Assembly: GCF_003051105.1 (NCBI RefSeq)
Contig: NZ_QAOO01000016.1
Span: forward strand, 1-64,000
Direction: 5' to 3'
Source of the DNA: Nitrosomonas nitrosa
Lineage (GTDB): Bacteria; Pseudomonadota; Gammaproteobacteria; Burkholderiales; Nitrosomonadaceae
Length of the DNA stretch: 64,000 nt
Of the stretch, positions 1 through 64,000 are shown in pieces (position 1 is the stretch's first letter; the number at the start of each line of letters is the position of its first letter). Below the pieces are notes generated by a model. That model ran no database searches and was not told the DNA's origin. It saw nothing but the letters and a program-made list of their open reading frames with translations. The translations under genes were made by a program, and so were the position numbers.

Positions 1-79
1 TCGTCTTCCCATGATCAACGTGCCCAATCGTCCCTACGTTTACATGCGGCTTTGATCGCTCAAACTTACTCTTCGCCAT
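1..79 (-). CDS. tuf: Elongation factor Tu, N-terminal fragment (runs off window)
   Basis: The minus strand from the ATG at 79-77 reads MAKSKFERSKPHVNVGTIGH and continues VDHGKT, the unmistakable EF-Tu start with the P-loop G1 motif (GHVDHGKT). EF-Tu is the GTPase that delivers aminoacyl-tRNA to the ribosome. Only the first 26 codons are inside the window. The gene sits directly downstream of tRNA-Tyr, tRNA-Gly and tRNA-Thr on the same strand, the same order as the E. coli tufB operon, so it is probably cotranscribed with them. Confidence 0.96.
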   Translation of the reverse strand, partial: MAKSKFERSKPHVNVGTIGHVDHGKT

Positions 80-137
80 GCTATATCCTTATCGTAAATT
101 TACCTCAACATCAATCCATTCCAGCAATTAACAATCA

Positions 138-212
<75 letters not shown>

Positions 213-253
213 AGATAATGCTTGATCTACATTGCCTATTCATCACACAATCT

Positions 254-327
254 TGGAGCGGGTGAAGGGAATCGAACCCTCGTCGTAAGCTTGGAAGGCT
301 TCTGCTCTACCATTGAGCTACACCCGC
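254..327 (-). tRNA. tRNA-Gly (anticodon TCC)
   Basis: On the minus strand the acceptor stem GCGGGTG pairs with CACCCGC, the anticodon loop CTTCCAA gives anticodon TCC, and the T-loop is GTTCGATTC. CCA is encoded at 254-256. It lies between tRNA-Tyr and tRNA-Thr in the tuf-linked cluster. Confidence 0.95.
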
Positions 328-429
328 AAAATCATAGAATCAAGCACATCCCAACCCCATCATCTATGATATAAACATAATTTATCGCCAACAACAATTT
401 TACGCACCCGTGCTTTTTCATGATTTACG

Positions 430-514
<85 letters not shown>

Positions 515-786
515 GAAACAATCGGGCATTATGAATGCTTGATACTTTAAAGTCAATAAATTGTAGAACCCGCCCGATAGCAAATTTATCAAGCAAATAA
601 AGTAAACTTATCACTAAGAAGAAGACTCAAAAAAAAGAAAATATACTTCAAGATAAATCCACAAAAGGCGACATCTAGAGCTATTGAGATCGAGAGAGCT
701 CTCGTTAACGTTAAAGATATAGAAAGAACAAAACATCTAAGGACACAGCAAAACACCCCCACATAACCGCTCAGGTGCTTGATTTA

Positions 787-863
<77 letters not shown>

Positions 864-1035
864 ATACATTCAATCAAACTTCAATGCCACCTGCAGCACT
901 CATCCAGGCAATATTCACTCAACACATCACTTTATTGCGACTCACACCGCAGGATAAATTCCCTGCCCAAAACACGTGATCACCTTGCGCTTTAGGAGAA
1001 GAGCAGCATTATAACTCAAATGATGATAAATAAAA

Positions 1036-3060
1036 TCAGGAATTTCCCGTATCCAGAAAGCTTCGCAATCGATCAGAACGGGCTGGGTGACGTAATTTCC
1101 GCAGCGCCTTTGCTTCAATTTGACGAATACGCTCACGGGTAACATCGAATTGTTTCCCAACTTCCTCCAGTGTATGATCAGTGTTCATTTCAATCCCAAA
1201 CCGCATACGCAAAACTTTTGCCTCGCGTGGCGTAAGTGAATCCAGCACATCCTTGGTAGCATTACGCAAACTAGCATAAACCGCCGCATCAGCTGGCGCC
1301 ACAGTTGATGAATCCTCGATAAAATCACCCAGATGCGAATCCTCATCATCTCCGATCGGTGTTTCCATGGAGATGGGTTCTTTAGAAATTTTAAGTATTT
1401 TCCTAATTTTCTCTTCGGGCATTTCCATTTTCTCGGCCAGTAAAGCTGGCTCAGGCTCCTGCCCAGTTTCCTGCAAGATCTGCCGCGAAATACGATTCAT
1501 TTTATTTATTGTTTCAATCATATGAACCGGAATTCTAATAGTACGCGCCTGATCAGCGATGGAACGAGTTATTGCCTGTCGTATCCACCATGTAGCGTAA
1601 GTCGAGAACTTATAACCACGCCGATATTCGAATTTATCGACAGCTTTCATCAGACCAATATTACCTTCTTGAATAAGATCCAAGAATTGAAGCCCACGAT
1701 TGGTATATTTTTTCGCAATGGAAATCACCAAACGCAAATTTGCTTCTGTCATCTCACGCTTTGCACGTCGGGCCTTAGCTTCCCCCGTTGTCATGCGGCG
1801 ATTGATCTCTTTTAGCTCCTTGATGGGAATTCTTGCCTGCTCTTGCAAAGACAACAATCGTTGCTGTTGCTCCATAATAGCGGGCATAAAATGCCTCAGT
1901 GATTGACTATAGACTTTGCCAGATTCGACTTCTGATTTAACCCAATCTAGATCCGTTTCATTGCCAGGGAATGTCTTAATAAAATGATTTCGCGGCATAC
2001 CTGCTTTAGCAACACATAACTCCATGATTTTACGCTCGCAACCACGTATTTCACTAACAAGATCACGCTGCGTATCGCATAGTCTCTCGACCATCTTAGC
2101 CGAGAAGCGCATGGCCATGAGCTCTGAAGATATTTTCTCTTGCAGTGCCTTACACTTTTTATCATCCCGAGTGCCTTTCTTATCGATAATCTTTTGCATC
2201 TCGTTATAGGCATTTCGAATCTCAACAAAGCGCTCCAATACGTCACTCTTTAGTTTGATTAGGCTCGCACTTGCGACTGCCCCCACACCACCTTCTTCCT
2301 CCATTTCATCAGAAATAAAGTCTTGCTCAAGCGTTTCATCAGACATTTCCTCATTGAGGATTTCCTGCGTATCATCATCTAGAAAACCATCTACCAATTC
2401 ATCAACACGCAACTGATCATTTTCCACCTGAGTCGCTAAATTCAGGATATCAGCGATAATCGTTGGGCACGCCGAAATAGCCTGTATCATATGTCGCAGA
2501 CCATCCTCAATGCGCTTCGCTATTTCAATTTCGCTCTCACGTGTCAATAGTTCTACCGAACCCATCTCGCGCATGTACATGCGCACCGGATCCGTAGTGC
2601 GGCCAAACTCAGAATCCACGCTAGAAAGCGCCGCTTCCGCCTCTTCAACCACATCCTCATCTGTTACAGCCGTTGCCGTATCAGACATGAGCAACGCTTC
2701 CGCATCGGGCGCCTCATCATGAACCGATATTCCCATATCGTTAATCATGCTTATAACGCCTTCTATCTGCTCTGCATCCAGCATATCGTCAGGCAAGTGA
2801 TCATTAATCTCTGCGTAAGTCAGGTATCCACGCTCCTTACCCTGGACGATCAGTTTCTTGAGCCGCATTTTTCTTGCTTCAATATCCAGAGGCGCAGAAG
2901 GCAAAGTTTCTTCAACAAGCTCTTCTACCTGATCAGTATTCGACGGTTTATTTTTTTTCGACGATTTCATTTTTACTGATTTAATCTTGCTTTGCTCCAA
3001 CTGATTGGCAATACTTGGATTATCTGTATTCTTTTCTTCTGCTGAACGCTTTGTATTCAT
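1036..3060 (-). CDS. rpoD: RNA polymerase primary sigma factor RpoD (sigma-70)
   Basis: This 674-residue protein has the complete domain order of a proteobacterial housekeeping sigma factor. It starts with region 1.1 (acidic N-terminus, [12 protein letters not shown]) and region 1.2 ([21 protein letters not shown]-like). A large non-conserved acidic insert follows (about residues 200-370). The core-binding and -10 recognition region comes next ([20 protein letters not shown] and [15 protein letters not shown]), then region 4 with the -35 helix-turn-helix ([20 protein letters not shown]). It directs transcription from most vegetative promoters. It is the last gene of the rpsU-yqeY-dnaG-rpoD block and is separated from dnaG by 350 bp containing a strong hairpin. 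Confidence 0.98.
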
Positions 3061-3410
3061 ATTTAATTATCCCAACACCCGCTTCTGTGATAAAACCCGA
3101 AATTCCATTCCTTACCAACTTACTTTCCCACAGCTCTTGACCTTATCGCTTATAAGGTCAAGAATTAAACAATATGACAATAATCTAAAACCCGATGCAT
3201 TTCCAAGTATATCAAAAATTCATAATGCATTTATTTGAGAGATCGGGGGGCATAGTCACTTTATTCTTTAATTTTTATAAGCACTTATATATCGCGCATA
3301 ACTCTAAATTTGTATGATTTACCAGCAAAAAGTTCAAATGCACAAATGCAACTAATGCACTCCCCATTTATACAAAATCAAACTGACGCCACATCGCTTG
3401 ATTCAATTCG
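3061..3410. other. Intergenic region between dnaG and rpoD
   Basis: AT-rich 350-bp spacer with no credible ORF. Its only clear structure is the 12-bp perfect inverted repeat at 3135-3163, listed separately. Promoters for rpoD may lie here, since a long gap between dnaG and rpoD is compatible with separate rpoD expression, but I cannot point to a convincing -35/-10 pair. Confidence 0.5.
3135..3163. promoter_or_regulatory. Perfect 12-bp inverted repeat with 5-nt loop (hairpin) upstream of rpoD
   Basis: Arm TCTTGACCTTAT (3135-3146), loop CGCTT, arm ATAAGGTCAAGA (3152-3163). No T-run follows on either strand, so it is not a standard intrinsic terminator. In mRNA it would fold in the dnaG-rpoD spacer, a place where macromolecular synthesis operons are known to be processed or attenuated. 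A protein-binding operator is an equally good reading. Confidence 0.6.
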
Positions 3411-5210
3411 CTAAGATAATGCTAGTTGTTGTAATTCTAGTTTTTCTTCCGCAGTAAGTAGCCCTAAAGGTTTACTTTGCAGCACCGCCATTCTTTGTTT
3501 ACGCTGCATTTCTAGAATGCGCAACACTATGCCAGCAAATTCCGCTTCTATATCTATGCTCCCATCCCACAAGCTCATCTCACTCCCCACTTCTTCCAGC
3601 AATTTATAATTAGGATCATTACTAAAAAATGATACGATTGACGAGAATGTCATATTCTCCAGATCACTCAAGGGGTGTTTTTTAAATAAATCAACAATCT
3701 GCATCAATAGCTTCACCTCATCTTTTTGTTTGTCGCCCCCCATAAATAAGGTTTTATCCACTTTCTCAACATAGGCTGGCTTATACAAGATGAGTTGCAT
3801 CAATCTTCGATAGGGGGATGCAGGCTGTGGCCGCTTGGTTTTCAAGTTGGGTTGCCGAAACGCATCTTTTCGCTTAAATTGCAGCAATCCCTCTAAATCA
3901 TTTTGGTTAATCTGGGTAAGTTGAGATAGCCGCTTAAACATCATATGCGCAAGAATCGGCGCATTTATCTGGGCCAGTAGCGGCTTTGCGAGATGCGCCA
4001 AGCCAGCACGCCCCTCACTCGTTTGCAGCTCTACTCGCGCGCACAGTTCATTATAAAAAAACTCCGACAACGGCAACATTTTTTTGAACAGAATTTCAAA
4101 TGACGCCCGACCAAACTTACGAATATAACTATCAGGATCTTCATTCTCGGGCAAAAATAAAAAATAGATATGCTTACCATCCTTCAATTGCCCCAAGCTA
4201 TTCTCGAGTGCACGCCAAGCCGCTTTCCTTCCTGCGCCATCCCCATCAAAACAGAAAATCACTTCATCTGTTTGGCGCAATAGCTTCTGAATATGGTATG
4301 GAGTAGTCGCCGTTCCCAAGGTTGCGACTGCATAATCAAGGCCATGCTGCGCAAGCATCACCACATCCATATACCCCTCTACTACCAAAACGCGCCCCGC
4401 TTTGCGAATCGCCTTACTAGCCGCAAACAAATTATAAAGTTCACGCCCTTTTGTAAATAAAGGTGTTTCTGGAGAATTCAGATACTTAGGTTGACCAGAG
4501 CCCACTACTCTACCACCAAAACCGATGATGTTGCCCTTATGATCAAGAATTGGAAACATGATGCGGTTTCGAAAACGATCATAGCACTTTCCGTTATCGC
4601 CTATGACCACCAACCCCGTCTTCACCAAAACATTATCCACTTGATTTAATGCATAATCCGTGAATACCTCAGCAAGATTTCGTCGCTCAGCTGGCGCGTA
4701 TCCGATACCGAATCGGGCGGCTATCTCCCCAGTTAATCCGCGCTCCTTCAAATACGCCACAGCGTGCTCTGCATTTTTAAGCCGCCTACAATAATATTGG
4801 GCTGCTTTTCTCATCGACTCAACCATACGCAGCATGGAGTCGTCAGCCTGATCTTGCTCATTTTCACTCTTAGCCACAGATACACGAGACTCATGCGAGT
4901 GGGCATGCATCAAATCTTGTCGCTCAGGTACCCGCAACCCCACATGAGCGGCCAACTGCTCAACTGCACTGACAAAGCTTATTCCATTATGCTCCATCAG
5001 AAAGTTAATAGCGTCACCATGCTTTCCGCAGCCAAAGCAATGAAAAAACTGCTTTACAGGACTGACCGTAAATGACGGGGTTTTTTCCTCATGGAATGGA
5101 CAACAAGCACTAAAATTACTACCTACTTTCTTAAGTGGTACATAACGCCCAACAACATCAACTATATCTATGCGGTTAAGTAACTCTTGAATAAACGATT
5201 GAGTAATCAT
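3411..5210 (-). CDS. dnaG: DNA primase DnaG
   Basis: Synthesises RNA primers for replication. This 599-residue protein starts MITQSFIQELLNRIDIVDVV. The zinc-binding domain is visible as C37-x2-H40-x17-C58-x2-C61. The catalytic core follows, with FGIGYAP and the TOPRIM motif VVEGYMDVVML, then FCFDGDGAGRKAA. The C-terminal helicase-interaction part is less conserved, as usual. The length is typical. It sits between yqeY and rpoD in the classical macromolecular synthesis operon. Confidence 0.98.
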   Translation of the reverse strand: MITQSFIQELLNRIDIVDVVGRYVPLKKVGSNFSACCPFHEEKTPSFTVSPVKQFFHCFGCGKHGDAINFLMEHNGISFVSAVEQLAAHVGLRVPERQDLMHAHSHESRVSVAKSENEQDQADDSMLRMVESMRKAAQYYCRRLKNAEHAVAYLKERGLTGEIAARFGIGYAPAERRNLAEVFTDYALNQVDNVLVKTGLVVIGDNGKCYDRFRNRIMFPILDHKGNIIGFGGRVVGSGQPKYLNSPETPLFTKGRELYNLFAASKAIRKAGRVLVVEGYMDVVMLAQHGLDYAVATLGTATTPYHIQKLLRQTDEVIFCFDGDGAGRKAAWRALENSLGQLKDGKHIYFLFLPENEDPDSYIRKFGRASFEILFKKMLPLSEFFYNELCARVELQTSEGRAGLAHLAKPLLAQINAPILAHMMFKRLSQLTQINQNDLEGLLQFKRKDAFRQPNLKTKRPQPASPYRRLMQLILYKPAYVEKVDKTLFMGGDKQKDEVKLLMQIVDLFKKHPLSDLENMTFSSIVSFFSNDPNYKLLEEVGSEMSLWDGSIDIEAEFAGIVLRILEMQRKQRMAVLQSKPLGLLTAEEKLELQQLALS

Positions 5211-5321
5211 TTACCAAAATATAGCAGCAGGTTAAAAATTGGGTGGGCGGGATCAAAATCCAACAGAATCTTTTATCCCACCAAAAAATACCTAAAAAAA
5301 ACAGACCTTGCTGAATAAATA

Positions 5322-5771
5322 TCAAGCAGAAATCTTTTTCTTTACCAGCATTGACACTTGAGCCATATCTGCACGGCCCGCTAACTTGGCCTTTAACAGT
5401 GACATGATCTTTCCCATCTGCCGCTGATCAGCCCCTAACGAACCAATCACATCGTCCACAATCTTATCAACTTCGGCCTCGCCAAGCATCTCTGGCATAT
5501 ATGTCAGCAGCACATCCATTTCATATTTCTCGGAGTCGGCCAAATCATGCCGATTTGCAGCCTCATATTGCGTGATCGAGTCCCTACGTTGTTTAAGCAT
5601 TTTCTCGATCACAGCAACAATTGCCGTATCATCCAACTCAATCCGTTCATCGACTTCGCGCTGCTTAATGGCTGCTTGCAATAGCCGAATTGTATCACGC
5701 CGCTTAGTATCACCAGCGCGCATGGCGGCCTTCATATCCTCAGTGATTCTCTGTTTCAAATTCATCATCAA
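5322..5771 (-). CDS. yqeY: YqeY/GatB-like tRNA amidotransferase-related protein
   Basis: A 149-residue GatB/YqeY-domain protein. It has the characteristic helical N-terminus (LKQRITEDMKAAMRAGDTKR, then RDTIRLLQAAIKQREVDER) and the C-terminal GADQRQMGKIMSLLKAKLAGRADM. The tail resembles the tRNA-binding tail of GatB/GatE, but no catalytic domain is present and the cellular role is not settled. It lies between rpsU and dnaG, a frequent arrangement outside the enterics. Three consecutive ATG codons (5771, 5768, 5765) could serve as start, and no strong ribosome binding site distinguishes them. A direct repeat of CTTAAGACAACCTTAAGAC type precedes the gene. Confidence 0.92.
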   Translation of the reverse strand: MMMNLKQRITEDMKAAMRAGDTKRRDTIRLLQAAIKQREVDERIELDDTAIVAVIEKMLKQRRDSITQYEAANRHDLADSEKYEMDVLLTYMPEMLGEAEVDKIVDDVIGSLGADQRQMGKIMSLLKAKLAGRADMAQVSMLVKKKISA

Positions 5772-5827
5772 GCGGTTCGATAAAACCGTCTTAAGGTTGT
5801 CTTAAGGTTTTATAATTTACTGATCAG

Positions 5828-6040
5828 CTAATAAAGTTTGGGTGGTAATAATTGACTGCGTAGACGTTTATAGGTACGCTTAACGGCTGCCGCAAGTTTA
5901 CGCTTGCGTTCTGCAGTTGGCTTTTCATAAAACTCCCGCGCACGTAATTCAGTAAGCAAGCCAGTTTTCTCGACTGCACGTTTAAAACGACGCATAGCAA
6001 CTTCAAACGGTTCGTTTTCTTTAACTTTAACAGTGGTCAT
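5828..6040 (-). CDS. rpsU: 30S ribosomal protein bS21
   Basis: A 70-residue basic protein. [20 protein letters not shown] and the following [22 protein letters not shown] are diagnostic for bS21, a small-subunit protein involved in initiation at natural mRNAs. The ATG at 6040 has an AAGGGA ribosome binding site 10 nt upstream. It is the first gene of the rpsU-yqeY-dnaG-rpoD block and is divergent from tsaD, so promoters for both directions must lie in 6041-6176. Confidence 0.97.
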
Positions 6041-6176
6041 AAAACAATAATCCCTTTCGGTCTCCTTCTAACGTTAATGAATTTTGCAAAAAGCTTATTA
6101 ATATAACACTATTATCTTTTTTATAAAAGATTAAGTCTCTCCCCTCATAAATTACAAATCAACCTCAAAAACTAAA

Positions 6177-7196
6177 ATGATCGTGCTCGGCATTGAGACT
6201 TCATGTGACGAAACAGGTATTGCTGTATACCACACAGAAAACGGCTTGTTAAGTCACACCTTATTCTCACAAATTGAAATACACAACGAATATGGTGGCG
6301 TTGTGCCTGAACTTGCCTCACGCGATCATATTCGCCGCACGATCCCGCTCATCAAGAAAGCTCTACAAAATGCTCATATTGATCTGCATGAAATTGACGC
6401 CATTGCATTTACTCAAGGCCCAGGATTAGCAGGTGCGCTACTAGTAGGCGCAAGTATCGCGAACGCAATGGCATTCGCACTCAAAATTCCAGTCTTGAAT
6501 ATTCATCATTTAGAGGGCCATCTTTTGTCCCCGCTATTATCAAAACCCGCACCCTGTTTTCCTTTCCTTGCCTTGCTTGTCTCTGGCGGCCATACACAAT
6601 TGATCAAAGTCAAAGGGATAGGGCAATATACTTTGCTTGGTGAAACCGTAGATGATGCAGCAGGTGAAGCTTTCGATAAGACAGCGAAGCTACTTGGGCT
6701 TGATTATCCAGGGGGAAAAGCGCTCGCCGAGCTCGCTACAAAGGGAAGGCCTTCTTGCTTTAAGCTACCACGCCCTATGCGACATAGTGGAGATTTTAAT
6801 TTTAGCTTTAGTGGATTAAAAACAGCCGTATTAACCTTGATTAAGAATCACGAAATCAATGATCAAATGCGCGCGGATATCGCCCTCGCTTTTCAAGAAG
6901 CCGCCGTAGATATCTTGACGGAAAAATCCTTGGCTGCGCTTGCCCGAACCGGTCTTACTCAACTCGTAATTGCAGGCGGCGTGGGCGCGAATATCGCTCT
7001 ACGCAGTAGATTACTCCAAGAAACTTCCCGTATTGGAGCAACCGTTTTTTTTCCTGAATTTCAATTTTGCACCGACAATGGCGCAATGATTGCTTTTGCC
7101 GGAGCAATGCGCTTACTAAAACAGGATACCGTTCGTTGCCCAGAAACAATGAATTGCTTTACGGTAAAAGCCAGATGGGAGCTAGAGACACTGTAA
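6177..7196 (+). CDS. tsaD: tRNA N6-adenosine threonylcarbamoyltransferase TsaD
   Basis: Catalytic subunit for t6A37 formation in tRNAs decoding ANN codons (formerly Gcp/YgjD). The 339-residue protein begins [20 protein letters not shown]. It contains the metal-binding pair H111 and H115 (HHLEGH), the phosphate loop LVSGGHTQL and the C-terminal GGVGAN and [10 protein letters not shown] motifs, all conserved in the ASKHA fold family. It is divergent from rpsU and ends 25 bp from the convergent plsY. Confidence 0.97.
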
Positions 7197-7221
7197 AAAC
7201 TTGCGCGGTAACATCACCCAA

Positions 7222-7830
7222 TCAGGTTTTGCTTTTTTCGCCAATACGCGTTTCTTTACCTGCTGCCAAATTAATAATATTTGACTTATGCCGCCAAAAA
7301 AGAAGCAATGTAATAATAACAACCACAAAAACAATCAATTTAGAATCGACCAAAATATACGCATATATTGGTGCCAACAGGGCGGCAGCTAGCGCAGACA
7401 ATGAAGATATGCGCCCAATCAAAGCAACGAGCCCCCAGGTAAGTATAACCAGCATTCCTAGCCATACGTCCAAACCAAACAATACGCCCGCCGATGTCGC
7501 AACGCCCTTACCCCCCTGAAAACCCAGAAAAACTGGAAATAGATGCCCCAAAAAAACGGCAAGCGCTGCCCCCGCAATTGTCTCGACACCCCATCCTAAA
7601 ACAAGCGAAAAATGACTTGCAAGCGCAACAGCCACCCACCCTTTGCCTGCATCACCCAGCAAAGTCAGCACCGCTGCCGCCTTCCTGCCGCTACGCAACA
7701 CATTGGTTGCTCCTGGATTTTTCGAGCCGTATGTTCTAGGGTCAGGCAATTTAAATAGCCAACTCGCTATGACTGCGAATGGAATCGAACCTAGCAAGTA
7801 AGCAAAAAAACATACCATTACGACTTCCAT
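7222..7830 (-). CDS. plsY: Acyl-phosphate:glycerol-3-phosphate acyltransferase PlsY
   Basis: An inner-membrane enzyme that makes lysophosphatidate from acyl-phosphate in phospholipid synthesis. The 202-residue polytopic protein carries the three PlsY motifs: GSIPFAVIASW with DPRTYGSKNPGATNVLR; GHLFPVFLGFQGGKGVATS; and the C-terminal loop around LLFWRHKSNIINLAAGKETR. Five hydrophobic segments are evident. It is convergent with tsaD and divergent from folB. Confidence 0.96.
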   Translation of the reverse strand: MEVVMVCFFAYLLGSIPFAVIASWLFKLPDPRTYGSKNPGATNVLRSGRKAAAVLTLLGDAGKGWVAVALASHFSLVLGWGVETIAGAALAVFLGHLFPVFLGFQGGKGVATSAGVLFGLDVWLGMLVILTWGLVALIGRISSLSALAAALLAPIYAYILVDSKLIVFVVVIITLLLFWRHKSNIINLAAGKETRIGEKSKT

Positions 7831-7938
7831 ACCTTCTCCTAAATAGCTCCCATCTTATAAATAGACTAGAATCACTTGGGACATATACGAATATTTTCGC
7901 GCCCAAGTAACTTTTTCCATCAAATTTAATTCTTAATA

Positions 7939-8298
7939 ATGGACATCATATTCCTCCACGACTTCAAAGCCAAAACACATATTGGCATTTATCCATGGGA
8001 AAAAAAAATTGCCCAAACGATTGAGCTTAATCTTGAAATTGCGCTCCCGACGAATCGCGCCTGCTTCACTGATAATATCTCAGATGCATTGGATTATTCT
8101 TTGATTATCGAGCGTATCAATGACGTGCTGGCTGCCCGGCATTTTGGCTTACTCGAAGCATTGGCTGAGCATATTGCTCAAATTATCCTGACTGAATTTA
8201 ATTCACCATGGGTAAAAGTCAGTGTTGCCAAACTCGGTATCATTCGTGGAATTAAAAAACTGGGTGTGTGTATTGAACGTAAATCACTCACATATTAA
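7939..8298 (+). CDS. folB: Dihydroneopterin aldolase FolB
   Basis: A 119-residue protein of the FolB/FolX tunnelling fold, converting 7,8-dihydroneopterin to hydroxymethyl-dihydropterin and glycolaldehyde in folate synthesis. Visible motifs: the substrate-proximal IGIYPWEKKIAQTIELNLEI, DALDYSLI, and LLEALAEHIAQIIL with the conserved Glu. The catalytic Lys lies in the C-terminal KLGIIRGIKKLGV. Pterin pathway neighbours queC and queE follow convergently, but these act in queuosine synthesis. Confidence 0.95.
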   Translation: MDIIFLHDFKAKTHIGIYPWEKKIAQTIELNLEIALPTNRACFTDNISDALDYSLIIERINDVLAARHFGLLEALAEHIAQIILTEFNSPWVKVSVAKLGIIRGIKKLGVCIERKSLTY

Positions 8299-8358
8299 GC
8301 TAATTTTGTCTATCCATCTGGTCACCCTGTGACAAACTGTACGCACCCCAAAATATTC

Positions 8359-9039
8359 TTAAGGCAAGCTATACCGCGTCGGGTCGGGTACTTTCGCAGC
8401 TAGAAAACCCGCCTTACGTAAGCGACAAGCATCACACAGCCCACATGCAGAACCCTCTTCGTCAGCTTGATAGCACGATACTGTCAAGCTGTAATCTACT
8501 CCGCGCTCCACACCTAAGCGAATAATCTCTTTCTTAGATAAATATAGCAGCGGAGCATGCAAGGTCAGTTTATTTCCCTCCCTGGCCGCCTTGGTCGCGA
8601 GATTCGACATTTTCTCAAATGCTTCAATATAATCAGGGCGACAGTCTGGATAACCAGAGTAATCTACTGCATTGACGCCAATGAATATATCATGACACTC
8701 AAGTACTTCAGCCCACGCCAATGCCAATGAAAGCATAATCGTATTACGAGCAGGCACATAAGTGACAGGAATGCCGTTTGTTAGACCTTCAGTTGGAATT
8801 GCAATCGATTTATCCGTAAGCGCAGATTTCCCCAGCACACTCAAATCGATACGTATCGATTGATGTGCTTTCACTCCCAACGATTGGCCAACTTTATGCG
8901 CTGCCACCAGTTCTGATCGATGGCGCTGACCATAATCGACACTCAGAGCATAGCATTCAAATCGTTCGCTACGAGCAATAGCCAGCACCGTCGCAGAATC
9001 CAACCCTCCCGATAACAGCACAACCGCCTTCTTCATCAA
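8359..9039 (-). CDS. queC: 7-cyano-7-deazaguanine synthase QueC
   Basis: ATP-dependent conversion of 7-carboxy-7-deazaguanine to preQ0 on the route to queuosine. The 226-residue protein starts with the PP-loop [15 protein letters not shown]. It has the family signature [10 protein letters not shown] and the C-terminal zinc site (C189-type cluster: [21 protein letters not shown]). It follows queE, the gene for the preceding enzyme, 53 bp downstream on the same strand, so the two very likely form an operon. Confidence 0.97.
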
Positions 9040-9092
9040 AACAAACTATCCGCAGGCGATGTCGACCAGAGAAAAATGAATCGACTTGATCA

Positions 9093-9782
9093 TCAACGCC
9101 CAGCCACCTCTCCCCAGAGTATTTTATGAAGCTGAAGCTGTAACCTAACCGGCAAGCGATCTTTTAGTATCCAGCTGGCAAGTAAAGCAGGATCGAGCTG
9201 ACCAAATGCAGGAGAAAATAATACCGGGCAAAGCTGATCTAGCTGCCGTTCATAAAAAATATCAACTGCCCAGCGATAATCCTGCTCACTGCATAATACA
9301 AATTTCAATTCATCCTGCGGTGTCAAATAATCAAGATTAGCCCATCGGTTTTTTGTGACCTCTCCCGAGTCGGGTGTCTTGATATCAACGATTTTAGATA
9401 CTCGTTTATCGATTCCCGATATATCTAGCGCGCCACTTGTTTCGATTGAGACAGAGTAACCGGCATCACATAGTGATGTAAGCAACGTTAAGCAAGCCTT
9501 CTGCGCAAGTGGTTCACCACCGGTAACCGTAACATAACGGGGGGCATATTCCGAAACTTTGGCCAGCACATCCATGATCGATATATTCTCACCACCAGTA
9601 AACGCATAAGCGGTATCGCAGTAACCACATCGCAACGGACAACCTGTCAAACGAATAAATACCGTCGGCAAACCGACACGGCTCGTTTCCCCTTGCAAGG
9701 AATAAAATATCTCACTGACACGCAATGTCTCACTTTCGCGTTGCTTTAGGGAATGTTGCCGCAGGGGAAGGGGAAAATCCAT
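9093..9782 (-). CDS. queE: 7-carboxy-7-deazaguanine synthase QueE (radical SAM)
   Basis: A radical SAM enzyme that ring-contracts carboxy-tetrahydropterin to 7-carboxy-7-deazaguanine. In the 229-residue protein the N-terminal EIFYSLQGETSRVGLPTVFI is followed by the cluster motif GCPLRCGYCDTAYAF (Cys-x3-Cys-x2-Cys) and VTVTGGEPLAQ, the SAM-binding GGE motif. It is cotranscribed with queC. It starts 46 bp downstream of cpoB on the same strand and may belong to the tail of the tol-pal unit. Confidence 0.96.
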   Translation of the reverse strand: MDFPLPLRQHSLKQRESETLRVSEIFYSLQGETSRVGLPTVFIRLTGCPLRCGYCDTAYAFTGGENISIMDVLAKVSEYAPRYVTVTGGEPLAQKACLTLLTSLCDAGYSVSIETSGALDISGIDKRVSKIVDIKTPDSGEVTKNRWANLDYLTPQDELKFVLCSEQDYRWAVDIFYERQLDQLCPVLFSPAFGQLDPALLASWILKDRLPVRLQLQLHKILWGEVAGR

Positions 9783-9827
9783 ACATCTTAAGAAGTGCAG
9801 CCATGGTAGCCACCCTTCGTGAAAAAA

Positions 9828-10649
9828 TTACCTAAGATTGGCAAGCCGACTTTTGGCTTTTCCTGCCGCATCACTATTGGGATATTTTGCGATTAAATTC
9901 TCCAGCGTCTTTCTAGCCGCTGAGATCTCACCCATTTCAGATTGATTGCTTGCGATATTAAGCATCGCATCAGGCGCTTTCGAACTATTGGGGTAATTTT
10001 CAATCACTTTTTGTTGTGCATTAATAGCCGCCCCAAAATCACGTAATGCGTAATAGGCATTACCGATCCAGTACGCAGCGCCAGGCGCCAACTGAGAGTT
10101 AGGGTAGCGTTTCAGAAAATTCTCGAACTGAGTGATCGCGCCCGTATAGTCGCCTTCTCTAAACAAGTTGTAGCTTGCGTGATATGCCTCACGCTCTGCC
10201 TCGCTAGCAGGCTGAGTTGCCGCCGGAGCTCGCTGGGCTGAGGGGCTCACAACAATACCTACAGCAGCTGGAGGTAGCGTTTCATCTGGCGAAGAACTTA
10301 AACTAAGCGATGGCTCATGAGATTCAGGCTCAACTTGTCTCAAGCGACTATCCAAATCGATATAAAAATCCTTTTGCTGCTTTTTTAATAACTTATTCTC
10401 TTCGTTCAAAACTTCAATTTGCCCACGGAGCTGCCCAAGTTCTACCCTGAATGCTTCGATCTGGTTATAAAGCTCTAACAATGCCTGATTTTTGAGTATA
10501 TCTTCAATACCAACAATACGCGCCTCCATAGCTTGCATTTGCTGATCCAATACTTCTATCCGCTCTCGCGCATTTGAGTCACTAAATAAACCAGCGAAAC
10601 TCACATTACAACCCAGCAAAAGAATGAGCAAGGAGACGCGTAACAACAT
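9828..10649 (-). CDS. cpoB: Cell division coordinator CpoB (YbgF), periplasmic TPR protein
   Basis: CpoB coordinates peptidoglycan synthesis with Tol-Pal-driven outer membrane constriction. The 273-residue protein has a signal peptide (hydrophobic LLILLLGCNVSFAG). A coiled-coil region follows (about residues 30-110, regular heptads such as IEAFRVELGQLRGQIEVLNE), then a Pro/Ala/Ser-rich linker. The C-terminal TPR repeats (YHASYNLFREGDYTGAITQF, AAYWIGNAYYALRDFGAAI) complete it. Its start codon shares a base with the pal stop region (adjacent at 10649), consistent with translational coupling. Confidence 0.95.
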   Translation of the reverse strand: MLLRVSLLILLLGCNVSFAGLFSDSNARERIEVLDQQMQAMEARIVGIEDILKNQALLELYNQIEAFRVELGQLRGQIEVLNEENKLLKKQQKDFYIDLDSRLRQVEPESHEPSLSLSSSPDETLPPAAVGIVVSPSAQRAPAATQPASEAEREAYHASYNLFREGDYTGAITQFENFLKRYPNSQLAPGAAYWIGNAYYALRDFGAAINAQQKVIENYPNSSKAPDAMLNIASNQSEMGEISAARKTLENLIAKYPNSDAAGKAKSRLANLR

Positions 10650-11164
10650 TAGTATTCCCCTTGATAAAGAATATCGGTACGGCGGTTTTCTGCCCAGGAA
10701 GATTCATCACGTCCTCTTGCACGAGGCTTTTCTTCACCCAAGCTTACCGCTTCAATCTGATGATCTCGCGCACCTGAGATAAGCATCGCATTCTTCACGC
10801 TGTCTGCACGGCGTTGTCCAAGCGCAAGATTATACTCACGGCTTCCACGTTCATCGGTATTTCCTTGCAGCAACACGCGCGCATTCGCATTGTCACGAAG
10901 ATAGCGAGCGTGCGCCAATACCAGTTCTCTGTACTCGTTTTTAACGGTATAGCTGTCGAAATCGAAATAAACACTCCGTTGAGAAAGTATATTGGACGGA
11001 TCTTTGAGCGGATCCATACCAAACCCTCCCGATCCCATACCATCTTGAGCGCCCATTCCTCCACCGCCAATAGCACGATCCTCTACCTCACTGGTAGGCT
11101 GTGTCGTTTTACTTGCGCACGCTGATAAAAAACAGATCATCAACACACCCAGAATCTTTTTCAT
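10649..11164 (-). CDS. pal: Peptidoglycan-associated lipoprotein Pal
   Basis: Outer-membrane lipoprotein that binds peptidoglycan and TolB. The 171-residue protein has the lipobox LSAC in MKKILGVLMICFLSACASK, a Gly/Met-rich linker, and an OmpA-C domain (YFDFDSYTV, LLQGNTDERGSREYNLALGQ, RRADSVKNAML) with the Asp and Arg that contact diaminopimelate. It lies between tolB and cpoB in the tol-pal operon. Confidence 0.97.
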   Translation of the reverse strand: MKKILGVLMICFLSACASKTTQPTSEVEDRAIGGGGMGAQDGMGSGGFGMDPLKDPSNILSQRSVYFDFDSYTVKNEYRELVLAHARYLRDNANARVLLQGNTDERGSREYNLALGQRRADSVKNAMLISGARDHQIEAVSLGEEKPRARGRDESSWAENRRTDILYQGEY

Positions 11165-11179
11165 TTTTCACCTTTAAAA

Positions 11180-12499
11180 TTAGTTAACGTAGTTGCCAAT
11201 TCGCTGCGATTTCAGCAAAGGACCCCATACTGGCTCTCGAATATCACCAATCTGTGATGAAAGACGCTGCTTCGTTTGTCCATCGCTTGAAACGACGGAT
11301 AATATACCACGTCCGTTTATTTCGCTAGCATATAAAATCATCTTGCCGTTGGGGGCAAAACTGGGAGATTCATCGAATCTTGAATCGGTTAACAACTGCA
11401 CCTGCCGTCGTGCAAAATCTTGTACTGCAATATTGAATCGACCGCCATTGCGATGAATATAGGCGAAGCTTTTTCCATCGGGGCTATGCCGTGGACTGAC
11501 ATTGTAGCTACCCTCAAAAGTAAGGCGCTCCGCTACCCCTGCCCGCTCCCCGGAAATTGCCATTCGATAAATTTGGGGACTTCCGCCACGATCAGAAGTA
11601 AATATAATCGAGCGGCCATCAGGCGAGAAATTCGGTTCTGTGTCGATTCCTGAGCTCTGAGCAAGTCTTTGCAAACCGCTTCCATCCGCATTCATCAAAA
11701 AGATTTGCGAACCGCCATGCATCGTCAACACAACAGCGAGTTTACTTCCATCTGGTGACCAGGCTGGAGCGCTGTTGCTCCCTTTGAAATTGGCCACCGC
11801 CTTACGTTCACGCGTTGATAGTGTTTGTACATACACGACCGGTTTTTTGTTCTCGAAGGAAACATAGGCCAGCTTGCTACCATCCGGGGACCAAGCTGGG
11901 GAAATAATCGGCTCAGTATATTCAATGACCGACTGCGCATTGAAGCCATCGGAATCCGCTACTTGCAAAGCGTACTTATTACCTTGCTTCAACACAAAAG
12001 CAATACGTGTGCTAAATACGCCAATATCCCCCGTCAGCGTCTCATAAACAATATCCGCGATTCGATGTGCGACCGCACGCAACTGCTCGACTGAAACTGT
12101 GCCCGCAAACCCAACCAATTGCGTGCGCTTTGCGACATCCATCAAACGAAAGCGCACATCAACCCGCCCATCCGGCAAAACAGTCGTATTACCTATCACC
12201 AGCGCGCTCGCGCCCCGATTCTGCCAATCCGCATAGATGATCTCTTCCGGTTCATGGGGGGTATGGCCCAATGAATCAATCATTCTGAACAAACCTGTCC
12301 GTTCCAAATCCGCCGCCACTACCGCGGTTACACTCTGAGGAAGTTTTGATTCTGCAGAAAATGGAACGATTGCAATCGGGATCCGAGTGGCTCCTCCTCC
12401 AAATATTTCAATATTCAGCGCAGCATTAAGCGACGAATACGCCATTGATAAAAACAAAAAGAATACATAACAAGTAAAACGTGATAAAAAATTCTGCAT
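11180..12499 (-). CDS. tolB: Tol-Pal system periplasmic beta-propeller TolB
   Basis: TolB links TolA to Pal during cell constriction. The protein has a signal peptide (YVFFLFLSMAYSSLNA), then the N-terminal alpha/beta domain. The C-terminal six-bladed propeller has repeated PDG motifs (PAWSPDGSKLAYVSF, PAWSPDGSKLAVVL, NFSPDGRSIIFTSDRGG, PRHSPDGKSFAYI). The frame could open at a TTG (12514), but the ATG at 12499 with a GAGAG site upstream gives a normal signal peptide and is preferred (439 residues). Confidence 0.95.
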   Translation of the reverse strand: MQNFLSRFTCYVFFLFLSMAYSSLNAALNIEIFGGGATRIPIAIVPFSAESKLPQSVTAVVAADLERTGLFRMIDSLGHTPHEPEEIIYADWQNRGASALVIGNTTVLPDGRVDVRFRLMDVAKRTQLVGFAGTVSVEQLRAVAHRIADIVYETLTGDIGVFSTRIAFVLKQGNKYALQVADSDGFNAQSVIEYTEPIISPAWSPDGSKLAYVSFENKKPVVYVQTLSTRERKAVANFKGSNSAPAWSPDGSKLAVVLTMHGGSQIFLMNADGSGLQRLAQSSGIDTEPNFSPDGRSIIFTSDRGGSPQIYRMAISGERAGVAERLTFEGSYNVSPRHSPDGKSFAYIHRNGGRFNIAVQDFARRQVQLLTDSRFDESPSFAPNGKMILYASEINGRGILSVVSSDGQTKQRLSSQIGDIREPVWGPLLKSQRIGNYVN

Positions 12500-12535
12500 A
12501 GCAGCAACTCTCAAAAAAATTGCACCCTTAAAAAA

Positions 12536-13435
12536 TTAAAGCATTTCACGATAATATACCGTGAGGTTGAAATCACGAAATTCTCTGAATAATGCCGGAT
12601 CAGGTGGAATCGGCAGCGGCGTAGACAAAAAAACCGCTCTTTCTACCGCTTCGTCAAATGCGGAATAACCGCTTGATTTGCGTAATACGACATTCAATAC
12701 CTCTCCTCCTGGCAAAAGCGTTACCCTGAACTCAACAACCGGGTTACCCGGTAGATCCGGAGGCAGGACGATACGGCTCCTGATCTTTGTCTGGATCATT
12801 GCTTTGTATTTGGCAATTTCATCCATATTCCGGCTTCTATCCGCCGCAGCCCTTTGCGCAGCGGCTTCCTGCTCACGTTGCTGTTGCTGCCGTTTGGTAT
12901 CTTCTGCAGGGGGTTGTTCTTTAACTGGCTTTTCTTTTTCAATCTCAGCTTTTTTTGTTTCCTTAACCACTTCTGGTTTCGCAGTTTTCTCCTTAACCGG
13001 CTCGGGTTTAGGCGGTGGCGTCTCTTTAACAGGCTCGGGCGGTTTAACCGCTTCCTTCACAGGTTGAGGCTTGACTACTTTTTCTTTAATCTCAATCGCT
13101 GGTTTTTTAGGGGGAGGTGGCGCCTCTACCCTGATCGGCGCAGGTTTGGGTGGTGTTGTCTCTTTAACTGGCTCAGACTTTGCTTTGACTGGTGGAGGAG
13201 GTTGCCGCACCGGCTCAGGTCGCGGTGGTGTTTCTTTGACTACAGGAGCAGGCTTGATAGGCTGCGGCAAATCGCTCCATAACTCGACGACCATTGTTTC
13301 AGCAGGATCGTTTCTCCAGCTTAATCCAAACACCATGAATGCAAAGAAAATGAGATGAACGAGCAAAGCCAATACAGCCGCCCTGAATAATCCCGGCTCT
13401 GAATATGCGGTATCGCGCCAAGCGGTTACGTTCAT
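12536..13435 (-). CDS. tolA: TolA, inner membrane-anchored TonB-like protein
   Basis: TolA spans the periplasm from the TolQR motor to TolB/Pal. The 299-residue protein has one N-terminal transmembrane helix (LFRAAVLALLVHLIFFAFMVFGL). A long low-complexity Pro/Lys/Glu/Val domain follows (about residues 50-190, many PxPVKE repeats). The C-terminal TonB/TolA domain (VVEFRVTLLPGGEVLNVVLR, SGYSAFDEAVERAVFLSTPLPIPPDP) ends it. The Pro/Lys composition of the linker, rather than the Ala/Lys helix of E. coli, is common in betaproteobacteria. It lies in the tolQRAB-pal-cpoB operon. Confidence 0.95.
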   Translation of the reverse strand: MNVTAWRDTAYSEPGLFRAAVLALLVHLIFFAFMVFGLSWRNDPAETMVVELWSDLPQPIKPAPVVKETPPRPEPVRQPPPPVKAKSEPVKETTPPKPAPIRVEAPPPPKKPAIEIKEKVVKPQPVKEAVKPPEPVKETPPPKPEPVKEKTAKPEVVKETKKAEIEKEKPVKEQPPAEDTKRQQQQREQEAAAQRAAADRSRNMDEIAKYKAMIQTKIRSRIVLPPDLPGNPVVEFRVTLLPGGEVLNVVLRKSSGYSAFDEAVERAVFLSTPLPIPPDPALFREFRDFNLTVYYREML

Positions 13436-13449
13436 CGTTGCTTGCTTGT

Positions 13450-13866
13450 TTATCTAGGTTTAGTAAGCAGGCCAACCTTGCTGACTTGCTCTTGCTGCAA
13501 TATGTCCATAACGTTAATCACTTCCTCGTAACGAACGTTTTTATCTGCAGCGATAACGACAGGTTGCTCAGCATTTTGCGCTTGCTTACTTTTGATCGCA
13601 GTTATCAGCTCAGTTCGATTCATTGTCTGCTCGCTGCCCGCCCTGCTACGATCTCGTAACGTAAGACTGCCATCGGCAGCAATGATGACTTCCAGCGGCT
13701 CGGATGGGGCGGTCGAAGATTTACCAATCTGCGGCAGTTCAACTTGACCTGGATGGATCAGGGGGGCAGTAATCATGAAAATGACCAGTAATACCAACAT
13801 CACATCAATGTATGGCACAACATTGATTTCATTCATTAGACGGCGTTTGCCACGACGAGTAATCAT
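13450..13866 (-). CDS. tolR: TolR, ExbD/TolR-type proton channel component
   Basis: A 138-residue single-span protein. MNEINVVPYIDVMLVLLVIF contains the conserved membrane Asp that, with TolQ, carries proton flow. The periplasmic ExbD/TolR domain follows. It is 17 bp downstream of tolQ on the minus strand and precedes tolA. Confidence 0.96.
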   Translation of the reverse strand: MITRRGKRRLMNEINVVPYIDVMLVLLVIFMITAPLIHPGQVELPQIGKSSTAPSEPLEVIIAADGSLTLRDRSRAGSEQTMNRTELITAIKSKQAQNAEQPVVIAADKNVRYEEVINVMDILQQEQVSKVGLLTKPR

Positions 13867-13882
13867 GTGTCACTACAATCCT

Positions 13883-14566
13883 TTATAGTTTTGCGGCACG
13901 TCGTTGCAACACATTGGACAGCTCTTCCATGAAGCTCTCATAGCGTGTCGCCAACTGGCTGGTATCGCTTGCATAACGATTATAGGCAATCACCGCCGGA
14001 ATCGCTGCAAATAAACCCATTGCAGTTGCAATCAATGCTTCTGCAATCCCTGGCGCGACATGGGCAATCGTCGCCTGCGTCAAATTGGACAATTCGCGAA
14101 ATGAATTCATAATGCCCCATACCGTGCCAAATAAACCGACGTAAGGGCTCACCGATCCGACAGTGGCGAGAAAAGACAAATGAGACTCCAACCTGTCCAT
14201 TTCACGTTGATAAGCCGCTCGCATCGCCCCGCGGGTACTATCCATCATCGCACCGATATCCATACCTGCCTGATGTTTGGTAAACTCGCGAAAGCCCGCT
14301 TCAAAAATACGCTCCATGCTCCCCGCCATTTCGCGTGCACCCGCAGCGCGTTGATAAAGCGCATTCAGATCGACGCCTCTCCAAAAAGTATTCTCAAATT
14401 CATCACTCTGCTTGATCGCCAATCTAATCGCAAACATCTTACGAAAGATAAACCACCAAGAAAGTAATGAGGCAATCAGCAACAGCAACATCACCAGTTG
14501 CACGGGCAAGCTCGCACTACTAATGAGGTAAAAAAGTGATAAATCCTGGGTAACAGTCGTGTTCAT
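13883..14566 (-). CDS. tolQ: TolQ, MotA/TolQ/ExbB-type proton channel subunit
   Basis: A 227-residue protein with three transmembrane segments: one N-terminal (VQLVMLLLLIASLLSWWFIF) and two in the C-terminal half (LSFLATVGSVSPYVGLFGTV and GIAEALIATAMGLFAAIPAV). The conserved GTVWGIM and Thr/Pro residues of the family are present. It powers TolA with the proton motive force. It is the first gene of the tol cluster proper, 6 bp after ybgC. Confidence 0.97.
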   Translation of the reverse strand: MNTTVTQDLSLFYLISSASLPVQLVMLLLLIASLLSWWFIFRKMFAIRLAIKQSDEFENTFWRGVDLNALYQRAAGAREMAGSMERIFEAGFREFTKHQAGMDIGAMMDSTRGAMRAAYQREMDRLESHLSFLATVGSVSPYVGLFGTVWGIMNSFRELSNLTQATIAHVAPGIAEALIATAMGLFAAIPAVIAYNRYASDTSQLATRYESFMEELSNVLQRRAAKL

Positions 14567-14572
14567 AATAAT

Positions 14573-15007
14573 TTATTTCTCGATTTTTTGACGAAGTGGT
14601 GCAGGTAAACGGACAGGCCTGAGGTTGTTCACGCTGACGCATACTGCATGAATAACCGCACTGACTAACATAACATGATCTCGCAAGACTTGCTGGAATA
14701 AGGTGATACGACTTCTACCCACTTCAGTTACCTGAACGGTCACATGCAGTTGATCATCCAGAACCGCTGGCTTGAAATACTCGATACTCAGCGAACGCAC
14801 CATAAAAATTATTTTATGCTCTTGGATCAATGAATTAACTGGAAACCCCATTTCACGCAACCACTCGTAACGGGCGCGCTCCATAAAATTCAGATAAGTG
14901 GCATGATACACAACCCCTCCTGTATCGGTATCCTGATAATAAACACGCACCGGATAAGAGAAAATATCATTCGTTAAAGTCAACTGCCCTGGATGATCTT
15001 TACTCAT
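14573..15007 (-). CDS. ybgC: YbgC-type acyl-CoA thioesterase (hot-dog fold)
   Basis: A 144-residue 4-hydroxybenzoyl-CoA thioesterase family protein. The signature YYQDTDTGGVVYHATYLNFM includes the catalytic Asp, followed by ERARYEWLR. Members hydrolyse short-chain or phospholipid-linked acyl thioesters, and the true substrate here is unknown. It is fixed at the 5' end of tolQRAB, as in E. coli, and follows ruvB by 22 bp. Confidence 0.95.
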   Translation of the reverse strand: MSKDHPGQLTLTNDIFSYPVRVYYQDTDTGGVVYHATYLNFMERARYEWLREMGFPVNSLIQEHKIIFMVRSLSIEYFKPAVLDDQLHVTVQVTEVGRSRITLFQQVLRDHVMLVSAVIHAVCVSVNNLRPVRLPAPLRQKIEK

Positions 15008-15029
15008 TTTTATACTTTATTTCAATCAT

Positions 15030-16085
15030 TCAATAATTTCCTTCATGTCGATCTCCCCACAAATCGTCCATTAAATTGTTTCTTGGCGGCAGGATGTTGA
15101 AATGCTGGTACGTCATCGCCGTGGCTACACGGCCTCGCGGCGTACGTTTTATAAAGCCTTGCTGAATCAAATACGGCTCTAAAACATCTTCAATGGTATC
15201 GCGCTCTTCATTGATAGCCGCTGCTAGATTATCAATGCCCACAGGCCCCCCTTCAAATTTTTCAAGTACAGCCAGCAGCAGTTTTCTATCCAACACATCC
15301 AGCCCGATCGCATCCACATCCAACATTTTCAAAGCTTCATCCGCCACAGGACGGGTTACGCATCCTTCAGCTTTGATTTCGGCAAAATCACGCACACGTC
15401 GCAATAACCGGTTCGCTATCCTCGGTGTGCCACGCGCCCGACACGCTATCTCCATCGCCCCTTCAAAAGACGCTTTCACATTCAGCAGCCCTGCAGAACG
15501 GAGCACGATTTTACTTAATTCATCGGCAGTATAAAACTCCAGGCGCGACACAATACCGAAACGATCTCTGAGCGGATTCGTTAACATCCCTGCACGCGTG
15601 GTCGCACCGACCAAGGTGAAAGGCGGCAAATCGATCTTGACCGAACGCGCGGCGGGACCTTCACCTATCATGATATCAAGCTGATAATCTTCCAAGGCAG
15701 GATAGAGAATTTCTTCTACGACGGGTGAAAGCCGATGGATTTCATCGATAAACAAAACATCGTTAGGTTCGAGATTGGTCAATAAAGCGGCCAGGTCACC
15801 TGGTCTCTCAAGTACCGGCCCGGATGTTTGACGCAAACTTACGCCCATTTCTCGGGCAATAATATGCGCCAACGTCGTTTTACCCAAACCCGGGGGGCCG
15901 AACAACAACACATGATCCAAGGCTTCCTTGCGACGCCGCGCAGCTTCTATAAAGATTTGCAATTGCCCACGGATTTTTTCCTGCCCGATATATTCTTCAA
16001 ATTGTTTGGGGCGTAACGCGTGTTCTAATACTTCTTCTTGCGCAGAAAACGGTGTGGCCGTCACAACCCGATCCATCTCTATCAT
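15030..16085 (-). CDS. ruvB: Holliday junction branch migration ATPase RuvB
   Basis: An AAA+ motor that drives Holliday junction branch migration with RuvA. The 351-residue protein contains [20 protein letters not shown], Walker [18 protein letters not shown], Walker [18 protein letters not shown], sensor 1 ([20 protein letters not shown]) and the winged-helix C-terminus ([16 protein letters not shown]). It lies 22 bp after ruvA. The ATG at 16085 has AGGA upstream. Confidence 0.98.
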
Positions 16086-16107
16086 TTTTGCGATCCTGAA
16101 AAATAGG

Positions 16108-16692
16108 CTATTTTTCTTTCGAAAGCAGTTTTAATGCCTGCTTGATACCGTCTGACACCGAAATATTTCTGGGTAATTGCTTGACTGCCCAGTCCGCTTC
16201 CCGATCATTATAGCCGAGCGAGCGCAAGGCATTGAGGACATCTGTTTCGCTTCCAGTTGAAAAGGTTGTTACCACAGGATGATCAGCATCAACATCCAGC
16301 TTATCTCGCAACTCCAACAACAATCTTTCAGCCGTTTTTTTGCCGATACCTGGAATTTTTGTCAAACGAACGGCATCCTGGGTCGCAACGACATGATGCA
16401 AATCGGCTACACTCAACCCCGATAAAAGCGCCAAAGCAGTTCTGGCACCAATACCCGATATTTTGGTTAGCTGGCGAAAAACTGACCGTTCTGCTTCAGT
16501 CCCGAATCCAAACAATAAATGAGCGTCATCCCTGACGATAAAGTGGGTATGAAGGGTAATCGTTTCTCCAACCACAGGCAGATAATAGAAAGTGCTCATC
16601 GGGACATCGATTTCATAACCAATACCTTGTACATCGACCAGCACCAGGGGTGGGCGTTTTTCAAGTAGAATGCCTGTTATTCTTCCGATCAC
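16108..16692 (-). CDS. ruvA: Holliday junction binding protein RuvA
   Basis: A 194-residue junction-binding tetramer subunit. The N-terminal OB fold is [20 protein letters not shown]. Two helix-hairpin-helix motifs follow ([19 protein letters not shown] and [20 protein letters not shown]). The flexible linker and C-terminal domain III contact RuvB ([16 protein letters not shown]). It overlaps the end of ruvC by 4 nt, so the two are probably translationally coupled. Confidence 0.98.
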
Positions 16693-17219
16693 ACGCCTCT
16701 TCCATGTTTAATATGCTGATACAAGTTTGCGAACGCACCCAATCCACCATGCGCGTGGCAAATTGCGCAAGCGAGTGCATCAGACGCATCCATACCGGGC
16801 TTCCCTTCCAACCTTAGCAACCTTATTACCATCTCTTGCACTTGCTCTTTTCTGGCGTGACCGTTACCCACCACTGCTTGCTTAATCTGTAACGCGGTAT
16901 ATTCAGACACTTCGAGATCATTGAGTACAGCAGCACAGACTGCCGCCCCACGTGCCTGCCCGAGTAATAGCGTTGATTTTGGGTTGATGTTGACAAAGAC
17001 TTGCTCTATCGCGACATGATGTGGCGTATGTTGTGAAATGATGCGATTCAAACCGTCTAGAATCTGCTTTAAGCGGGGCGGCAACTTACTGTCGGCTGAA
17101 GTTTTGATACGACCGCTACTTACATAAATTATTTGGTTACCGATCTTGTCGATTATCCCAAATCCGGTAACTTGCAATCCCGGATCGATCCCAAGGATAC
17201 GAATTTTCTCAGCGTCCAA
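16689..17219 (-). CDS. ruvC: Crossover junction endodeoxyribonuclease RuvC
   Basis: Holliday junction resolvase of 176 residues. The RNase H-like fold has acidic active-site residues in [28 protein letters not shown] and the C-terminal [16 protein letters not shown]. It is 11 bp downstream of yebC and overlaps ruvA by 4 nt. The order yebC-ruvC-ruvA-ruvB followed by tol is widespread in proteobacteria. Confidence 0.98.
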
Positions 17220-17230
17220 ACAGGTTCAAA

Positions 17231-17956
17231 CTACCCTTCCATGACTGCATTGGTGTAAACCTCCTGCACGTCATCAATATTCTCAAGCGCATCTAATAAT
17301 TTTTGCATTTTGACAGTCTCTTCCCCAGCCAATAATGTCTCAGTCAACGGTTTCATTGTGACCTCAGCAAGTTCCGCCTTGAACCCCGCTTTCTCCAACG
17401 CCTCTTTTACCGTAACAAATTCGTAAGGCGCCGTAATCACTTCGATACTGCCGTCTTCATTGCTGATGATATCTTCTGCACCCGCCTCCAACGCGATTTC
17501 CATGATGCGCTCCTCATCCGTCCCAGGGGCAAACAGCAATTGACCACAGTGCTTGAATAAAAACGCAACAGAGCCATCCGTACCCAAGTTACCGCCATAT
17601 TTGGTAAAAGCATGCCTTACATCGGCAACAGTCCGGGTCCGGTTATCAGTCATACAATCGACCATGATCGCCGCCCCGGCAATCCCGTAGCCTTCGTAGC
17701 GCACTTCCTCATAGCTCACGCCCTCGAGCTCGCCGCAGCCTCGCTTGATCGCGCGCTCAATATTATCCTTCGGCATATTGTGTTCATATGCTTTGTCGAT
17801 AGCGAGCCGCAACCGAGGATTGCTTCCAGGATCAGCACCGCCCAATCTAGCCGCAATCGTGATTTCTTTTATCAATCGCGTGAAAATCTTGCCACGTTTA
17901 GCATCTTGTGCAGCCTTCTTATGCTTTATATTAGCCCACTTACTATGACCTGCCAT
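17231..17956 (-). CDS. yebC: YebC/PmpR family protein (TACO1-like)
   Basis: A 241-residue protein with the diagnostic N-terminus [20 protein letters not shown], followed by [33 protein letters not shown] and the acidic C-terminal domains II/III follow. The family was annotated as transcriptional regulators, and more recent work on homologues links it to ribosomes translating proline-rich stretches. The abundance of proline-rich TolA and TonB in this window is compatible with such a need, but that is only a thought. It is cotranscribed with ruvCAB. Confidence 0.96.
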
Positions 17957-18139
17957 TGCTTTCCTTTGCTATTGAAAAGAATAGAATGCTATCACCGTGC
18001 ACCCTCTGAATAAAGTAGCCTCGCATCATTCATAGGGGCATACTGAATGAAGCTCACATGAAACTTCGTTAATTGAGTAAGAAATGAAGGTTAGCAAACG
18101 CCAAGGTGGCTTAAGAAAATCGGGTATCTCATTGGTCAA

Positions 18140-19987
18140 TTATTCGACAGTTACCGCCTTGGCCAAATTTCTCGGTTTATCGACATCGGTGCCTTTTTGT
18201 AACGCCACGTGATACGCCAACAGCTGTAATGGAATGGTATGCAGGATAGGACTGAGCATACCCGCATGCTCGGCCAATCGAATAATGTGCACGCCTTCGC
18301 TTTCCTGGATATGAGAATCGGCATCAGCAAAAACATAAAGCTCACCCCCGCGTGCGCGGACTTCCTGCAAATTAGATTTGAGTTTTTCCAGTAATGCATC
18401 ATTAGGCGCAATCGCAATCACAGGCATCTCATTGTCTACCAAGGCAAGCGGGCCATGCTTAAGTTCACCCGCGGCGTAAGCCTCTGCATGGATATAGGAA
18501 ATCTCCTTGAGTTTAAGCGCACCCTCCAGCGCGATAGGGTAATGTACCCCACGCCCCAGAAACAAGGCATGCCGCTTTTGGAAGAAATGCCCTGCCCACG
18601 CCATTACCTGCGATTCTATTTGCAGGGCAAGTTTGATAGCAGTGGGTAGATGCCGTAAAGCTGCAATCATTTTTTGTTCGACTTCATCCGTAAACTTATG
18701 GCGAAGCTTGGCAAGCGTGATGGTCAATAGCATCAAAGATGCCAACTGGGTAGTGAATGCCTTGGTAGAAGCCACGCCTATCTCAGGGCCTGCGCGGGTA
18801 AGAAAGCGCAGATTGGTTTGTCTTATCAAGGCGCTCTCCGGGACATTACAAATTGCCAGACTATATTGATGTCCTAAAGACTTAGCATAATTGATTGCAG
18901 CCAGTGTATCGGCTGTTTCCCCTGATTGAGAGATGCCCACGACCAGCGTATTGGGGTCGGCAATCGGCATACGATAGCGATACTCGCTCGCGATTTCCAC
19001 ACTGCACGGCAATCCTGCCATAGCCTCCAACCAGTACTTGGCGACCAACCCCGCGTGATAGCTTGTACCACAAGCCAGTATCAAAATGCCTCGCGTCTGC
19101 CTAAAAACTTCCTCAGCTTCGCTACCGAACAATTGTGGAGTAATTGAGTGGGCGTTAAGCACCATCTCCAAGGTATTCGCAACTGCGATAGGCTGCTCGA
19201 ATATTTCCTTTTGCATGAAATGCGCGTAGGGACCCAGCTCAACGGCATCACGGGTCAAATTACTTTCTTGCACAACACGCGACACTTCCTTACCCAAGGG
19301 GTTTTCTAGACAATTGAATATACGATAATTATCTCGATACAATTCTGCGACATCCCCTTCTTCCAGATAAATCATGCGGCGTGTCACCTGCACCAATGCG
19401 GAAGCATCCGAGGCGACATAATTACCGTCGGCGCCCAGTCCGAGCAACAAAGGCGCGCCATTTCGCGCAACGACGATATGCTCTGGCCGGCTTTCTTCAA
19501 CGACGGCAATTGCATACGCACCACGTAATTCCGCAATTGACAAGCAAACGGCTTCAAGCAAGTCATGCGTCGTCCTGAGATGGCATGAGATCAGGTGCGC
19601 GATGACTTCTGTATCCGTATCGGAGAAAAATTCGAATCCTTCCGCTTGCAAACGCTGGCGGATGGCCTCATGGTTCTCAATAATGCCATTATGGACAACA
19701 GCGATTTTTCTTTCATCTCCTGATAAGTGAGGGTGTGCATTGCGTTCGCAAGGCGCACCATGCGTCGCCCAGCGGGTGTGTGCAATTCCAGCGAGTCCTT
19801 GTGTTTTTTGCGCATCCACAAGTTTTCCTAATTCAGCCACGCGTGCCGTTGTTCGTAATCTAGCCAAGCTTCCATTTGCGACAACAAGTCCGGCAGAATC
19901 GTAACCGCGGTATTCAAGCTTGGATAATCCTTCCAGTAAAACCGGCACGATATCGTGTTTAGCAATAGCACCCACTATTCCGCACAT
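18140..19987 (-). CDS. glmS: Glutamine:fructose-6-phosphate aminotransferase GlmS
   Basis: Makes glucosamine-6-phosphate, the first committed step to UDP-GlcNAc. The 615-residue protein has Cys2 as the glutaminase nucleophile after Met removal ([20 protein letters not shown]). The class II glutaminase domain runs to about residue 240. Two SIS isomerase domains follow ([17 protein letters not shown] with [15 protein letters not shown], and [20 protein letters not shown]), ending in the standard [12 protein letters not shown]. It lies 42 bp downstream of glmU. No glmS ribozyme is visible upstream, as expected for this group. Confidence 0.98.
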
Positions 19988-20029
19988 AAACTCTCCTTCA
20001 TACTACCTTTAGTGAATAACACAGATAGA

Positions 20030-21403
20030 TTATATTTTGCTTTTTTGCGGTCGTTTCCAACCGGGAACACTCACTTGTTTTGAACGGGAGAGTGTCAATT
20101 GATCTTCAGGCGTATCTCGTGTAATCGTTGAACCCGCCCCAATCGTAGAACCTTTTGCTATCTTTACCGGTGCAACCAACTGAGTATCAGAACCCACGAA
20201 CACTTCATCTTCAATGATAGTCTTGTGCTTGCAAGCCCCATCGTAATTGCAAGTAATCGTACCGGCACCAATATTAACCTTTTTACCGATCACCGTATCA
20301 CCAATATAACTCAGATGATTTGCTTTACTTCCCATGCCGATCTCACTATTTTTCACTTCAACAAAATTACCTACATGAACAGCATCGTGGAGCCGTGTAC
20401 CCGGGCGGATACGCGCATATGGCCCCACATGGCAATCTTGCCCAATCACTGCATTTTCCAACAGGCTAAATGAAAAAATTGACGTTCCTGATGCGATAGT
20501 CACATTACGCAAGATACAGTGCGCGCCAATTTTAACATTGTCCCCAAGCTGCACCACCCCCTCAAAAATACAATCGATATCTATTTCCACATCGCTGCCG
20601 CAAACAAGCTCCCCGCGCACATCGATACGCTCCGGATCCGCAAGCGTTACACCCTGATCAAGTAGAGCATTTGCACAATCACGCTGATAAATGCGTTCGA
20701 GCTCTGCTAAATTTGCTTTGCTATTGACACCCAATGTCTCCCAGCCATACAGGGGGTGGCAAGCATCAACCTGAATACCTGCTTCAACAGCCAAACCGAT
20801 AATATCCGTAAGATAGTATTCTCCTTGTGAATTATTATTGTTTAACTTAGGGAGAGCATCACGTAAAAAAACATTGGGTAACACCATCATACCCGTATTG
20901 ATTTCTTGGATTGCACGCTGAGATGCACTCGCATCCTTTTCTTCGACGATTGCCTGAATCTTACCCGTTTGTTGATTACGGACGATTCTTCCATAGCCAA
21001 AAGGAGCCGCCAACTCAACCGTCAATAAGACCACGTTACTTTCAGTCGCCATAGCCATCATCTTATTTAGGGTATCCGCTTTGATTAACGGCACATCTCC
21101 CAATAACACGAGTGTCACGCCGGTTTGGTCCAACCAAGGTAATGTCTGTAACAAAGCATGTCCAGTGCCGAGTTGAACTTCCTGCTTTATCCAAGTAATT
21201 TGATTGTCATCGATCGCGTTGAGTACCGCTTCTCCACCATGCCCGTAGACTACACATAGCTTACTGGGCAAGAGCGCTTTTGCGGTATCCAGCACATGTG
21301 CCAATAATGGTTTCCCGGCAATCGCATGCAAGACTTTAGGCCGTGATGATCGCATCCTTTTACCCATTCCTGCTGCCAAAACGACTACATTCAGCTGAGA
21401 CAT
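20030..21403 (-). CDS. glmU: Bifunctional GlmU: GlcN-1-P acetyltransferase / GlcNAc-1-P uridyltransferase
   Basis: The final two steps to UDP-GlcNAc in one 457-residue protein. The N-terminal pyrophosphorylase domain has LAAGMGKRMRSSRPKVLHAI and later LLGDVPLI. The C-terminal left-handed beta-helix (hexapeptide repeats, VGNFVEVKNSEIGMGSKANH, LSYIGDTVIGKKVNIGAGTI) carries the acetyl-CoA site. It is operonic with glmS, so both enzymes of amino-sugar nucleotide supply are coordinated. Confidence 0.98.
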   Translation of the reverse strand: MSQLNVVVLAAGMGKRMRSSRPKVLHAIAGKPLLAHVLDTAKALLPSKLCVVYGHGGEAVLNAIDDNQITWIKQEVQLGTGHALLQTLPWLDQTGVTLVLLGDVPLIKADTLNKMMAMATESNVVLLTVELAAPFGYGRIVRNQQTGKIQAIVEEKDASASQRAIQEINTGMMVLPNVFLRDALPKLNNNNSQGEYYLTDIIGLAVEAGIQVDACHPLYGWETLGVNSKANLAELERIYQRDCANALLDQGVTLADPERIDVRGELVCGSDVEIDIDCIFEGVVQLGDNVKIGAHCILRNVTIASGTSIFSFSLLENAVIGQDCHVGPYARIRPGTRLHDAVHVGNFVEVKNSEIGMGSKANHLSYIGDTVIGKKVNIGAGTITCNYDGACKHKTIIEDEVFVGSDTQLVAPVKIAKGSTIGAGSTITRDTPEDQLTLSRSKQVSVPGWKRPQKSKI

Positions 21404-22038
21404 GGTTCACTACCCCTTTTATAACCTAATAATTATCTGTGGATTTACGTTGCTTGAAGCCGATTCCTAGAATGAACAAGCAACGTTATGTGATCATCAG
21501 CGCATGGAAAGCACTTCAGTTGCAAGTGATCAATTTTGCGTTTTAGCCAACGCCTTCTTCTATTGATATTGATTTCCAACAACGCTCAACACACTTATCA
21601 AAGGGCGCCTCTATCCTCTCTATCTGATGACCGAATTCATAGCACGATATTACTTTACTCCGATCAACCATGTCGATTGTGAAATTTAATACAAGGAACA
21701 ACGGTATCCAATCCTAGAAATTGAGCAAAATATCACAAAGCGTAGAAAATTATTCCGCTCATTATCCTCGATGTCGTTTGTCATAAAAATCAAGGCGTAG
21801 CATCATGAGTTTTATTGACATCTACTGCCTTCCCATCTAAAGTATCGGGCTGGAATCAAAAAAGTAAAATCATATAAAATATTACAATCAATACTAATAA
21901 CAAGTCTGGGTTTCAAGGACTGGCTGTTAAAAAACAGAAAACCGAGAAATCTTACGACAAATTGTAATAATTCCCAGGTACCATCTGAAAAGGTGAGTAC
22001 TTTTTCACTAAAATAGCAACTAACGTAGAGGAAAATCG
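21404..22038. other. 635-bp intergenic region between glmU and nitrosocyanin
   Basis: A divergent spacer serving glmU (minus) and ncyA (plus). It is AT-rich and has no credible ORF. The half near ncyA holds a candidate sigma-70 promoter (listed separately) and runs of A/T. I see nothing else I can name. The length suggests a long untranslated leader or several regulatory sites for the very highly expressed nitrosocyanin. Confidence 0.5.
21815..21843 (+). promoter_or_regulatory. Candidate sigma-70 promoter for nitrosocyanin
   Basis: A perfect -35 hexamer TTGACA (21815-21820), a 17-bp spacer, then TAAAGT (21838-21843; 4 of 6 matches to TATAAT). It would give a leader of roughly 190 nt before the ATG at 22039. 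It is identified by consensus only; no transcription start is known. Confidence 0.4.
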
Positions 22039-22452
22039 ATGATGAAAATAACCAAAGCATTATGTGCAAGTGCCGTTCTTGCATTACTGGTAGCAGGTAA
22101 TGTACAAGCTGAAGAAAAAGCTTTTAAAGTTGTTGTCAATGCCTATGACACAAACATTCCAGAACTCAATATTGAAGGCGTTACCGTAAAAAACATTCGT
22201 GCTTTTAATGTTCTTAATGAACCTGAAACGATTGCAGTCCACAAAGGTGCAAAAGTTAAAATCACCGTCGAAAATAAATCACCTATCAGCGAAGGTTTTT
22301 CCATTGATGAGTATGGTATTCAAGAAGTAATCAAAGCAGGAGAAACCAAAACCATCTCTTTTGTTGCTGACAAAGCAGGTGCGTTCACCATTTGGTGCCA
22401 ACTCCACCCCAAAAATATCCACTTGCCAGGCACGCTGAATGTTATTGAGTAA
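22039..22452 (+). CDS. ncyA: Nitrosocyanin, periplasmic red copper protein
   Basis: A cupredoxin-fold protein known from ammonia-oxidising bacteria and thought to take part in ammonia oxidation or electron transfer; its exact role is unresolved. The 137-residue precursor has a signal peptide ending VQA at about residue 24. The distinctive nitrosocyanin sequence [32 protein letters not shown] and [20 protein letters not shown] follows. The copper ligands of the family are present: Glu85 (ISEGFS), Cys120, His123 and His128 ([16 protein letters not shown]). This spacing equals Glu60/Cys95/His98/His103 of the N. europaea protein. The ribosome binding site GAGG lies before the ATG. The gene is monocistronic, with a strong terminator at 22520. 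Confidence 0.96.
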
Positions 22453-22519
22453 TGAGTTTGTTAGTGCCTGTTGAGGATTAGTAGCAACAGGCTATAGCAT
22501 CTCACTTGCTGTCTCTCTT

Positions 22520-22549
22520 ATGGCCGGTTAAACCCGGCCATATTTTTTT
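22520..22549 (+). terminator. Intrinsic terminator after nitrosocyanin
   Basis: Perfect 8-bp GC-rich stem ATGGCCGG / CCGGCCAT (22520-22527 and 22534-22541) with a 6-nt loop, followed by a run of seven T (22543-22549). It lies 68 bp beyond the ncyA stop codon. Confidence 0.92.
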
Positions 22550-22744
22550 AGTAGCTCGCTCCCAATCCACTACGCCCTCTCTCACTTCATAGATTGCCGT
22601 AATTTTTAACCTAAAATAGCGGACTATTAACTAACCCGTCATATCTCCATCGCAAAAATTAAATTGAAATTGCAAACCGGCCTTGCGCAATCTCAACCAC
22701 AGCTCAATTTTTAGGCTTTGTCGGTATATTTGAACCATCACACC

Positions 22745-25141
22745 CTAATTTTTTCCTCCCTGCTGCAATGACTTGCTAATCTTTGTGAGCTCTGTCAATT
22801 GCGTCGCCACCAGATAATTAACGCTACCTTCCGGATATTGGTCATTTGCGTCTACCTCTCCTGCGGGTAAACCGGTCAGCAGCGCAATAGCCTGATCGAC
22901 ATTCTCAACAGCATAAATACGGAAGTTGCCGGCGGCTACGGCTTCGACCACATTTTTGCGCAACATCAGGTGTTGTACATTAGCCGCAGGAATCAATACC
23001 CCCTGAGTGCCCGTCATTCCTCGTGCCGCACAGATATCGAAAAAACCTTCGATCTTCTCGTTCACCGCACCAATGGCCTGTACCTGACCAAACTGATTGA
23101 CTGAGCCCGTAATCGCCAATGACTGGTTGATGGGCACCATCGCCAAATTAGAAAGTAACGCACACAACTCCGCCAATGATGCGCTATCCCCTTCGATCAT
23201 ACCGTAGGTCTGTTCAAACGCAAGGCTAGCTGACAAGGCAAGTGGCTGATTCCTTGCATAACGTGCAGCCAGAAAAGCAGACAGAATCAGAACCCCCTTG
23301 GAATGAATCGCCCCCGAGAGCTTGACCTCGCGCTCAACATTAATCAAATCTCCCTTACCAAAGCGAGTCGTGGCGGTAATCCTGGTCGGTTGAGCAAATG
23401 CAAATCCACCCAACTCGATTACCGACAGGCCATTGACTTGCCCCGTCACGCCGCCCTGGGTATCAATCATCAATGTACCCCGCATGATCGCTTCGTATAG
23501 CCGATCTCTGATCCGATCTTGCCGGCGTACCTGCGCATCGATCGCTTGCTGGACATCATTGGCCCGCACGACATCCTGGCCCGCCTCACGCGCCCAATAA
23601 TCAGCCTCGCGCAACAAATCAGCAATGCTCCGCATATGCATCGATAGCTTTTCCGAATCACCTACCAGGCGTGCACTATGTTCAATAACTCTGGCAACAG
23701 CATATCGATCATAAGGTAACAATCCTTCCTTCCGCGACAGGGTAGAAATCAGCTGCGCATAGAGAAGATGAGATTCCGCATTGCGTTCGATCGTCTCTTC
23801 AAAATCGGCAGCTACCTTGAACAGCTCACTGAATTCTGGATCATACGCTTGCAACAAGTAATAAAATAGACGATCACCGAATAGCACCACTTTGACATCG
23901 AGGGGGATTGCTTCAGGCTCAAGTGAGACGGTGCTGACAAGGCTATAAATCTGCCCAAGTGATTCGATATGGATCTTGCTCGATTGTAGCGCCCGTTTTA
24001 AACCCTCCCAGGCGAAAGGTTGTAGCAACACTTTCCGCACATCGAGCAGCAAGTAGCCACCATTCGCCCGATGTAACGCGCCTGGTTTGATCAACATGAA
24101 ATTCGTGACCAGCGCACCTAATTGAGCAATATGCTCAACCCGCCCAATCAGGTTGCTATAAGTTGGATTGTCTTCACTGACAATGGGCGCACCGGTTTTT
24201 TTATGGTTTGAAGTCAACACATTAATCTGGTAATTACTAAACGTTTGATGAGTAACCACTGTCATACCAGATACGTTTACCGATTCATCGGGTTTACGGA
24301 AATCGTCTACGTGCGCAACCATATCCTGCTGTACCGCATCGAAATAATCGAGCACATCCGGCAGGCTGGCATAAATGACGCGTAACTCGTTGAGCAGATG
24401 TTCGACCGTCGACAACATGATATCGCGACCGACTTGCTTGATTCGCTCGCTTCGTTCTCGCCTTCGTTGCGGCAGGTGGCTGAGCATTTTTTCCAAGTGG
24501 GCTTGTAATTCAGTAATCGCAGCCTCTATTCGCTCCTTTTCCGACTGAGGAAGTTTGTCGTATTCTTCAGGCGGAATCACTTCACGGTTACGACTCGGTG
24601 CCAGTGCAAATCCCTCTGGCGTTCGCAGTAAAACAATCTCCTTTTTCTCGGCTTCCTCACCCAATTGCCTAATGTCGCGCTCCTGCAACTCGTTATACTC
24701 TTGTTGAATTGCGTTTACTCTGTCTCGATATTCCTCACTCTCAAACAGTGCAGGAATAGCACTGCGCAAATAATCAACCACGCGTTCCATCTGCGTCCGC
24801 AGTTCCTCGCCTTTGCCGGCGGGAAGCCTGAGCATCTTTGGTTTATGCGGTTGAGTAAAATTATTGATGTAACACCAATCTGCTGATTCCGGCTCCTTAC
24901 TCGCTTTCTCTTCAAGGAACTGTCGCACCAGACTGTGCTTACCCATGCCAGGTGAACCAAGCACGAATAAATTGTAGCCTTCATGACGAATACCGGAACC
25001 AAAACGTACCGCATCCATGGCGCGTGCCTGGCCAATAATCTCATCCAGATCTGTAAGTTCTGCCGTCGTCTGAAAAGTGAACTGTTCAGGGTTACAGGAT
25101 TGATACAACCGTTGTGGCTCTAAAGGGGAAATTATTGTCAT
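22745..25141 (-). CDS. Lon-like ATP-dependent protease (LonB/YcbZ-type, S16 family)
   Basis: A 798-residue AAA+ protease. The N-terminal half has DEIIGQARAMDAVRFGSGI and Walker A LGSPGMGKHSLV, with a long inserted coiled-coil region (about residues 130-260). A Walker B-like segment follows (ANGGYLLLDVRKVL). The C-terminal Lon proteolytic domain has the catalytic Ser in EGDSASLAELCALL and the Lys in GAVNEKIEGFFDIC. This architecture is the YcbZ/LonB-like family, whose substrates are poorly known. The frame extends 20 codons upstream, but the ATG at 25141 matches the family start (MTIISPLEPQRLY). Confidence 0.9.
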   Translation of the reverse strand: MTIISPLEPQRLYQSCNPEQFTFQTTAELTDLDEIIGQARAMDAVRFGSGIRHEGYNLFVLGSPGMGKHSLVRQFLEEKASKEPESADWCYINNFTQPHKPKMLRLPAGKGEELRTQMERVVDYLRSAIPALFESEEYRDRVNAIQQEYNELQERDIRQLGEEAEKKEIVLLRTPEGFALAPSRNREVIPPEEYDKLPQSEKERIEAAITELQAHLEKMLSHLPQRRRERSERIKQVGRDIMLSTVEHLLNELRVIYASLPDVLDYFDAVQQDMVAHVDDFRKPDESVNVSGMTVVTHQTFSNYQINVLTSNHKKTGAPIVSEDNPTYSNLIGRVEHIAQLGALVTNFMLIKPGALHRANGGYLLLDVRKVLLQPFAWEGLKRALQSSKIHIESLGQIYSLVSTVSLEPEAIPLDVKVVLFGDRLFYYLLQAYDPEFSELFKVAADFEETIERNAESHLLYAQLISTLSRKEGLLPYDRYAVARVIEHSARLVGDSEKLSMHMRSIADLLREADYWAREAGQDVVRANDVQQAIDAQVRRQDRIRDRLYEAIMRGTLMIDTQGGVTGQVNGLSVIELGGFAFAQPTRITATTRFGKGDLINVEREVKLSGAIHSKGVLILSAFLAARYARNQPLALSASLAFEQTYGMIEGDSASLAELCALLSNLAMVPINQSLAITGSVNQFGQVQAIGAVNEKIEGFFDICAARGMTGTQGVLIPAANVQHLMLRKNVVEAVAAGNFRIYAVENVDQAIALLTGLPAGEVDANDQYPEGSVNYLVATQLTELTKISKSLQQGGKN

Positions 25142-25442
25142 TTTTTGGAAAAAATTAGATAAAAAAATAATGTCGCTCCGAAATGCTACGCTGCCAACCA
25201 AACAATGCTGTTAGAAAATCTCAATAGAACAGCCTACTTTTAAGTGGATGATTAAAATTTAACAGATAAAGATTTCATCTCTAAACAATGTGTTTTCCAG
25301 TCGCCCTACAAAAACAGCTAGTGAGCAGTATCCGAGCCGCGTAAATCAGCATTACCCGAACCAACGCAACATTGGATAACAGCCCTATCTCCGCCAACGC
25401 GCCGGCTCAACGAGCAGTACTGCCTGCCGTTTGTTAATGATT
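25142..25442. other. Intergenic region between the M18 aminopeptidase and the Lon-like protease
   Basis: About 300 bp downstream of the aminopeptidase gene and upstream of the Lon-like gene, both minus strand. No gene, hairpin with T-run or clear promoter was found. Part of it could encode an alternative 20-residue N-terminal extension of the protease. Confidence 0.4.
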
Positions 25443-26747
25443 CTAGTTGAGAAAAAACTGCTTCAATACCCTGATCATATACGCGTGATCTTGCACACCA
25501 GCACTTTCGCGAACGCTGTGCATCGCCCACATCGGACAACCGACATCGACGCTGCGTATACCGAGCTTAGCAGAAGCAATGGGGCCGATCGTGCTGCCGC
25601 AGGGTAAATCTGAGCGGTGTGAGTAGCGTTGATAGGGCACGCCCGCCTGGTCGCACCATTGAATAAAGTGTGCAGCCGATATACTTTCAGAACTATAACG
25701 GCGGCCGGCATTGGTTTTGATCACCGGGCCTTTGTTGACGAATACCTTATGATCCGCGTCATAAGCCAAGGGGAAATTAGGGTGATAGGCATGCGCCATA
25801 TCAGCGCTGATTAAAAAGCTATGGGCATGCGCTCGCACGGCATCTTCCCGATCCGATGAAATTGCGATATTGATCCGCTGCAGCACATCGGCTAAAAAAC
25901 TACCCGCTGCGCCAACATGACTTACGCTGCCAATTTCTTCGTGATCAAAAAATGCACAAACTAATGTACTCTCGGCATGGTTCAACACTGCATCATCAAG
26001 CAAAGCTTGAAATCCGGCATGGCAGGAAGCCAGGTTATCGATCTGGCTGTCAGCATAGAATTCTTGATTCGCACCCCAGAATACCCCTTTTTGGATATCG
26101 TAGACCGCCAGATCCCAGGAAAGGATAGCTGAAGCCGCAATCCCTGTCGCTTGCTCCAGCAGCGCCATAAAATAAGCGTGTGGTAGCTGATCATTAGTCA
26201 GCTGTGCAAGCAGCAACGGCAATTCATTTTGCTTATGCAGCTTCAGGCCGTCTTCATTGACCCCTCGATTCATATGAATCGCTAAATTTGGCAAACGCAG
26301 CAGCGACTGATCGAAACGCACTGTTTGATGAGCAAGCTGTCCTTGACGATCAAGATAGCTGACCCGTCCAGCCAGGCTGAGATCTCTGTCGGTAAAGGTC
26401 GCGAGGATTGGCCCACCATAAATCTCCACACCGAGCCGGACAAGATTATCGCTGACGGTCACGCCATTTGGCCTGATTCGAAATCCCGGCGAATCCGTGT
26501 GTGCGCCGACAATCTTGAAACCCGACTCAGCAGGTGCTTTGGCACCCACTACGAACAACACGATCGATGAATCATCACGTACAACGTAGTATCGCCCCCC
26601 CGCCTGCAACGTCCATCTGGCCGCCTCTTCAAGCCGGGCAAACCCAAAGGTCTTGATAATAGTTTCGATCGAAGCAACGGCATGCCATGGGCTGGGACTT
26701 TCATCGATAAAATCTAGTAAATGCTGCACGCGCTGCTTATCTGACAT
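25443..26747 (-). CDS. apeB: M18 family aminopeptidase (aspartyl aminopeptidase type)
   Basis: A cytosolic dodecameric zinc aminopeptidase removing N-terminal residues, acidic ones preferentially in many members. The 434-residue protein shows metal ligands and active-site residues in VGAHTDSPGFRI, CAFFDHEEIGSVSHVGA, LISADMAHAYHPNF and the C-terminal GCPMWAMHSVRESAG, all in standard order. It lies alone between the Lon-like protease and relA, with spacers on both sides. Confidence 0.93.
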   Translation of the reverse strand: MSDKQRVQHLLDFIDESPSPWHAVASIETIIKTFGFARLEEAARWTLQAGGRYYVVRDDSSIVLFVVGAKAPAESGFKIVGAHTDSPGFRIRPNGVTVSDNLVRLGVEIYGGPILATFTDRDLSLAGRVSYLDRQGQLAHQTVRFDQSLLRLPNLAIHMNRGVNEDGLKLHKQNELPLLLAQLTNDQLPHAYFMALLEQATGIAASAILSWDLAVYDIQKGVFWGANQEFYADSQIDNLASCHAGFQALLDDAVLNHAESTLVCAFFDHEEIGSVSHVGAAGSFLADVLQRINIAISSDREDAVRAHAHSFLISADMAHAYHPNFPLAYDADHKVFVNKGPVIKTNAGRRYSSESISAAHFIQWCDQAGVPYQRYSHRSDLPCGSTIGPIASAKLGIRSVDVGCPMWAMHSVRESAGVQDHAYMIRVLKQFFLN

Positions 26748-27014
26748 TATTTGTATTGTTATTCAGTTAGTTATATCCATTTACTTACTATACGAAAAGT
26801 AAGCAGGACCCTCAAACACGCTCGTGGTAAGTTAAACAGGTATGGCAACCATTTTCATTAACCCGCTCCAGCGGAACAAATGCGTTTTACCCGCGAGATC
26901 CATCATGGGAAAGTACATCCATGCCCACAATCATACCAAATCAAATCGTATGTTCTGCTAACGATATTCGAAAACCTGTCAACAGAGCAACCCATTCATT
27001 GATTAGAGCAGCCT

Positions 27015-29231
27015 CTACTCTCTTCTCCTTGCGGCAATGACATCGGGTACGCGCCCGATCTGCACGAGCAAGCGCTGCAGTTGATCCAAATCAACAATCT
27101 CAAGTGAAAACTGCATTAATGCACGGTTACCGCGGCTCAGCATATTAGCTTTGGTGGCATTGACCTTTTCACGCACGAATAGGTCACTCACATCCCGCAA
27201 CAGTCCTTGACGATCATAAGCTTCCACCTCGATATCGACGCTGGCGACAAGATTTTCATCACCCCCCCAGGTTGCCTGTAGTAAGCGGCCACGTCGCTCT
27301 TCCGGCAAGCGGGTCACGAAAGTACAATTCTGCCGGTGGATAGTCATGCCCCGTTCACGTGTCACATAGCCGACGATGCCATCCGGTGGTACCGGCCGGC
27401 AACACCGAGCCAAAGTAGTGAGCAGATTGCTGACACCTTCGACCACGATGCCAGATGACACCTTAGGCTTGTGCATACGCCTGGTAGTCAATACTGGAAC
27501 CGCTTCTGGAACTCTGGGGGGGACCGCATCCTGAATGGCAAGTGCAATTTGGTGTTCGCTGACATCACCCCGGCCGATGGCGGCAAGCAGGTCCTCCAGA
27601 CGGTTGAAGTGCAGCTTCTGAGCAAGCTTCTCCTGATTGAGGCTGACGACACCAGCTCGATGAAGCTCCCGGTCCAGTTTGGCACGGCCAATTGCCACAT
27701 TCTCCTCGAAATTCTGATACTTGAACCAATGACGCACTTTGGCCCGTGCGCGCGGGCTCTGCAAATAACCGAGCGCCGGGTTGAGCCAGTCACGGCTGGG
27801 TGCCCCCATTTTAGATGTAAGGATTTCCACACGCTGACCATTCTGCAATCGGGTGTTGAGCGGCACGATACCCCCGTTAACTTTGGCACCCCGGATACGG
27901 TGGCCGAGATCGGTATGCAAAGCATAAGCAAAATCTATGGGCGTCGAACCCTTGGGCAGGTCAATTACTTTACCTTGCGGCGTCAGGACGAATACTTTGT
28001 CTTGAAACAGCTCGCTTTTGAACTGCTCAAGCAAATTGCCACCGTCGCTGATTTCATCCTTCCATGCGAGAATTTGGCGTAACCAAGCGACTTTCTCATC
28101 GAATTTACTATCTGACTTGACACCTTCTTTGTAGCGCCAATGTGCCGCAACACCGAGCTCAGAGTTGTGATGCATCTCGTGCGTGCGGATCTGCACTTCA
28201 AGTGCTAGGCCACGCGGGCCGATCACAGCCGTATGCAGCGAACGGTAACCGTTACTCTTGGGGCGAGCAATGTAGTCATCAAACTCACCAGGAATCGGTT
28301 GCCACAGGTGGTGCACTAAACCCAGCGCTGCATAGCAATCCTTGATATCCTCCACCAGAATACGCACGGCACGTATGTCATAGATTTCGCTGAATTCCAG
28401 ATGTTTCCGCCGCATCTTGTTGATAATGCTATAAATATGCTTTGGACGGCCGCTGATCTCCCCTTTGATATCAGCCTGTTGCAACTCCTGTCTGAGCTGC
28501 AGCAACACTTCATCGATGTACTGCTCACGATCGACGCGACGTTCATCGAGCAGACGGGCAATTTCCTTGTAGAGTTGAGGCTCCAAGTAGCGCATCGCAA
28601 GATCTTCCAACTCCCACTTGATCTGCCATACACCTAACCGATTGGCAAGTGGCGCAAAAATACCGCGTGTCTCGCGCGCAATTCGCTGTTGATGTTCATG
28701 GCTGGCGCCCGCCAGATGGCGTAGCGTTTGTGTGCGCTCTGCCAGCTTAATAAGCACTACGCGGATATCTTGCACCATAGCCAACAGCATTTGGCGAAGT
28801 CCCTCGATTTGTTGAGCCTGATCCCCCGCGTAATCTAAAAAGTGCAGCTGCTCAATTTCGCTGAACTGGCGAATCTGCTCCATGCGAGAGATACCTTCCA
28901 CCAAATTAGCGATATTGGTACCAAACTGGCTTTGTAGTTGCCCATACCAATCGACCAGATACTCGGGAACTGCATGCAGCAAGGTCGCAATGACGGTCTC
29001 GGCATCCATGCGCATGCCGACGAGAATCGACGCCGCACCCATCGCATGCTGGAATAATGGCGTGTTGGTCAATGTATGCTGACCGTTATAGAGCGGTGCC
29101 GCCACCATACAAGCTTCACGCAGCAGTTTGTTCTCATCCACGTTAAACTGCGTAGCCAGATCATTTAACCAGCGTTCGGTGTCGGTGCAACCTTCAGCCG
29201 GGGGAAGTAATTTGCTGCGTATCGAAACCAT
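27015..29231 (-). CDS. relA: GTP pyrophosphokinase RelA (stringent response synthetase)
   Basis: Ribosome-associated (p)ppGpp synthetase of 738 residues. The N-terminal HD domain is degenerate: the HDxxED motif reads HAVPEY, so hydrolase activity should be absent. The synthetase domain carries the monofunctional-type EFDD signature (GEFDDYIARPKSNGYRSLHT). TGS (VFVLTPQGKVIDLPKGSTPI), the zinc-finger region (CCRPVPPDGIVGYVT) and a C-terminal ACT domain follow. This makes it RelA rather than bifunctional SpoT. Confidence 0.94.
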   Translation of the reverse strand: MVSIRSKLLPPAEGCTDTERWLNDLATQFNVDENKLLREACMVAAPLYNGQHTLTNTPLFQHAMGAASILVGMRMDAETVIATLLHAVPEYLVDWYGQLQSQFGTNIANLVEGISRMEQIRQFSEIEQLHFLDYAGDQAQQIEGLRQMLLAMVQDIRVVLIKLAERTQTLRHLAGASHEHQQRIARETRGIFAPLANRLGVWQIKWELEDLAMRYLEPQLYKEIARLLDERRVDREQYIDEVLLQLRQELQQADIKGEISGRPKHIYSIINKMRRKHLEFSEIYDIRAVRILVEDIKDCYAALGLVHHLWQPIPGEFDDYIARPKSNGYRSLHTAVIGPRGLALEVQIRTHEMHHNSELGVAAHWRYKEGVKSDSKFDEKVAWLRQILAWKDEISDGGNLLEQFKSELFQDKVFVLTPQGKVIDLPKGSTPIDFAYALHTDLGHRIRGAKVNGGIVPLNTRLQNGQRVEILTSKMGAPSRDWLNPALGYLQSPRARAKVRHWFKYQNFEENVAIGRAKLDRELHRAGVVSLNQEKLAQKLHFNRLEDLLAAIGRGDVSEHQIALAIQDAVPPRVPEAVPVLTTRRMHKPKVSSGIVVEGVSNLLTTLARCCRPVPPDGIVGYVTRERGMTIHRQNCTFVTRLPEERRGRLLQATWGGDENLVASVDIEVEAYDRQGLLRDVSDLFVREKVNATKANMLSRGNRALMQFSLEIVDLDQLQRLLVQIGRVPDVIAARRRE

Positions 29232-29558
29232 GAATACTTACCAACACTCCAGATAGGCACGTTCCCGCTTACTAGTCTGAAAACGGGTAGAAGAAAGGGT
29301 CAATTGAATTACAAAGAAAATTGTAGGGATGAACATGGCATCATGAGCACCGAAAAGCTCATGGCGCTATTCATTTGACAAAATGGGGCACAACTTAAAT
29401 CATTAAACGCCCGATATATTGCAAACAAAATCATATCAAATCAATTATGCCTCCATGCTTAACCATCGTCAGCGTCAATTACTCACCTGATTGCAACTCG
29501 CGCGCTTATTATCAATCGCTGTTCGAGTGAGGATGCGAAACAAATGTTCCTGCTTATT
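29232..29558. other. Intergenic region between the N-formylglutamate amidohydrolase gene and relA
   Basis: A 327-bp AT-rich spacer with both flanking genes on the minus strand, so it would contain the relA promoter region. No gene or strong secondary structure is seen. Confidence 0.4.
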
Positions 29559-30302
29559 TCATGATAACCCATCGGGAAGCGAATTTTGATGCATGCGTTG
29601 ATTACTTTCTCCAATCATTTCATGGAGCACATCTATTATGAGACGTCGCAGTGCCTGCCAGCGCGATCCGCCTTTAAGCGCAAACTTCTGATTGATTTCA
29701 AGTTCAATTCCCCAGTACGCCTCGGCTGGGAACCGACGTCTCAGGTAGACTGTCAAGCTATCCGCCTTTCCTGCATAAGGATAATTGCGCCGGACGATCA
29801 AATCAGACGCTGCTGCTTTGAGGCGCGATTGCCAGGCATGGCAAAATATCCGTTCACCCGCTCTCACCGGATCATAAAGCAAACCGATATCGGCATAACG
29901 CACCGCCCCATCGAGCACCGGTGTAAAGCTGTGCGAAGCGATATGAATAACACGGTTTCCTGCGCGAATGGTCTCAGTGATCGTTGCTTCAACTTGCTTA
30001 CGATAAGGTAAGTAGTAACGTGCCAGGATTTCTTGCTTAATCGCTTTTGATAAATGCTTGGTCGCCTCAGAGAACAATCGTGGATGCCCAATCGAACGGT
30101 TAAGGTCAATCAACAAACGGCTTGTCGTTGCAACAAACAAAGGTGCCTTTAAAGCCAGCGCCATTTCTTTCGCCATACGCAGCGCTCCACGGTCATAGCC
30201 TCGATGGCTATGCAGGAGAAACTCGTAACCATTAAAGAAAGATCGATATCGCTGCGGAATACGATTACCGCCATGCTCACAACTGATGAAGAATAGAGTC
30301 AT
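29559..30302 (-). CDS. N-formylglutamate amidohydrolase-like protein
   Basis: A 247-residue protein of the FGase (HutG-type) family. It begins FISCEHGGNRIPQRYR, which holds the first metal ligands. HRGYDRGALRMAKEMA and the HIASHSFTPVLDG motif follow, and ELEINQKFAL lies near the end. True formylglutamate hydrolysis belongs to histidine degradation, but no hut genes are nearby. Homologues often sit beside RimK-like ligases and GCS2-like ligases, and such a cluster occurs here 5 kb away. A role in releasing an amide or trimming a product of that cluster is therefore plausible. The tyrosinase and Kazal genes lie between. Confidence 0.85.
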   Translation of the reverse strand: MTLFFISCEHGGNRIPQRYRSFFNGYEFLLHSHRGYDRGALRMAKEMALALKAPLFVATTSRLLIDLNRSIGHPRLFSEATKHLSKAIKQEILARYYLPYRKQVEATITETIRAGNRVIHIASHSFTPVLDGAVRYADIGLLYDPVRAGERIFCHAWQSRLKAAASDLIVRRNYPYAGKADSLTVYLRRRFPAEAYWGIELEINQKFALKGGSRWQALRRLIIDVLHEMIGESNQRMHQNSLPDGLS

Positions 30303-30548
30303 TAATGACCAATGCTCCCGTTTGATCTTTCGCCGATTCTAACTGAAACGTCATTTTCCAAACAAATTTCATGCGCTTCGCTTGCTAGCCAATAAAGCCG
30401 CACACTGACGCTCCCTGGCGGGTTTACCCTATAGCCCAGCTATCCGTGCGACGCTCGATACTCGCGCGTTCAGGTAATCATTGGGTAATGATACATTCAT
30501 TGCCGATACGCTCTATCGGATTGGTTGTAATTATTTTTGGCTTCCTGA

Positions 30549-30566
30549 ATTGAAATTTATTTCAAT
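30549..30566. promoter_or_regulatory. Perfect inverted repeat, operator candidate
   Basis: ATTGAAAT-TT-ATTTCAAT, two perfect 8-bp arms with a 2-bp centre. It has the size and symmetry of a dimeric regulator site and lies about 165 bp upstream of the Kazal gene start. The regulator is unknown. Confidence 0.45.
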
Positions 30567-30574
30567 CGGTATAT

Positions 30575-30591
30575 GATCAGCATATCTGATC
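30575..30591. promoter_or_regulatory. Perfect inverted repeat, operator candidate
   Basis: GATCAG-CATAT-CTGATC, two perfect 6-bp arms with a 5-bp spacer, 8 bp after the first inverted repeat. It may be a second operator or part of a composite site. Confidence 0.4.
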
Positions 30592-30731
30592 GTGCTAAAT
30601 CATGAGAGCAAATCAGACACCCTGATGCTTAGGGTTGAACATTAGATCCCATCTCAATTTAAGCGATTTTAACGATTGCTAGATTACCCCTCTGGCAAAT
30701 CGATAACCTGTCTTGCAAAAGGAGGTTGACC

Positions 30732-31193
30732 ATGAACGCGCTGATCCCTTTGTTGGTAGCTTTTTCTATTTCCTCTATGTTGGTTGGTTGTAAAGAAAAT
30801 ATACCCCCAACACCTCCTGAAACGCCCGAAGTTGTCTGCGGGACCATCCAAGGATTGACTTGCCCAGAAGAGCAGTACTGCGATTTTGGAATAGGACAAT
30901 GCAAGGTTGCTGATGCGCAAGGCATCTGCAAGATAAAGCCTACGATCTGTACGAAAGAATATAAACCGGTCTGTGGCTGCGATGGCAAAACCTATAGTAA
31001 TGCCTGTGTAGCCGCAGCAGCGGGCGCTTCCATCGATCACTTGGGGGAATGCGCTCCGGCAGAACCTCAAGCCTGTGGGGGCATTGCTGGTTTCCCGTGC
31101 CCCGAAGGCATGAAATGTGTGGATGATCCTTCGGATGAATGTAATCCTGATCAAGGAAACGCAGATTGTCCGGGAATTTGTATAGCTGAGTAG
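30732..31193 (+). CDS. Secreted lipoprotein with Kazal-type domain and Cys-rich C-terminal module
   Basis: A 153-residue protein starting at the ATG at 30732, which has GGAGG 6 nt upstream; a TTG at 30726 is in frame but less likely. The lipobox is LVGC, so a lipidated envelope protein is expected. After a Pro-rich spacer it has a Cys-containing segment (TCPEEQYCDF). A Kazal fold follows (CTKEYKPVCGCDGKTYSNAC, then a final Cys in GECAP), typical of serine protease inhibitors. A C-terminal module CGGIAGFPCPEGMKCVDDPS recurs in the gene at 31446. Protease inhibition is a family inference; the target is unknown. Confidence 0.8.
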   Translation: MNALIPLLVAFSISSMLVGCKENIPPTPPETPEVVCGTIQGLTCPEEQYCDFGIGQCKVADAQGICKIKPTICTKEYKPVCGCDGKTYSNACVAAAAGASIDHLGECAPAEPQACGGIAGFPCPEGMKCVDDPSDECNPDQGNADCPGICIAE

Positions 31194-31445
31194 GCACGGC
31201 AAAGATGCTTAAGTCAATTGAAATGACTTCTCGCATCATTATCCTTGGATGGCCGAGGGTTTGGTTAGCATGATTATTGTTTATTCAGAACCACGCAGTA
31301 CAAGGATTTTGCATTGCAAATAGCGGGGGCTGCCTCATCTTTCAGGTTGCAAAGATCGAGGTAACCTACATGAGCCTCAGTGGGTGCGAAGTGAATTATG
31401 AGCATGGCTCCCATTATGGGCATAAAACTGAGTGAGGTGACGATT

Positions 31446-32219
31446 ATGAAACAACTTAAGCTATTTAAACTCTTCTTCATACTGCTCGGATTAGCGAGCG
31501 GGTCCGGTTTCATCGACAGCCAGCAAACTGCTCAGGCAGAAACAAAAAAATACGCGGAAGTGATTAAAACAGAGTATCAATATGCTGCAAAAATCACGTG
31601 TTCATTATTACTGCCACACCAGGATGGAGCATTGGCTAGGGGAATCTACCGCACAACGGTCAATATACACAACCCGACCAACAAGAAAATCTCCATCGCT
31701 GCCAAAGTAGCCCTTGCCACACAGTTTGGTTCTGAACCCGGTCCTTTTGATGTGACGCCTTTCAAAGGTGCCGAACTCCAGCCAGATGGCGCAGTTGGAA
31801 TCAATTGCTTTGATATTGCGAGCTACTTTTGTCCAATTGATGGTGTTTGTGTGGATTTTGCCTTTCTTGAGGGATTTTTGGTTGTAAAGAGCCCCGTGCC
31901 CTTGGATGTTGTCAGCGTTTATACGGCTCGGCATACCGAAAGCGACGTTGAATCTATAGCGGTAGAAACCGTTCCACCACGAAAAATTCAAGATACCGTT
32001 AAGTTGGGATCAACAGAGCACGCCAAGCCGGGCGAAGGAAAACGTATAGATTATCCACCCAAAGGAAGCGCTGCTTACTCTGATCAAAAGCCCAAACAAA
32101 TGTGTGGGGGCATTGCTGGTTTTCCGTGCCCTGAAGGCATGAAATGTGTGGATGATCCTTCGGATAACTGCGACCCTACCAAGGGTGACGCTGATTGTGC
32201 CGGAATGTGTGTGAAGTAG
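31446..32219 (+). CDS. Secreted protein of unknown function with the same Cys-rich C-terminal module
   Basis: A 257-residue protein. The ATG at 31446 follows a GAGGTGA ribosome binding site; the longer frame from 31398 lacks one. A signal peptide or anchor (LFKLFFILLGLASGSGF) is followed by a beta-rich domain of about 170 residues that I do not recognise (KYAEVIKTEYQYAAKITCSL, GIYRTTVNIHNPTNKKISI). A linker precedes the C-terminal module CGGIAGFPCPEGMKCVDDPS, nearly identical in DNA to that of the preceding gene. The two genes are on the same strand 252 bp apart and presumably functionally linked. Confidence 0.7.
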   Translation: MKQLKLFKLFFILLGLASGSGFIDSQQTAQAETKKYAEVIKTEYQYAAKITCSLLLPHQDGALARGIYRTTVNIHNPTNKKISIAAKVALATQFGSEPGPFDVTPFKGAELQPDGAVGINCFDIASYFCPIDGVCVDFAFLEGFLVVKSPVPLDVVSVYTARHTESDVESIAVETVPPRKIQDTVKLGSTEHAKPGEGKRIDYPPKGSAAYSDQKPKQMCGGIAGFPCPEGMKCVDDPSDNCDPTKGDADCAGMCVK

Positions 32220-32433
32220 CAGTTGCAATCTGAAAAACTGCAAGTGATGTATCGATCAATCGGCTTACTCGCAGGAATAGTGAGCGAGATTAGGAGTGTG
32301 CATGATGCCAACAACAGTAAGAATGGACAGAGATAAATGCGTCATTGTTTTCTTATTGACCCATTCCAACTCTCTGCGCTGCTTGTTTACATCAGTGCAC
32401 ACTCATTTATGATGCGCTCAAAGAATAAACGCC

Positions 32434-32904
32434 ATGAAACCCTTTGTATTGATTCTGATGAGCATCGCGGCGCTCGCTAAAACAAGCACAGCTCAGACGG
32501 AAGCTTATCCGTTTAAGACGATGACCTGCCACATCCAAGCGGCTGGAACGAGTGAGTGCACCGGTTTACCCACGCTACATTCCGGCGTACTCGTCATTTC
32601 GGAAGAAGGTACATTTGAACTAAAGGGATATTACCACGCGTGCTTTATGGTAGATGAAGCCACAAAATACGGGAAATACCAAGTATCTTATTTGAATGGC
32701 GCAATACGCCTAGAACTCCTGACGACGAAGACCATAGGCATGAGCGATGCACCGGATTTTCCGAGAACACTTGGAATTGTCACCTTAAATCGGGATCGGC
32801 TAGATGGTGAACTGATTGACCTATCCGCGGCACTGCGCGGACATTCGTATCATCCAGAAAACTTCGTATCCTTAACACTCCAATGCAAGGAGGTGAATGA
32901 ATAA
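32434..32904 (+). CDS. Predicted secreted protein of unknown function
   Basis: A 156-residue protein with a short signal peptide (FVLILMSIAALAKTSTAQT). Its four mature cysteines (MTCHIQ, SECTG, HACFM, LQCKE) could form two disulfides in the periplasm. I do not recognise the family. It lies 66 bp upstream of the small ORF and the tyrosinase on the same strand, so it may belong to the same unit. Confidence 0.6.
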   Translation: MKPFVLILMSIAALAKTSTAQTEAYPFKTMTCHIQAAGTSECTGLPTLHSGVLVISEEGTFELKGYYHACFMVDEATKYGKYQVSYLNGAIRLELLTTKTIGMSDAPDFPRTLGIVTLNRDRLDGELIDLSAALRGHSYHPENFVSLTLQCKEVNE

Positions 32905-32970
32905 TTTCACAAGCATCCCCTTTCCCAGCTGAGCAATCGTTTTTTATCCAACAGAAAAGGAGCCTAAAAT

Positions 32971-33186
32971 ATGTCACACCATCAAGAAACCTTTGAAGGC
33001 TGCACTATAGAAATCAAAGACGACATCGACTTGACCATCAATGGAAAAGTCATCGATTACGAACAAGATACTGCAAAAAAAAAGTTTTCATCGAAATATC
33101 TGCCCTACACCCAATATGATTCATTGTTGGAGATGGCAAGAGCGATCGCCCGACACACCGTCGAGTTTTCCAAGTCGAAGAAATAG
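32971..33186 (+). CDS. Small conserved-looking protein preceding tyrosinase
   Basis: A 71-residue polar protein with no signal peptide. It starts MSHHQETFEGCTIEIKDDID and ends in a helical YDSLLEMARAIARHTVEFSK. An AAAGGAG site precedes the ATG, and the stop codon is 32 bp from the tyrosinase start. Position and size recall the small caddie/cofactor proteins (MelC1-like) that help load copper into some bacterial tyrosinases. I cannot show homology to MelC1, so the role is an inference from context; the HH pair and Cys could bind a metal. Confidence 0.6.
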   Translation: MSHHQETFEGCTIEIKDDIDLTINGKVIDYEQDTAKKKFSSKYLPYTQYDSLLEMARAIARHTVEFSKSKK

Positions 33187-33218
33187 TCGAAATTAATTGA
33201 GAAAAGGAGAACATTCTC

Positions 33219-34697
33219 ATGGCCATCAGAAAAGATGCAAATACGCTAAGTGCTGCCGAACGGGCGGAATTCGTTGACGCCATCCTGACTTTAAAAGCAG
33301 AAGGGATCTACGATCAATTCGTGCTCAGGCATGCAAACGCCATCATGAACGCCATCCATCGATGCCCAGCTTTCCTGCCCTGGCACCGCCGTTTCCTCTT
33401 CGATCTCGAGCGGGAGCTTCAGCGTGTTTCCGGGAATCCCAATCTCGGTATCCCCTACTGGAACTGGCCATCGGGCGGCGCCAATGCCGCCATGTGGAAT
33501 GACGATCTACTAGGTGGAAATGGAGATGCCGGTGGCGTTGTCCGGACTGGACCCTTCCGGGCTGGCCAGTGGACCGTCGTTAATTCAAGCGGATCGCCGG
33601 CCGGCCCGCTCATGCGGGCTTTTGGCCAGAATGGTTTTCCGACCTTGCCCACTCAAGCTGAAATCAACCAAGTCATGGCTGTGACACCTTATGATGTGCC
33701 ATCATGGAACATGAACAGCAATCCAAGCTTCCGCAATCAGCTGGAAGGTTGGATCGGCCCCAACCTGCACAATCGCGGGCATGTCTGGGTCGGCGGTTCG
33801 ATGTTGCCAATGACCTCGCCCAATGACCCAGTGTTTTTCATGCATCACTGTATGGTTGACAAGATCTGGCACGAGTGGCAGCTCCGTTTCCCCAATCAAG
33901 GCTATCTTCCCGCCAGCGGTGGACCTTTTGGTCAGAATCTGACCGACCCTATGGATAGTACACCTTCAGGGCAGATCGGCCCCCGGCCAATCGATGTTTT
34001 AGATAGCACGGCACTAGGAATTGTTTATGACGATGCCGTCGTTCAACCTCAGCCTGAGATACCGCTTCTCATCGTCGGTGCCAATCCGATGCAAGCTGAT
34101 ATCGGAGCACCTGGAGAAGTCGATGTCTTCCGCTTTGAAGTGCCATCGTTTGGTCCCTATACCCTGTTTACCACGGGATCATCTGACACGTTCATGACTC
34201 TTTTTGGCCCCAATGATCCGAATATCGAAGTGACATCAAACGATGATGGTGGGGAAAACCTTAATTCGCAAATTGGCAGAAATCTCTCGGCAGGCACCTA
34301 TTACCTGCGTATCCGCCTTTTCAGTCCAAGCGCAACAGGCAATTATGCGGTTGCTGTCCGCGCTGAGGGTAACGCACCTAACCCTATTCCCGAACTCGCC
34401 GTCGATGGAGCAAGCATTAATGCGGCCATTGCTGCAGCCAATGAAAGTGATCTCTACCGCTTCACCATCACGACAGGAGGAATCTATACCATTCAAACCA
34501 CCGGCACCACAGATACCTTTATGACCTTGCACGGCCCAAACAGTCAGCTACCCGAAATTGCCCGCAATGACGATGGCGGCGCCTCTTTCAATGCACGGAT
34601 TCGTCGCCAAATCTCACCTGGCGAATATTTCGTCCGCATAAGGCATTTCTCGCCTGTTGGAACAGGACCTTATTCCATCCGGATAACACGGGGATGA
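33219..34697 (+). CDS. Tyrosinase (type 3 copper oxidase) with two PPC domains
   Basis: A 492-residue protein. The tyrosinase domain occupies about residues 1-270. The CuA ligands are H38, H47 and H56 (HANAIMNAIHRCPAFLPWHR). The CuB ligands are H184, H188 (LHNRGHVWVGG) and the His pair 209/210 (FFMHHCMVDKIWHEW). It should oxidise phenols or diphenols with O2. Two bacterial pre-peptidase C-terminal (PPC) beta domains follow (about 280-390 and 395-492), each with a DTFMTL and a NDDGG motif. PPC domains are usually extracellular, yet no signal peptide is visible. A GGAG ribosome binding site precedes the ATG. Confidence 0.9.
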   Translation: MAIRKDANTLSAAERAEFVDAILTLKAEGIYDQFVLRHANAIMNAIHRCPAFLPWHRRFLFDLERELQRVSGNPNLGIPYWNWPSGGANAAMWNDDLLGGNGDAGGVVRTGPFRAGQWTVVNSSGSPAGPLMRAFGQNGFPTLPTQAEINQVMAVTPYDVPSWNMNSNPSFRNQLEGWIGPNLHNRGHVWVGGSMLPMTSPNDPVFFMHHCMVDKIWHEWQLRFPNQGYLPASGGPFGQNLTDPMDSTPSGQIGPRPIDVLDSTALGIVYDDAVVQPQPEIPLLIVGANPMQADIGAPGEVDVFRFEVPSFGPYTLFTTGSSDTFMTLFGPNDPNIEVTSNDDGGENLNSQIGRNLSAGTYYLRIRLFSPSATGNYAVAVRAEGNAPNPIPELAVDGASINAAIAAANESDLYRFTITTGGIYTIQTTGTTDTFMTLHGPNSQLPEIARNDDGGASFNARIRRQISPGEYFVRIRHFSPVGTGPYSIRITRG

Positions 34698-34811
34698 TAC
34701 AGGCAAAAGATCATGCGCGGCATGAACTCGGTATCACAACGAGAAATCCATTCACATGCATGGCGTTCTGAAAGATGCATTCCATCGAAACGATGTAACA
34801 ATCCAATCCCA

Positions 34812-34844
34812 GTGACCCCCTATATTACGGGGTCACACCTTTTT
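34812..34844 (+). terminator. Intrinsic terminator after the tyrosinase
   Basis: Perfect 8-bp stem GTGACCCC / GGGGTCAC (34812-34819, 34829-34836), 9-nt loop, then CACC-free run of five T ending at 34844. It closes the plus-strand Kazal-to-tyrosinase stretch. Confidence 0.85.
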
Positions 34845-34888
34845 AGTGAGCAGAAAACGATGCTGATCCCCGCTCCCAAATTGCGATA

Positions 34889-35326
34889 TCAAATCGAACC
34901 CGCAATTTGTACGTTAATCTTGCGCTGACGTGGACCGTCGAGTTCTACCAATAACACCGATTGCCATACCCCTAGCGTAGGTGCGCCTTCAAACACTGAT
35001 AAAGTCTGCGTAGCCCCCAACAAGATAGAAGCAATATGTGCGTGGGCATTAAGGGGCTCATCGGGCATATTGCGAGCAAGGATATCGTTGTGTAAATAAG
35101 CCGCGTCCTTGGGCACCAAACGACTCAACACACCTTTGATATCCTCCAACAATCTTGGCTCGTTTTCATTCACGATCACCGCACAGGTGGTATGCAACGA
35201 ACTGACAATCATCCAGCCCTGCCAAATGCCCGATGCGGAGATGAGTGCTCGCAGCCTCGGGGTAAGATCATAAAATTCAAGTTCCGCGGATGTTTCAATT
35301 TCAAGAACATGATTGATACACTTCAT
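34889..35326 (-). CDS. YjbQ family protein (UPF0047, secondary thiamine-phosphate synthase type)
   Basis: A 145-residue single-domain protein. Family motifs visible: SLHTTCAVIVNENEPRLLED, an HND in AAYLHNDILARNMPDEP, HAHIASILLGATQTL, and the terminal LVELDGPRQRKINVQ. Homologues have weak thiamine-phosphate synthase activity, and the physiological role is uncertain. It lies 162 bp downstream of the GCS2-like gene on the same strand and could be the last gene of that cluster. Confidence 0.88.
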   Translation of the reverse strand: MKCINHVLEIETSAELEFYDLTPRLRALISASGIWQGWMIVSSLHTTCAVIVNENEPRLLEDIKGVLSRLVPKDAAYLHNDILARNMPDEPLNAHAHIASILLGATQTLSVFEGAPTLGVWQSVLLVELDGPRQRKINVQIAGSI

Positions 35327-35488
35327 AACAATCCTTTTTATCGTCCAATATTCCTAGCAGAAACACAATGTTAACGTATCCACTTTCTCCGCCTTCCATT
35401 CTCAGCATGGCTTGCAACAGTTTCACAGTCTATCCGATTGCTACAAAACGATGTGGATCGACATCGTTTCGACATCAAACTTTAACGT

Positions 35489-36733
35489 TTAACCTACTCC
35501 TTGAAACAACTGCCCCTCTTGGAGACAATCACATAATGCATGATAAACCCGTTGCATTTTTTTCTGGTTAGTCTCACTACCCAATGCGCACATGATACGA
35601 CGCGCTAGCGGTCCTCGTTCAAGCATGACGGCTAATGCATCGTGCCAATGCTGAAGAGTTTCTGGTTTGGCCAGGGCAGTCATGAGGTGTGCCCACAACT
35701 CCCTTGCTTCGCAATGCTGCTTGGGAAACCCCATGAGGCGCAAATATACGCTATCGGTAATGCTGGCTTGCTCAGCATCGCGTATGCAATCCTGCAAGAT
35801 TTTGACCAATGCATCGGTGCCAATGGCCTGCTGATCCGCGCGTGATGCCGTTCGCTGGTCATATAGGGCATGGACGATATCGCGCACCACTGCGGCGATC
35901 GCCAGATCGGCCTGCGGGCATTCCTGCACGTCGATGACACGGATTTCGATTGCATTACGGACAAAGCGCGCAACAGCGCCCCGCACATTCAGCCATTCAT
36001 GCTGCAAAATGCCTTCTGCATCCAGCACCGCAATTTCATGATACATCGGCATTAGAATATGTGTTTGGTATGCAGCGCGACTCGCTATCGTCTCCGGGAT
36101 AACTTTTCCCATGGTTGAAGGGATTCTGATTTGATGTGTCAGGTAATTATTCATACGCGTATCCAGAAAACCCGTTGGTTTCCCTTCTGCCAACGGCGAG
36201 CTCGCTGCCAACGCAGGCAGGATAGGCAGTACTAGCCGAATGGCGGCATGCAAGCCCGCAAATTCGGCGTCATCGATGAAGGGCAGGTTCAGATGCATAC
36301 TCTGTAAGTTAGACCAACCATGGCGCTTACAGTCAAAGATACGATCATAGGTGCGGTAGATTTCCGCGTTGTCATGCGGCCATAGCTTTGTTTCCAGCCA
36401 CGGATTCATCCAGGGGTGCATGGCTGACGGCATCAACCTTGCGCCGCAGCAAGCGAGTTGCTCATTGATATATCGAATTTCCCGCTGAAACAGCGTTGAA
36501 AGCAATTCAATGGCGGGTTCTGGCTCGGTGTTCTTGAGTTCGATTTGATGTAGGACAATCTCATTGGACCAAGTAGCACGACGCCTCTGGACTTCAGCAA
36601 CGTCTCTGCCCGCAAGCCGATGCAGCAATCGATCTGCGATAGGCAGAACGGAAAGACGCTCGCGATCGACTATCATATACTCCAATTCGATGCCATAACC
36701 CGAAAAAGCGGGCAACGACTGAGCACTCACCAT
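35489..36733 (-). CDS. GCS2-type carboxylate-amine ligase (glutamate-cysteine ligase-like)
   Basis: A protein of about 414 residues in the GCS2/YbdK superfamily, glutamine-synthetase-like ligases that join a carboxylate to an amine with ATP. The N-terminal FSGYGIELEYMIVDRE holds the metal-binding Glu pair. IRYINEQLACCGARLMPSAM, HPWMNPWLETKLWPHD and the SMHLNLPFIDDAEFA segment follow. The start at 36733 overlaps the end of the RimK-like gene by 7 nt; an earlier start at 36751 is possible. This tight coupling to an ATP-grasp ligase and a C39-like peptidase argues against ordinary glutathione synthesis. The substrate is unknown. Confidence 0.85.
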   Translation of the reverse strand: MVSAQSLPAFSGYGIELEYMIVDRERLSVLPIADRLLHRLAGRDVAEVQRRRATWSNEIVLHQIELKNTEPEPAIELLSTLFQREIRYINEQLACCGARLMPSAMHPWMNPWLETKLWPHDNAEIYRTYDRIFDCKRHGWSNLQSMHLNLPFIDDAEFAGLHAAIRLVLPILPALAASSPLAEGKPTGFLDTRMNNYLTHQIRIPSTMGKVIPETIASRAAYQTHILMPMYHEIAVLDAEGILQHEWLNVRGAVARFVRNAIEIRVIDVQECPQADLAIAAVVRDIVHALYDQRTASRADQQAIGTDALVKILQDCIRDAEQASITDSVYLRLMGFPKQHCEARELWAHLMTALAKPETLQHWHDALAVMLERGPLARRIMCALGSETNQKKMQRVYHALCDCLQEGQLFQGVG

Positions 36734-38199
36734 TGAACACCCTGCTTGCACCTATCCAACCGATGCAAAAATACCGTCATGATTTGCTGATATAAATCTT
36801 CCTTGAGAATACCGTCCTCATTGCCCGCATCGACGTTGGGATTATCGTTGATCTCGATAACATAGCAGCGCTTGCCAGCCTGCTTGATGTCCACGCCATA
36901 CAGTCCATCACCGATCAGATTGGCCGCCTTGAGCGCCATCTTCACGACCTTAACCGGCGCTTCTACCAAAGATACCGCTTGTGTCAGCCCTTCGACGTAG
37001 TCGTGTTTTTGTTCACCATGCTTGACAATCTGCCAATGCCCCGGCGCCATGAAGTATTTACAGACGAATAGCGGTCGACGATCGAGTATGCCTACCCGCC
37101 AATCAAACTCGGTCGGCAAATATTCCTGAGCCACAATCAGTTCGGATTTTTCCAGCAACTCGTTTACTTTGTGCCGTAATTCCGTTTCAGTCGTGACCTT
37201 GGCAACCCCCAGTGAAAATGAACTATCCGGTTGTTTAAGCACGCAAGGCAGCGTCAGCGCAGGAATGACCTGCTCGACATTGTCCCGATGCACCAGCAGG
37301 GTTCGCGGCACAGGAATACGATGCCGGGTCATGAGCTCGGCCAAGTAAACCTTGTTGTTACATTTTAGAATGGAATTCGGATCATCGATTACGACCAAAC
37401 CCTCAGCGCTTGCCTGCCGGGAAAAGCGGTAGGTGTAATGATTGACGTAAGTAGTATCACGAATGAACAACGCATCGAATTCCGGCAATCGCCCCATATC
37501 CGCACGCGTAATGAATTCGACGTGCATCCCCAGGTTTTCCGCCGCTTTCTCGAAATACTTCATCGCCTTGACGTTGGAAGGCGGTTCAGGATCATTGGGA
37601 TCATGCAGGATCGCTAAATCGTAACGCGGCGCTATCTGTTTAGGTACCCACGGCTTGCGCCCAGAAAAATAATCGATGGCCGCCTGTACGACAAAATCCT
37701 GATGCTGCGGCGGGATCTCACTCGCAGCAATCGTTTTGATGCTACGAATGCGCCACTGTCCGCCATGTCGATCGAAATAGGCGCGTAACAAAGGTGCTTG
37801 CAGTAAATTGAACAGCTGACGGCTCAGCTGATCGTAATGCTTAGCCATATTGCGGCCAAAATAGATACTGAGTTCAAAATGATCGGATTTGAGCGCAACG
37901 AGCGATTTCTGCACCCGTTCATCCAGTTGCTCGGTCAGCAATCTCACCAAGCCGGGAGAATGCAAATCCTCGATAGCATTTACACGGGGAAAGGGTTTAT
38001 GTCCGCGCGCTTCGGCCAGGAGTGAAACGTAATACCCCAGACTCTGGTAGCGATAGGATTTACAGAGATTAAAAACACGCGCTCTCAGTTGGCTGCCAAA
38101 TGCGGGATCGGTCAGATAGGCTTTAGCTGAAATCACCATCACATCTGGCATAGCCAATGGCCAATCACGGGGATTACTAACGACGATCAGAATGCTCAT
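36727..38199 (-). CDS. RimK-like ATP-grasp ligase with RLAN-type N-terminal domain
   Basis: A 490-residue protein. The N-terminal half (about 1-190) resembles the RimK-like ATP-grasp N-terminal (RLAN) domain seen in comparative studies of amidoligase clusters. The ATP-grasp half has LKCNNKVYLAELMTRHRIPV, LPCVLKQPDSSFSLGVAKV, the VAQEYLPTEFDWRVGILD core and the metal/catalytic motif YVIEINDNPNVDAGNE. It should form amide bonds, such as adding an amino acid to a peptide or small acid. It overlaps the C39-like gene by 4 nt upstream and the GCS2-like gene by 7 nt downstream, a strictly coupled operon. Confidence 0.87.
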   Translation of the reverse strand: MSILIVVSNPRDWPLAMPDVMVISAKAYLTDPAFGSQLRARVFNLCKSYRYQSLGYYVSLLAEARGHKPFPRVNAIEDLHSPGLVRLLTEQLDERVQKSLVALKSDHFELSIYFGRNMAKHYDQLSRQLFNLLQAPLLRAYFDRHGGQWRIRSIKTIAASEIPPQHQDFVVQAAIDYFSGRKPWVPKQIAPRYDLAILHDPNDPEPPSNVKAMKYFEKAAENLGMHVEFITRADMGRLPEFDALFIRDTTYVNHYTYRFSRQASAEGLVVIDDPNSILKCNNKVYLAELMTRHRIPVPRTLLVHRDNVEQVIPALTLPCVLKQPDSSFSLGVAKVTTETELRHKVNELLEKSELIVAQEYLPTEFDWRVGILDRRPLFVCKYFMAPGHWQIVKHGEQKHDYVEGLTQAVSLVEAPVKVVKMALKAANLIGDGLYGVDIKQAGKRCYVIEINDNPNVDAGNEDGILKEDLYQQIMTVFLHRLDRCKQGVQW

Positions 38200-38936
38200 G
38201 GCAACTCAGCTTGTGCAGCATGCGCATGCTGCGATGAATGGATGACCAGTAGATTGGAATCGTAGGTTACAATCCCCAACAGAATTGCGCTGATCACTCG
38301 GTCGATATTGCACCAATATTCCTGAGTCGGCCGTCCGTAGGGATCAGCGACCAACAAGGTGCGCTTGGTACGGTTATACCCTGTGATCACAACGAAATGG
38401 CCAGCCGGAAAACCGAGAATATCATCTGGCACATCATTCGGCCCATGCTCGCGCGCCGCGCGATATAAAAAAGTCGAGCTCAGCCCCGTCAAAATCGGCA
38501 AACCACGGCGCAGCAATCCGTGAATCAGCGCATGGGATAGATCGGACATGCGGAGCTTCCCTCCCAAACTCAGAAACTCCAAATAACCCTCAGTGACATA
38601 ATGTAATCTACGGTCCGATTTTACGGCACGTTGCCGCCGCAATCGCTCGGCAATATCAATGCCCCCCACGAACCAAGTGGGATCGAACACGACCAGATTA
38701 TAGGTATAGATGGTAGCCTGGAATCCATTGCGCAACGCATCACACGCCAAAAACACGTCAAATGTGCCGCTTCCACTTTCCAACTTAGGCGTGCGGGCAA
38801 TGATATCTTCCAGCGAATCGCGCTTCCCCCAATAATTGTAAACAGCGTGCAGACAGGTTGGTCCGCAAGTAGTTTCATCCGGTTGCGGCAATATACTGAC
38901 AGGAAGATGATGGATGGATCTTAACTTGGCAACCAT
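38196..38936 (-). CDS. C39-like cysteine peptidase
   Basis: A 246-residue cytosolic protein (no signal peptide) with an intact papain-like C39 active site. Oxyanion Gln18 and nucleophile Cys24 are seen in LPQPDETTCGPTCLHAVYNY. The His is in AGHFVVITGYNRT and the Asp in LLVADPYGRP. C39 domains usually cleave leader peptides after double Gly in ABC exporters. Here the domain stands alone, fused to no transporter, and is the first gene of the C39-RimK-GCS2 operon, so it may process the peptide substrate or product of the ligases. Confidence 0.85.
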   Translation of the reverse strand: MVAKLRSIHHLPVSILPQPDETTCGPTCLHAVYNYWGKRDSLEDIIARTPKLESGSGTFDVFLACDALRNGFQATIYTYNLVVFDPTWFVGGIDIAERLRRQRAVKSDRRLHYVTEGYLEFLSLGGKLRMSDLSHALIHGLLRRGLPILTGLSSTFLYRAAREHGPNDVPDDILGFPAGHFVVITGYNRTKRTLLVADPYGRPTQEYWCNIDRVISAILLGIVTYDSNLLVIHSSQHAHAAQAELP

Positions 38937-39099
38937 ATCGATCTACCTTTCAAACAATGAACGGGTCAGCACATATTACTGCGCTTTGCGATCGATCGCA
39001 CGTGGTTACTTACTCAACACGCACCTCCCTAAAAAAGCCGTTCAGGTCATCCTCACCCTTAAAGCAAAATTGCCCCCAAAAATATCTGCAACTTTGAAC

Positions 39100-39645
39100 T
39101 TAATAAACCAGATCTTGCTGGCTGGCGTTAATCACCTCTCCATTGAATTGATATGCCATAACCCGATTGCCATAAACCATGCGGCGAGTTTGTCGCAAGT
39201 CATCCACCGCTGCGCTGGGCCATAACCTGACGGCCTTGCCGGTCAGCCGGTATTTCTGTTTGCTGCTGCGCGGCTTGTTGGGGATGGTCATTTCAATCAG
39301 TCCAGCATCCAGAGCCGGGAGCAGATAGGCCTTGCGGAAATGCTCATCATCTTTCAGCCCGAGCGCCTCTTTGAGCTGTTGCCAGGTCATCTCGGAGGCC
39401 AAAACCGAGAGCAGTCGGACTTCCGGGGTTACTTCCTGCGTCACTTCCGGGGTCGAGGTATTCACAGTATCCAGGATCATCCGCAGCATGAAGGCGATGA
39501 AGGGCGCAGAATCGGTCTGTCTGGTGCTCTCCTGCAATGCCTGGTAATACTGGGCCTGGTGTTCGAAGATCAGGCTTTCCACCGGGATGGCGGCGACCAG
39601 ATTCACAATCGCCGGAGTGATGGTGTAGGGTGGCTGGTAGTTCAT
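39100..39645 (-). CDS. Internally deleted Fic-family protein (catalytic core missing)
   Basis: A 181-residue ORF with a perfect AAGGAGG ribosome binding site. The first 19 residues (MNYQPPYTITPAIVNLVAA) are the N-terminus of Fic proteins. The next stretch (IPVESLIFEHQAQYYQALQE, DSAPFIAFMLRMIL) normally lies after the HPFxxGNGR motif of the Fic domain. The roughly 170 residues between, including the catalytic His, are absent in frame. The C-terminal winged-helix tail (LIEMTIPNKPRSSKQKYRLT) is kept and matches that of the AlbA-type regulator at 41714. AMPylation is therefore not expected; DNA binding may persist. It is the last gene of the restriction island, 67 bp after hsdS. Confidence 0.8.
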   Translation of the reverse strand: MNYQPPYTITPAIVNLVAAIPVESLIFEHQAQYYQALQESTRQTDSAPFIAFMLRMILDTVNTSTPEVTQEVTPEVRLLSVLASEMTWQQLKEALGLKDDEHFRKAYLLPALDAGLIEMTIPNKPRSSKQKYRLTGKAVRLWPSAAVDDLRQTRRMVYGNRVMAYQFNGEVINASQQDLVY

Positions 39646-39664
39646 GGGACCTCCTTATGGGCCT

Positions 39665-39690
39665 CACACGAAGGCACGAAGACACGAAGG
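39665..39690 (+). repeat. Short dispersed repeat (CACACGAAGGCACGAAG family)
   Basis: A copy of the 26-bp repeat with internal 9-bp periodicity (cacgaaggc/cacgaagac). It lies between the Fic remnant and hsdS. Other copies occur at 40354, 40554, 40595 (variant), 41249, 41443, 41678, 45678 and in each unit of the 44621 array. Confidence 0.85.
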
Positions 39691-39712
39691 GTTGAAGATA
39701 GATAGGTAGTAT

Positions 39713-41485
39713 TCATACGGCGGCCATCACGGCGTTGAGGAGTTCGATTTGTTTGCCGGTTGCGGCGTCGATCTGCTGGTCGAGCGTGTCGCACAGGGCC
39801 ATCAACTGGTCGATGCGGGCGACAATGCGGTGCTGTTCGGGGAGAGGGGGCAGCAATACCGGCATGTTGTTCAGTATGCCATGATTAAGATTTGTCATGG
39901 TGGTGCCAACAGAATTGCCTCCAAGGTACTCTTTTGCATATTCTGTTTTGAACAGATTCAAAATGTATTGCCGGTCGATATTGTCGATAAACCTCAAGAC
40001 GAAACTACCTGTTCCGCACAAAAAACCATCAGATTCGGCGGTGACAATGGCGCACCTACCCATTTCTCCACGTCGAGCCATTACAATGTCGTTTTCAAAT
40101 AGCCTGTAAGAACTTAGCTTTTTTGCCATGCGCTGAGAGACCGAAACTGACAAATCATGTACGATTTTTCCGTCAATCATATGTGAGGGATTGATTAGCG
40201 GTATTCCATCCGACACATAGTCACTCTTGTGGATCATTGATCCAAATGGTCCAGTTGCGATTTCCGTTGTTAAATCTCCCAATCTCACCCATTCCCACCC
40301 CTGCGGCAGTTCGTAAGGCACTTCCTCCGGTTTGACGGGCGGCAGCTTTTCCTTCCTTCGTGTCTTCGTGCCTTCGTGTGAGGCCCTTTCTTTTTCGATC
40401 TCTTTCAGCAGTTCGCTGGCGGGCGGGTCGTTGGGGTCTTGGGGGACGAGGCGGCCCATGACGGCGAGCTGGAGGATGGCCTTGCGCAGTTCGGCGACGT
40501 TTTCCTTGACGGTGTAGAGTTCGCCGAAGTGCTGGTCTAGAAATGCGAATAGCTCACACGAAGGCACGAAGGCACGAAGGGTTGAAGAATTTTCCTCACG
40601 CGAAGGCGCAAAGGCGCAAAGAGAAGGATCGAGCAGTTGTTTGATGGCAGCGGCGTGGACAGCTAGCCGCTTCTCCTCCCGCTCCTTGCGCAGCTTTTCC
40701 AGCGCATCACAACGGGCCATCAACTGGTCGATGCGGGCGACAATGCGGTGTTGTTCGGGGAAGGGGGGTAGAGGATGAACACTCATCACGGCATCATCTG
40801 TACCAAGCCTCGGCATTTTTACGCCATACATCAGGGAATTGACGTGCGCCAGAAATGCTGGGCGTTTGAGTAGCCATTTGAGAAATTCAGCATTTAAGCC
40901 GTGAAACGGAACGATCGGTACGATCTCCGTTGTACAAACGCCATCACTATCGGCAACGATTACCTTGTCGAGATAAGGCCGCAGCTTTCCGTAGAGCACA
41001 TCGCCTTTCTGAAAGGTTGATTTTGTAGATTTTGATTGACGCTCTGAGAATGTTGCTCGGTAGAGAAGACGAGATGTACCCTTCTCAATATCCTCTAGAT
41101 CCAACAACCATGTATTGGGGGTTATTTCATCCCCTGAGATGTTGTTTCTGCCATTGTAATCTGTGATGTCACCCAACCTTACCCACTCCCACCCCTTTGG
41201 CAGTTCGTAAGGCACTTCCTCCGGCTTGACGGGCGGCAGTTTTTCTTTCCTTCGTGTCTTCGTGCCTTCGTGTGAGGCCTTTTCTTTCTCAATCTCTTTC
41301 AGCAACTCCGAAGCAGGCGGATCATTCGGGTCCTGCTCCACCAGCTTGCCCTGCATGGCGAGGGTTAATATCAGCTCACGCAGCCGGGCAATGCCATCGG
41401 GTGCGGCAAAGGCGGTGTCGAAGTGCTGTTCCAGCAGATCGCTCACACGAAGGCGCGAAGGCACGAAGGAGAGCGATCTGGTCAT
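39713..41485 (-). CDS. hsdS: Type I restriction-modification specificity subunit HsdS
   Basis: A 590-residue protein with two target recognition domains, each ending in the coiled-coil-preceding LPPLPEQHRIVARIDQLMA (second) or PFPEQHRIVARIDQLMARCD (first). It determines the DNA sequence bound by the HsdM/HsdR complex. The two halves are strikingly parallel: each begins with a conserved helix (LILTLAMQGKLVEQDPNDPP; ILQLAVMGRLVPQDPNDPP) and a LPPVKPEEVPYELP block. Five in-frame copies of the dispersed CACACGAAGGCACGAAG repeat encode [23 protein letters not shown] and FVPSCE at the junctions. A GGAGGGG site precedes the ATG at 41485. Confidence 0.92.
   Translation of the reverse strand: MTRSLSFVPSRLRVSDLLEQHFDTAFAAPDGIARLRELILTLAMQGKLVEQDPNDPPASELLKEIEKEKASHEGTKTRRKEKLPPVKPEEVPYELPKGWEWVRLGDITDYNGRNNISGDEITPNTWLLDLEDIEKGTSRLLYRATFSERQSKSTKSTFQKGDVLYGKLRPYLDKVIVADSDGVCTTEIVPIVPFHGLNAEFLKWLLKRPAFLAHVNSLMYGVKMPRLGTDDAVMSVHPLPPFPEQHRIVARIDQLMARCDALEKLRKEREEKRLAVHAAAIKQLLDPSLCAFAPSREENSSTLRAFVPSCELFAFLDQHFGELYTVKENVAELRKAILQLAVMGRLVPQDPNDPPASELLKEIEKERASHEGTKTRRKEKLPPVKPEEVPYELPQGWEWVRLGDLTTEIATGPFGSMIHKSDYVSDGIPLINPSHMIDGKIVHDLSVSVSQRMAKKLSSYRLFENDIVMARRGEMGRCAIVTAESDGFLCGTGSFVLRFIDNIDRQYILNLFKTEYAKEYLGGNSVGTTMTNLNHGILNNMPVLLPPLPEQHRIVARIDQLMALCDTLDQQIDAATGKQIELLNAVMAAV
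40354..40381 (-). repeat. Dispersed repeat inside hsdS (encodes SHEGTKTRR)
   Basis: An in-frame copy of the CACACGAAGGCACGAAG repeat, just before the second recognition domain. The same sequence at 41249-41275 precedes the first. Confidence 0.85.
40554..40620 (+). repeat. Two adjacent dispersed repeats inside hsdS
   Basis: One canonical copy (40554-40580) and one diverged copy with GCGCAAAG units (40595-40620), separated by GTTGAAGAATTTTC. They encode the linker around APSREE and FVPSCE between the two halves of HsdS. Confidence 0.8.
41249..41275 (-). repeat. Dispersed repeat inside hsdS (first SHEGTKTRR)
   Basis: An in-frame copy preceding the first recognition domain. It is identical in its core to the copy at 40354, so the two flank a roughly 0.9-kb segment. 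Confidence 0.85.
41443..41469 (+). repeat. Dispersed repeat at the hsdS N-terminus
   Basis: Encodes SFVPSRLRVS a few codons after the hsdS start, suggesting that the element inserted at or created the 5' end of this reading frame. Confidence 0.8.
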
Positions 41486-41630
41486 ATACCCCTCCCGGCC
41501 TGAATAACTGGAAATAGTGCAGCAGCCTGCTGCACTTTTATGGAGCCGATCATTTGTGCCACGGTCTGTGTCACAAATACCGAAAGGTGTTGGCCAAATT
41601 GTCCAACAAGCGGTTGGATAAATCGTTGCC

Positions 41631-41703
41631 GCGAACCTGGATACCCACCTGCGCGGGTATGACGTAAATTTTCAACCCTTCGTATCTTCGCGCCTTCGTG
41701 TGA
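41631..41703. repeat. Two repeat elements in the spacer between the AlbA-type gene and hsdS
   Basis: 41631-41665 resembles the common dispersed CTGGATtCCCGCCTGCGCGG repeat of proteobacterial genomes, with an imperfect ACCTGCGCGGGT palindrome. 41678-41703 is another CACACGAAGGCGCGAAG-type copy. The rest of the 41486-41713 spacer holds no supported gene. Confidence 0.65.
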
Positions 41704-41713
41704 GACGTTTCCG

Positions 41714-43132
41714 TTATTCATCGCCGCCCTCCTTGTTCAGCAAAGCCCGTCCTTTATCGGTAAGGTGGTATTTCTGCAGGCGGCTTCGGGGTTTGTCAGG
41801 GATGGTCATTTCGATGATTCCCTGCTCGATCAACGGGACCAGATGCCGCTTGTAGTTCAGGTAAACATTCGCCAGGCCGATTGCCTCAAGCAATTCGGCC
41901 TTTGACTGTGGCTGAGTTTTACAGGCAATCAACACTCTGGCGACTTGCTCACTGACTTGCTCACTGACTTGCTCACTGACTTGCTCACCGATTGACCCAC
42001 CTATTTCCCCACCTGGCTCCATGGCGACCTTTGCTCGGAAGATGGCCGTGAAGAAGTCGTTGTAGCGCAGGTCCAATTCGGTGCCGCCGTGTTCGGCGAC
42101 CGCTTGGCGGATACGGTTGATGCCGGTGCCGATTTTTTCGATGTAGTCGATGCGATGCAGCAGCGAGGCAATAAGGGGGTTGCGGGCCACACTGCGGGTG
42201 CCGAATTCCTCCGGTGGTAATCCGCTGGGCAATCCGCCGGGATTGGTGATGACGACCCGATCGGCGAACACTTCGATCAATACGTTGGCGCGTTTGTCGA
42301 AGTAGTCCCGATGGCAGACTGCGTTGATGACGGCCTCGCGCAGCGCCACTTCGGGATAATCCGGAATCTCCTCGCGGCGCAAGTGTTCAATTTTATAGCG
42401 GAGTTTAGTATGCCGCTGGATGAACAGCATAGCGTTGTCGATGTTGTCTACCAGGTTGGCCTTGAAGTCCTTCTTGTCCAGGATATGCACCTTGTCGTTT
42501 CCCTTGTAAAGGACACAGCCGACAATGGCGTGGTTGAGCAGGAAATCGATGTCCCTGGCAAAGAAGAGAACGCCCGCATTTGTTAACCGGTTGTCGGCGG
42601 TAAGGCAATCCAGGTTGCGCAGCAGGGTATCGCGGTCAATGCTCGGGCTGATACCGGCCAGTTTCAGGAAGTGGGCAAAGGCATCGGGGTCGAAATCGTC
42701 GGGATAAACAGCCTTGGCATGACTGAGTTCATCGAAACGGATGCGGCCTTCCTTCTGGAAGAACTCGATGATCTGATTGCGGGTGAGCTTTTGCGAATTG
42801 GCGCCCATGCGCATGAAAAAGCCACGGGAACAGCCGTAGGGTTTTTCCGTCCCTTCGGGAATTTTGACGACGAGGACATCGCCGACCGCTTCGATGTTGC
42901 AGCTCAGCCGCGACTCGATCTGGCCCAGCGTGTCCTGCACGCGGGAACGCATGACGTTACCAGTGTCGACACCCTTGATGACACCATTATCGGAGACGCC
43001 TAGGAGAATCCTGCCTCCGCCCGAGTTGGCGAAGGCACAGGCCTCCTCGACGAAGGATTTGTCGAGGCTCTGCTTGAACTCGGTGTGATACCCTTCGCCC
43101 GCCAGCAACAGGGGTGTCAATGAATCAGTCAA
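41714..43132 (-). CDS. Schlafen/AlbA-type ATP-binding regulator of the restriction island
   Basis: A 472-residue protein. The N-terminal AlbA_2/Schlafen domain is YHTEFKQSLDKSFVEEACAF with GGRILLGVSDNG. A GHKL-like ATPase segment follows (REAVINAVCHRDYFDKRANV, NPGGLPSGLPPEEFG, GTGINRIRQAV). The winged-helix tail (KYHLTDKGRALL) is preceded by four EQVS repeats encoded by a 12-bp tandem repeat. It starts at a TTG that overlaps the hsdM stop (TTGA), so translation is probably coupled. Such proteins frequently accompany type I systems, with a regulatory or defence role not firmly established. Confidence 0.82.
   Translation of the reverse strand: MTDSLTPLLLAGEGYHTEFKQSLDKSFVEEACAFANSGGGRILLGVSDNGVIKGVDTGNVMRSRVQDTLGQIESRLSCNIEAVGDVLVVKIPEGTEKPYGCSRGFFMRMGANSQKLTRNQIIEFFQKEGRIRFDELSHAKAVYPDDFDPDAFAHFLKLAGISPSIDRDTLLRNLDCLTADNRLTNAGVLFFARDIDFLLNHAIVGCVLYKGNDKVHILDKKDFKANLVDNIDNAMLFIQRHTKLRYKIEHLRREEIPDYPEVALREAVINAVCHRDYFDKRANVLIEVFADRVVITNPGGLPSGLPPEEFGTRSVARNPLIASLLHRIDYIEKIGTGINRIRQAVAEHGGTELDLRYNDFFTAIFRAKVAMEPGGEIGGSIGEQVSEQVSEQVSEQVARVLIACKTQPQSKAELLEAIGLANVYLNYKRHLVPLIEQGIIEMTIPDKPRSRLQKYHLTDKGRALLNKEGGDE
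41941..41992. repeat. 12-bp in-frame tandem repeat (VNTR) in the AlbA-type gene
   Basis: The unit GACTTGCTCACT is repeated about four times, encoding EQVSEQVSEQVSEQV on the minus strand. Copy number can change without breaking the frame, altering the linker length between the ATPase and the DNA-binding tail. Confidence 0.9.
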
Positions 43133-44622
43133 GCCTTACTCCGCTTGTCTGTCGACAGACAGGCCATCAACTCGGCTTTCAACGCCTGCTGCGCCGCTTC
43201 GAGCTGGTGAACGATCTGCTGGTACTCGGCCATCAACTCTTCCGGATCACGGTGGTTGACCTCCACCTCGTGGGGGTTCTTGCAGTCGAGATTGTAATTG
43301 CGCTCAGCCAGCTCTTTGGCGGAGACCTTCCAGGCCTGCTCGGTGGTCTTACGCCCACGACGGGAGGCTCCGCCCCACCAACCCTTTTCGAGATCGAACT
43401 CGGCGATGGTTAGAGGTTTGGAGCGGGAGTAGGACTTGTAGCCCTCGGGATACGGGTGCTCGAAGAACCAAACCTCGTTGGTCGGGCCGCCCTTTTCGAA
43501 GAATAGAATGTTAGTAGCGATGCTGGTGTAGGGGCTGAACACGCCCTTGGGTAGTCGCACGATGGTGTGCAGGTCGAACTCCTCCAGCAACTCGCGCTTG
43601 AGGGAGATCTTGACACCTTCGCCAAACAGAAAGCCGTCAGGCAGCACCACGGCTGCCTTCCCACCCTCTCCATTTTTGGAGGGATGCTTCAAGAGATGCA
43701 TGATCAGCGCCATGAACAGATCGGCGGTTTCACGGGTCTGGTATTTGCGCGGGAAGTTGTTCTCGATGCCGTCTTCTTCCATGCCGCCGAAGGGCGGATT
43801 GGTGATGATCAAGTCTACCCGGTCGCGAGGACCGTAATCCTTGAGCGGTCGGCTCAGGGTGTTGTCGTGGCGAACGTTGGTAGGTACATCGATGCCGTGC
43901 AGCATCATGTTGGTCATGGCCAGCATGTGCGGCAGCGGTTTCTTCTCCACCCCAAAGATACACTCCTGCAATCGCTTGCGGTCGTCGGCGGTTTTAACCT
44001 GCTGTTTCAGGTGCTCGATGGCGCAGGTGAGAAAGCCGCCGGTGCCGCAGGCCGGGTCGAGAATGGATTGCCCGAGCTGCGGGTCGAGCATATCGACCAT
44101 GAACTGGGTGACGGCGCGGGGTGTGTAGTACTCGCCCGCGTTCCCGGCCGATTGCAGGTCAGAAAGGATCTTTTCGTAGATGTCGTTGAACAGGTGACGG
44201 TCGCCGGATTTGTTGAAGTCCACATCCTCTTCGATAGTGTTGATCACCTGGCGCAACAGGGTGCCGGACTTCATGTAGTTGTAAGCGTCCTCGAAGACCG
44301 AACCGACCACCTTGCCATGGGACGAGATACCGGCGGCGGTGGCCAGTTTCTTGAGTGCCGGGAAAAGGTCATTGTTGACGAAGTCGATCAGCTCCTCACC
44401 TGTCATCCCCTCGGGGTTCTTGGCCCAGCTAGACCAGCGGAAACGGCTAGGCAGCGGCGATTTGTAACCGGGCACGGTGAGCTGCCACTCTTGTTCCTTG
44501 TCGTCGAAGATCTTCAGGAAAATCAGCCAGACCATCTGGCTGATGCGCTGAGCGTCGCCATCGACGCCAACATCCTTGCGCATGATGTCCTGTATGGCTT
44601 TGATCAGGGTGGTGAGTGACAT
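43129..44622 (-). CDS. hsdM: Type I restriction-modification methyltransferase HsdM
   Basis: N6-adenine methyltransferase subunit of about 497 residues. The N-terminal helical domain has LTTLIKAIQDIMRKDVGVDG and KIFDDKEQEWQL. SAM-binding motif I is SILDPACGTGGFLTCAIEH and catalytic motif IV is LIITNPPFGGMEEDG. The FLFGEGVKISLKRELLEEF and FFEKGGPTNEVWFFEHP segments are also typical. I start it at the ATG at 44622 (MSLTTLIKAIQ), preceded by a GGATAACAACT leader. The longer frame to 44655 only reads into the repeat array. Confidence 0.95.
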   Translation of the reverse strand: MSLTTLIKAIQDIMRKDVGVDGDAQRISQMVWLIFLKIFDDKEQEWQLTVPGYKSPLPSRFRWSSWAKNPEGMTGEELIDFVNNDLFPALKKLATAAGISSHGKVVGSVFEDAYNYMKSGTLLRQVINTIEEDVDFNKSGDRHLFNDIYEKILSDLQSAGNAGEYYTPRAVTQFMVDMLDPQLGQSILDPACGTGGFLTCAIEHLKQQVKTADDRKRLQECIFGVEKKPLPHMLAMTNMMLHGIDVPTNVRHDNTLSRPLKDYGPRDRVDLIITNPPFGGMEEDGIENNFPRKYQTRETADLFMALIMHLLKHPSKNGEGGKAAVVLPDGFLFGEGVKISLKRELLEEFDLHTIVRLPKGVFSPYTSIATNILFFEKGGPTNEVWFFEHPYPEGYKSYSRSKPLTIAEFDLEKGWWGGASRRGRKTTEQAWKVSAKELAERNYNLDCKNPHEVEVNHRDPEELMAEYQQIVHQLEAAQQALKAELMACLSTDKRSKA

Positions 44623-45410
44623 AGTTGTTATCCTGATTGGTTCACACGGAGGCACGAAGACACGAAGTCTTGTTTGCCGTTGACGATGCGTTTGCAGCCT
44701 TCTTTGAACGCGGCTGCGCCGAAGTTGGTGAGGAGACCGAGGGGGAGATTCAATAGACGCAGGTGAGTCAGAACTTGCATAGTTGTTATCCTGATTGGTT
44801 CACACGAAGGCACGAAGACACGAAGTCTTGTTTGCCGTTGACGATGCGTTTGCAGCTTTCTTTGAACGTGGCTGCGCCGAAGTTGATGAGGAGACCGAGG
44901 AGGAGATTCAATAGACGCAGGTGAGTCAGAACTTGCATAGTTGTTATCCTGATTGGTTCACACGAAGGCACGAAGACACGAAGTCTTGTTTGCCGTTGAC
45001 GATGCGTTTGCAGCTTTCTTTGAACGTGGCAGCGCCGAAGTTGATGAGGAGACCGAGGAGGAGATTCAATAGACGCAGGTAAGTCAGAACTTGCATAGTT
45101 GTTATCCTGATTGGTTCACACGAAGGCACGAAGACACGAAGTCTTGTTTGCCGTTGACGATGCGTTTGCAGCCTTCTTTGAACGCGGCTGCGCCGAAGTT
45201 GGTGAGGAGACCGAGGGGGAGATTCAATAGACGCAGGTGAGTCAGAACTTGCATAGTTGTTATCCTGATTGGTTCACACGAAGGCACGAAGACACGAAGT
45301 CTTGTTTGCCGTTGACGATGCGTTTGCAGCCTTCTTTGAATGTGGCAGCACCGAAGTTGATGAGGAGACCGAGGGGGAGATTCAATAGATGCAGGTAAGT
45401 CAGAACTTGC
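44621..45410. repeat. Tandem array of five 158-bp units (partial GxxExxY gene copies)
   Basis: Units begin at 44621, 44779, 44937, 45095 and 45253, each exactly 158 bp. The last is the 3' end of the full GxxExxY gene. The other four repeat that 3' end plus the leader CAATCAGGATAACAACTATG. Each copy therefore presents a ribosome-binding leader and a 50-codon ORF ([17 protein letters not shown]-type, ending CLRVNQSG). Copies 1 and 4 carry one set of variants and copies 2 and 3 another, pointing to stepwise amplification. 158 is not a multiple of 3, so copies lie in different frames. Confidence 0.95.
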
Positions 45411-45724
45411 TTAGAATGAACGGGCGCAAGTTTTTCTACTGACTTGAGCTCAATCAGTAGCAGATCCTCGACGATCAAATCAGCCCTGAATCCTTCGTTG
45501 ATGGAAAGTCCCATCACCTCAATCGGAATGGCCTGCTGTCGGCTTACCTTAAGGCCTTTCCCCAATAACAGTTTTTCTAATACTGCCTCATACACCGATT
45601 CCAGCAAACCCGGCCCGATCTCAACATGCATTCGGTACGCACAATCCACGACAATCCGAGAAAGCTCTTCCTTGTCCCTTCGTGTCTTCGTGCCTTCGTG
45701 TGAGATTCCCTGCTTACCCGGCAT
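45260..45724 (-). CDS. GxxExxY protein (PD-(D/E)xK-like)
   Basis: A protein of about 154 residues with the family signature [20 protein letters not shown] and the nuclease-like [19 protein letters not shown] (Asp and Glu-x-Lys). The biochemical role of GxxExxY proteins is unknown. The ATG at 45724 lies inside the last codons of hsdR (TATGCCGGGTAA), suggesting coupling. The N-terminal [12 protein letters not shown] is a translated dispersed repeat (45678-45703) that replaced the usual short N-terminus. The C-terminus ends in another copy ([10 protein letters not shown]) that lies in the 158-bp array. Confidence 0.82.
45678..45703 (-). repeat. Dispersed repeat at the 5' end of the GxxExxY gene
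   Basis: A copy of the CACACGAAGGCACGAAG family, inserted between the hsdR stop region and the conserved part of the GxxExxY protein, and translated in frame. Confidence 0.8.
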
Positions 45725-48095
45725 ACAGCGCCTCCTCCAGGTCATGCACTGCCTGCTGATACTGATTCAGTCCACCAAAGGCGCGAATGATTTCCAGCGG
45801 GGTGCCGAATTCGGTAAAGGGGGCAATGGTGAGAATCTGCGTCTCTTCGATGTGGGCTACGCCTTCATCGGCGTACTTGTCAAGCAGGGCTTCCAGCACC
45901 CGGCGGGCCTGCTCTCCGTAGCGGGTGAAGTAGTTGCGTTTCTTCACCTGTTCCGCCCGCTCCTTGCGGGTGAGAGGCGGCATATCCCAGGCGACGTGGC
46001 AGACCAGATCGAAGGGGTCGAAGGCTTTGCCGGATTGCCGCCCGATCTCATCGGCAAGAGCATCGAAGAAAACGCCCTGTTCTGACAACTCGTCGATAAT
46101 AGCCTGCTTCTTCTCGGTGCTGCTCCAGCGCCGGAGGAAATCGTCGAAGGTGGCATATTCCCTGGCCAGTGCCTTGCGGGTATAGTCCTTAAGAGATTCG
46201 GTGATCAATTTGCCGTTGGCATCGAAATACTGGACGCGTTCGGCGGCGACCTTGACCTCGACATTGGCCACGACGTAACGACGAATGCTGCCTTCCTCTG
46301 CTACTCCGGGTCCGTTGATGCCGATCCATTCCTGGTCTTCCCCGGTTACCGGGTAGGTGATGCCACTCCCACTTTCAGGTTCAAAGGGCACATCCGGCGG
46401 CACCGGTGTCTGATCCCCCGTTGGTTCGTAGATCTGCACCGGTTCACCGTCAAAATCAGGATCGGCAAACAGTTCGGTGGCCTTTTTAAAGTCAATGATG
46501 GTGAAGTAGTACTTGCCGTAATCTTCGTTGATGCGGGTGCCGCGCCCGATGATCTGCTTGAACTCGGTCATGGACTGAATGCGCTGGTCGAGCACGATGA
46601 GTTTGCAGGTCTGGGCATCCACGCCGGTAGTCATCAGCTTGGAGGTGGTGGCAATAACCGGGTATTTACTCTCCGGGAAGATGAAGTTGTCGAGCTCGGC
46701 CTTGCCTTCCTCGTTGTCGCCGGTGATGCGCATGACGTATTTGCTGTTCTGCGCCACCAGGTCGGCGTTTTCATTGACCAGGGCTTGGCGCATGCGCTCG
46801 GCATGGTCGATGTTTTCACAGAAAACGATGGCTTTATCGAAGCGGTCGGTCTGCTTGAGGAACTCAGTGATTTTTTTGGCCACCAACTGGGTGCGCTGTT
46901 CAAGGACCAGGGTTTTGTCGAAATCCTTCTGGTTGTAGATGCGATCCTCGATTTCAAAGCCGTACTTGTCGATCATGCCCTTGTCGGGCCGCCAACCGGT
47001 CAAATCCCGGTCGAGATCGATACGCACGACCTTGTAGGGGGCCAGAAAGCCGTCATCGATGCCCTGCCGAAGGCTGTAGGTATAAATGGGGTCACCAAAG
47101 TAGTCGATGTTGGAGACTTCTTTGGTTTCCTTGGGCGTGGCAGTAAGGCCGATCTGGGTGGCGGAGCTGAAGTATTCGAGGATTTCTCGCCAAGCCGAAT
47201 CGGCAGCCGCGCTGCCCCGATGGCATTCATCAATGATGATGAGGTCGAAAAAGTCGGGGCTGAACTGCCGGTAGATGTTTTTCTCTGCCTCGTTGCCGGT
47301 AACAGCCTGATAGAGGGAAAGATAAACCTCGTAGGATTTGTTGGCCTGCCGCTTCTGGATCTTGGTCATGGCCGAGCCGAACGGCTTGAAATCGTTGGTC
47401 ATGGTCTGGTCGACCAGAATGTTACGGTCGGCAAGAAACAGGATGCGTTTTTTTACCTTGGACTTCCACAACCGCTAGATAATCTGGAAGGCAGTGTAGG
47501 TCTTACCCGTGCCGGTGGCCATAACCAGCAGGATGCGATTTTGCCCCTGAGCTATCGCCTCGATGGTCTTGTTGATGGCCAGCAACTGGTAATAGCGCGG
47601 ACTTTTATCGCTGCCGTCGCTGAAATAATCCTGCGTGACCAGCACATTCTGCTGCTCGTTCAAGCCACGGTGCTGCGCCCACCAGTGCCACAGTGTTTCC
47701 GCAGCGGGAAATTCGTGGAGGGCAAGCTCGCGCTCGACAACGCCGCCCGGGGCAATTTTGTTGTGAAACAGAAAGCCGTCGCCGTTGGAGCTGAATACAA
47801 AGGGCACTTGCAGCATGTCGGCATAACCCAGCGCCTGTTGCATGCCATCGCCAATAGTATGGTTGTTGTCCTTGACCTCAATGATGGCAATGGGGATATT
47901 CGGCTTGTAAAACAGCACATAATCGGCGCGCTTGCGCTTGGCGCGGGTATGCAGCTTTCCACGCACGATGATACGTCCGTTGGTGAGAGAAAACTCTTCA
48001 CGGACCTGAGTCGTGACATCCCAGCCCGCCTTGTCCAGGGCGGGCGTTATGTACTTAGTGCAGATATCGCGTTCAGAGAGTTGTTTCTTGTTCAT
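45714..48095 (-). pseudogene. hsdR: Type I restriction endonuclease subunit HsdR, interrupted by an amber codon
   Basis: The two open frames together give a full HsdR of about 793 codons. The N-terminal nuclease domain is RADYVLFYKPNIPIAIIEVK (EVK motif). Walker A is VMATGTGKTYTAFQII, the DEAD-type box [12 protein letters not shown] and motif [14 protein letters not shown]. After AFQII the codon is TAG (47477-47475), followed in frame by [18 protein letters not shown]. Family members usually have Trp (TGG) there, so a single G-to-A change explains it. Restriction would be lost unless the stop is suppressed or the C-terminal part restarts at the in-frame TTG (47471). The rest of the frame is intact. 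Confidence 0.9.
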
Positions 48096-48304
48096 CAGAT
48101 CAACATTCCCTGTTCTTTCATCCGCTCACAAAAAGCTTCGAACTGCCTTCTCGCCAGTTTGAACGGAACCGTCTTGCTATTTTCCCAGCGGTTGATCGTG
48201 GAAAAACTGACGCCCAGCTCGTGCGCCAGCTCTTCCTGGCTGAGCCCCAGTTGCTGGCGGACCTCTTTGACCCTCTCTGCAAAATTTTCCGGTGCCTTTG
48301 CCAT
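48095..48304 (-). CDS. XRE-type helix-turn-helix regulator
   Basis: A 69-residue DNA-binding protein with the HTH LRQQLGLSQEELAHELGVSF-like core (QQLGLSQEELAHELGVSFST, INRWENSKTVP). The ATG at 48304 with GAGG 11 nt upstream is preferred; the frame stays open to 48370. Its stop overlaps the hsdR start (ATGA), so it heads the restriction operon and probably regulates it, like C-proteins. Confidence 0.85.
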   Translation of the reverse strand: MAKAPENFAERVKEVRQQLGLSQEELAHELGVSFSTINRWENSKTVPFKLARRQFEAFCERMKEQGMLI

Positions 48305-48370
48305 TTCGGTTTGCCTCGATTCCTGGTGGGCCGCCAATTCTCTGGCGGTAAACGAACACAATCTGCTCAA

Positions 48371-49044
48371 TTTGCAAATACGACCGTTAATATAGCAGGT
48401 GACAACGCATGTGAAAAGCGGAACGCTGGCAAGTTATTTTAGGATATTCCGACACAGCTCAACGACACCCGGCAAGTAAACACAGAATCCACAACCAGGT
48501 ACAACCGACCATGGACATCAACGTGCTGTTTGATGGAAAAATGAAAAGCATCAACCCATTCGCCGACGAATTCACCGAACTGCGGTTGCAGGAAACCGGA
48601 TGAGTTCCAGAGGAGTGAAGATTGTGCACTCCGATTCGATTGCGGGTTACGAATTGAACTGAAATCCGTTAAAGCGCAACTTTCCACTCCATCAGCAGAT
48701 TAACGGTCTGCATATGACCCCACTTTAGCAACGCGTCTAGATATTCGCCCACCGTCTTGGGTGGATACATCAACGATCGCCGCTGGTTGGCTTCAGCCTC
48801 GTAAACATTGGCCGGGGGTAGATCGAGCCGATCATAGATGAAGTCACCCTGGGGCAGGGTCACCAGGTTGAAGCGCTGGCGTTGCTCCTGTCAGCGACAC
48901 TTTAATTATCTACAAAACCGCCTCCGGCGTGAGTTTTACCCAACTATCGCTACTCTTCCTCAACCCCTCGCTATGCTATGATGAAAAGCCTATTCAGACG
49001 CGATCTCCTTCATAGCTTTTGGATCCACAAAATGACATGATCTT
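48371..49044. other. Spacer at the right edge of the restriction island with a gene fragment
   Basis: A 674-bp stretch between the XRE gene and ydbH. On the minus strand 48669-48892 keeps an open frame (FNLVTLPQGDFIYDRLDLPP, NVYEAEANQRRSLMYPPKTV, MQTVNLLMEWKVAL) that reads like real protein but stops upstream after about 73 codons with no good start. The family is not recognised; it is probably the end of a decayed gene. On the plus strand MDINVLFDGKMKSINPFADE (48512 on, 30 codons) is another possible fragment. No terminal inverted repeats or attachment site were found. Confidence 0.4.
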
Positions 49045-52000
49045 ATGAATAAACACGTTACACACTGGCGGTTGATATGGATCGGTTTCGCACTTCTCAT
49101 CGGCATAGGATTCTTCTCTCGCCACGCACTACTAGAAACCCTCATCAGAGGCCAGCTCCACAAGCAAGGTATAGCGGTTCACTCACTGACAGTCGAAGAA
49201 GTTTCCTTTAATGCGCTGCAATTGCGAAACTTGTCCGTAGGCACCGAGCGGGAACTACAAATCGATGAGATGCGTATTGCTTGGCGTTTTTCTGACTTAC
49301 TCGCCAGAACGGTTAAATCGGTCGAAATAAACGGTTTGCAAGTCGTGGTTGACTTACAAGGCGAACTCCCGCCTCTAGGGTCATTACAACCGTTAATCTC
49401 ATCATCGGAAAAAAATACCGGCTCACGCAAGCTGCCCGCCATTTCAATAGCCGATTCGGCGATCCAAATACAATCAACATGGGGAGCAATCGCAATCAAA
49501 CTGGCTGGCAACATCGAACAACCCTTTAGGGATGCTCAGGCCGCGCACTTCGATGCAAAAATAATCAGCTCATTAGGCCAAGTTACAAGCACACTGGCAG
49601 CAACTCTGGATAACACGGGCAATATCCAAGGAGAAATGACGGTCTCAGGCGACAAGCTGGAGTTGCCTGAAGCGCGTATCATGCACCTCACGGGGGGCGC
49701 TGTTTTCAAGTTGACCCCCTCGCATCTACACCGCATCGATGCCGAATTGGCACTCTCGGACATGCGCCTATCTGTCCGCCAGACGGCAATACCGGCATTC
49801 GATTATCACTTTGAACAAGCGAATATCCAAATAGGTTTCGATGAGACCCATGCGCGACTGACTGGGGCACTACGAACAACCCACGACAGCTTTACAGTTG
49901 AATGGAAGGGTGCGGTACATCATGCGCTGAAAGTGCCTGACTTCGATTTTTCTTTGCAAGCACGCGGTGCAGCACATGATTTTCCATGGCAGTTGCTTGG
50001 TTTTAGTCAGCCCGACAAAGGCAGGATGGCGTTAACAGTAACAGCTCAGGGGCAATCCCCCGCTTTTCAAGCGATAAACCGCAACAGCCCGATCAACCGA
50101 AGCTGGTTACAACAGAGTTTGTGGGACGGGCAAGCTCAGCTCGAGCTGCAGGGAATCCGCTTCCCGCAAAAAATTACCGATCTCAATAGCCAATTCAACC
50201 TTCATCTGGCTCTTGCCAACGGCGTTGGCAGGCTATCTTTCATAGATAAGAATGTCTTGCAAATAGCCCGCTTGAATACTGAATGGCTTACAGATTTAGG
50301 TCTAACCACAGAGAGCGCTCACCTGCTATCCGAGGGAGGAAGCTTACTCATCAGCGGTCCGAATGATCAACCCCCTCAAATAAACCTTATTCAACATGAG
50401 GATACTATTGATGTAAATGGCGCTATCGCAGTGATACTTGCGTCGAAACATGCACAAGCTGCTATCGGCACTTCTGTCGAAGTCACCTTGGACAACCAGA
50501 ACAAATTAACCCGGTTCAAGCTGGCCGACCTTTCATTACAAGCAGAAGGGGTTCGTTATGCCGGCATGAGCATAGAGCGGCTCAAGCTCATAGGCGATAT
50601 CCAGGGATCAGCGGAAAGTGGCTCGGGTCAGCTCGAACTGCTTGCCCACAGCAATCGCTTAGTTGCAGGGCCGATCACTGCCCGCCGCACTTCGGCCTCT
50701 TTGCCGCTGCAAATTAGTTTCGATCAGGATTCTTTGCGCATCAATCTGCAAAAAGCAGGCAAGGTGTCAGTCGGCGCGATCGATCCGATCGATACCCTCA
50801 GAATTCAAGATACCTTGAATGTCTCTATCCCCCGAATGGATATTGAATTAAAGCAGCATCCACAGGGCATGCGCTTTGATCATCATATTGTTGCGGCCCC
50901 CGCCCCGCTAACACTGCGCATAGCCCAACAAAAAAAGGATGAAATCGAAGCCCGCGTTCATCCAGGAAAAGTAGAATTGCGCGGACAATACAGGGTTGGC
51001 AGCCCCTATCAGGGCAAAGGTATCCTGCGTGGGACGAATCTGACCCTGGTGCAACCCGCCATCCATCTGGAAAATATTGCAACCACACTCCATCTCGGCG
51101 CCACTGGGACAGGCAAGTTTATCGACTTCACCATCGGCCAAGTACGCCATCAAGCTGACACCCCTTTTTTTACCCCCATTTCTATTTCTGGTCATGTCCA
51201 ACCCGCCCATGGTCAGCCGGATAGATTAACCCTTAGCGTAACCGGCGGCACACCGGCGTTACGCTACCTGACACTGTCAGGTGTATACACGCCCAATAGC
51301 GGCAAGGGCAGTCTCCAAATGGAGATCATTCCCCTGGAATTTTCTCCGGGTAGTTTGCAACCCGAAGTACTGCTACCCGCACTCGCCGGGCTTGAGGATG
51401 CGAGCGGTACCGTGAGCGCTTCGGCACGCGTCAACTGGAATCGGGATGAAATTTACAGTAGCGGTACGCTTGATTTTCATCATTTATCGTTTGTGTATGA
51501 GGGTGTCCAAATAACAGACCTGAATGCGACACTGAATCTAAGCGATGTCATATCACCGGCAAGCGCGTCACAACAAATTATCACCATCCGCCGGATCGAC
51601 CCCGGCATCGCCCTAGAAAGTTTGGCAGTTTCCTATCGAATTGAGGGGACGCCACCCAAAATTGCGCTTGAGAAAGCAAGCCTTTTTTTACTGGGCGGAA
51701 TTATTTCCTTGGAGCCCACCGTCATCGACCCATTTGCTACCCGCAATGACATTGTAGTGCGTGTGGATAATATCGACCTTGAAAGCTTTTTCGATTTGAT
51801 CCAAGTAGAGGGGTTAACGGGCAATGGCCGCCTTGATGGGGTTATTCCGATCTGCTTTGAAGGTGATCAAATGACTATCCGAGACAGCCATCTTATGGCG
51901 GAAATCCCTGGCATGTTGCATTTCAAGTCAGCAAAAGCGTCTCAATTATTGGCCGGCGCAGGCGAAGAAATGGACTTGCTGCTTCAGGCCATGCAGGATT

Positions 52001-52218
52001 TTCATTATACCGAACTGACGCTAAAACTAAGCAAATCCGCCAAGCACGATTTGCTCGCCACCCTTTCCCTATTAGGCAATAACCCTAATGTGGTAGATGG
52101 GCAGATGTTTCGTTTGAATATTAATCTTGAGAGCAATATCGGTAAAATTCTGGACAGTATTAGCCAGGGGTACAGATTATCGAATGAAGTGATGCGTGGT
52201 TTATTCAGGTTACGTTAA
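49045..52218 (+). CDS. ydbH: YdbH-like AsmA-superfamily envelope protein
   Basis: A 1057-residue protein with one N-terminal transmembrane helix (WIGFALLIGIGFFSRHALL). A very long beta-rich periplasmic region follows, ending in the DctA-YdbH domain (GNGRLDGVIPICFEGDQMTI, GMLHFKSAKASQLL, LHYTELTLKLSKS-like, MFRLNINLESNIGKILDS, GYRLSNEVMRGLFRLR). In E. coli YdbH, with TamB and YhdP, forms an intermembrane bridge for phospholipid transport to the outer membrane and works with the lipoprotein YnbE. Both downstream partners are present here, which firmly supports the call. The length is about 20 percent above E. coli YdbH. Confidence 0.9.
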   Translation: MNKHVTHWRLIWIGFALLIGIGFFSRHALLETLIRGQLHKQGIAVHSLTVEEVSFNALQLRNLSVGTERELQIDEMRIAWRFSDLLARTVKSVEINGLQVVVDLQGELPPLGSLQPLISSSEKNTGSRKLPAISIADSAIQIQSTWGAIAIKLAGNIEQPFRDAQAAHFDAKIISSLGQVTSTLAATLDNTGNIQGEMTVSGDKLELPEARIMHLTGGAVFKLTPSHLHRIDAELALSDMRLSVRQTAIPAFDYHFEQANIQIGFDETHARLTGALRTTHDSFTVEWKGAVHHALKVPDFDFSLQARGAAHDFPWQLLGFSQPDKGRMALTVTAQGQSPAFQAINRNSPINRSWLQQSLWDGQAQLELQGIRFPQKITDLNSQFNLHLALANGVGRLSFIDKNVLQIARLNTEWLTDLGLTTESAHLLSEGGSLLISGPNDQPPQINLIQHEDTIDVNGAIAVILASKHAQAAIGTSVEVTLDNQNKLTRFKLADLSLQAEGVRYAGMSIERLKLIGDIQGSAESGSGQLELLAHSNRLVAGPITARRTSASLPLQISFDQDSLRINLQKAGKVSVGAIDPIDTLRIQDTLNVSIPRMDIELKQHPQGMRFDHHIVAAPAPLTLRIAQQKKDEIEARVHPGKVELRGQYRVGSPYQGKGILRGTNLTLVQPAIHLENIATTLHLGATGTGKFIDFTIGQVRHQADTPFFTPISISGHVQPAHGQPDRLTLSVTGGTPALRYLTLSGVYTPNSGKGSLQMEIIPLEFSPGSLQPEVLLPALAGLEDASGTVSASARVNWNRDEIYSSGTLDFHHLSFVYEGVQITDLNATLNLSDVISPASASQQIITIRRIDPGIALESLAVSYRIEGTPPKIALEKASLFLLGGIISLEPTVIDPFATRNDIVVRVDNIDLESFFDLIQVEGLTGNGRLDGVIPICFEGDQMTIRDSHLMAEIPGMLHFKSAKASQLLAGAGEEMDLLLQAMQDFHYTELTLKLSKSAKHDLLATLSLLGNNPNVVDGQMFRLNINLESNIGKILDSISQGYRLSNEVMRGLFRLR

Positions 52219-52233
52219 ATTTTGTCCGGATAA

Positions 52234-52245
52234 ACTGTATACAGT
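52234..52245. promoter_or_regulatory. 12-bp perfect palindrome between ydbH and ynbE
   Basis: ACTGTATACAGT, perfectly symmetric, 16 bp after the ydbH stop. It contains CTG and CAG half-sites but with too short a spacing for a LexA box. It could be an operator or a small hairpin; no further support. Confidence 0.3.
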
Positions 52246-52327
52246 CTCATTTGATAAGCTATTATGCTCACTATTCGATCCCGGTAACACATAGACCCCG
52301 AGAATCGATCAGAAAAGGAGTCCGATC

Positions 52328-52543
52328 ATGTTCCAAATACATCGAATGACAGATTGCTCACTTAAAATCGTATTACCCGTGATTTGCTGTCTAGCACTCG
52401 TTGCCTGCACACCTACAGTCGAAATGAAAGCACCGCAAGAACCCATTACCATTAACCTTAACGTCAAATTGGATGCCGATGTGCGAGTTAAGCTTGAAGA
52501 AGAAGCCAAAAAAGACATTGAGACCCATCCAAATATCTTCTAG
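52328..52543 (+). CDS. ynbE: YnbE-like outer membrane lipoprotein
   Basis: A 71-residue lipoprotein. The lipobox LVAC (IVLPVICCLALVACTPTVEM) is followed by the family motif PQEPITINLNVKLDADVRVK. YnbE docks with YdbH at the outer membrane in E. coli. The start ATG has AAGGAG 8 nt upstream. It lies 110 bp after ydbH and shares its last base with a longer frame of ydbL. Confidence 0.9.
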   Translation: MFQIHRMTDCSLKIVLPVICCLALVACTPTVEMKAPQEPITINLNVKLDADVRVKLEEEAKKDIETHPNIF

Positions 52544-52572
52544 TGCAAATTCGGTTCGATAAGGAGAATATC

Positions 52573-52929
52573 ATGCTACGTATGCCTAGCATTCCCAATA
52601 GAAGAAAATTCCTGCGGGGAGTCATCAATACAGCGCTATTGCCACTACTACTCTATGGATTACCCGCGTGGGCCGATAACATTGAGCAGCTTCGTGCTTC
52701 GGGTGCAATTGGCGAAAGTCTCACCGGTTACGTGGTCGCACGGCAGTCAAGCGCGAAAGCGGCGGCTGACGCCATTAACGCAAAACGTCGCGCCATTTAT
52801 CAGCAAAAAGCCGCTGAACAGGGTATTAGCGCCGATCAAGTGGGTAAAGTTTATGCGATAGAATTATTCAAAAAAATTCCTGCAGGCACTTGGATTCAAA
52901 AAGAAAATGGTCAGTGGATCCAGAAATGA
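52573..52929 (+). CDS. ydbL: YdbL-like DUF1318 periplasmic protein
   Basis: A 118-residue protein (ATG 52573, AAGGAG 7 nt upstream). The signal region NRRKFLRGVINTALLPLLLY with cleavage after WA or WADN contains RRKFLR, a good twin-arginine-type motif. The mature part has RASGAIGESLTGYVVARQSS and QKAAEQGISADQVGKVYAI, then KKIPAGTWIQKENGQWIQK. DUF1318 YdbL modulates the YdbH-YnbE pair in E. coli. It completes the ydbH-ynbE-ydbL operon. Confidence 0.9.
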   Translation: MLRMPSIPNRRKFLRGVINTALLPLLLYGLPAWADNIEQLRASGAIGESLTGYVVARQSSAKAAADAINAKRRAIYQQKAAEQGISADQVGKVYAIELFKKIPAGTWIQKENGQWIQK

Positions 52930-52940
52930 CCAATTAAAAG

Positions 52941-52974
52941 AAAAATGCTAGACAGCGAAGCAACTGCCTAGCAT
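52941..52974 (-). terminator. Intrinsic terminator for the minus-strand gene at 53025
   Basis: The minus strand reads ATGCTAGgCAG...CTGtCTAGCAT, a 7-bp stem plus 3 inner pairs across one mismatch (52945-52974), followed by TTTTT and more T-rich sequence (52941-52945 on). It lies between convergent genes and may also slow plus-strand ydbL transcription. Confidence 0.75.
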
Positions 52975-53024
52975 CAATTCAAGGAGATATCTGAAGTATT
53001 ACATTACCATTACATTACCTAAGA

Positions 53025-53459
53025 CTAGTTCAACTGAGTTGCTTTAGATGAGCTAGCGTCCTTATCGGAAGATGCCATTTCGTTGGATTTACCCAACCCA
53101 TCGCAACGATACGCTTTTCCGTAGGCTTGAGGACTTGAACCATATCCGCCTGTCGAGTTTCCTTCCCAGTACACATGCGTAGCGTTAAGTTCCTTTGCCA
53201 TTTTCATAGCCCTGTGTTCCGCTTTATGTTTCCAGACCGTCAGAGAAGATTTACCCCACCCTGAATTCCCCCATACGTCCCCAACGTAATCACAATTTGA
53301 AGACTCAAGATCGGCAGTTGCCAATACGAGAATACCGTGCGTGCTGCCCGCAGCAGATGCTAGCGAGGGTATGACTATGAACATCGCCATGGTCATGAAC
53401 AATCCGGATATAAGATGCTTGATCCATATAGCCATAGAGTTGACCGATATAGTTTTCAT
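53025..53459 (-). CDS. Predicted periplasmic protein (DUF4156-like)
   Basis: A 144-residue protein. The ATG at 53459 has a near-perfect AGGAGG site; an earlier in-frame start (53504) lacks one. The signal peptide ends LASAAG. The mature domain has CDYVGDVWGNSGWGKSSLTV, HRAMKMAKELNATHVYWEGN and YGKAYRCDGL, the Cys/Ala-rich pattern of the RcsF/DUF4156-type fold with two cysteines (SNCDY and YRCDG). A Ser/Lys/Asp-rich tail follows. It has no lipobox, unlike most DUF4156 proteins. The function is unknown. Confidence 0.65.
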   Translation of the reverse strand: MKTISVNSMAIWIKHLISGLFMTMAMFIVIPSLASAAGSTHGILVLATADLESSNCDYVGDVWGNSGWGKSSLTVWKHKAEHRAMKMAKELNATHVYWEGNSTGGYGSSPQAYGKAYRCDGLGKSNEMASSDKDASSSKATQLN

Positions 53460-53856
53460 TTTTAGTCCTCCTGGATAAAAAGCGGAATTGGTATCAATAA
53501 CCACACTAACGATACGTTCTTCCTGGTTGACAGTACTTCATTTGTCTTTCATTAGAATTACACTGCTCAGGATAATAACCCTAACCTCATCTATACTAAT
53601 CAACAAGGATTAAGCAGATAAACCTTGATAAAACTATGGTTTATCACATCTATTACCCATACCAGCTTCTATGATGCATATACTAATGATTGATAGCATA
53701 AATGATAAGCATAATTATCCGAATCACATTGTATACAATATAGAAACAATAGATATCAGAACCAGCGTTTGATATAGGTAGCACATCGCAACATTTCCAT
53801 GTTGCCGTGAGATAAACTGATTATTGGTAATGATTTGCAATCCAGGGTGAAATGTT
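53460..53856. other. AT-rich divergent spacer, about 400 bp
   Basis: A divergent intergenic region between the DUF4156-like gene and the beta-barrel protein gene. No ORF. It contains a perfect 12-bp palindrome ATTGTATACAAT at 53728-53739 and several weak TGATAA-type repeats. No promoter can be assigned with confidence. Confidence 0.45.
53728..53739. promoter_or_regulatory. 12-bp perfect palindrome in divergent spacer
   Basis: ATTGTATACAAT, fully symmetric and central to a divergent promoter region. It shares the GTATAC core with the palindrome at 52234. Operator candidate only. Confidence 0.3.
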
Positions 53857-54960
53857 TTGCGTACATCGAATTTAGCTCGATTTTCTTTCATTGTTTTGAT
53901 AATGAGCAACAGCCCTTGGTCTCCAAAAGGATCAATCGCGCTGGCCAGTGAAATGCGTCACAGAGGTGCAGCAACTCCCTGGATTACCACTGCATCCACC
54001 GAAAACAATGCACATGAGCGCACGAAGCATGAACGGCAGGATACACAATGGATCGATCACGTACAGCGTACCGTCACTTCAACTGTAGATAACACAGCAC
54101 GCTGGGTGGATCGCTTTTTTGGCGATCCCCGCTGGTTCGACGATCAACCCTCCGACCCATCAAAATTAGCCACATCGGTAGGACGGCTGTCGCTCGGCCC
54201 GAGATGGGACGAGGCTCATGGCTGGAGCACAATAGGCAGTTTACGTGCTCGGTTTTATCTACCCCATCTCGATAATCGATTCTCGGCGATTATTGGCCGA
54301 TTGGGGTTTGATGAATTTATCACCGGCGATGATATCAGCCGTCCCGCATTAATTCGCAGCCTCGATGCCGACAATGAGTGGCTGATCGGGCTGGGTTATG
54401 ACCCAATTATTCAAAATCGGCGCAAACTTTCCTTGGGAGCCGGTTTTCGTGGCGGATTGCGCTTTGATCCTTACCTACGCGCACGTTATCTCATGCAAAC
54501 TGAACTAACTGACCGCAGCCAACTTCGCTGGCAATCCGTTGGTTTCTGGCGAAATAGTGATGGCTTTGGGGTGGCCCAGCGCCTTGATTATGAAATCGGT
54601 ATGGGTGAACGCTGGCTTGGTCGCTGGTCTGGACGCGCCACTCTGGCTCAGCGTACCGACGGCATCCGCTGGCGTACCTCGACAAGCTTGTTTTACCTGC
54701 AATCCAGTAATCGTGCTTATGCCGGAGAAATGTGGGCACGCGGCGAAACCGCCCATCCAGCATCGTTGCGAGATTATGGTTTTCGCGGGATTTACCGACA
54801 ACGCTATTTACGTGATTGGTTCTTTGTTGAGCCGTGGGTTGGCATGCATTGGCCACGAGATGGGCTAGATGAAGAACGTAAGAGCGCTTGGATAGCAGGA
54901 CTTCAGTTTGAAATTATCTTCGGTGAAGCCGTTGTGCAACGGACGACTGAGCAACAATGA
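53857..54960 (+). CDS. Predicted outer membrane beta-barrel protein of unknown function
   Basis: A 367-residue protein. The TTG start at 53857 gives a signal peptide (ARFSFIVLIMSN) and follows GGGTGA; an internal ATG at 53905 is the alternative. After a polar linker, WIDHVQRTVTSTVDNTARWV with DRFFGDPRWFDD leads into about 250 residues of alternating hydrophobic strands rich in Trp, Tyr and Arg (WSTIGSLRARFYLPHLDNRF, GAGFRGGLRFDPYLRARYLM). It ends WIAGLQFEIIFGEAVVQ, typical of an outer-membrane barrel. The family is not identified. It is monocistronic. Confidence 0.65.
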   Translation: MRTSNLARFSFIVLIMSNSPWSPKGSIALASEMRHRGAATPWITTASTENNAHERTKHERQDTQWIDHVQRTVTSTVDNTARWVDRFFGDPRWFDDQPSDPSKLATSVGRLSLGPRWDEAHGWSTIGSLRARFYLPHLDNRFSAIIGRLGFDEFITGDDISRPALIRSLDADNEWLIGLGYDPIIQNRRKLSLGAGFRGGLRFDPYLRARYLMQTELTDRSQLRWQSVGFWRNSDGFGVAQRLDYEIGMGERWLGRWSGRATLAQRTDGIRWRTSTSLFYLQSSNRAYAGEMWARGETAHPASLRDYGFRGIYRQRYLRDWFFVEPWVGMHWPRDGLDEERKSAWIAGLQFEIIFGEAVVQRTTEQQ

Positions 54961-55112
54961 GCCAAAACACGGCCAAGATGGCAAACCGTTTTATTTAATC
55001 CGTATGCCATTCGTAAGCGTGTTATCTGCAAGCAAAAATTCAGGGTGAGTTTGCCGAAAATGACAGGGGGTATCGTTAAACGCCTACGAGAAATCCGATA
55101 AGCGTGACCTTG

Positions 55113-56294
55113 TTAAGCACACTTCCAGGGCTCATCCTTGCACACTTCCATCAAACGGCGAAGCTCGACTCCGCGCCGGAATAGTTCGGGCTCCTTTAAG
55201 AAATCGAGGTGCTTGGCCGCTTGCTGAAAATGACCGCTGGAAAACTGCGCATAGGCCAAGGCATAGCGGACATTCTCATCTTCCAGTAAACCGACACGAT
55301 ATAAACTCCCTTCCATACTTGCCGCTTGTTCATACTGCTTTAGCGCAAGCAGTATGGAAAGCCGTTGTTTGAGTTTCACTTTTTGATCAAGAATCGTGGA
55401 ATTAAGCATCAACGCCTTATGCAATCTACCCGCTCGGCGGTAAATCTCCGCCGCCTCGGAAAGCAAAGCATGATTGACGCGCGCCGCGTGTTCGAGAATG
55501 TGGGCTGCGGCATTGAGCATGCCCAGGTCAAGATAGATATGTGCGAGTAATTTGGACACCACTTCATTATCAGGAAACTGCAAACGGGCGATCTCCATAA
55601 TTTTCAGGGCTTCCTGATACTCCTTGCTCAATCTCAAGGCATTCCCGATTGCCACATAATCCTCAGCCTTGGCCTTGGAAAGCGCGAGATATTCCTGCCC
55701 GAGCTTTGCCGCCTCCTGATAGAGCTCCAGCTGAACAAAATAAAAAACCTTAAGCTTAAGAAAACGGTAATCGCTGGGAAATAGCCTATGGCCCTCGTTC
55801 AGCGCTTGAATGGCCTGGTGAGTCTTTTTCAAATGCCAATAAGATTGCGCCTGGATTGAAATCAAAATCGGGTTCTGCCTTTTATGCTCGCCGGCCTTAC
55901 CAACAACGCCCAAGACCTCGGCATAATTTTTCAGGGAAAAGTGAATTTGCGCCAGATAAGCATAAATGAGCGCATCCTGCTGGCCATGATGAATGGCCGA
56001 CTGCAAGCTATCTTTAGCTGCCACAAAATCATTGAGGTTCATGTACGCCAACCCTTGTAGCGTATAAAACCTTGCCAAATCCGTCTTCTCGTCTTCCAGA
56101 TCAATGCTTTGCAGTGCCATCAAGGCACGATCATAATGCCCATCTTTGAGCATGATTGCGGCAAGCTCGATAAAATCAGTAGTATCGGATTGCTTTTCTT
56201 TCGCAAAGGCCAGTTGGCATAAGCTTACGAGCACCAGCCCTGCCAAAATTATGGCCGCAAATCTGATCAGCACCCGTCCAATTATTTTATCCAT
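55113..56294 (-). CDS. Periplasmic TPR protein of the TonB2/TtpC cluster
   Basis: A 393-residue protein with an N-terminal signal peptide (AAIILAGLVLVSLCQLAFA). About nine tetratricopeptide-like helical repeats follow (FIELAAIMLKDGHYDRALMA, FYTLQGLAYMNLNDFVAAKD, and others). TPR proteins end the TtpC-type TonB clusters of Vibrio and relatives and may help couple TonB to outer-membrane transporters. It is 12 bp downstream of tonB and the last gene of the operon. Confidence 0.8.
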   Translation of the reverse strand: MDKIIGRVLIRFAAIILAGLVLVSLCQLAFAKEKQSDTTDFIELAAIMLKDGHYDRALMALQSIDLEDEKTDLARFYTLQGLAYMNLNDFVAAKDSLQSAIHHGQQDALIYAYLAQIHFSLKNYAEVLGVVGKAGEHKRQNPILISIQAQSYWHLKKTHQAIQALNEGHRLFPSDYRFLKLKVFYFVQLELYQEAAKLGQEYLALSKAKAEDYVAIGNALRLSKEYQEALKIMEIARLQFPDNEVVSKLLAHIYLDLGMLNAAAHILEHAARVNHALLSEAAEIYRRAGRLHKALMLNSTILDQKVKLKQRLSILLALKQYEQAASMEGSLYRVGLLEDENVRYALAYAQFSSGHFQQAAKHLDFLKEPELFRRGVELRRLMEVCKDEPWKCA

Positions 56295-56306
56295 TGCCCA
56301 TACCGA

Positions 56307-56936
56307 TCAAGACAAATCAAATCGAATTTTTTGCTTGGCCCATACCCGCACGCTATCCCCTTTATATTTAGCAGGCTCGAATTGCCATGAGCGCACCCCC
56401 TGTAAGGCAGCATCATCAAACACACCCGATGGGCTTGATTCCAGAACTTGTATTTGCTTTACCGAACCATCGGTATCAACCAGCACCGAGAGCACGACAT
56501 AACCTTTGATTCCTTTCTTTTTGGCCGCAGGCGGATATCTAAACGCGCTTCTGGATTTGGGTTTCGGCGGCACGTCCACCAAATCCTCAGTCATCACCGC
56601 ATTGCCTGTTTTGCCCAATAGGCTCTCGTCGACACCGCTCATACCGCCATCATCGATACCGAACAATCCCAGATCGATCCCCGACAATGATGAACTCAGC
56701 CCCTTAAAGGGAGGCGGCGCATCGGTGCGTGCCGGCTGTTTCTTGGGTTCGATTTTTTTGACGATCTTTTTAGGCTCAGGGGGCGGCTGCTTGACCATAC
56801 TGATCTCGGTCATTTCCTGAACAGGTGCCTTATCGACTTGTCCGGCAAACTTATTCATCAGGATCACGAGACCAAACACCAATACGGGCCCCATCAACAT
56901 GGAGGACAACGCAACAACATGTTTACTGGCTTTCAT
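56307..56936 (-). CDS. tonB: TonB family energy transducer
   Basis: A 209-residue protein (ATG at 56936). The N-terminal membrane anchor is VVALSSMLMGPVLVFGLVIL. A short Pro/Lys segment follows (VKQPPPEPKKIVKKIEPKKQ). The C-terminal TonB domain reads YPPAAKKKGIKGYVVLSVLV, DTDGSVKQIQVLESSPSGVF and AALQGVRSWQFEPAKYKG, lacking only the short extension of E. coli TonB. It is of the smaller TonB2 type and carries energy from the ExbB/ExbD motor to TonB-dependent receptors, none of which lie in the window. Confidence 0.88.
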   Translation of the reverse strand: MKASKHVVALSSMLMGPVLVFGLVILMNKFAGQVDKAPVQEMTEISMVKQPPPEPKKIVKKIEPKKQPARTDAPPPFKGLSSSLSGIDLGLFGIDDGGMSGVDESLLGKTGNAVMTEDLVDVPPKPKSRSAFRYPPAAKKKGIKGYVVLSVLVDTDGSVKQIQVLESSPSGVFDDAALQGVRSWQFEPAKYKGDSVRVWAKQKIRFDLS

Positions 56937-56958
56937 AGTTTCATTCCTCACTCTCTAT

Positions 56959-57363
56959 TTAACCTGCCTCTTTTCTCGTTGCGACGCCCACACTTTGCGC
57001 ACCTGCCAATCTGGCTTGGTCAACTACTTCAACCAACTTTCCTGCAGGCACACCTTCATCCGTAACCACTAACACCACTTTGTTGGTCGATGTGCTCAAC
57101 AGATCTCTGAGTTTGCTCTGGATCAACCAGAGCCGCACAGGCTCGCCATCCATGTAGGTATCGCCATGACGATCGATAAACAAACGGATCGCTTTGCTAG
57201 ATGAAGCAACAGCGCTACTTGCTTTGGGTCGCTCCAATTCCAGCTGCATATCCTTGACGAACGTCGTCGTTACCATAAAAAAAATCAGCAAAATAAATAC
57301 GATATCGATCATGGGGCCAATATCGATCGAGGTATCCGCTTCAATAGGTTCGTTATATTTCAT
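56959..57363 (-). CDS. exbD: ExbD-type biopolymer transport protein
   Basis: A 134-residue single-span protein. MKYNEPIEADTSIDIGPMID holds the conserved membrane Asp in IDIVFILLIFFMV. The periplasmic ExbD domain (ELERPKASSAVASSSKAIRL, IDRHGDTYMDGEPV) follows. The frame extends to 57546 but only by reading into exbB; the ATG at 57363 is the family start. Confidence 0.9.
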   Translation of the reverse strand: MKYNEPIEADTSIDIGPMIDIVFILLIFFMVTTTFVKDMQLELERPKASSAVASSSKAIRLFIDRHGDTYMDGEPVRLWLIQSKLRDLLSTSTNKVVLVVTDEGVPAGKLVEVVDQARLAGAQSVGVATRKEAG

Positions 57364-57376
57364 TGCACACCTTGGC

Positions 57377-57988
57377 TCATGAAGTAATGGGTTGACTACA
57401 CAACAGGCTCTTGATTTGCCTAAGCTCTTTTTCGATTTGCTGCTGCTTTTTATTGAGTATGCTATGAACCAGTAAGCCAGGAATCGCAACCGCCAGACCC
57501 ATTTGGGTCGAAAACAAGGCTTGCGATATGCCTCCTGCGATTCCACCTGACTGGGTAAATAGCGCCATCGATGCTAGCGAATCGAATGTCTCGACCATGC
57601 CAACGACCGTACCCAACAGCCCTAGCAAGGGCGAAATGACGACAACCGTTTTGACGAGCACCGAGAAGCTTTTAATTTCTTTCTCATATTCATAAAAAGC
57701 GGCATCGAGAAAACGGCGTAATTGTTTAAGATTGCCTACATGCTTGTTTTTAAGCGTAACGCCCTGCTGCACGGCCTGCTCGACGATACTTTTTGCGGGC
57801 CGACCAGGGTCTTCCTGATAAAATTTGAGCATATCGCGCACCCCCATCGATCCAGATGATTTCAGAATCGAGAAACGATAGCCGAGCCCATACCACAGCA
57901 ATAATGCACACAGCAATAAGGGCGGCATAACGATGCCGCCTGCTTCAAAGAGCTCCCGAATCAGGCGGATCAATTCTTCGATAGTCAT
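57377..57988 (-). CDS. exbB: ExbB-type proton channel subunit (ExbB2-like)
   Basis: A 203-residue MotA/TolQ/ExbB protein. It has an N-terminal helix (GIVMPPLLLCALLLWYGLGY), then SVLVKTVVVISPLLGLLGTV with VGMVETFDSL, and GGIAGGISQALFSTQMGLAV with AIPGLLVH, the two conserved C-terminal spans. It is the second MotA/TolQ/ExbB homologue in the cluster, 18 bp after the TtpC-like gene, with exbD next. Confidence 0.9.
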   Translation of the reverse strand: MTIEELIRLIRELFEAGGIVMPPLLLCALLLWYGLGYRFSILKSSGSMGVRDMLKFYQEDPGRPAKSIVEQAVQQGVTLKNKHVGNLKQLRRFLDAAFYEYEKEIKSFSVLVKTVVVISPLLGLLGTVVGMVETFDSLASMALFTQSGGIAGGISQALFSTQMGLAVAIPGLLVHSILNKKQQQIEKELRQIKSLLCSQPITS

Positions 57989-58006
57989 GGATATTGCCCT
58001 ATCTTG

Positions 58007-59536
58007 CTAAGCCAATTGTGGATTCATAGCGAATTGCTCACTACTTTCATTGGGAGATAATGGATTTACCTCGTCTATGCTTCCCAAGAATGCATTGGTA
58101 ACACGCAAAGCCGAGTACTCCATATCGCGCTTGATATTTCTCGACCAGGCCGTCAACAAAGAGCCGAGCAATAAGGCTGGAATGGCCACAATCAACCCCA
58201 GTTCGGTCGTCACCAACGCAATCGAAATTCCGCCCGAAAGTAATTTGGGATCACCGGTACCAAACTCGGTAATTACGTCGAAGGTAGAGATCATCCCGGT
58301 AACTGTGCCCAATAATCCGAGCAGCGGGGAAACCGAAGCTATCACCAGAATAGCGGAACCAAAACGATCCAGCGGCCCTGATTCCTGCAAGATCGCTTCG
58401 TGCACAATGTTCTCCATATGGTCCCGGTCATCTTTCAAATGACGCAAGGTCGATGCAAGCACCCGGGTAATCGCCGATGAACCTTGCTCGCACATGTGCC
58501 GAGCTTGATCCAGCTGACCTGCCATCACATGCTTGATAACACCATCAGACAGCAGTCTGGTATCCGAACTATTCTTATAAAGCAAGAACGTTCTTATAAA
58601 AATCAACAGCAGGGCAAACGCACCGAGACCAACGATCACCCAGCCGATGATGCCGCCTGAATGAATCACGCTCAGTATCGTTTTATCGGGCGTTTCCTCA
58701 ATGGCCGCCGTACGCGATTCGAACAAGAACAATTTCAGTTCATCGGGTTGAACTTGTTTACTCAACGCGACCGCAATATCCGCTGCGGGCTCTTTCCATA
58801 CTTTAAATTCATCGTTACCTGCTGGCACCAGACTCCCGCTTCCCTCCGCGCTGACCCCATAGGCAGCGATGTTGCCCAAATAGATGATCTCTCCTTCTGC
58901 CTGCTTGCCATTTTCCAGAAAGAATTTCCCGGGTTTAGATTGGATATCGCCGAGCCCAGCAATAAGAGAAAGCGCCTGTTTAAACAAATAATCCACTTTT
59001 TGCTGGTCGCTTTCTGTGGCTTCTTTCAGTGCCGCGGGCATTTCCAAGTTGTAATTCTTTAATGTGATTTCAGCTTGAGCATAAGTAATTTCCAGCGCCT
59101 CGCTCCGCTCACTGACTGCCGCTTGCGTTCGCTCTGCTTCTGCAATCTGCGAATTGAATTGATCAATCTTGGCTGAACGCGATACCGACTCACGTTCGAG
59201 CGCATTGATTTTCCGGATAAGTTCCTGTTCCTTGCTGTTGGCATTAACCTTGTACTTATCGAGTTGGGCTCTAAGCTCGCGCTTCTGCGCATCTAGAAAA
59301 GCATATTCGCGCTTATACGCCGTCTCTAGGCTGACGGGCTGCGTATCGGAAGAAGCCTTTTTCTTGCCCGCCGTCGGGCTGGTTTTGCCTGTTTCAGGCT
59401 TAGCGGTGGGTTTCACGTCTGCCGCATCGGAACTCGATGAGCCTGCCGACGACGTAGTGACGGGTTCTTCCGCTTGGGCGTAAACAATATTTACCAAAGT
59501 CACACATAGCAGAATCAAACAAATAAATAATCTCAT
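58007..59536 (-). CDS. TtpC-like protein: periplasmic coiled coil plus MotA/TolQ/ExbB domain
   Basis: A 509-residue protein. It has a signal peptide (FICLILLCVTLVNIVYAQA), a Ser/Lys-rich stretch, then a long coiled coil (about residues 80-180; EQELIRKINALERESVSRSA) and a small beta region. The C-terminal ExbB-type membrane domain has spans IIGWVIVGLGAFALLLIFI, AILVIASVSPLLGLLGTVTG and LGLIVAIPALLLGSLL. This composite architecture is characteristic of TtpC in TonB2 systems of marine proteobacteria. It overlaps the DUF3450 gene by 4 nt. Confidence 0.87.
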   Translation of the reverse strand: MRLFICLILLCVTLVNIVYAQAEEPVTTSSAGSSSSDAADVKPTAKPETGKTSPTAGKKKASSDTQPVSLETAYKREYAFLDAQKRELRAQLDKYKVNANSKEQELIRKINALERESVSRSAKIDQFNSQIAEAERTQAAVSERSEALEITYAQAEITLKNYNLEMPAALKEATESDQQKVDYLFKQALSLIAGLGDIQSKPGKFFLENGKQAEGEIIYLGNIAAYGVSAEGSGSLVPAGNDEFKVWKEPAADIAVALSKQVQPDELKLFLFESRTAAIEETPDKTILSVIHSGGIIGWVIVGLGAFALLLIFIRTFLLYKNSSDTRLLSDGVIKHVMAGQLDQARHMCEQGSSAITRVLASTLRHLKDDRDHMENIVHEAILQESGPLDRFGSAILVIASVSPLLGLLGTVTGMISTFDVITEFGTGDPKLLSGGISIALVTTELGLIVAIPALLLGSLLTAWSRNIKRDMEYSALRVTNAFLGSIDEVNPLSPNESSEQFAMNPQLA

Positions 59537-60300
59537 AGCTTCTTCAATGGATTGGGTAGCTCAAAATAGCCCTGTCGTATTTGCTTCTTCAACGCATCAA
59601 ACAATTTTGCAATACGCTCTTTATCTTTATTACTGTCGACGACGACGAATTTCCATCCGGCATCGCCCACTCTTTGCGCCATACCCGCTCGGTTATCACG
59701 TGTCTGAAAGAATAGAAAAACGGTACCCAGCTTGGCGATATCAGCCAGAATCTTTTCTTCATTTAATAGGATGGTCTGCTGGTACAAGCCATTTTCCTTG
59801 CTCAGCCGAATCTCATCCTCGATGAGCGACCATGCCTGATTGACTGCTTTCTTTGAATCAACCAGTTTGTTGGTCACATTGCTTTCCAGTTCCTCGATTG
59901 CCTTGATACGATCCTCTACTCTGAACGGCAAACCCTGCTGGACGTGATGTTTATAGGCCGACAAAAACTCAAGCAAGAGCGGCTTAAGATTCTCACCCGA
60001 GCGCTCTGCCTCTTTTGAATTCGCCGTTAACTGTTCAAGTGATTGCTGTAGTTTTTCAATGCTGACTTTTTGCCGTCTTTCCTCTACGCTCAAATCAGCA
60101 AGCTGTGAAGATAGTGCCGCGATTCGACTGCTATGATTTTCCTTTTCTAAATCTAACTGAGATTGCAACTCTTCGACTTCACCACGTATCTTTGCAAGTG
60201 ACTTAGCCAGATTATCCAGATTGTCTGCCATCACTTTCGGGGCATACAGGGTAATGATCATTATTCCGATCAACGCTACAAATATATCGAGTAATTTCAT
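59533..60300 (-). CDS. DUF3450 coiled-coil periplasmic protein of the TonB2 cluster
   Basis: A protein of about 255 residues with signal peptide VALIGIMIITLYAPKVMA. A long N-terminal coiled coil (EVEELQSQLDLEKENHSSRI, then QKVSIEKLQQSLEQL) leads into the DUF3450 domain (LKPLLLEFLSAYKHHVQQGL, PFRVEDRIKAIEELE, FLFFQTRDNRAGMAQRVGD). The family always travels with TtpC/ExbB/ExbD/TonB. Two in-frame ATGs exist: 60300 with GGA upstream is preferred over 60315. It is the first gene of the operon; the operon promoter should lie in 60316-60831. Confidence 0.85.
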   Translation of the reverse strand: MKLLDIFVALIGIMIITLYAPKVMADNLDNLAKSLAKIRGEVEELQSQLDLEKENHSSRIAALSSQLADLSVEERRQKVSIEKLQQSLEQLTANSKEAERSGENLKPLLLEFLSAYKHHVQQGLPFRVEDRIKAIEELESNVTNKLVDSKKAVNQAWSLIEDEIRLSKENGLYQQTILLNEEKILADIAKLGTVFLFFQTRDNRAGMAQRVGDAGWKFVVVDSNKDKERIAKLFDALKKQIRQGYFELPNPLKKL

Positions 60301-60315
60301 GAATATTTTCCACAT

Positions 60316-60831
60316 CTTTATTTCAGCGCCTACTCAAAACATTCATTTAAAGCATCAGCAGAAAAAAGATTAAAATACAAGAGAATCATACAATTAGAAT
60401 ATTTCCTAATAGAATGATAAGGTGAAGACTTGCTTCAGAGTTCGATATCCTACGAGAAAAATATGACAGTTTTATGTCAGCCATGCAGGGACACGTACTA
60501 TCTGTACCATAACCCCTATTTCTCAATTCAGCATGCCCCCGGGCAACCCTGCAAAATGAACAGCAGAATCCACGTCACCCGTTATTCACGCAACAGACGT
60601 TAGAGCGCGCAAGGAGAACGAAACAGCATACTGCCACGACGCAGCACAGTGTTGACGTTGTGCGGGCGACCGACCGACAGCGCGTTCACGCAGATCATTT
60701 TTCAGATAACCGACAAGCTGGAAAACCAATAACCATGCCCATCTATCAAGAATTACATCTCAATTCCAGGCTAATAAAAATGAACTATCAAGTATATAAT
60801 TTTTACTTTCATTCTATTTTTACTAAACAAA
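60316..60831. other. 516-bp divergent region between the TonB2 operon and the FecR-like gene
   Basis: A divergent spacer. A 46-codon ORF starting at 60463 (MTVLCQPCRDTYYLY, ending NSRIHVTRYSRNRR) is present but has no evident family or ribosome binding site. The part near the DUF3450 gene is AT-rich. No Fur box of convincing quality and no sigma-factor gene (the usual FecR partner) was found. Confidence 0.45.
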
Positions 60832-61380
60832 ATGCAAGAACCCAAACCACCCGTTACAAAGCCTTACACCTTCGTTTTCAGTTGGCGGCGTTTTATGGTG
60901 CACAGCACGATTCTGGGTATTTGTCTGACCCTTGGATTGTTATCCTGGTATTTCGGCAAACCACCAAGTATCCGGTTTTATGAAACAACTGCAGAGGAAT
61001 TGCTAACCACTTCGATAGCACCCGGCATCGATATTGCGCTGGATACGCGCAGCTCGATTGCGGTAAAACAAGGCGAAATACTGGAAGCTGAGTTTTTTAA
61101 AGGCAATGTTTATTTTGATATCCATAAAAACGCCACAAATCAGCTTGAAGTGAAAGTTGGTAACGCCATCATCAAAGATTTTGGCACTCGCTTTACCATC
61201 CAGATTTACAAAAATGGCCATAGCCATATCGCCGTTGCGGAGGGGCACGTCAAGGTTCATGTCGCATCTGGTGTCTACCAAATCAATGCATTTGAAGAAG
61301 CTGATTTTGATGATGTTAATATCAGTAATCACCGGCTGATCGATAACCGAGAAAACATTGCACCTTGGCGTCCTCGGTAA
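60832..61380 (+). CDS. Truncated FecR-like anti-sigma/sensor protein
   Basis: A 182-residue protein with a single transmembrane helix (VHSTILGICLTLGLLSWYFG). A periplasmic FecR domain follows: APGIDIALDTRSSIAVKQGE, ILEAEFFKGNVYFDIHKNAT, NAIIKDFGTRFTIQIYKNG and AVAEGHVKVHV match the order of FecR motifs. The C-terminal receptor-interacting part is missing; it stops at WRPR, where FecR normally continues. No FecI-type sigma factor or TonB receptor is adjacent. It may sense envelope iron signals or be a relic. No ribosome binding site is seen before 60832; ATG 60895 is an alternative. Confidence 0.7.
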   Translation: MQEPKPPVTKPYTFVFSWRRFMVHSTILGICLTLGLLSWYFGKPPSIRFYETTAEELLTTSIAPGIDIALDTRSSIAVKQGEILEAEFFKGNVYFDIHKNATNQLEVKVGNAIIKDFGTRFTIQIYKNGHSHIAVAEGHVKVHVASGVYQINAFEEADFDDVNISNHRLIDNRENIAPWRPR

Positions 61381-61598
61381 TCCATACTCTGACAAAGCCT
61401 TCAAGTTTGTCACTGGATTGGCAAATAGTTGGTTAGAATGGGATCGCTTAACGCTTAAATTTTATCTGATGCCGACTTTATCCTTAACGCTTGATAATAT
61501 TGAGGAAGGTTATGCCTGCAAATACGGGTAATCTAATGCTTTTAAAGCATATTAAGAAAGATAACGCTAATTAATCGAGAATTTAATACTTGACCTTT

Positions 61599-62294
61599 AT
61601 GCCAACTATTCTGATTACCGGCAGCAACCGAGGTCTCGGCTTGGAATGGTGCCGTCAATACGTACAAGCAGGATGGCGTGTTCTCGCCACATGCCGATTT
61701 CCTGCAGAAGCTAAAGCGTTACAACAACTGAAAAAGGAGAATAACGCCTTAACCCTACACCGCCTTGATGTGACCGACCACGATCAGATCCATACATTAG
61801 CCAAAGAGCTTGCCGATCACCCCATCGACCTCTTGATCAATAACGCGGGGGTTTATTTCGAAAAATATGTTCGGCCGGACCAAACTACCGATTATGGGGC
61901 CTGGGCTCATACTTTCAGCGTCAATTCCATAGGCGCGATGCGCGTTAGCCGTGCATTCCTCGATCATTTGCGACGCAGTCAGAAGCGGCTTATCGTCGCC
62001 ATAACCAGCCACATGGGCTCCATTGCTGAAATTGAAAATCCTGGCAGCTACTTCTATCGCTCCAGCAAAGCAGCCTTGAACGCGGCTATGAAAGGGTTTT
62101 CTTTGGAGCTGAAGCCGCTGCAGATCGGAGTATTGTTATTACATCCAGGCTGGGTAAGAACGCAGATGGGGGGACCGGATGGATTACTGTCACCCCAAGA
62201 AAGTGTCGAAAACATGCGTAATCGAGTTGATACTTTCACCTTGGCCGACAGCGGCCGGTTCTTACGCTACGATGGCCACGAAATCCCTTGGTGA
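61599..62294 (+). CDS. Short-chain dehydrogenase/reductase (C-factor-like)
   Basis: A 231-residue Rossmann-fold SDR. It has the NAD(P)-binding TGSNRGLGLEW, the stabilising NNAGVY, catalytic Ser in VAITSHMGSIAEI, and Tyr/Lys in the YFYRSSKAALNAAMK segment (YRSSK for YxxxK), followed by HPGWVRTQMGG. The sequence is closest in style to the CsgA/C-factor-like branch. The substrate is unknown. The ATG at 61599 is favoured over an in-frame TTG 9 nt earlier. Confidence 0.88.
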   Translation: MPTILITGSNRGLGLEWCRQYVQAGWRVLATCRFPAEAKALQQLKKENNALTLHRLDVTDHDQIHTLAKELADHPIDLLINNAGVYFEKYVRPDQTTDYGAWAHTFSVNSIGAMRVSRAFLDHLRRSQKRLIVAITSHMGSIAEIENPGSYFYRSSKAALNAAMKGFSLELKPLQIGVLLLHPGWVRTQMGGPDGLLSPQESVENMRNRVDTFTLADSGRFLRYDGHEIPW

Positions 62295-62663
62295 TAATAA
62301 CCATAAGCCACTCCACCCTAGCCAGCAAACTAAGCACCCCTTTACTGAAAATAAGGGGGTTGACATAGGTTACGGGTAGACAACCAAGGCTATCTATCCC
62401 CATCAAGCTAAACAGGCACGAGTCTACACATAAAAAGTAGTGGCCACCGCCTTTAAGGCGGCGGCCACTACTAGATTGTGAAAAAGCTCGTCAGAAAGAA
62501 CCCATTCGTCAATTCTTGATTTGTCACGAATTGTGTTTAGTCGACTCATGATGAGCGCCACTTTCTACTCAGACAAGTCTTCCATGCTGCTTATGTGAAC
62601 GACCCTTTAACATAAATGCTTATGAGGTCTAGGTTTGAACAATATCGTAGGTATTGCCTAACG
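62295..62663. other. Convergent intergenic region with a strong hairpin
   Basis: A 369-bp spacer between the SDR (plus) and the carbonic anhydrase (minus). No ORF. The hairpin at 62436-62472 is listed separately. Confidence 0.5.
62432..62472 (-). terminator. Long stem-loop terminator, minus-strand direction
   Basis: Two 16-nt arms (62436-62451 and 62457-62472) pair with one A-C mismatch around a 5-nt TTTAA loop. On the minus strand the stem is followed by TTTTT (62432-62436). It can end transcription of the carbonic anhydrase gene and is GC-rich enough to act from both sides. Confidence 0.8.
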
Positions 62664-63458
62664 CTATTGTGTCAATAAAGATCGGCCATTTACATCCTGT
62701 GGCAAACGATTGTTATCCGCGTAGAGACTTCTTAGTTGATTAAGCTGTGCTTCTGAAATGGTGATCGCCGTTGGCAGAAAGTACCACTGAACACCTTCAC
62801 TGCAGGGTGGCGTTGTTAAAGATCCGGCAACTGTATAGTATTTAATCGGATGATCGAGCGGAGGTAGCAATGCTGCGGGATCAAATTGCAAACCAGAATT
62901 TTCGTTTTTTCCTCCCGAAACACTTGGCACATTCTCTAAAATGGTTTGGAAAGCTGAATTCTCATCGCCGATATTGATCGCAACAGCCAAAACGGCTATT
63001 TTACCATCTGCTTGTATATGAACATAATGCAATTCGGCTGGAAACTTGGTGTCGCCTATGACATGCTCACCAGGGGCATGAAAATGAAATTGGATCAGCG
63101 GAAACAATTCCTCTCCAACCTTCAGCTTGCCTGAGTACTCGATCGATGTGTTAACTTGTATTCCATGGCCGCTATTAAAAAAAACCGGCGCATGGTCAAC
63201 ATCATACAAAATCTCAAGTGGGTTAATCTGAATGGTATCGATAACTTCTGCAGCAGCCAAATCGATAGGCGATTGATGCTGTCCAACACCGCATACTGCG
63301 AAGGGAAATCTTTTTGGCGGATAGGTTTGAGTGGTATCTTCAATGGCCCACCATGTCGATTGTTCTGCATGATCCCAGTGTGGCGATTCTGAAAAGGCGC
63401 TTGTTGCGAAGAATACAATAACAGCAGCAATTAAACTGTTTAATTTTTTTCTATTCAT
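62664..63458 (-). CDS. Periplasmic alpha-type carbonic anhydrase
   Basis: Zinc enzyme interconverting CO2 and bicarbonate. The 264-residue protein has a signal peptide (LIAAVIVFFATSAFSES), then QHQSPIDLAAAEVID, the zinc triad in LIQFHFHAPGEHVIG (two His) and AELHYVHIQADG (third His). The hydrophobic pocket is YYTVAGSLTTPPCSEGVQWY (TPPC). These are all the diagnostic alpha-CA motifs. In an autotrophic ammonia oxidiser it may supply inorganic carbon from the periplasm. It is convergent with the SDR. Confidence 0.95.
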   Translation of the reverse strand: MNRKKLNSLIAAVIVFFATSAFSESPHWDHAEQSTWWAIEDTTQTYPPKRFPFAVCGVGQHQSPIDLAAAEVIDTIQINPLEILYDVDHAPVFFNSGHGIQVNTSIEYSGKLKVGEELFPLIQFHFHAPGEHVIGDTKFPAELHYVHIQADGKIAVLAVAINIGDENSAFQTILENVPSVSGGKNENSGLQFDPAALLPPLDHPIKYYTVAGSLTTPPCSEGVQWYFLPTAITISEAQLNQLRSLYADNNRLPQDVNGRSLLTQ

Positions 63459-63487
63459 GACGACCTCGGTTGAGATTAATTATCGGT

Positions 63488-63754
63488 TTAGCAGGTATGT
63501 TTTCTACAGTATTCAATCATAGGTGATTGTTTTTTGGGATTGGGCGATCCAGAAGCATCCTGCTCTGGTGCTGAATTATTGTCATTTGATGACTCTGAGG
63601 CCTGCGTTTTATTTGATGAGTCAGATTGTATTGGCAAAACCAGTTTATTTGAATCAACTGGCGTGTTGGACGTATTGGATGAATTTTCTGCCGTATTCGC
63701 AAAACACGAAATACTGAAACCGAGCGCAACAATTAACAAAAATTTATTAAACAT
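63488..63754 (-). CDS. Small secreted Ser/Asn-rich protein of unknown function
   Basis: An 88-residue protein starting at the ATG at 63754 with AAGG 7 nt upstream. The signal peptide LLIVALGFSISCFANT is followed by a low-complexity Ser/Asn/Asp/Gln stretch and a short C-terminal Cys pair (IEYCRKHTC). No family is recognised. It lies 30 bp upstream of the carbonic anhydrase gene on the same strand and may be cotranscribed with it. Confidence 0.6.
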   Translation of the reverse strand: MFNKFLLIVALGFSISCFANTAENSSNTSNTPVDSNKLVLPIQSDSSNKTQASESSNDNNSAPEQDASGSPNPKKQSPMIEYCRKHTC

Positions 63755-63852
63755 AGCGTAGCCTTTATATAAATAAAATTTATAAAGATATACCAAAAAG
63801 ATAAAAAGCTTATACCTATTTATCCAAGCATCATATCATGCTTATGTCAAAG

Positions 63853-64000
63853 TTAAAATTTGATGGTAGCCATCGTATAGCCATAATTGGTATCAGCAGA
63901 GCCGGGGGAACCCGGGACTTTGTCGAAGTAAGAGCCTTTGAATATATGGCTATACCCGATATCAAAGCTTACCCGTTTTAAATAGCTCCATTGCGGGTCC
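63853..64000 (-). CDS. Outer membrane beta-barrel protein, C-terminal fragment (runs off window)
   Basis: On the minus strand an open frame enters from the right edge and stops at 63853. It reads WSYLKRVSFDIGYSHIFKGS, then YFDKVPGSPGSADTNYGYTM, ending ATIKF. The alternating pattern and terminal Phe fit the last strands of an outer-membrane barrel, possibly of the alginate-export type (a GYxHxFKG motif is typical). Only about 48 residues are visible, so the exact family is uncertain. Confidence 0.65.
   Translation of the reverse strand, partial: DPQWSYLKRVSFDIGYSHIFKGSYFDKVPGSPGSADTNYGYTMATIKF

Follow-up and report, generated by a model that had tools for sequence, protein, structure and literature searches.

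Iyer et al. reportedly described in 2009 a peptide system of Alpha-E, CP-ATP-grasp and transglutaminase proteins, and the 2009 study is also said to have predicted amidoligase neighbourhoods, of which the C39-RLAN-GCS2-FGase set considered here is a further variant. The Alpha-E system is summarised in PMC3597751. It uses other ligases, and the operon here has neither Alpha-E nor transglutaminase, but the two have in common the operon's FGase subfamily, which in other genomes is found near transglutaminase and once near Alpha-E (Pfam-confirmed at three of seven loci). In RimK/RimB and RloC/RloA a RimK-type ATP-grasp ligase is coupled to a dedicated protease. That protease is aspartic and retropepsin-like in contrast to the cysteine enzyme that accompanies the ligase here, and the available part of PMC12239564 mentions neither GCS2 nor FGase in connection with these pairs. 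The glutathione and phytochelatin enzymes likewise include a GCS2-family ligase, an ATP-grasp ligase and a papain-fold enzyme, but here the housekeeping gshA and gshB are separate from the operon and its C39 protein is not a member of the Phytochelatin family PF05023 (E 0.28, 10.8 bits, cut-off 24.9). Loci with RLAN-RimK and GNAT-DUF3335 (PF14401/PF08443 and PF00583/PF11814) have the same RLAN family (profile E 2e-128 to 6e-172, 31 loci), and there too RLAN mostly adjoins a C39-type papain domain with the Q/C/H/D pattern. The present operon differs from them in having no GNAT and a separate PF13529-type C39, and in the addition of GCS2 and FGase.

The window, a stretch of 64,000 nucleotides from Nitrosomonas nitrosa, has on its minus strand the three ORFs that a sequence-only reading had placed there. 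Gene 1 (38196..38936) encodes a C39-type papain-fold cysteine enzyme and gene 2 (36727..38199) a 490-aa ligase with an RLAN domain (PF14401, residues 25-172, 37684..38127) and a RimK-like ATP-grasp domain (PF08443, residues 281-459, 36823..37359); gene 3 (35489..36733) is for a GCS2-family carboxylate-amine ligase (PF04107). The overlaps of 4 and 7 nt noticed earlier hold, the first between C39 and RLAN and the second between RLAN and GCS2 when the internal ATG at 36733 is taken as the GCS2 start. With the possible longer start, GTG 36751, the latter becomes 25 nt, and recurrence of the 7-nt overlap in four relatives of the N. communis group (L001, L003, L004, L054) supports the ATG. An FGase-like hydrolase (N-formylglutamate amidohydrolase family, PF05013) is encoded at 29559..30302, also on the minus strand and about 5.2 kb away from GCS2, as a displaced fourth operon gene. 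Between them, at 30303..35488, are a Kazal-type gene, two genes with no Pfam match and a tyrosinase gene on the plus strand, and YjbQ on the minus strand. Among the related loci (best 80 of 151), 40 have FGase no farther than about 200 nt downstream of GCS2. This stretch, which does not belong to the system, is therefore probably an insertion, the alternative being that FGase has moved. A scan for promoters and terminators gave no more sites than shuffled sequence.

Judged by sequence, two of the four genes probably join amino-acid-type molecules and two cut such joins, and the set looks like a real pathway. The preferred reading, to which a probability of about 0.4 is attached, is that of a cytoplasmic pathway for making and breaking amides on a small acceptor of glutamyl type, either a peptide or a metabolite. 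The first writer would be GCS2, forming a gamma-glutamyl-type amide, while the RLAN/RimK ligase would be both second writer and hub, adding an amino acid, probably glutamate, to the carboxylate end of the same acceptor. FGase, as first eraser, would hydrolyse the N-acyl-glutamate end, and C39, as second eraser, would cleave the bond made by RLAN, or carry out a transfer there, by means of a cysteine acyl-enzyme, comparable to phytochelatin synthase acting on glutathione. As the RLAN hub elsewhere mostly adjoins GNAT or GNAT-C39, the GCS2/FGase pair may swap the acetyl capping of those loci for glutamyl capping. We infer all of these reactions, the order of the steps, and the glutamyl nature and small size of the acceptor, which may instead be a protein since relatives of RimK modify proteins too.

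The observations cover the identity of the genes, their conserved catalytic residues, the structure of the operon, co-occurrence and the exchange of partners along the tree. The gene set recurs in ammonia-oxidising and sulfur-oxidising bacteria and some of their relatives. By BLAST, C39, RLAN and GCS2 are all present in 51 of the 80 related loci, these being the best 80 of 151 and so weighted to close relatives, with several, among them L014, L027 and L069, stopping at contig edges; at 39 of the 51 C39-RLAN junctions the overlap is exactly 4 nt. Within the order, C39 and GCS2 are found in the identical 9 of 200 genomes with RLAN adjoining in each (in G122 the adjacency runs across a contig break), which puts the coupling beyond chance. 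The failure to co-occur that would have counted against the sequence-only reading is thus absent from both samples, and Pfam profiles and neighbourhood comparison together support its proposal of a coupled, uncharacterised amidoligase neighbourhood. It had also offered FGase and YjbQ as possible accessory steps. The link to FGase stands, although not as a loose accessory: 40 of the 51 three-gene loci (best 80 of 151) carry it as the usual fourth gene, and for that reason the operon is C39-RLAN-GCS2-FGase. YjbQ drops out, with no instance in the same best 80 of 151 loci and flanks of up to 8 kb. The GCS2/FGase junction overlaps by 4 nt in nine of these best 80 of 151, and a Legionella adelaidensis record has, by its annotation, RLAN-GCS2-FGase. 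FGase is present in eight of the nine order genomes with the operon, and was not found in the operon genomes G167, L043 and L078, of which the latter two have C39-RLAN-GCS2 and the first is probably the same genome as L039. Among the 200 order genomes, FGase of the operon subfamily also occurs in seven that have no operon, which weakens the coupled reading. In-frame stops were flagged in two C39 and two FGase matches; as full-length open ORFs are found there, the alignments probably continue beyond the end of the gene.

Catalytic residues were compared in alignments of the window protein with hand-chosen rows from a set restricted to those with a clear start: 30 of 38 complete rows for GCS2, 30 of 52 for C39, 27 of 39 for FGase, and for RLAN 30 rows made up of 29 of 78 complete ones plus L069, which is cut. 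The ligase has RLAN at 1.2e-51 and RimK at 1.9e-11, both above the curated Pfam cut-offs, and with the RLAN domain N-terminal to the RimK-like ATP-grasp in one protein it belongs to the RLAN-RimK family. Its K283, K322, D437, E449, N451 and N453 are kept in 31 of 31 sequences, and it is probably an ATP-dependent amide ligase. A literature search found no study of a characterised RLAN ligase member. In a fold comparison covering residues 191-486 the ATP-grasp half (residues 193-486) is closest to RimK, ArgX and LysX, with a best Z of 25-26, though the LysX entry 1uc8 and one RimK-domain protein, at Z 22, rank no higher than D-Ala-D-Ala ligases. RimK, ArgX and LysX attach glutamate or aminoadipate to carboxyl ends. 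The nearest structures include complexes with the proteins RpsF and LysW, and this favours a different reading, rather unlikely but to be reckoned with, by which the RLAN/RimK ligase, with GCS2, attaches residues to a protein, either C-terminally or on a side chain, and C39 removes them, as in the case of RimK/RimB and ribosomal protein S6. Against a protein tail speak the small substrates for which the GCS2 and FGase families are known, and also that no small, carrier-like ORF common to the loci was found next to the operon. In its favour, RimK/RimB and RloC/RloA each combine a ligase of RimK type with a protease dedicated to it (PMC12239564).

The C39 protein matches Peptidase_C39_2 (PF13529, 6.3e-12), and the intact catalytic residues reported earlier, Q18, C24, H180 and D198, are kept in all 31 aligned sequences. 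Its model (pLDDT 88) has as nearest solved folds exporter C39 domains, the phytochelatin synthase Alr0975 and a C39-like peptidase. Alr0975 is Foldseek rank 1 (Z 15.8, rmsd 3.1, 164 aligned) but tied with C39 domains, the acyl-enzyme of phytochelatin synthase and the C39 domains of exporters both reaching Z of about 15-16. Ordinary peptidases are also among the matches, and the substrate is not to be read from fold similarity. Modified-peptide loci of RiPP or graspetide-like type have C39 peptidases and ATP-grasp ligases (PMC8939145), and biosynthesis of such a peptide with C39 as leader peptidase is a further, very improbable, reading. Here, however, C39 is a free-standing protein of 246 aa with no ABC exporter fusion, and the ligase is of RimK/RLAN type. 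In the operon loci compared the genes abut or overlap and so have no exporter between them. The absence of a precursor peptide ORF, already remarked on from the sequence, extends across clades: among 53 regions upstream of C39 and 49 downstream of the last gene, up to 1.2 kb in each case, no small ORF was common, and the clusters that did appear looked antisense or of low complexity or were confined to near relatives. A search for plasmid-borne C39 gave no match.

In the GCS2 protein (PF04107, 1.5e-22) E22, E24, E64, E269 and R271 are kept throughout the 31 aligned sequences, and H153 in all but one; the four glutamates presumably bind metal, as in known ligases. The family name, and distant matches of its profile to plant glutamate-cysteine ligases (E 0.002-0.003), could suggest that the operon is a glutathione pathway, with this enzyme as the glutamate-cysteine ligase of the cell, but that is hardly credible and already contradicted by the genome. 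A gshA_ferroox (TIGR02049, 539 bits, cut-off 293.9) lies beside the glutathione synthase gene gshB, so GCS2 is not the housekeeping ligase; the sequence-only reading had singled out a normal ligase with a gshB partner as the contrary case, and those roles are filled separately. GCS2 also scores well short of the curated thresholds for the named NCBIfam ligases that it resembles (PRK13515, 63.2 against 371 bits; TIGR02050, 58.8 against 176.4), and by NCBIfam profile search the RLAN ligase is no gshB. Of 56 pattern matches for viral carriage of GCS2, none was confirmed.

RLAN is without C39, GCS2 and FGase in 28 of the best 80 of 151 loci, which is against a strict three-gene or obligate pathway. 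C39 is encoded elsewhere in five of the 24 solo-RLAN genomes searched and was not found in 19, and FGase was found in none of the 15 searched; outside Nitrosospira/Nitrosovibrio, where there are 20 solo loci, the searches covered 16 for C39 and 12 for FGase. For Nitrosospira/Nitrosovibrio solo-RLAN genomes the figure for C39 elsewhere is five of eight. In the three inspected the distant C39 is part of a C39-GCS2-FGase operon, and in three others of Nitrosospira type (L051, L057, L076) neither C39 nor FGase was found. These operons without RLAN, and the solo RLANs, which on the tree (made without L060) are nested within the operon clade with four label changes, would fit an independent RLAN ligase that merely shares an operon with a separate C39/GCS2/FGase pathway. 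Such independence is unlikely, as neither C39 nor GCS2 was found in a genome of the order sample that lacks RLAN (nine of nine have it) and elsewhere RLAN also adjoins a protein with a C39-type domain.

Among 398 sampled Pseudomonadota genomes, 72 have RLAN (75 matches), and from these 31 wider loci in 30 genomes were picked by hand for diversity. A GNAT or GNAT-C39 protein is beside RLAN in 30 of the 31 (the profile was built from 19 of these), with full GNAT-C39 fusions in 21. The L117 locus has no GNAT, nor is one among the annotated neighbours of a Pseudomonas aeruginosa plasmid RLAN, whose gene table is incomplete, and GNAT beside RLAN is the usual context but not a universal one. No GNAT or GNAT-C39 is beside the window RLAN gene by ORFs and Pfam, and a search lacking a positive control gave none in 28 of 28 betaproteobacterial RLAN genomes. 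In a quick tree a branch with 100% SH-aLRT splits the RLANs of operon context from those of GNAT context, and the C39 and GNAT-C39 profiles align across the Cys/His/Asp motifs (hhalign 97%). To go by these sequences, the place of the GNAT or GNAT-C39 partners seems to be taken by GCS2, FGase and free C39. A wider proposal, speculative and distinctly improbable, is that Pseudomonadota have a widespread class of peptides of low molecular weight that has gone unnoticed, with RLAN as its fixed hub, caps that can be exchanged and phytochelatin-synthase-like processing. If so, the cap would be either acetyl, supplied by GNAT, or gamma-glutamyl, put on by GCS2 and taken off by FGase, and the peptides would form a second peptide economy parallel to glutathione in cells that make glutathione. 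The product of the operon would supply the chemistry for one kind of amidoligase neighbourhood reportedly predicted in 2009. The four-gene variant is compact and its enzymes have conserved active sites, and the natural variants (RLAN alone, RLAN moved, GNAT in place of GCS2/FGase) permit direct comparative metabolomics.

The FGase-like protein (PF05013, 6.3e-24) keeps E9, H10 and H120 in 28 of 28 aligned sequences and matched none of the named NCBIfam families, such as HutG, at E up to 1. For the four proteins no PADLOC anti-phage defence family was matched at E up to 0.01. An upstream gene, cluster 5, was considered and dropped, being in 15 of the best 80 of 151 loci, in variable position and with antisense ORFs mixed in. 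A Lon-like protease was likewise dropped as a tag-reading neighbour, as only G591 of 12 operon genomes has it (flanks up to 20 kb, less at contig ends). The window has a Lon-like protease gene at 22745-25201, and such proteases occur near eight Gallionella-type solo RLANs, near the Nitrosovibrio operon of G591, and, at 32-38% identity, at three Thiobacillus-type loci, either close by or at the edge.

Pfam searches found all three genes where the sequence-only reading had placed them on the minus strand, namely Peptidase_C39_2 (38196-38936), an RLAN + RimK ligase (36727-38199) and GCS2 (35489-36751). The more likely start for the last is ATG 36733, because four close relatives begin there, likewise with a 7-nt overlap with RLAN. 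The order C39, RLAN, GCS2, FGase is retained on one strand in the window, with 5.2 kb between GCS2 and the FGase-like gene (29559-30302). A tyrosinase with two PPC stretches (33219-34697; Pfam) is present between the split operon parts. The catalytic residues checked are identical in every aligned sequence, the sole exception being GCS2 H153, which is Gln in 1 of 31.

For a GTDB genome scan with the RLAN protein as query the best 80 of 151 loci were taken and partners called by BLAST of locus ORFs. C39 is present in 52 of these 80, GCS2 in 51 and FGase in 40; C39, RLAN and GCS2 occur jointly in 51 and all four genes in 40, so the FGase-like hydrolase, earlier listed as a possible accessory, does belong to the system but as its usual fourth gene. 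YjbQ (34889), proposed for the same role, is in none of the 80 and is not a member. The system is real and well conserved, with an exact 4-nt overlap at 39 of the 51 C39-RLAN junctions, and its membership differs from that first proposed, taking in FGase and leaving out YjbQ. Solo RLAN, lacking all three partners, accounts for 28 of the 80 loci, and L069 ends at a contig edge. Operon loci among the 80 are from Nitrosomonadaceae, some Gallionellaceae, Thiobacillaceae, Hydrogenophilaceae, Sulfuricella, Rhodocyclaceae/Zoogloeaceae, Herminiimonas and Desulfobulbaceae. A Legionella adelaidensis record has RLAN-GCS2-FGase; C39 was not found on it, and its RLAN is cut by the record edge.

In an order sample of 200 genomes, chosen irrespective of RLAN, RLAN is present in 10 and C39 and GCS2 in the same 9, adjoining RLAN in each (in G122 across a contig break), which bears out the expected co-occurrence of the three genes. 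FGase at E 1e-50 is in 15 of the 200, eight of the nine operon genomes (not G167) and seven others. A phylum sample of 398 genomes has RLAN in 72 and operon-type C39 only in the window's own genome, and the operon variant is therefore narrow in distribution.

That GCS2 might be a normal glutamate-cysteine ligase was not borne out. The window genome has its own TIGR02049 gshA adjoining a glutathione synthase gene, a PF04262 match is absent from it, and the operon GCS2 scores far below the cut-offs of named ligase families; the operon as a glutathione pathway was rejected on these grounds. Residues 193-486 of the RLAN ligase model (pLDDT 82) match RimK, ArgX and LysX with best Z of 25-26, ahead of D-Ala-D-Ala ligases at Z 22, though two more LysX/RimK-type entries also score only about Z 22. 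The top matches of the C39 model (pLDDT 88) are exporter C39 domains, a C39-like peptidase and phytochelatin synthase Alr0975 carrying a glutathione intermediate, at Z 15-16, and isopeptidase PeiR, which scores Z 14.8; all are tied or nearly so.

The GCS2 and FGase families point to a small acceptor. The reading preferred, at a probability of roughly 0.4, is a glutamyl-type amide pathway in which GCS2 and RLAN/RimK would be writers, C39 and FGase would be erasers, and the acceptor is probably a small peptide or metabolite. The smallness of the acceptor is the weakest link, and its main rival, a protein acceptor, is considered rather unlikely. The pairing of writers with erasers is by analogy with RimK/RimB, which is described together with RloABC in PMC12239564; other ATP-grasp systems are treated in PMC4431377, PMC8939145 and PMC2922099. 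No characterised member of the system was found in the literature searched, and the variant itself appears to be new, though it belongs to a kind already predicted and is not a new kind.

Operon-type C39, GCS2 and FGase (E 1e-3) are in none of 31 loci of other RLAN genes fetched for comparison. A GNAT protein adjoins RLAN in 30 of these, 21 as full GNAT-C39 fusions and 9 as GNAT ORFs lacking the C39 part; all five fusions scanned have PF00583 and PF11814, and the C39 parts from operon and GNAT contexts align across catalytic motifs (97% probability). One RLAN ORF (L135:4553-6532) matches the GNAT section of the GNAT-C39 profile as well, and a GNAT-C39 gene stands alongside it. A quick tree search over 110 RLANs, run without bootstrap and yielding some long branches, separates all 31 GNAT-context sequences by a branch with 100% SH-aLRT from the operon and solo RLANs, the solo ones nested within that second group, with five label changes in total. 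This fits a single origin of the operon type, then several losses or separations of partners.

Eleven three-gene loci among the best 80 of 151 lack an adjoining FGase. Nine were followed up: the gene is encoded elsewhere in L072 and in the five members of the N. communis group (L001-L004 and L054), and none turned up in L039, L043 or L078. C39 is elsewhere in five of eight Nitrosospira/Nitrosovibrio genomes carrying solo RLAN, and within a C39-GCS2-FGase operon in all three inspected. It was found in none of 16 other solo-RLAN genomes searched, mostly Gallionellaceae assemblies of unstated completeness, nor in G095; RLAN can therefore stand alone. By contrast, RLAN accompanies C39 and GCS2 in 9 of 9 genomes of the unbiased order sample.

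The seven operon-less FGase loci of the order sample were inspected. Three have a transglutaminase nearby (Pfam-confirmed), one of these also with Alpha-E; Alpha-E, Bact_transglu_N and CP-ATP-grasp are treated in PMC3597751 as a peptide synthesis/modification system. L164 and L167 have similar surroundings by eye, and in L165 and L166 FGase adjoins a 251-aa protein (no Pfam match in the one scanned). Beside FGase in the window (22745-29231) are a LonB/LonC-like protease, an M18 aminopeptidase and a relA-type gene; the last also adjoins FGase in two of the inspected N. communis-group genomes, L171 (Pfam-confirmed) and L170 (by eye). L170 has a short second FGase fragment (3508-3720) about 2.6 kb from the full FGase (6316-7068), with a relA-like ORF between.

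Upstream of the operon, 39100-47500 has type I restriction-modification-like genes and a protein with a Fic-like C-terminus; it is GC-richer (0.54-0.55 at 40-48 kb vs 0.43-0.51 elsewhere) and was perhaps acquired. A 20-bp motif, with up to 2 mismatches allowed, recurs in twelve copies at 39667-45700 against an expectation of 0; this stretch resembles type I restriction-modification genes by eye. Four copies are within an ORF (39713-41485) that reads like a specificity gene, and four successive 158-bp spacings at 44645-45277 suggest a tandem array.
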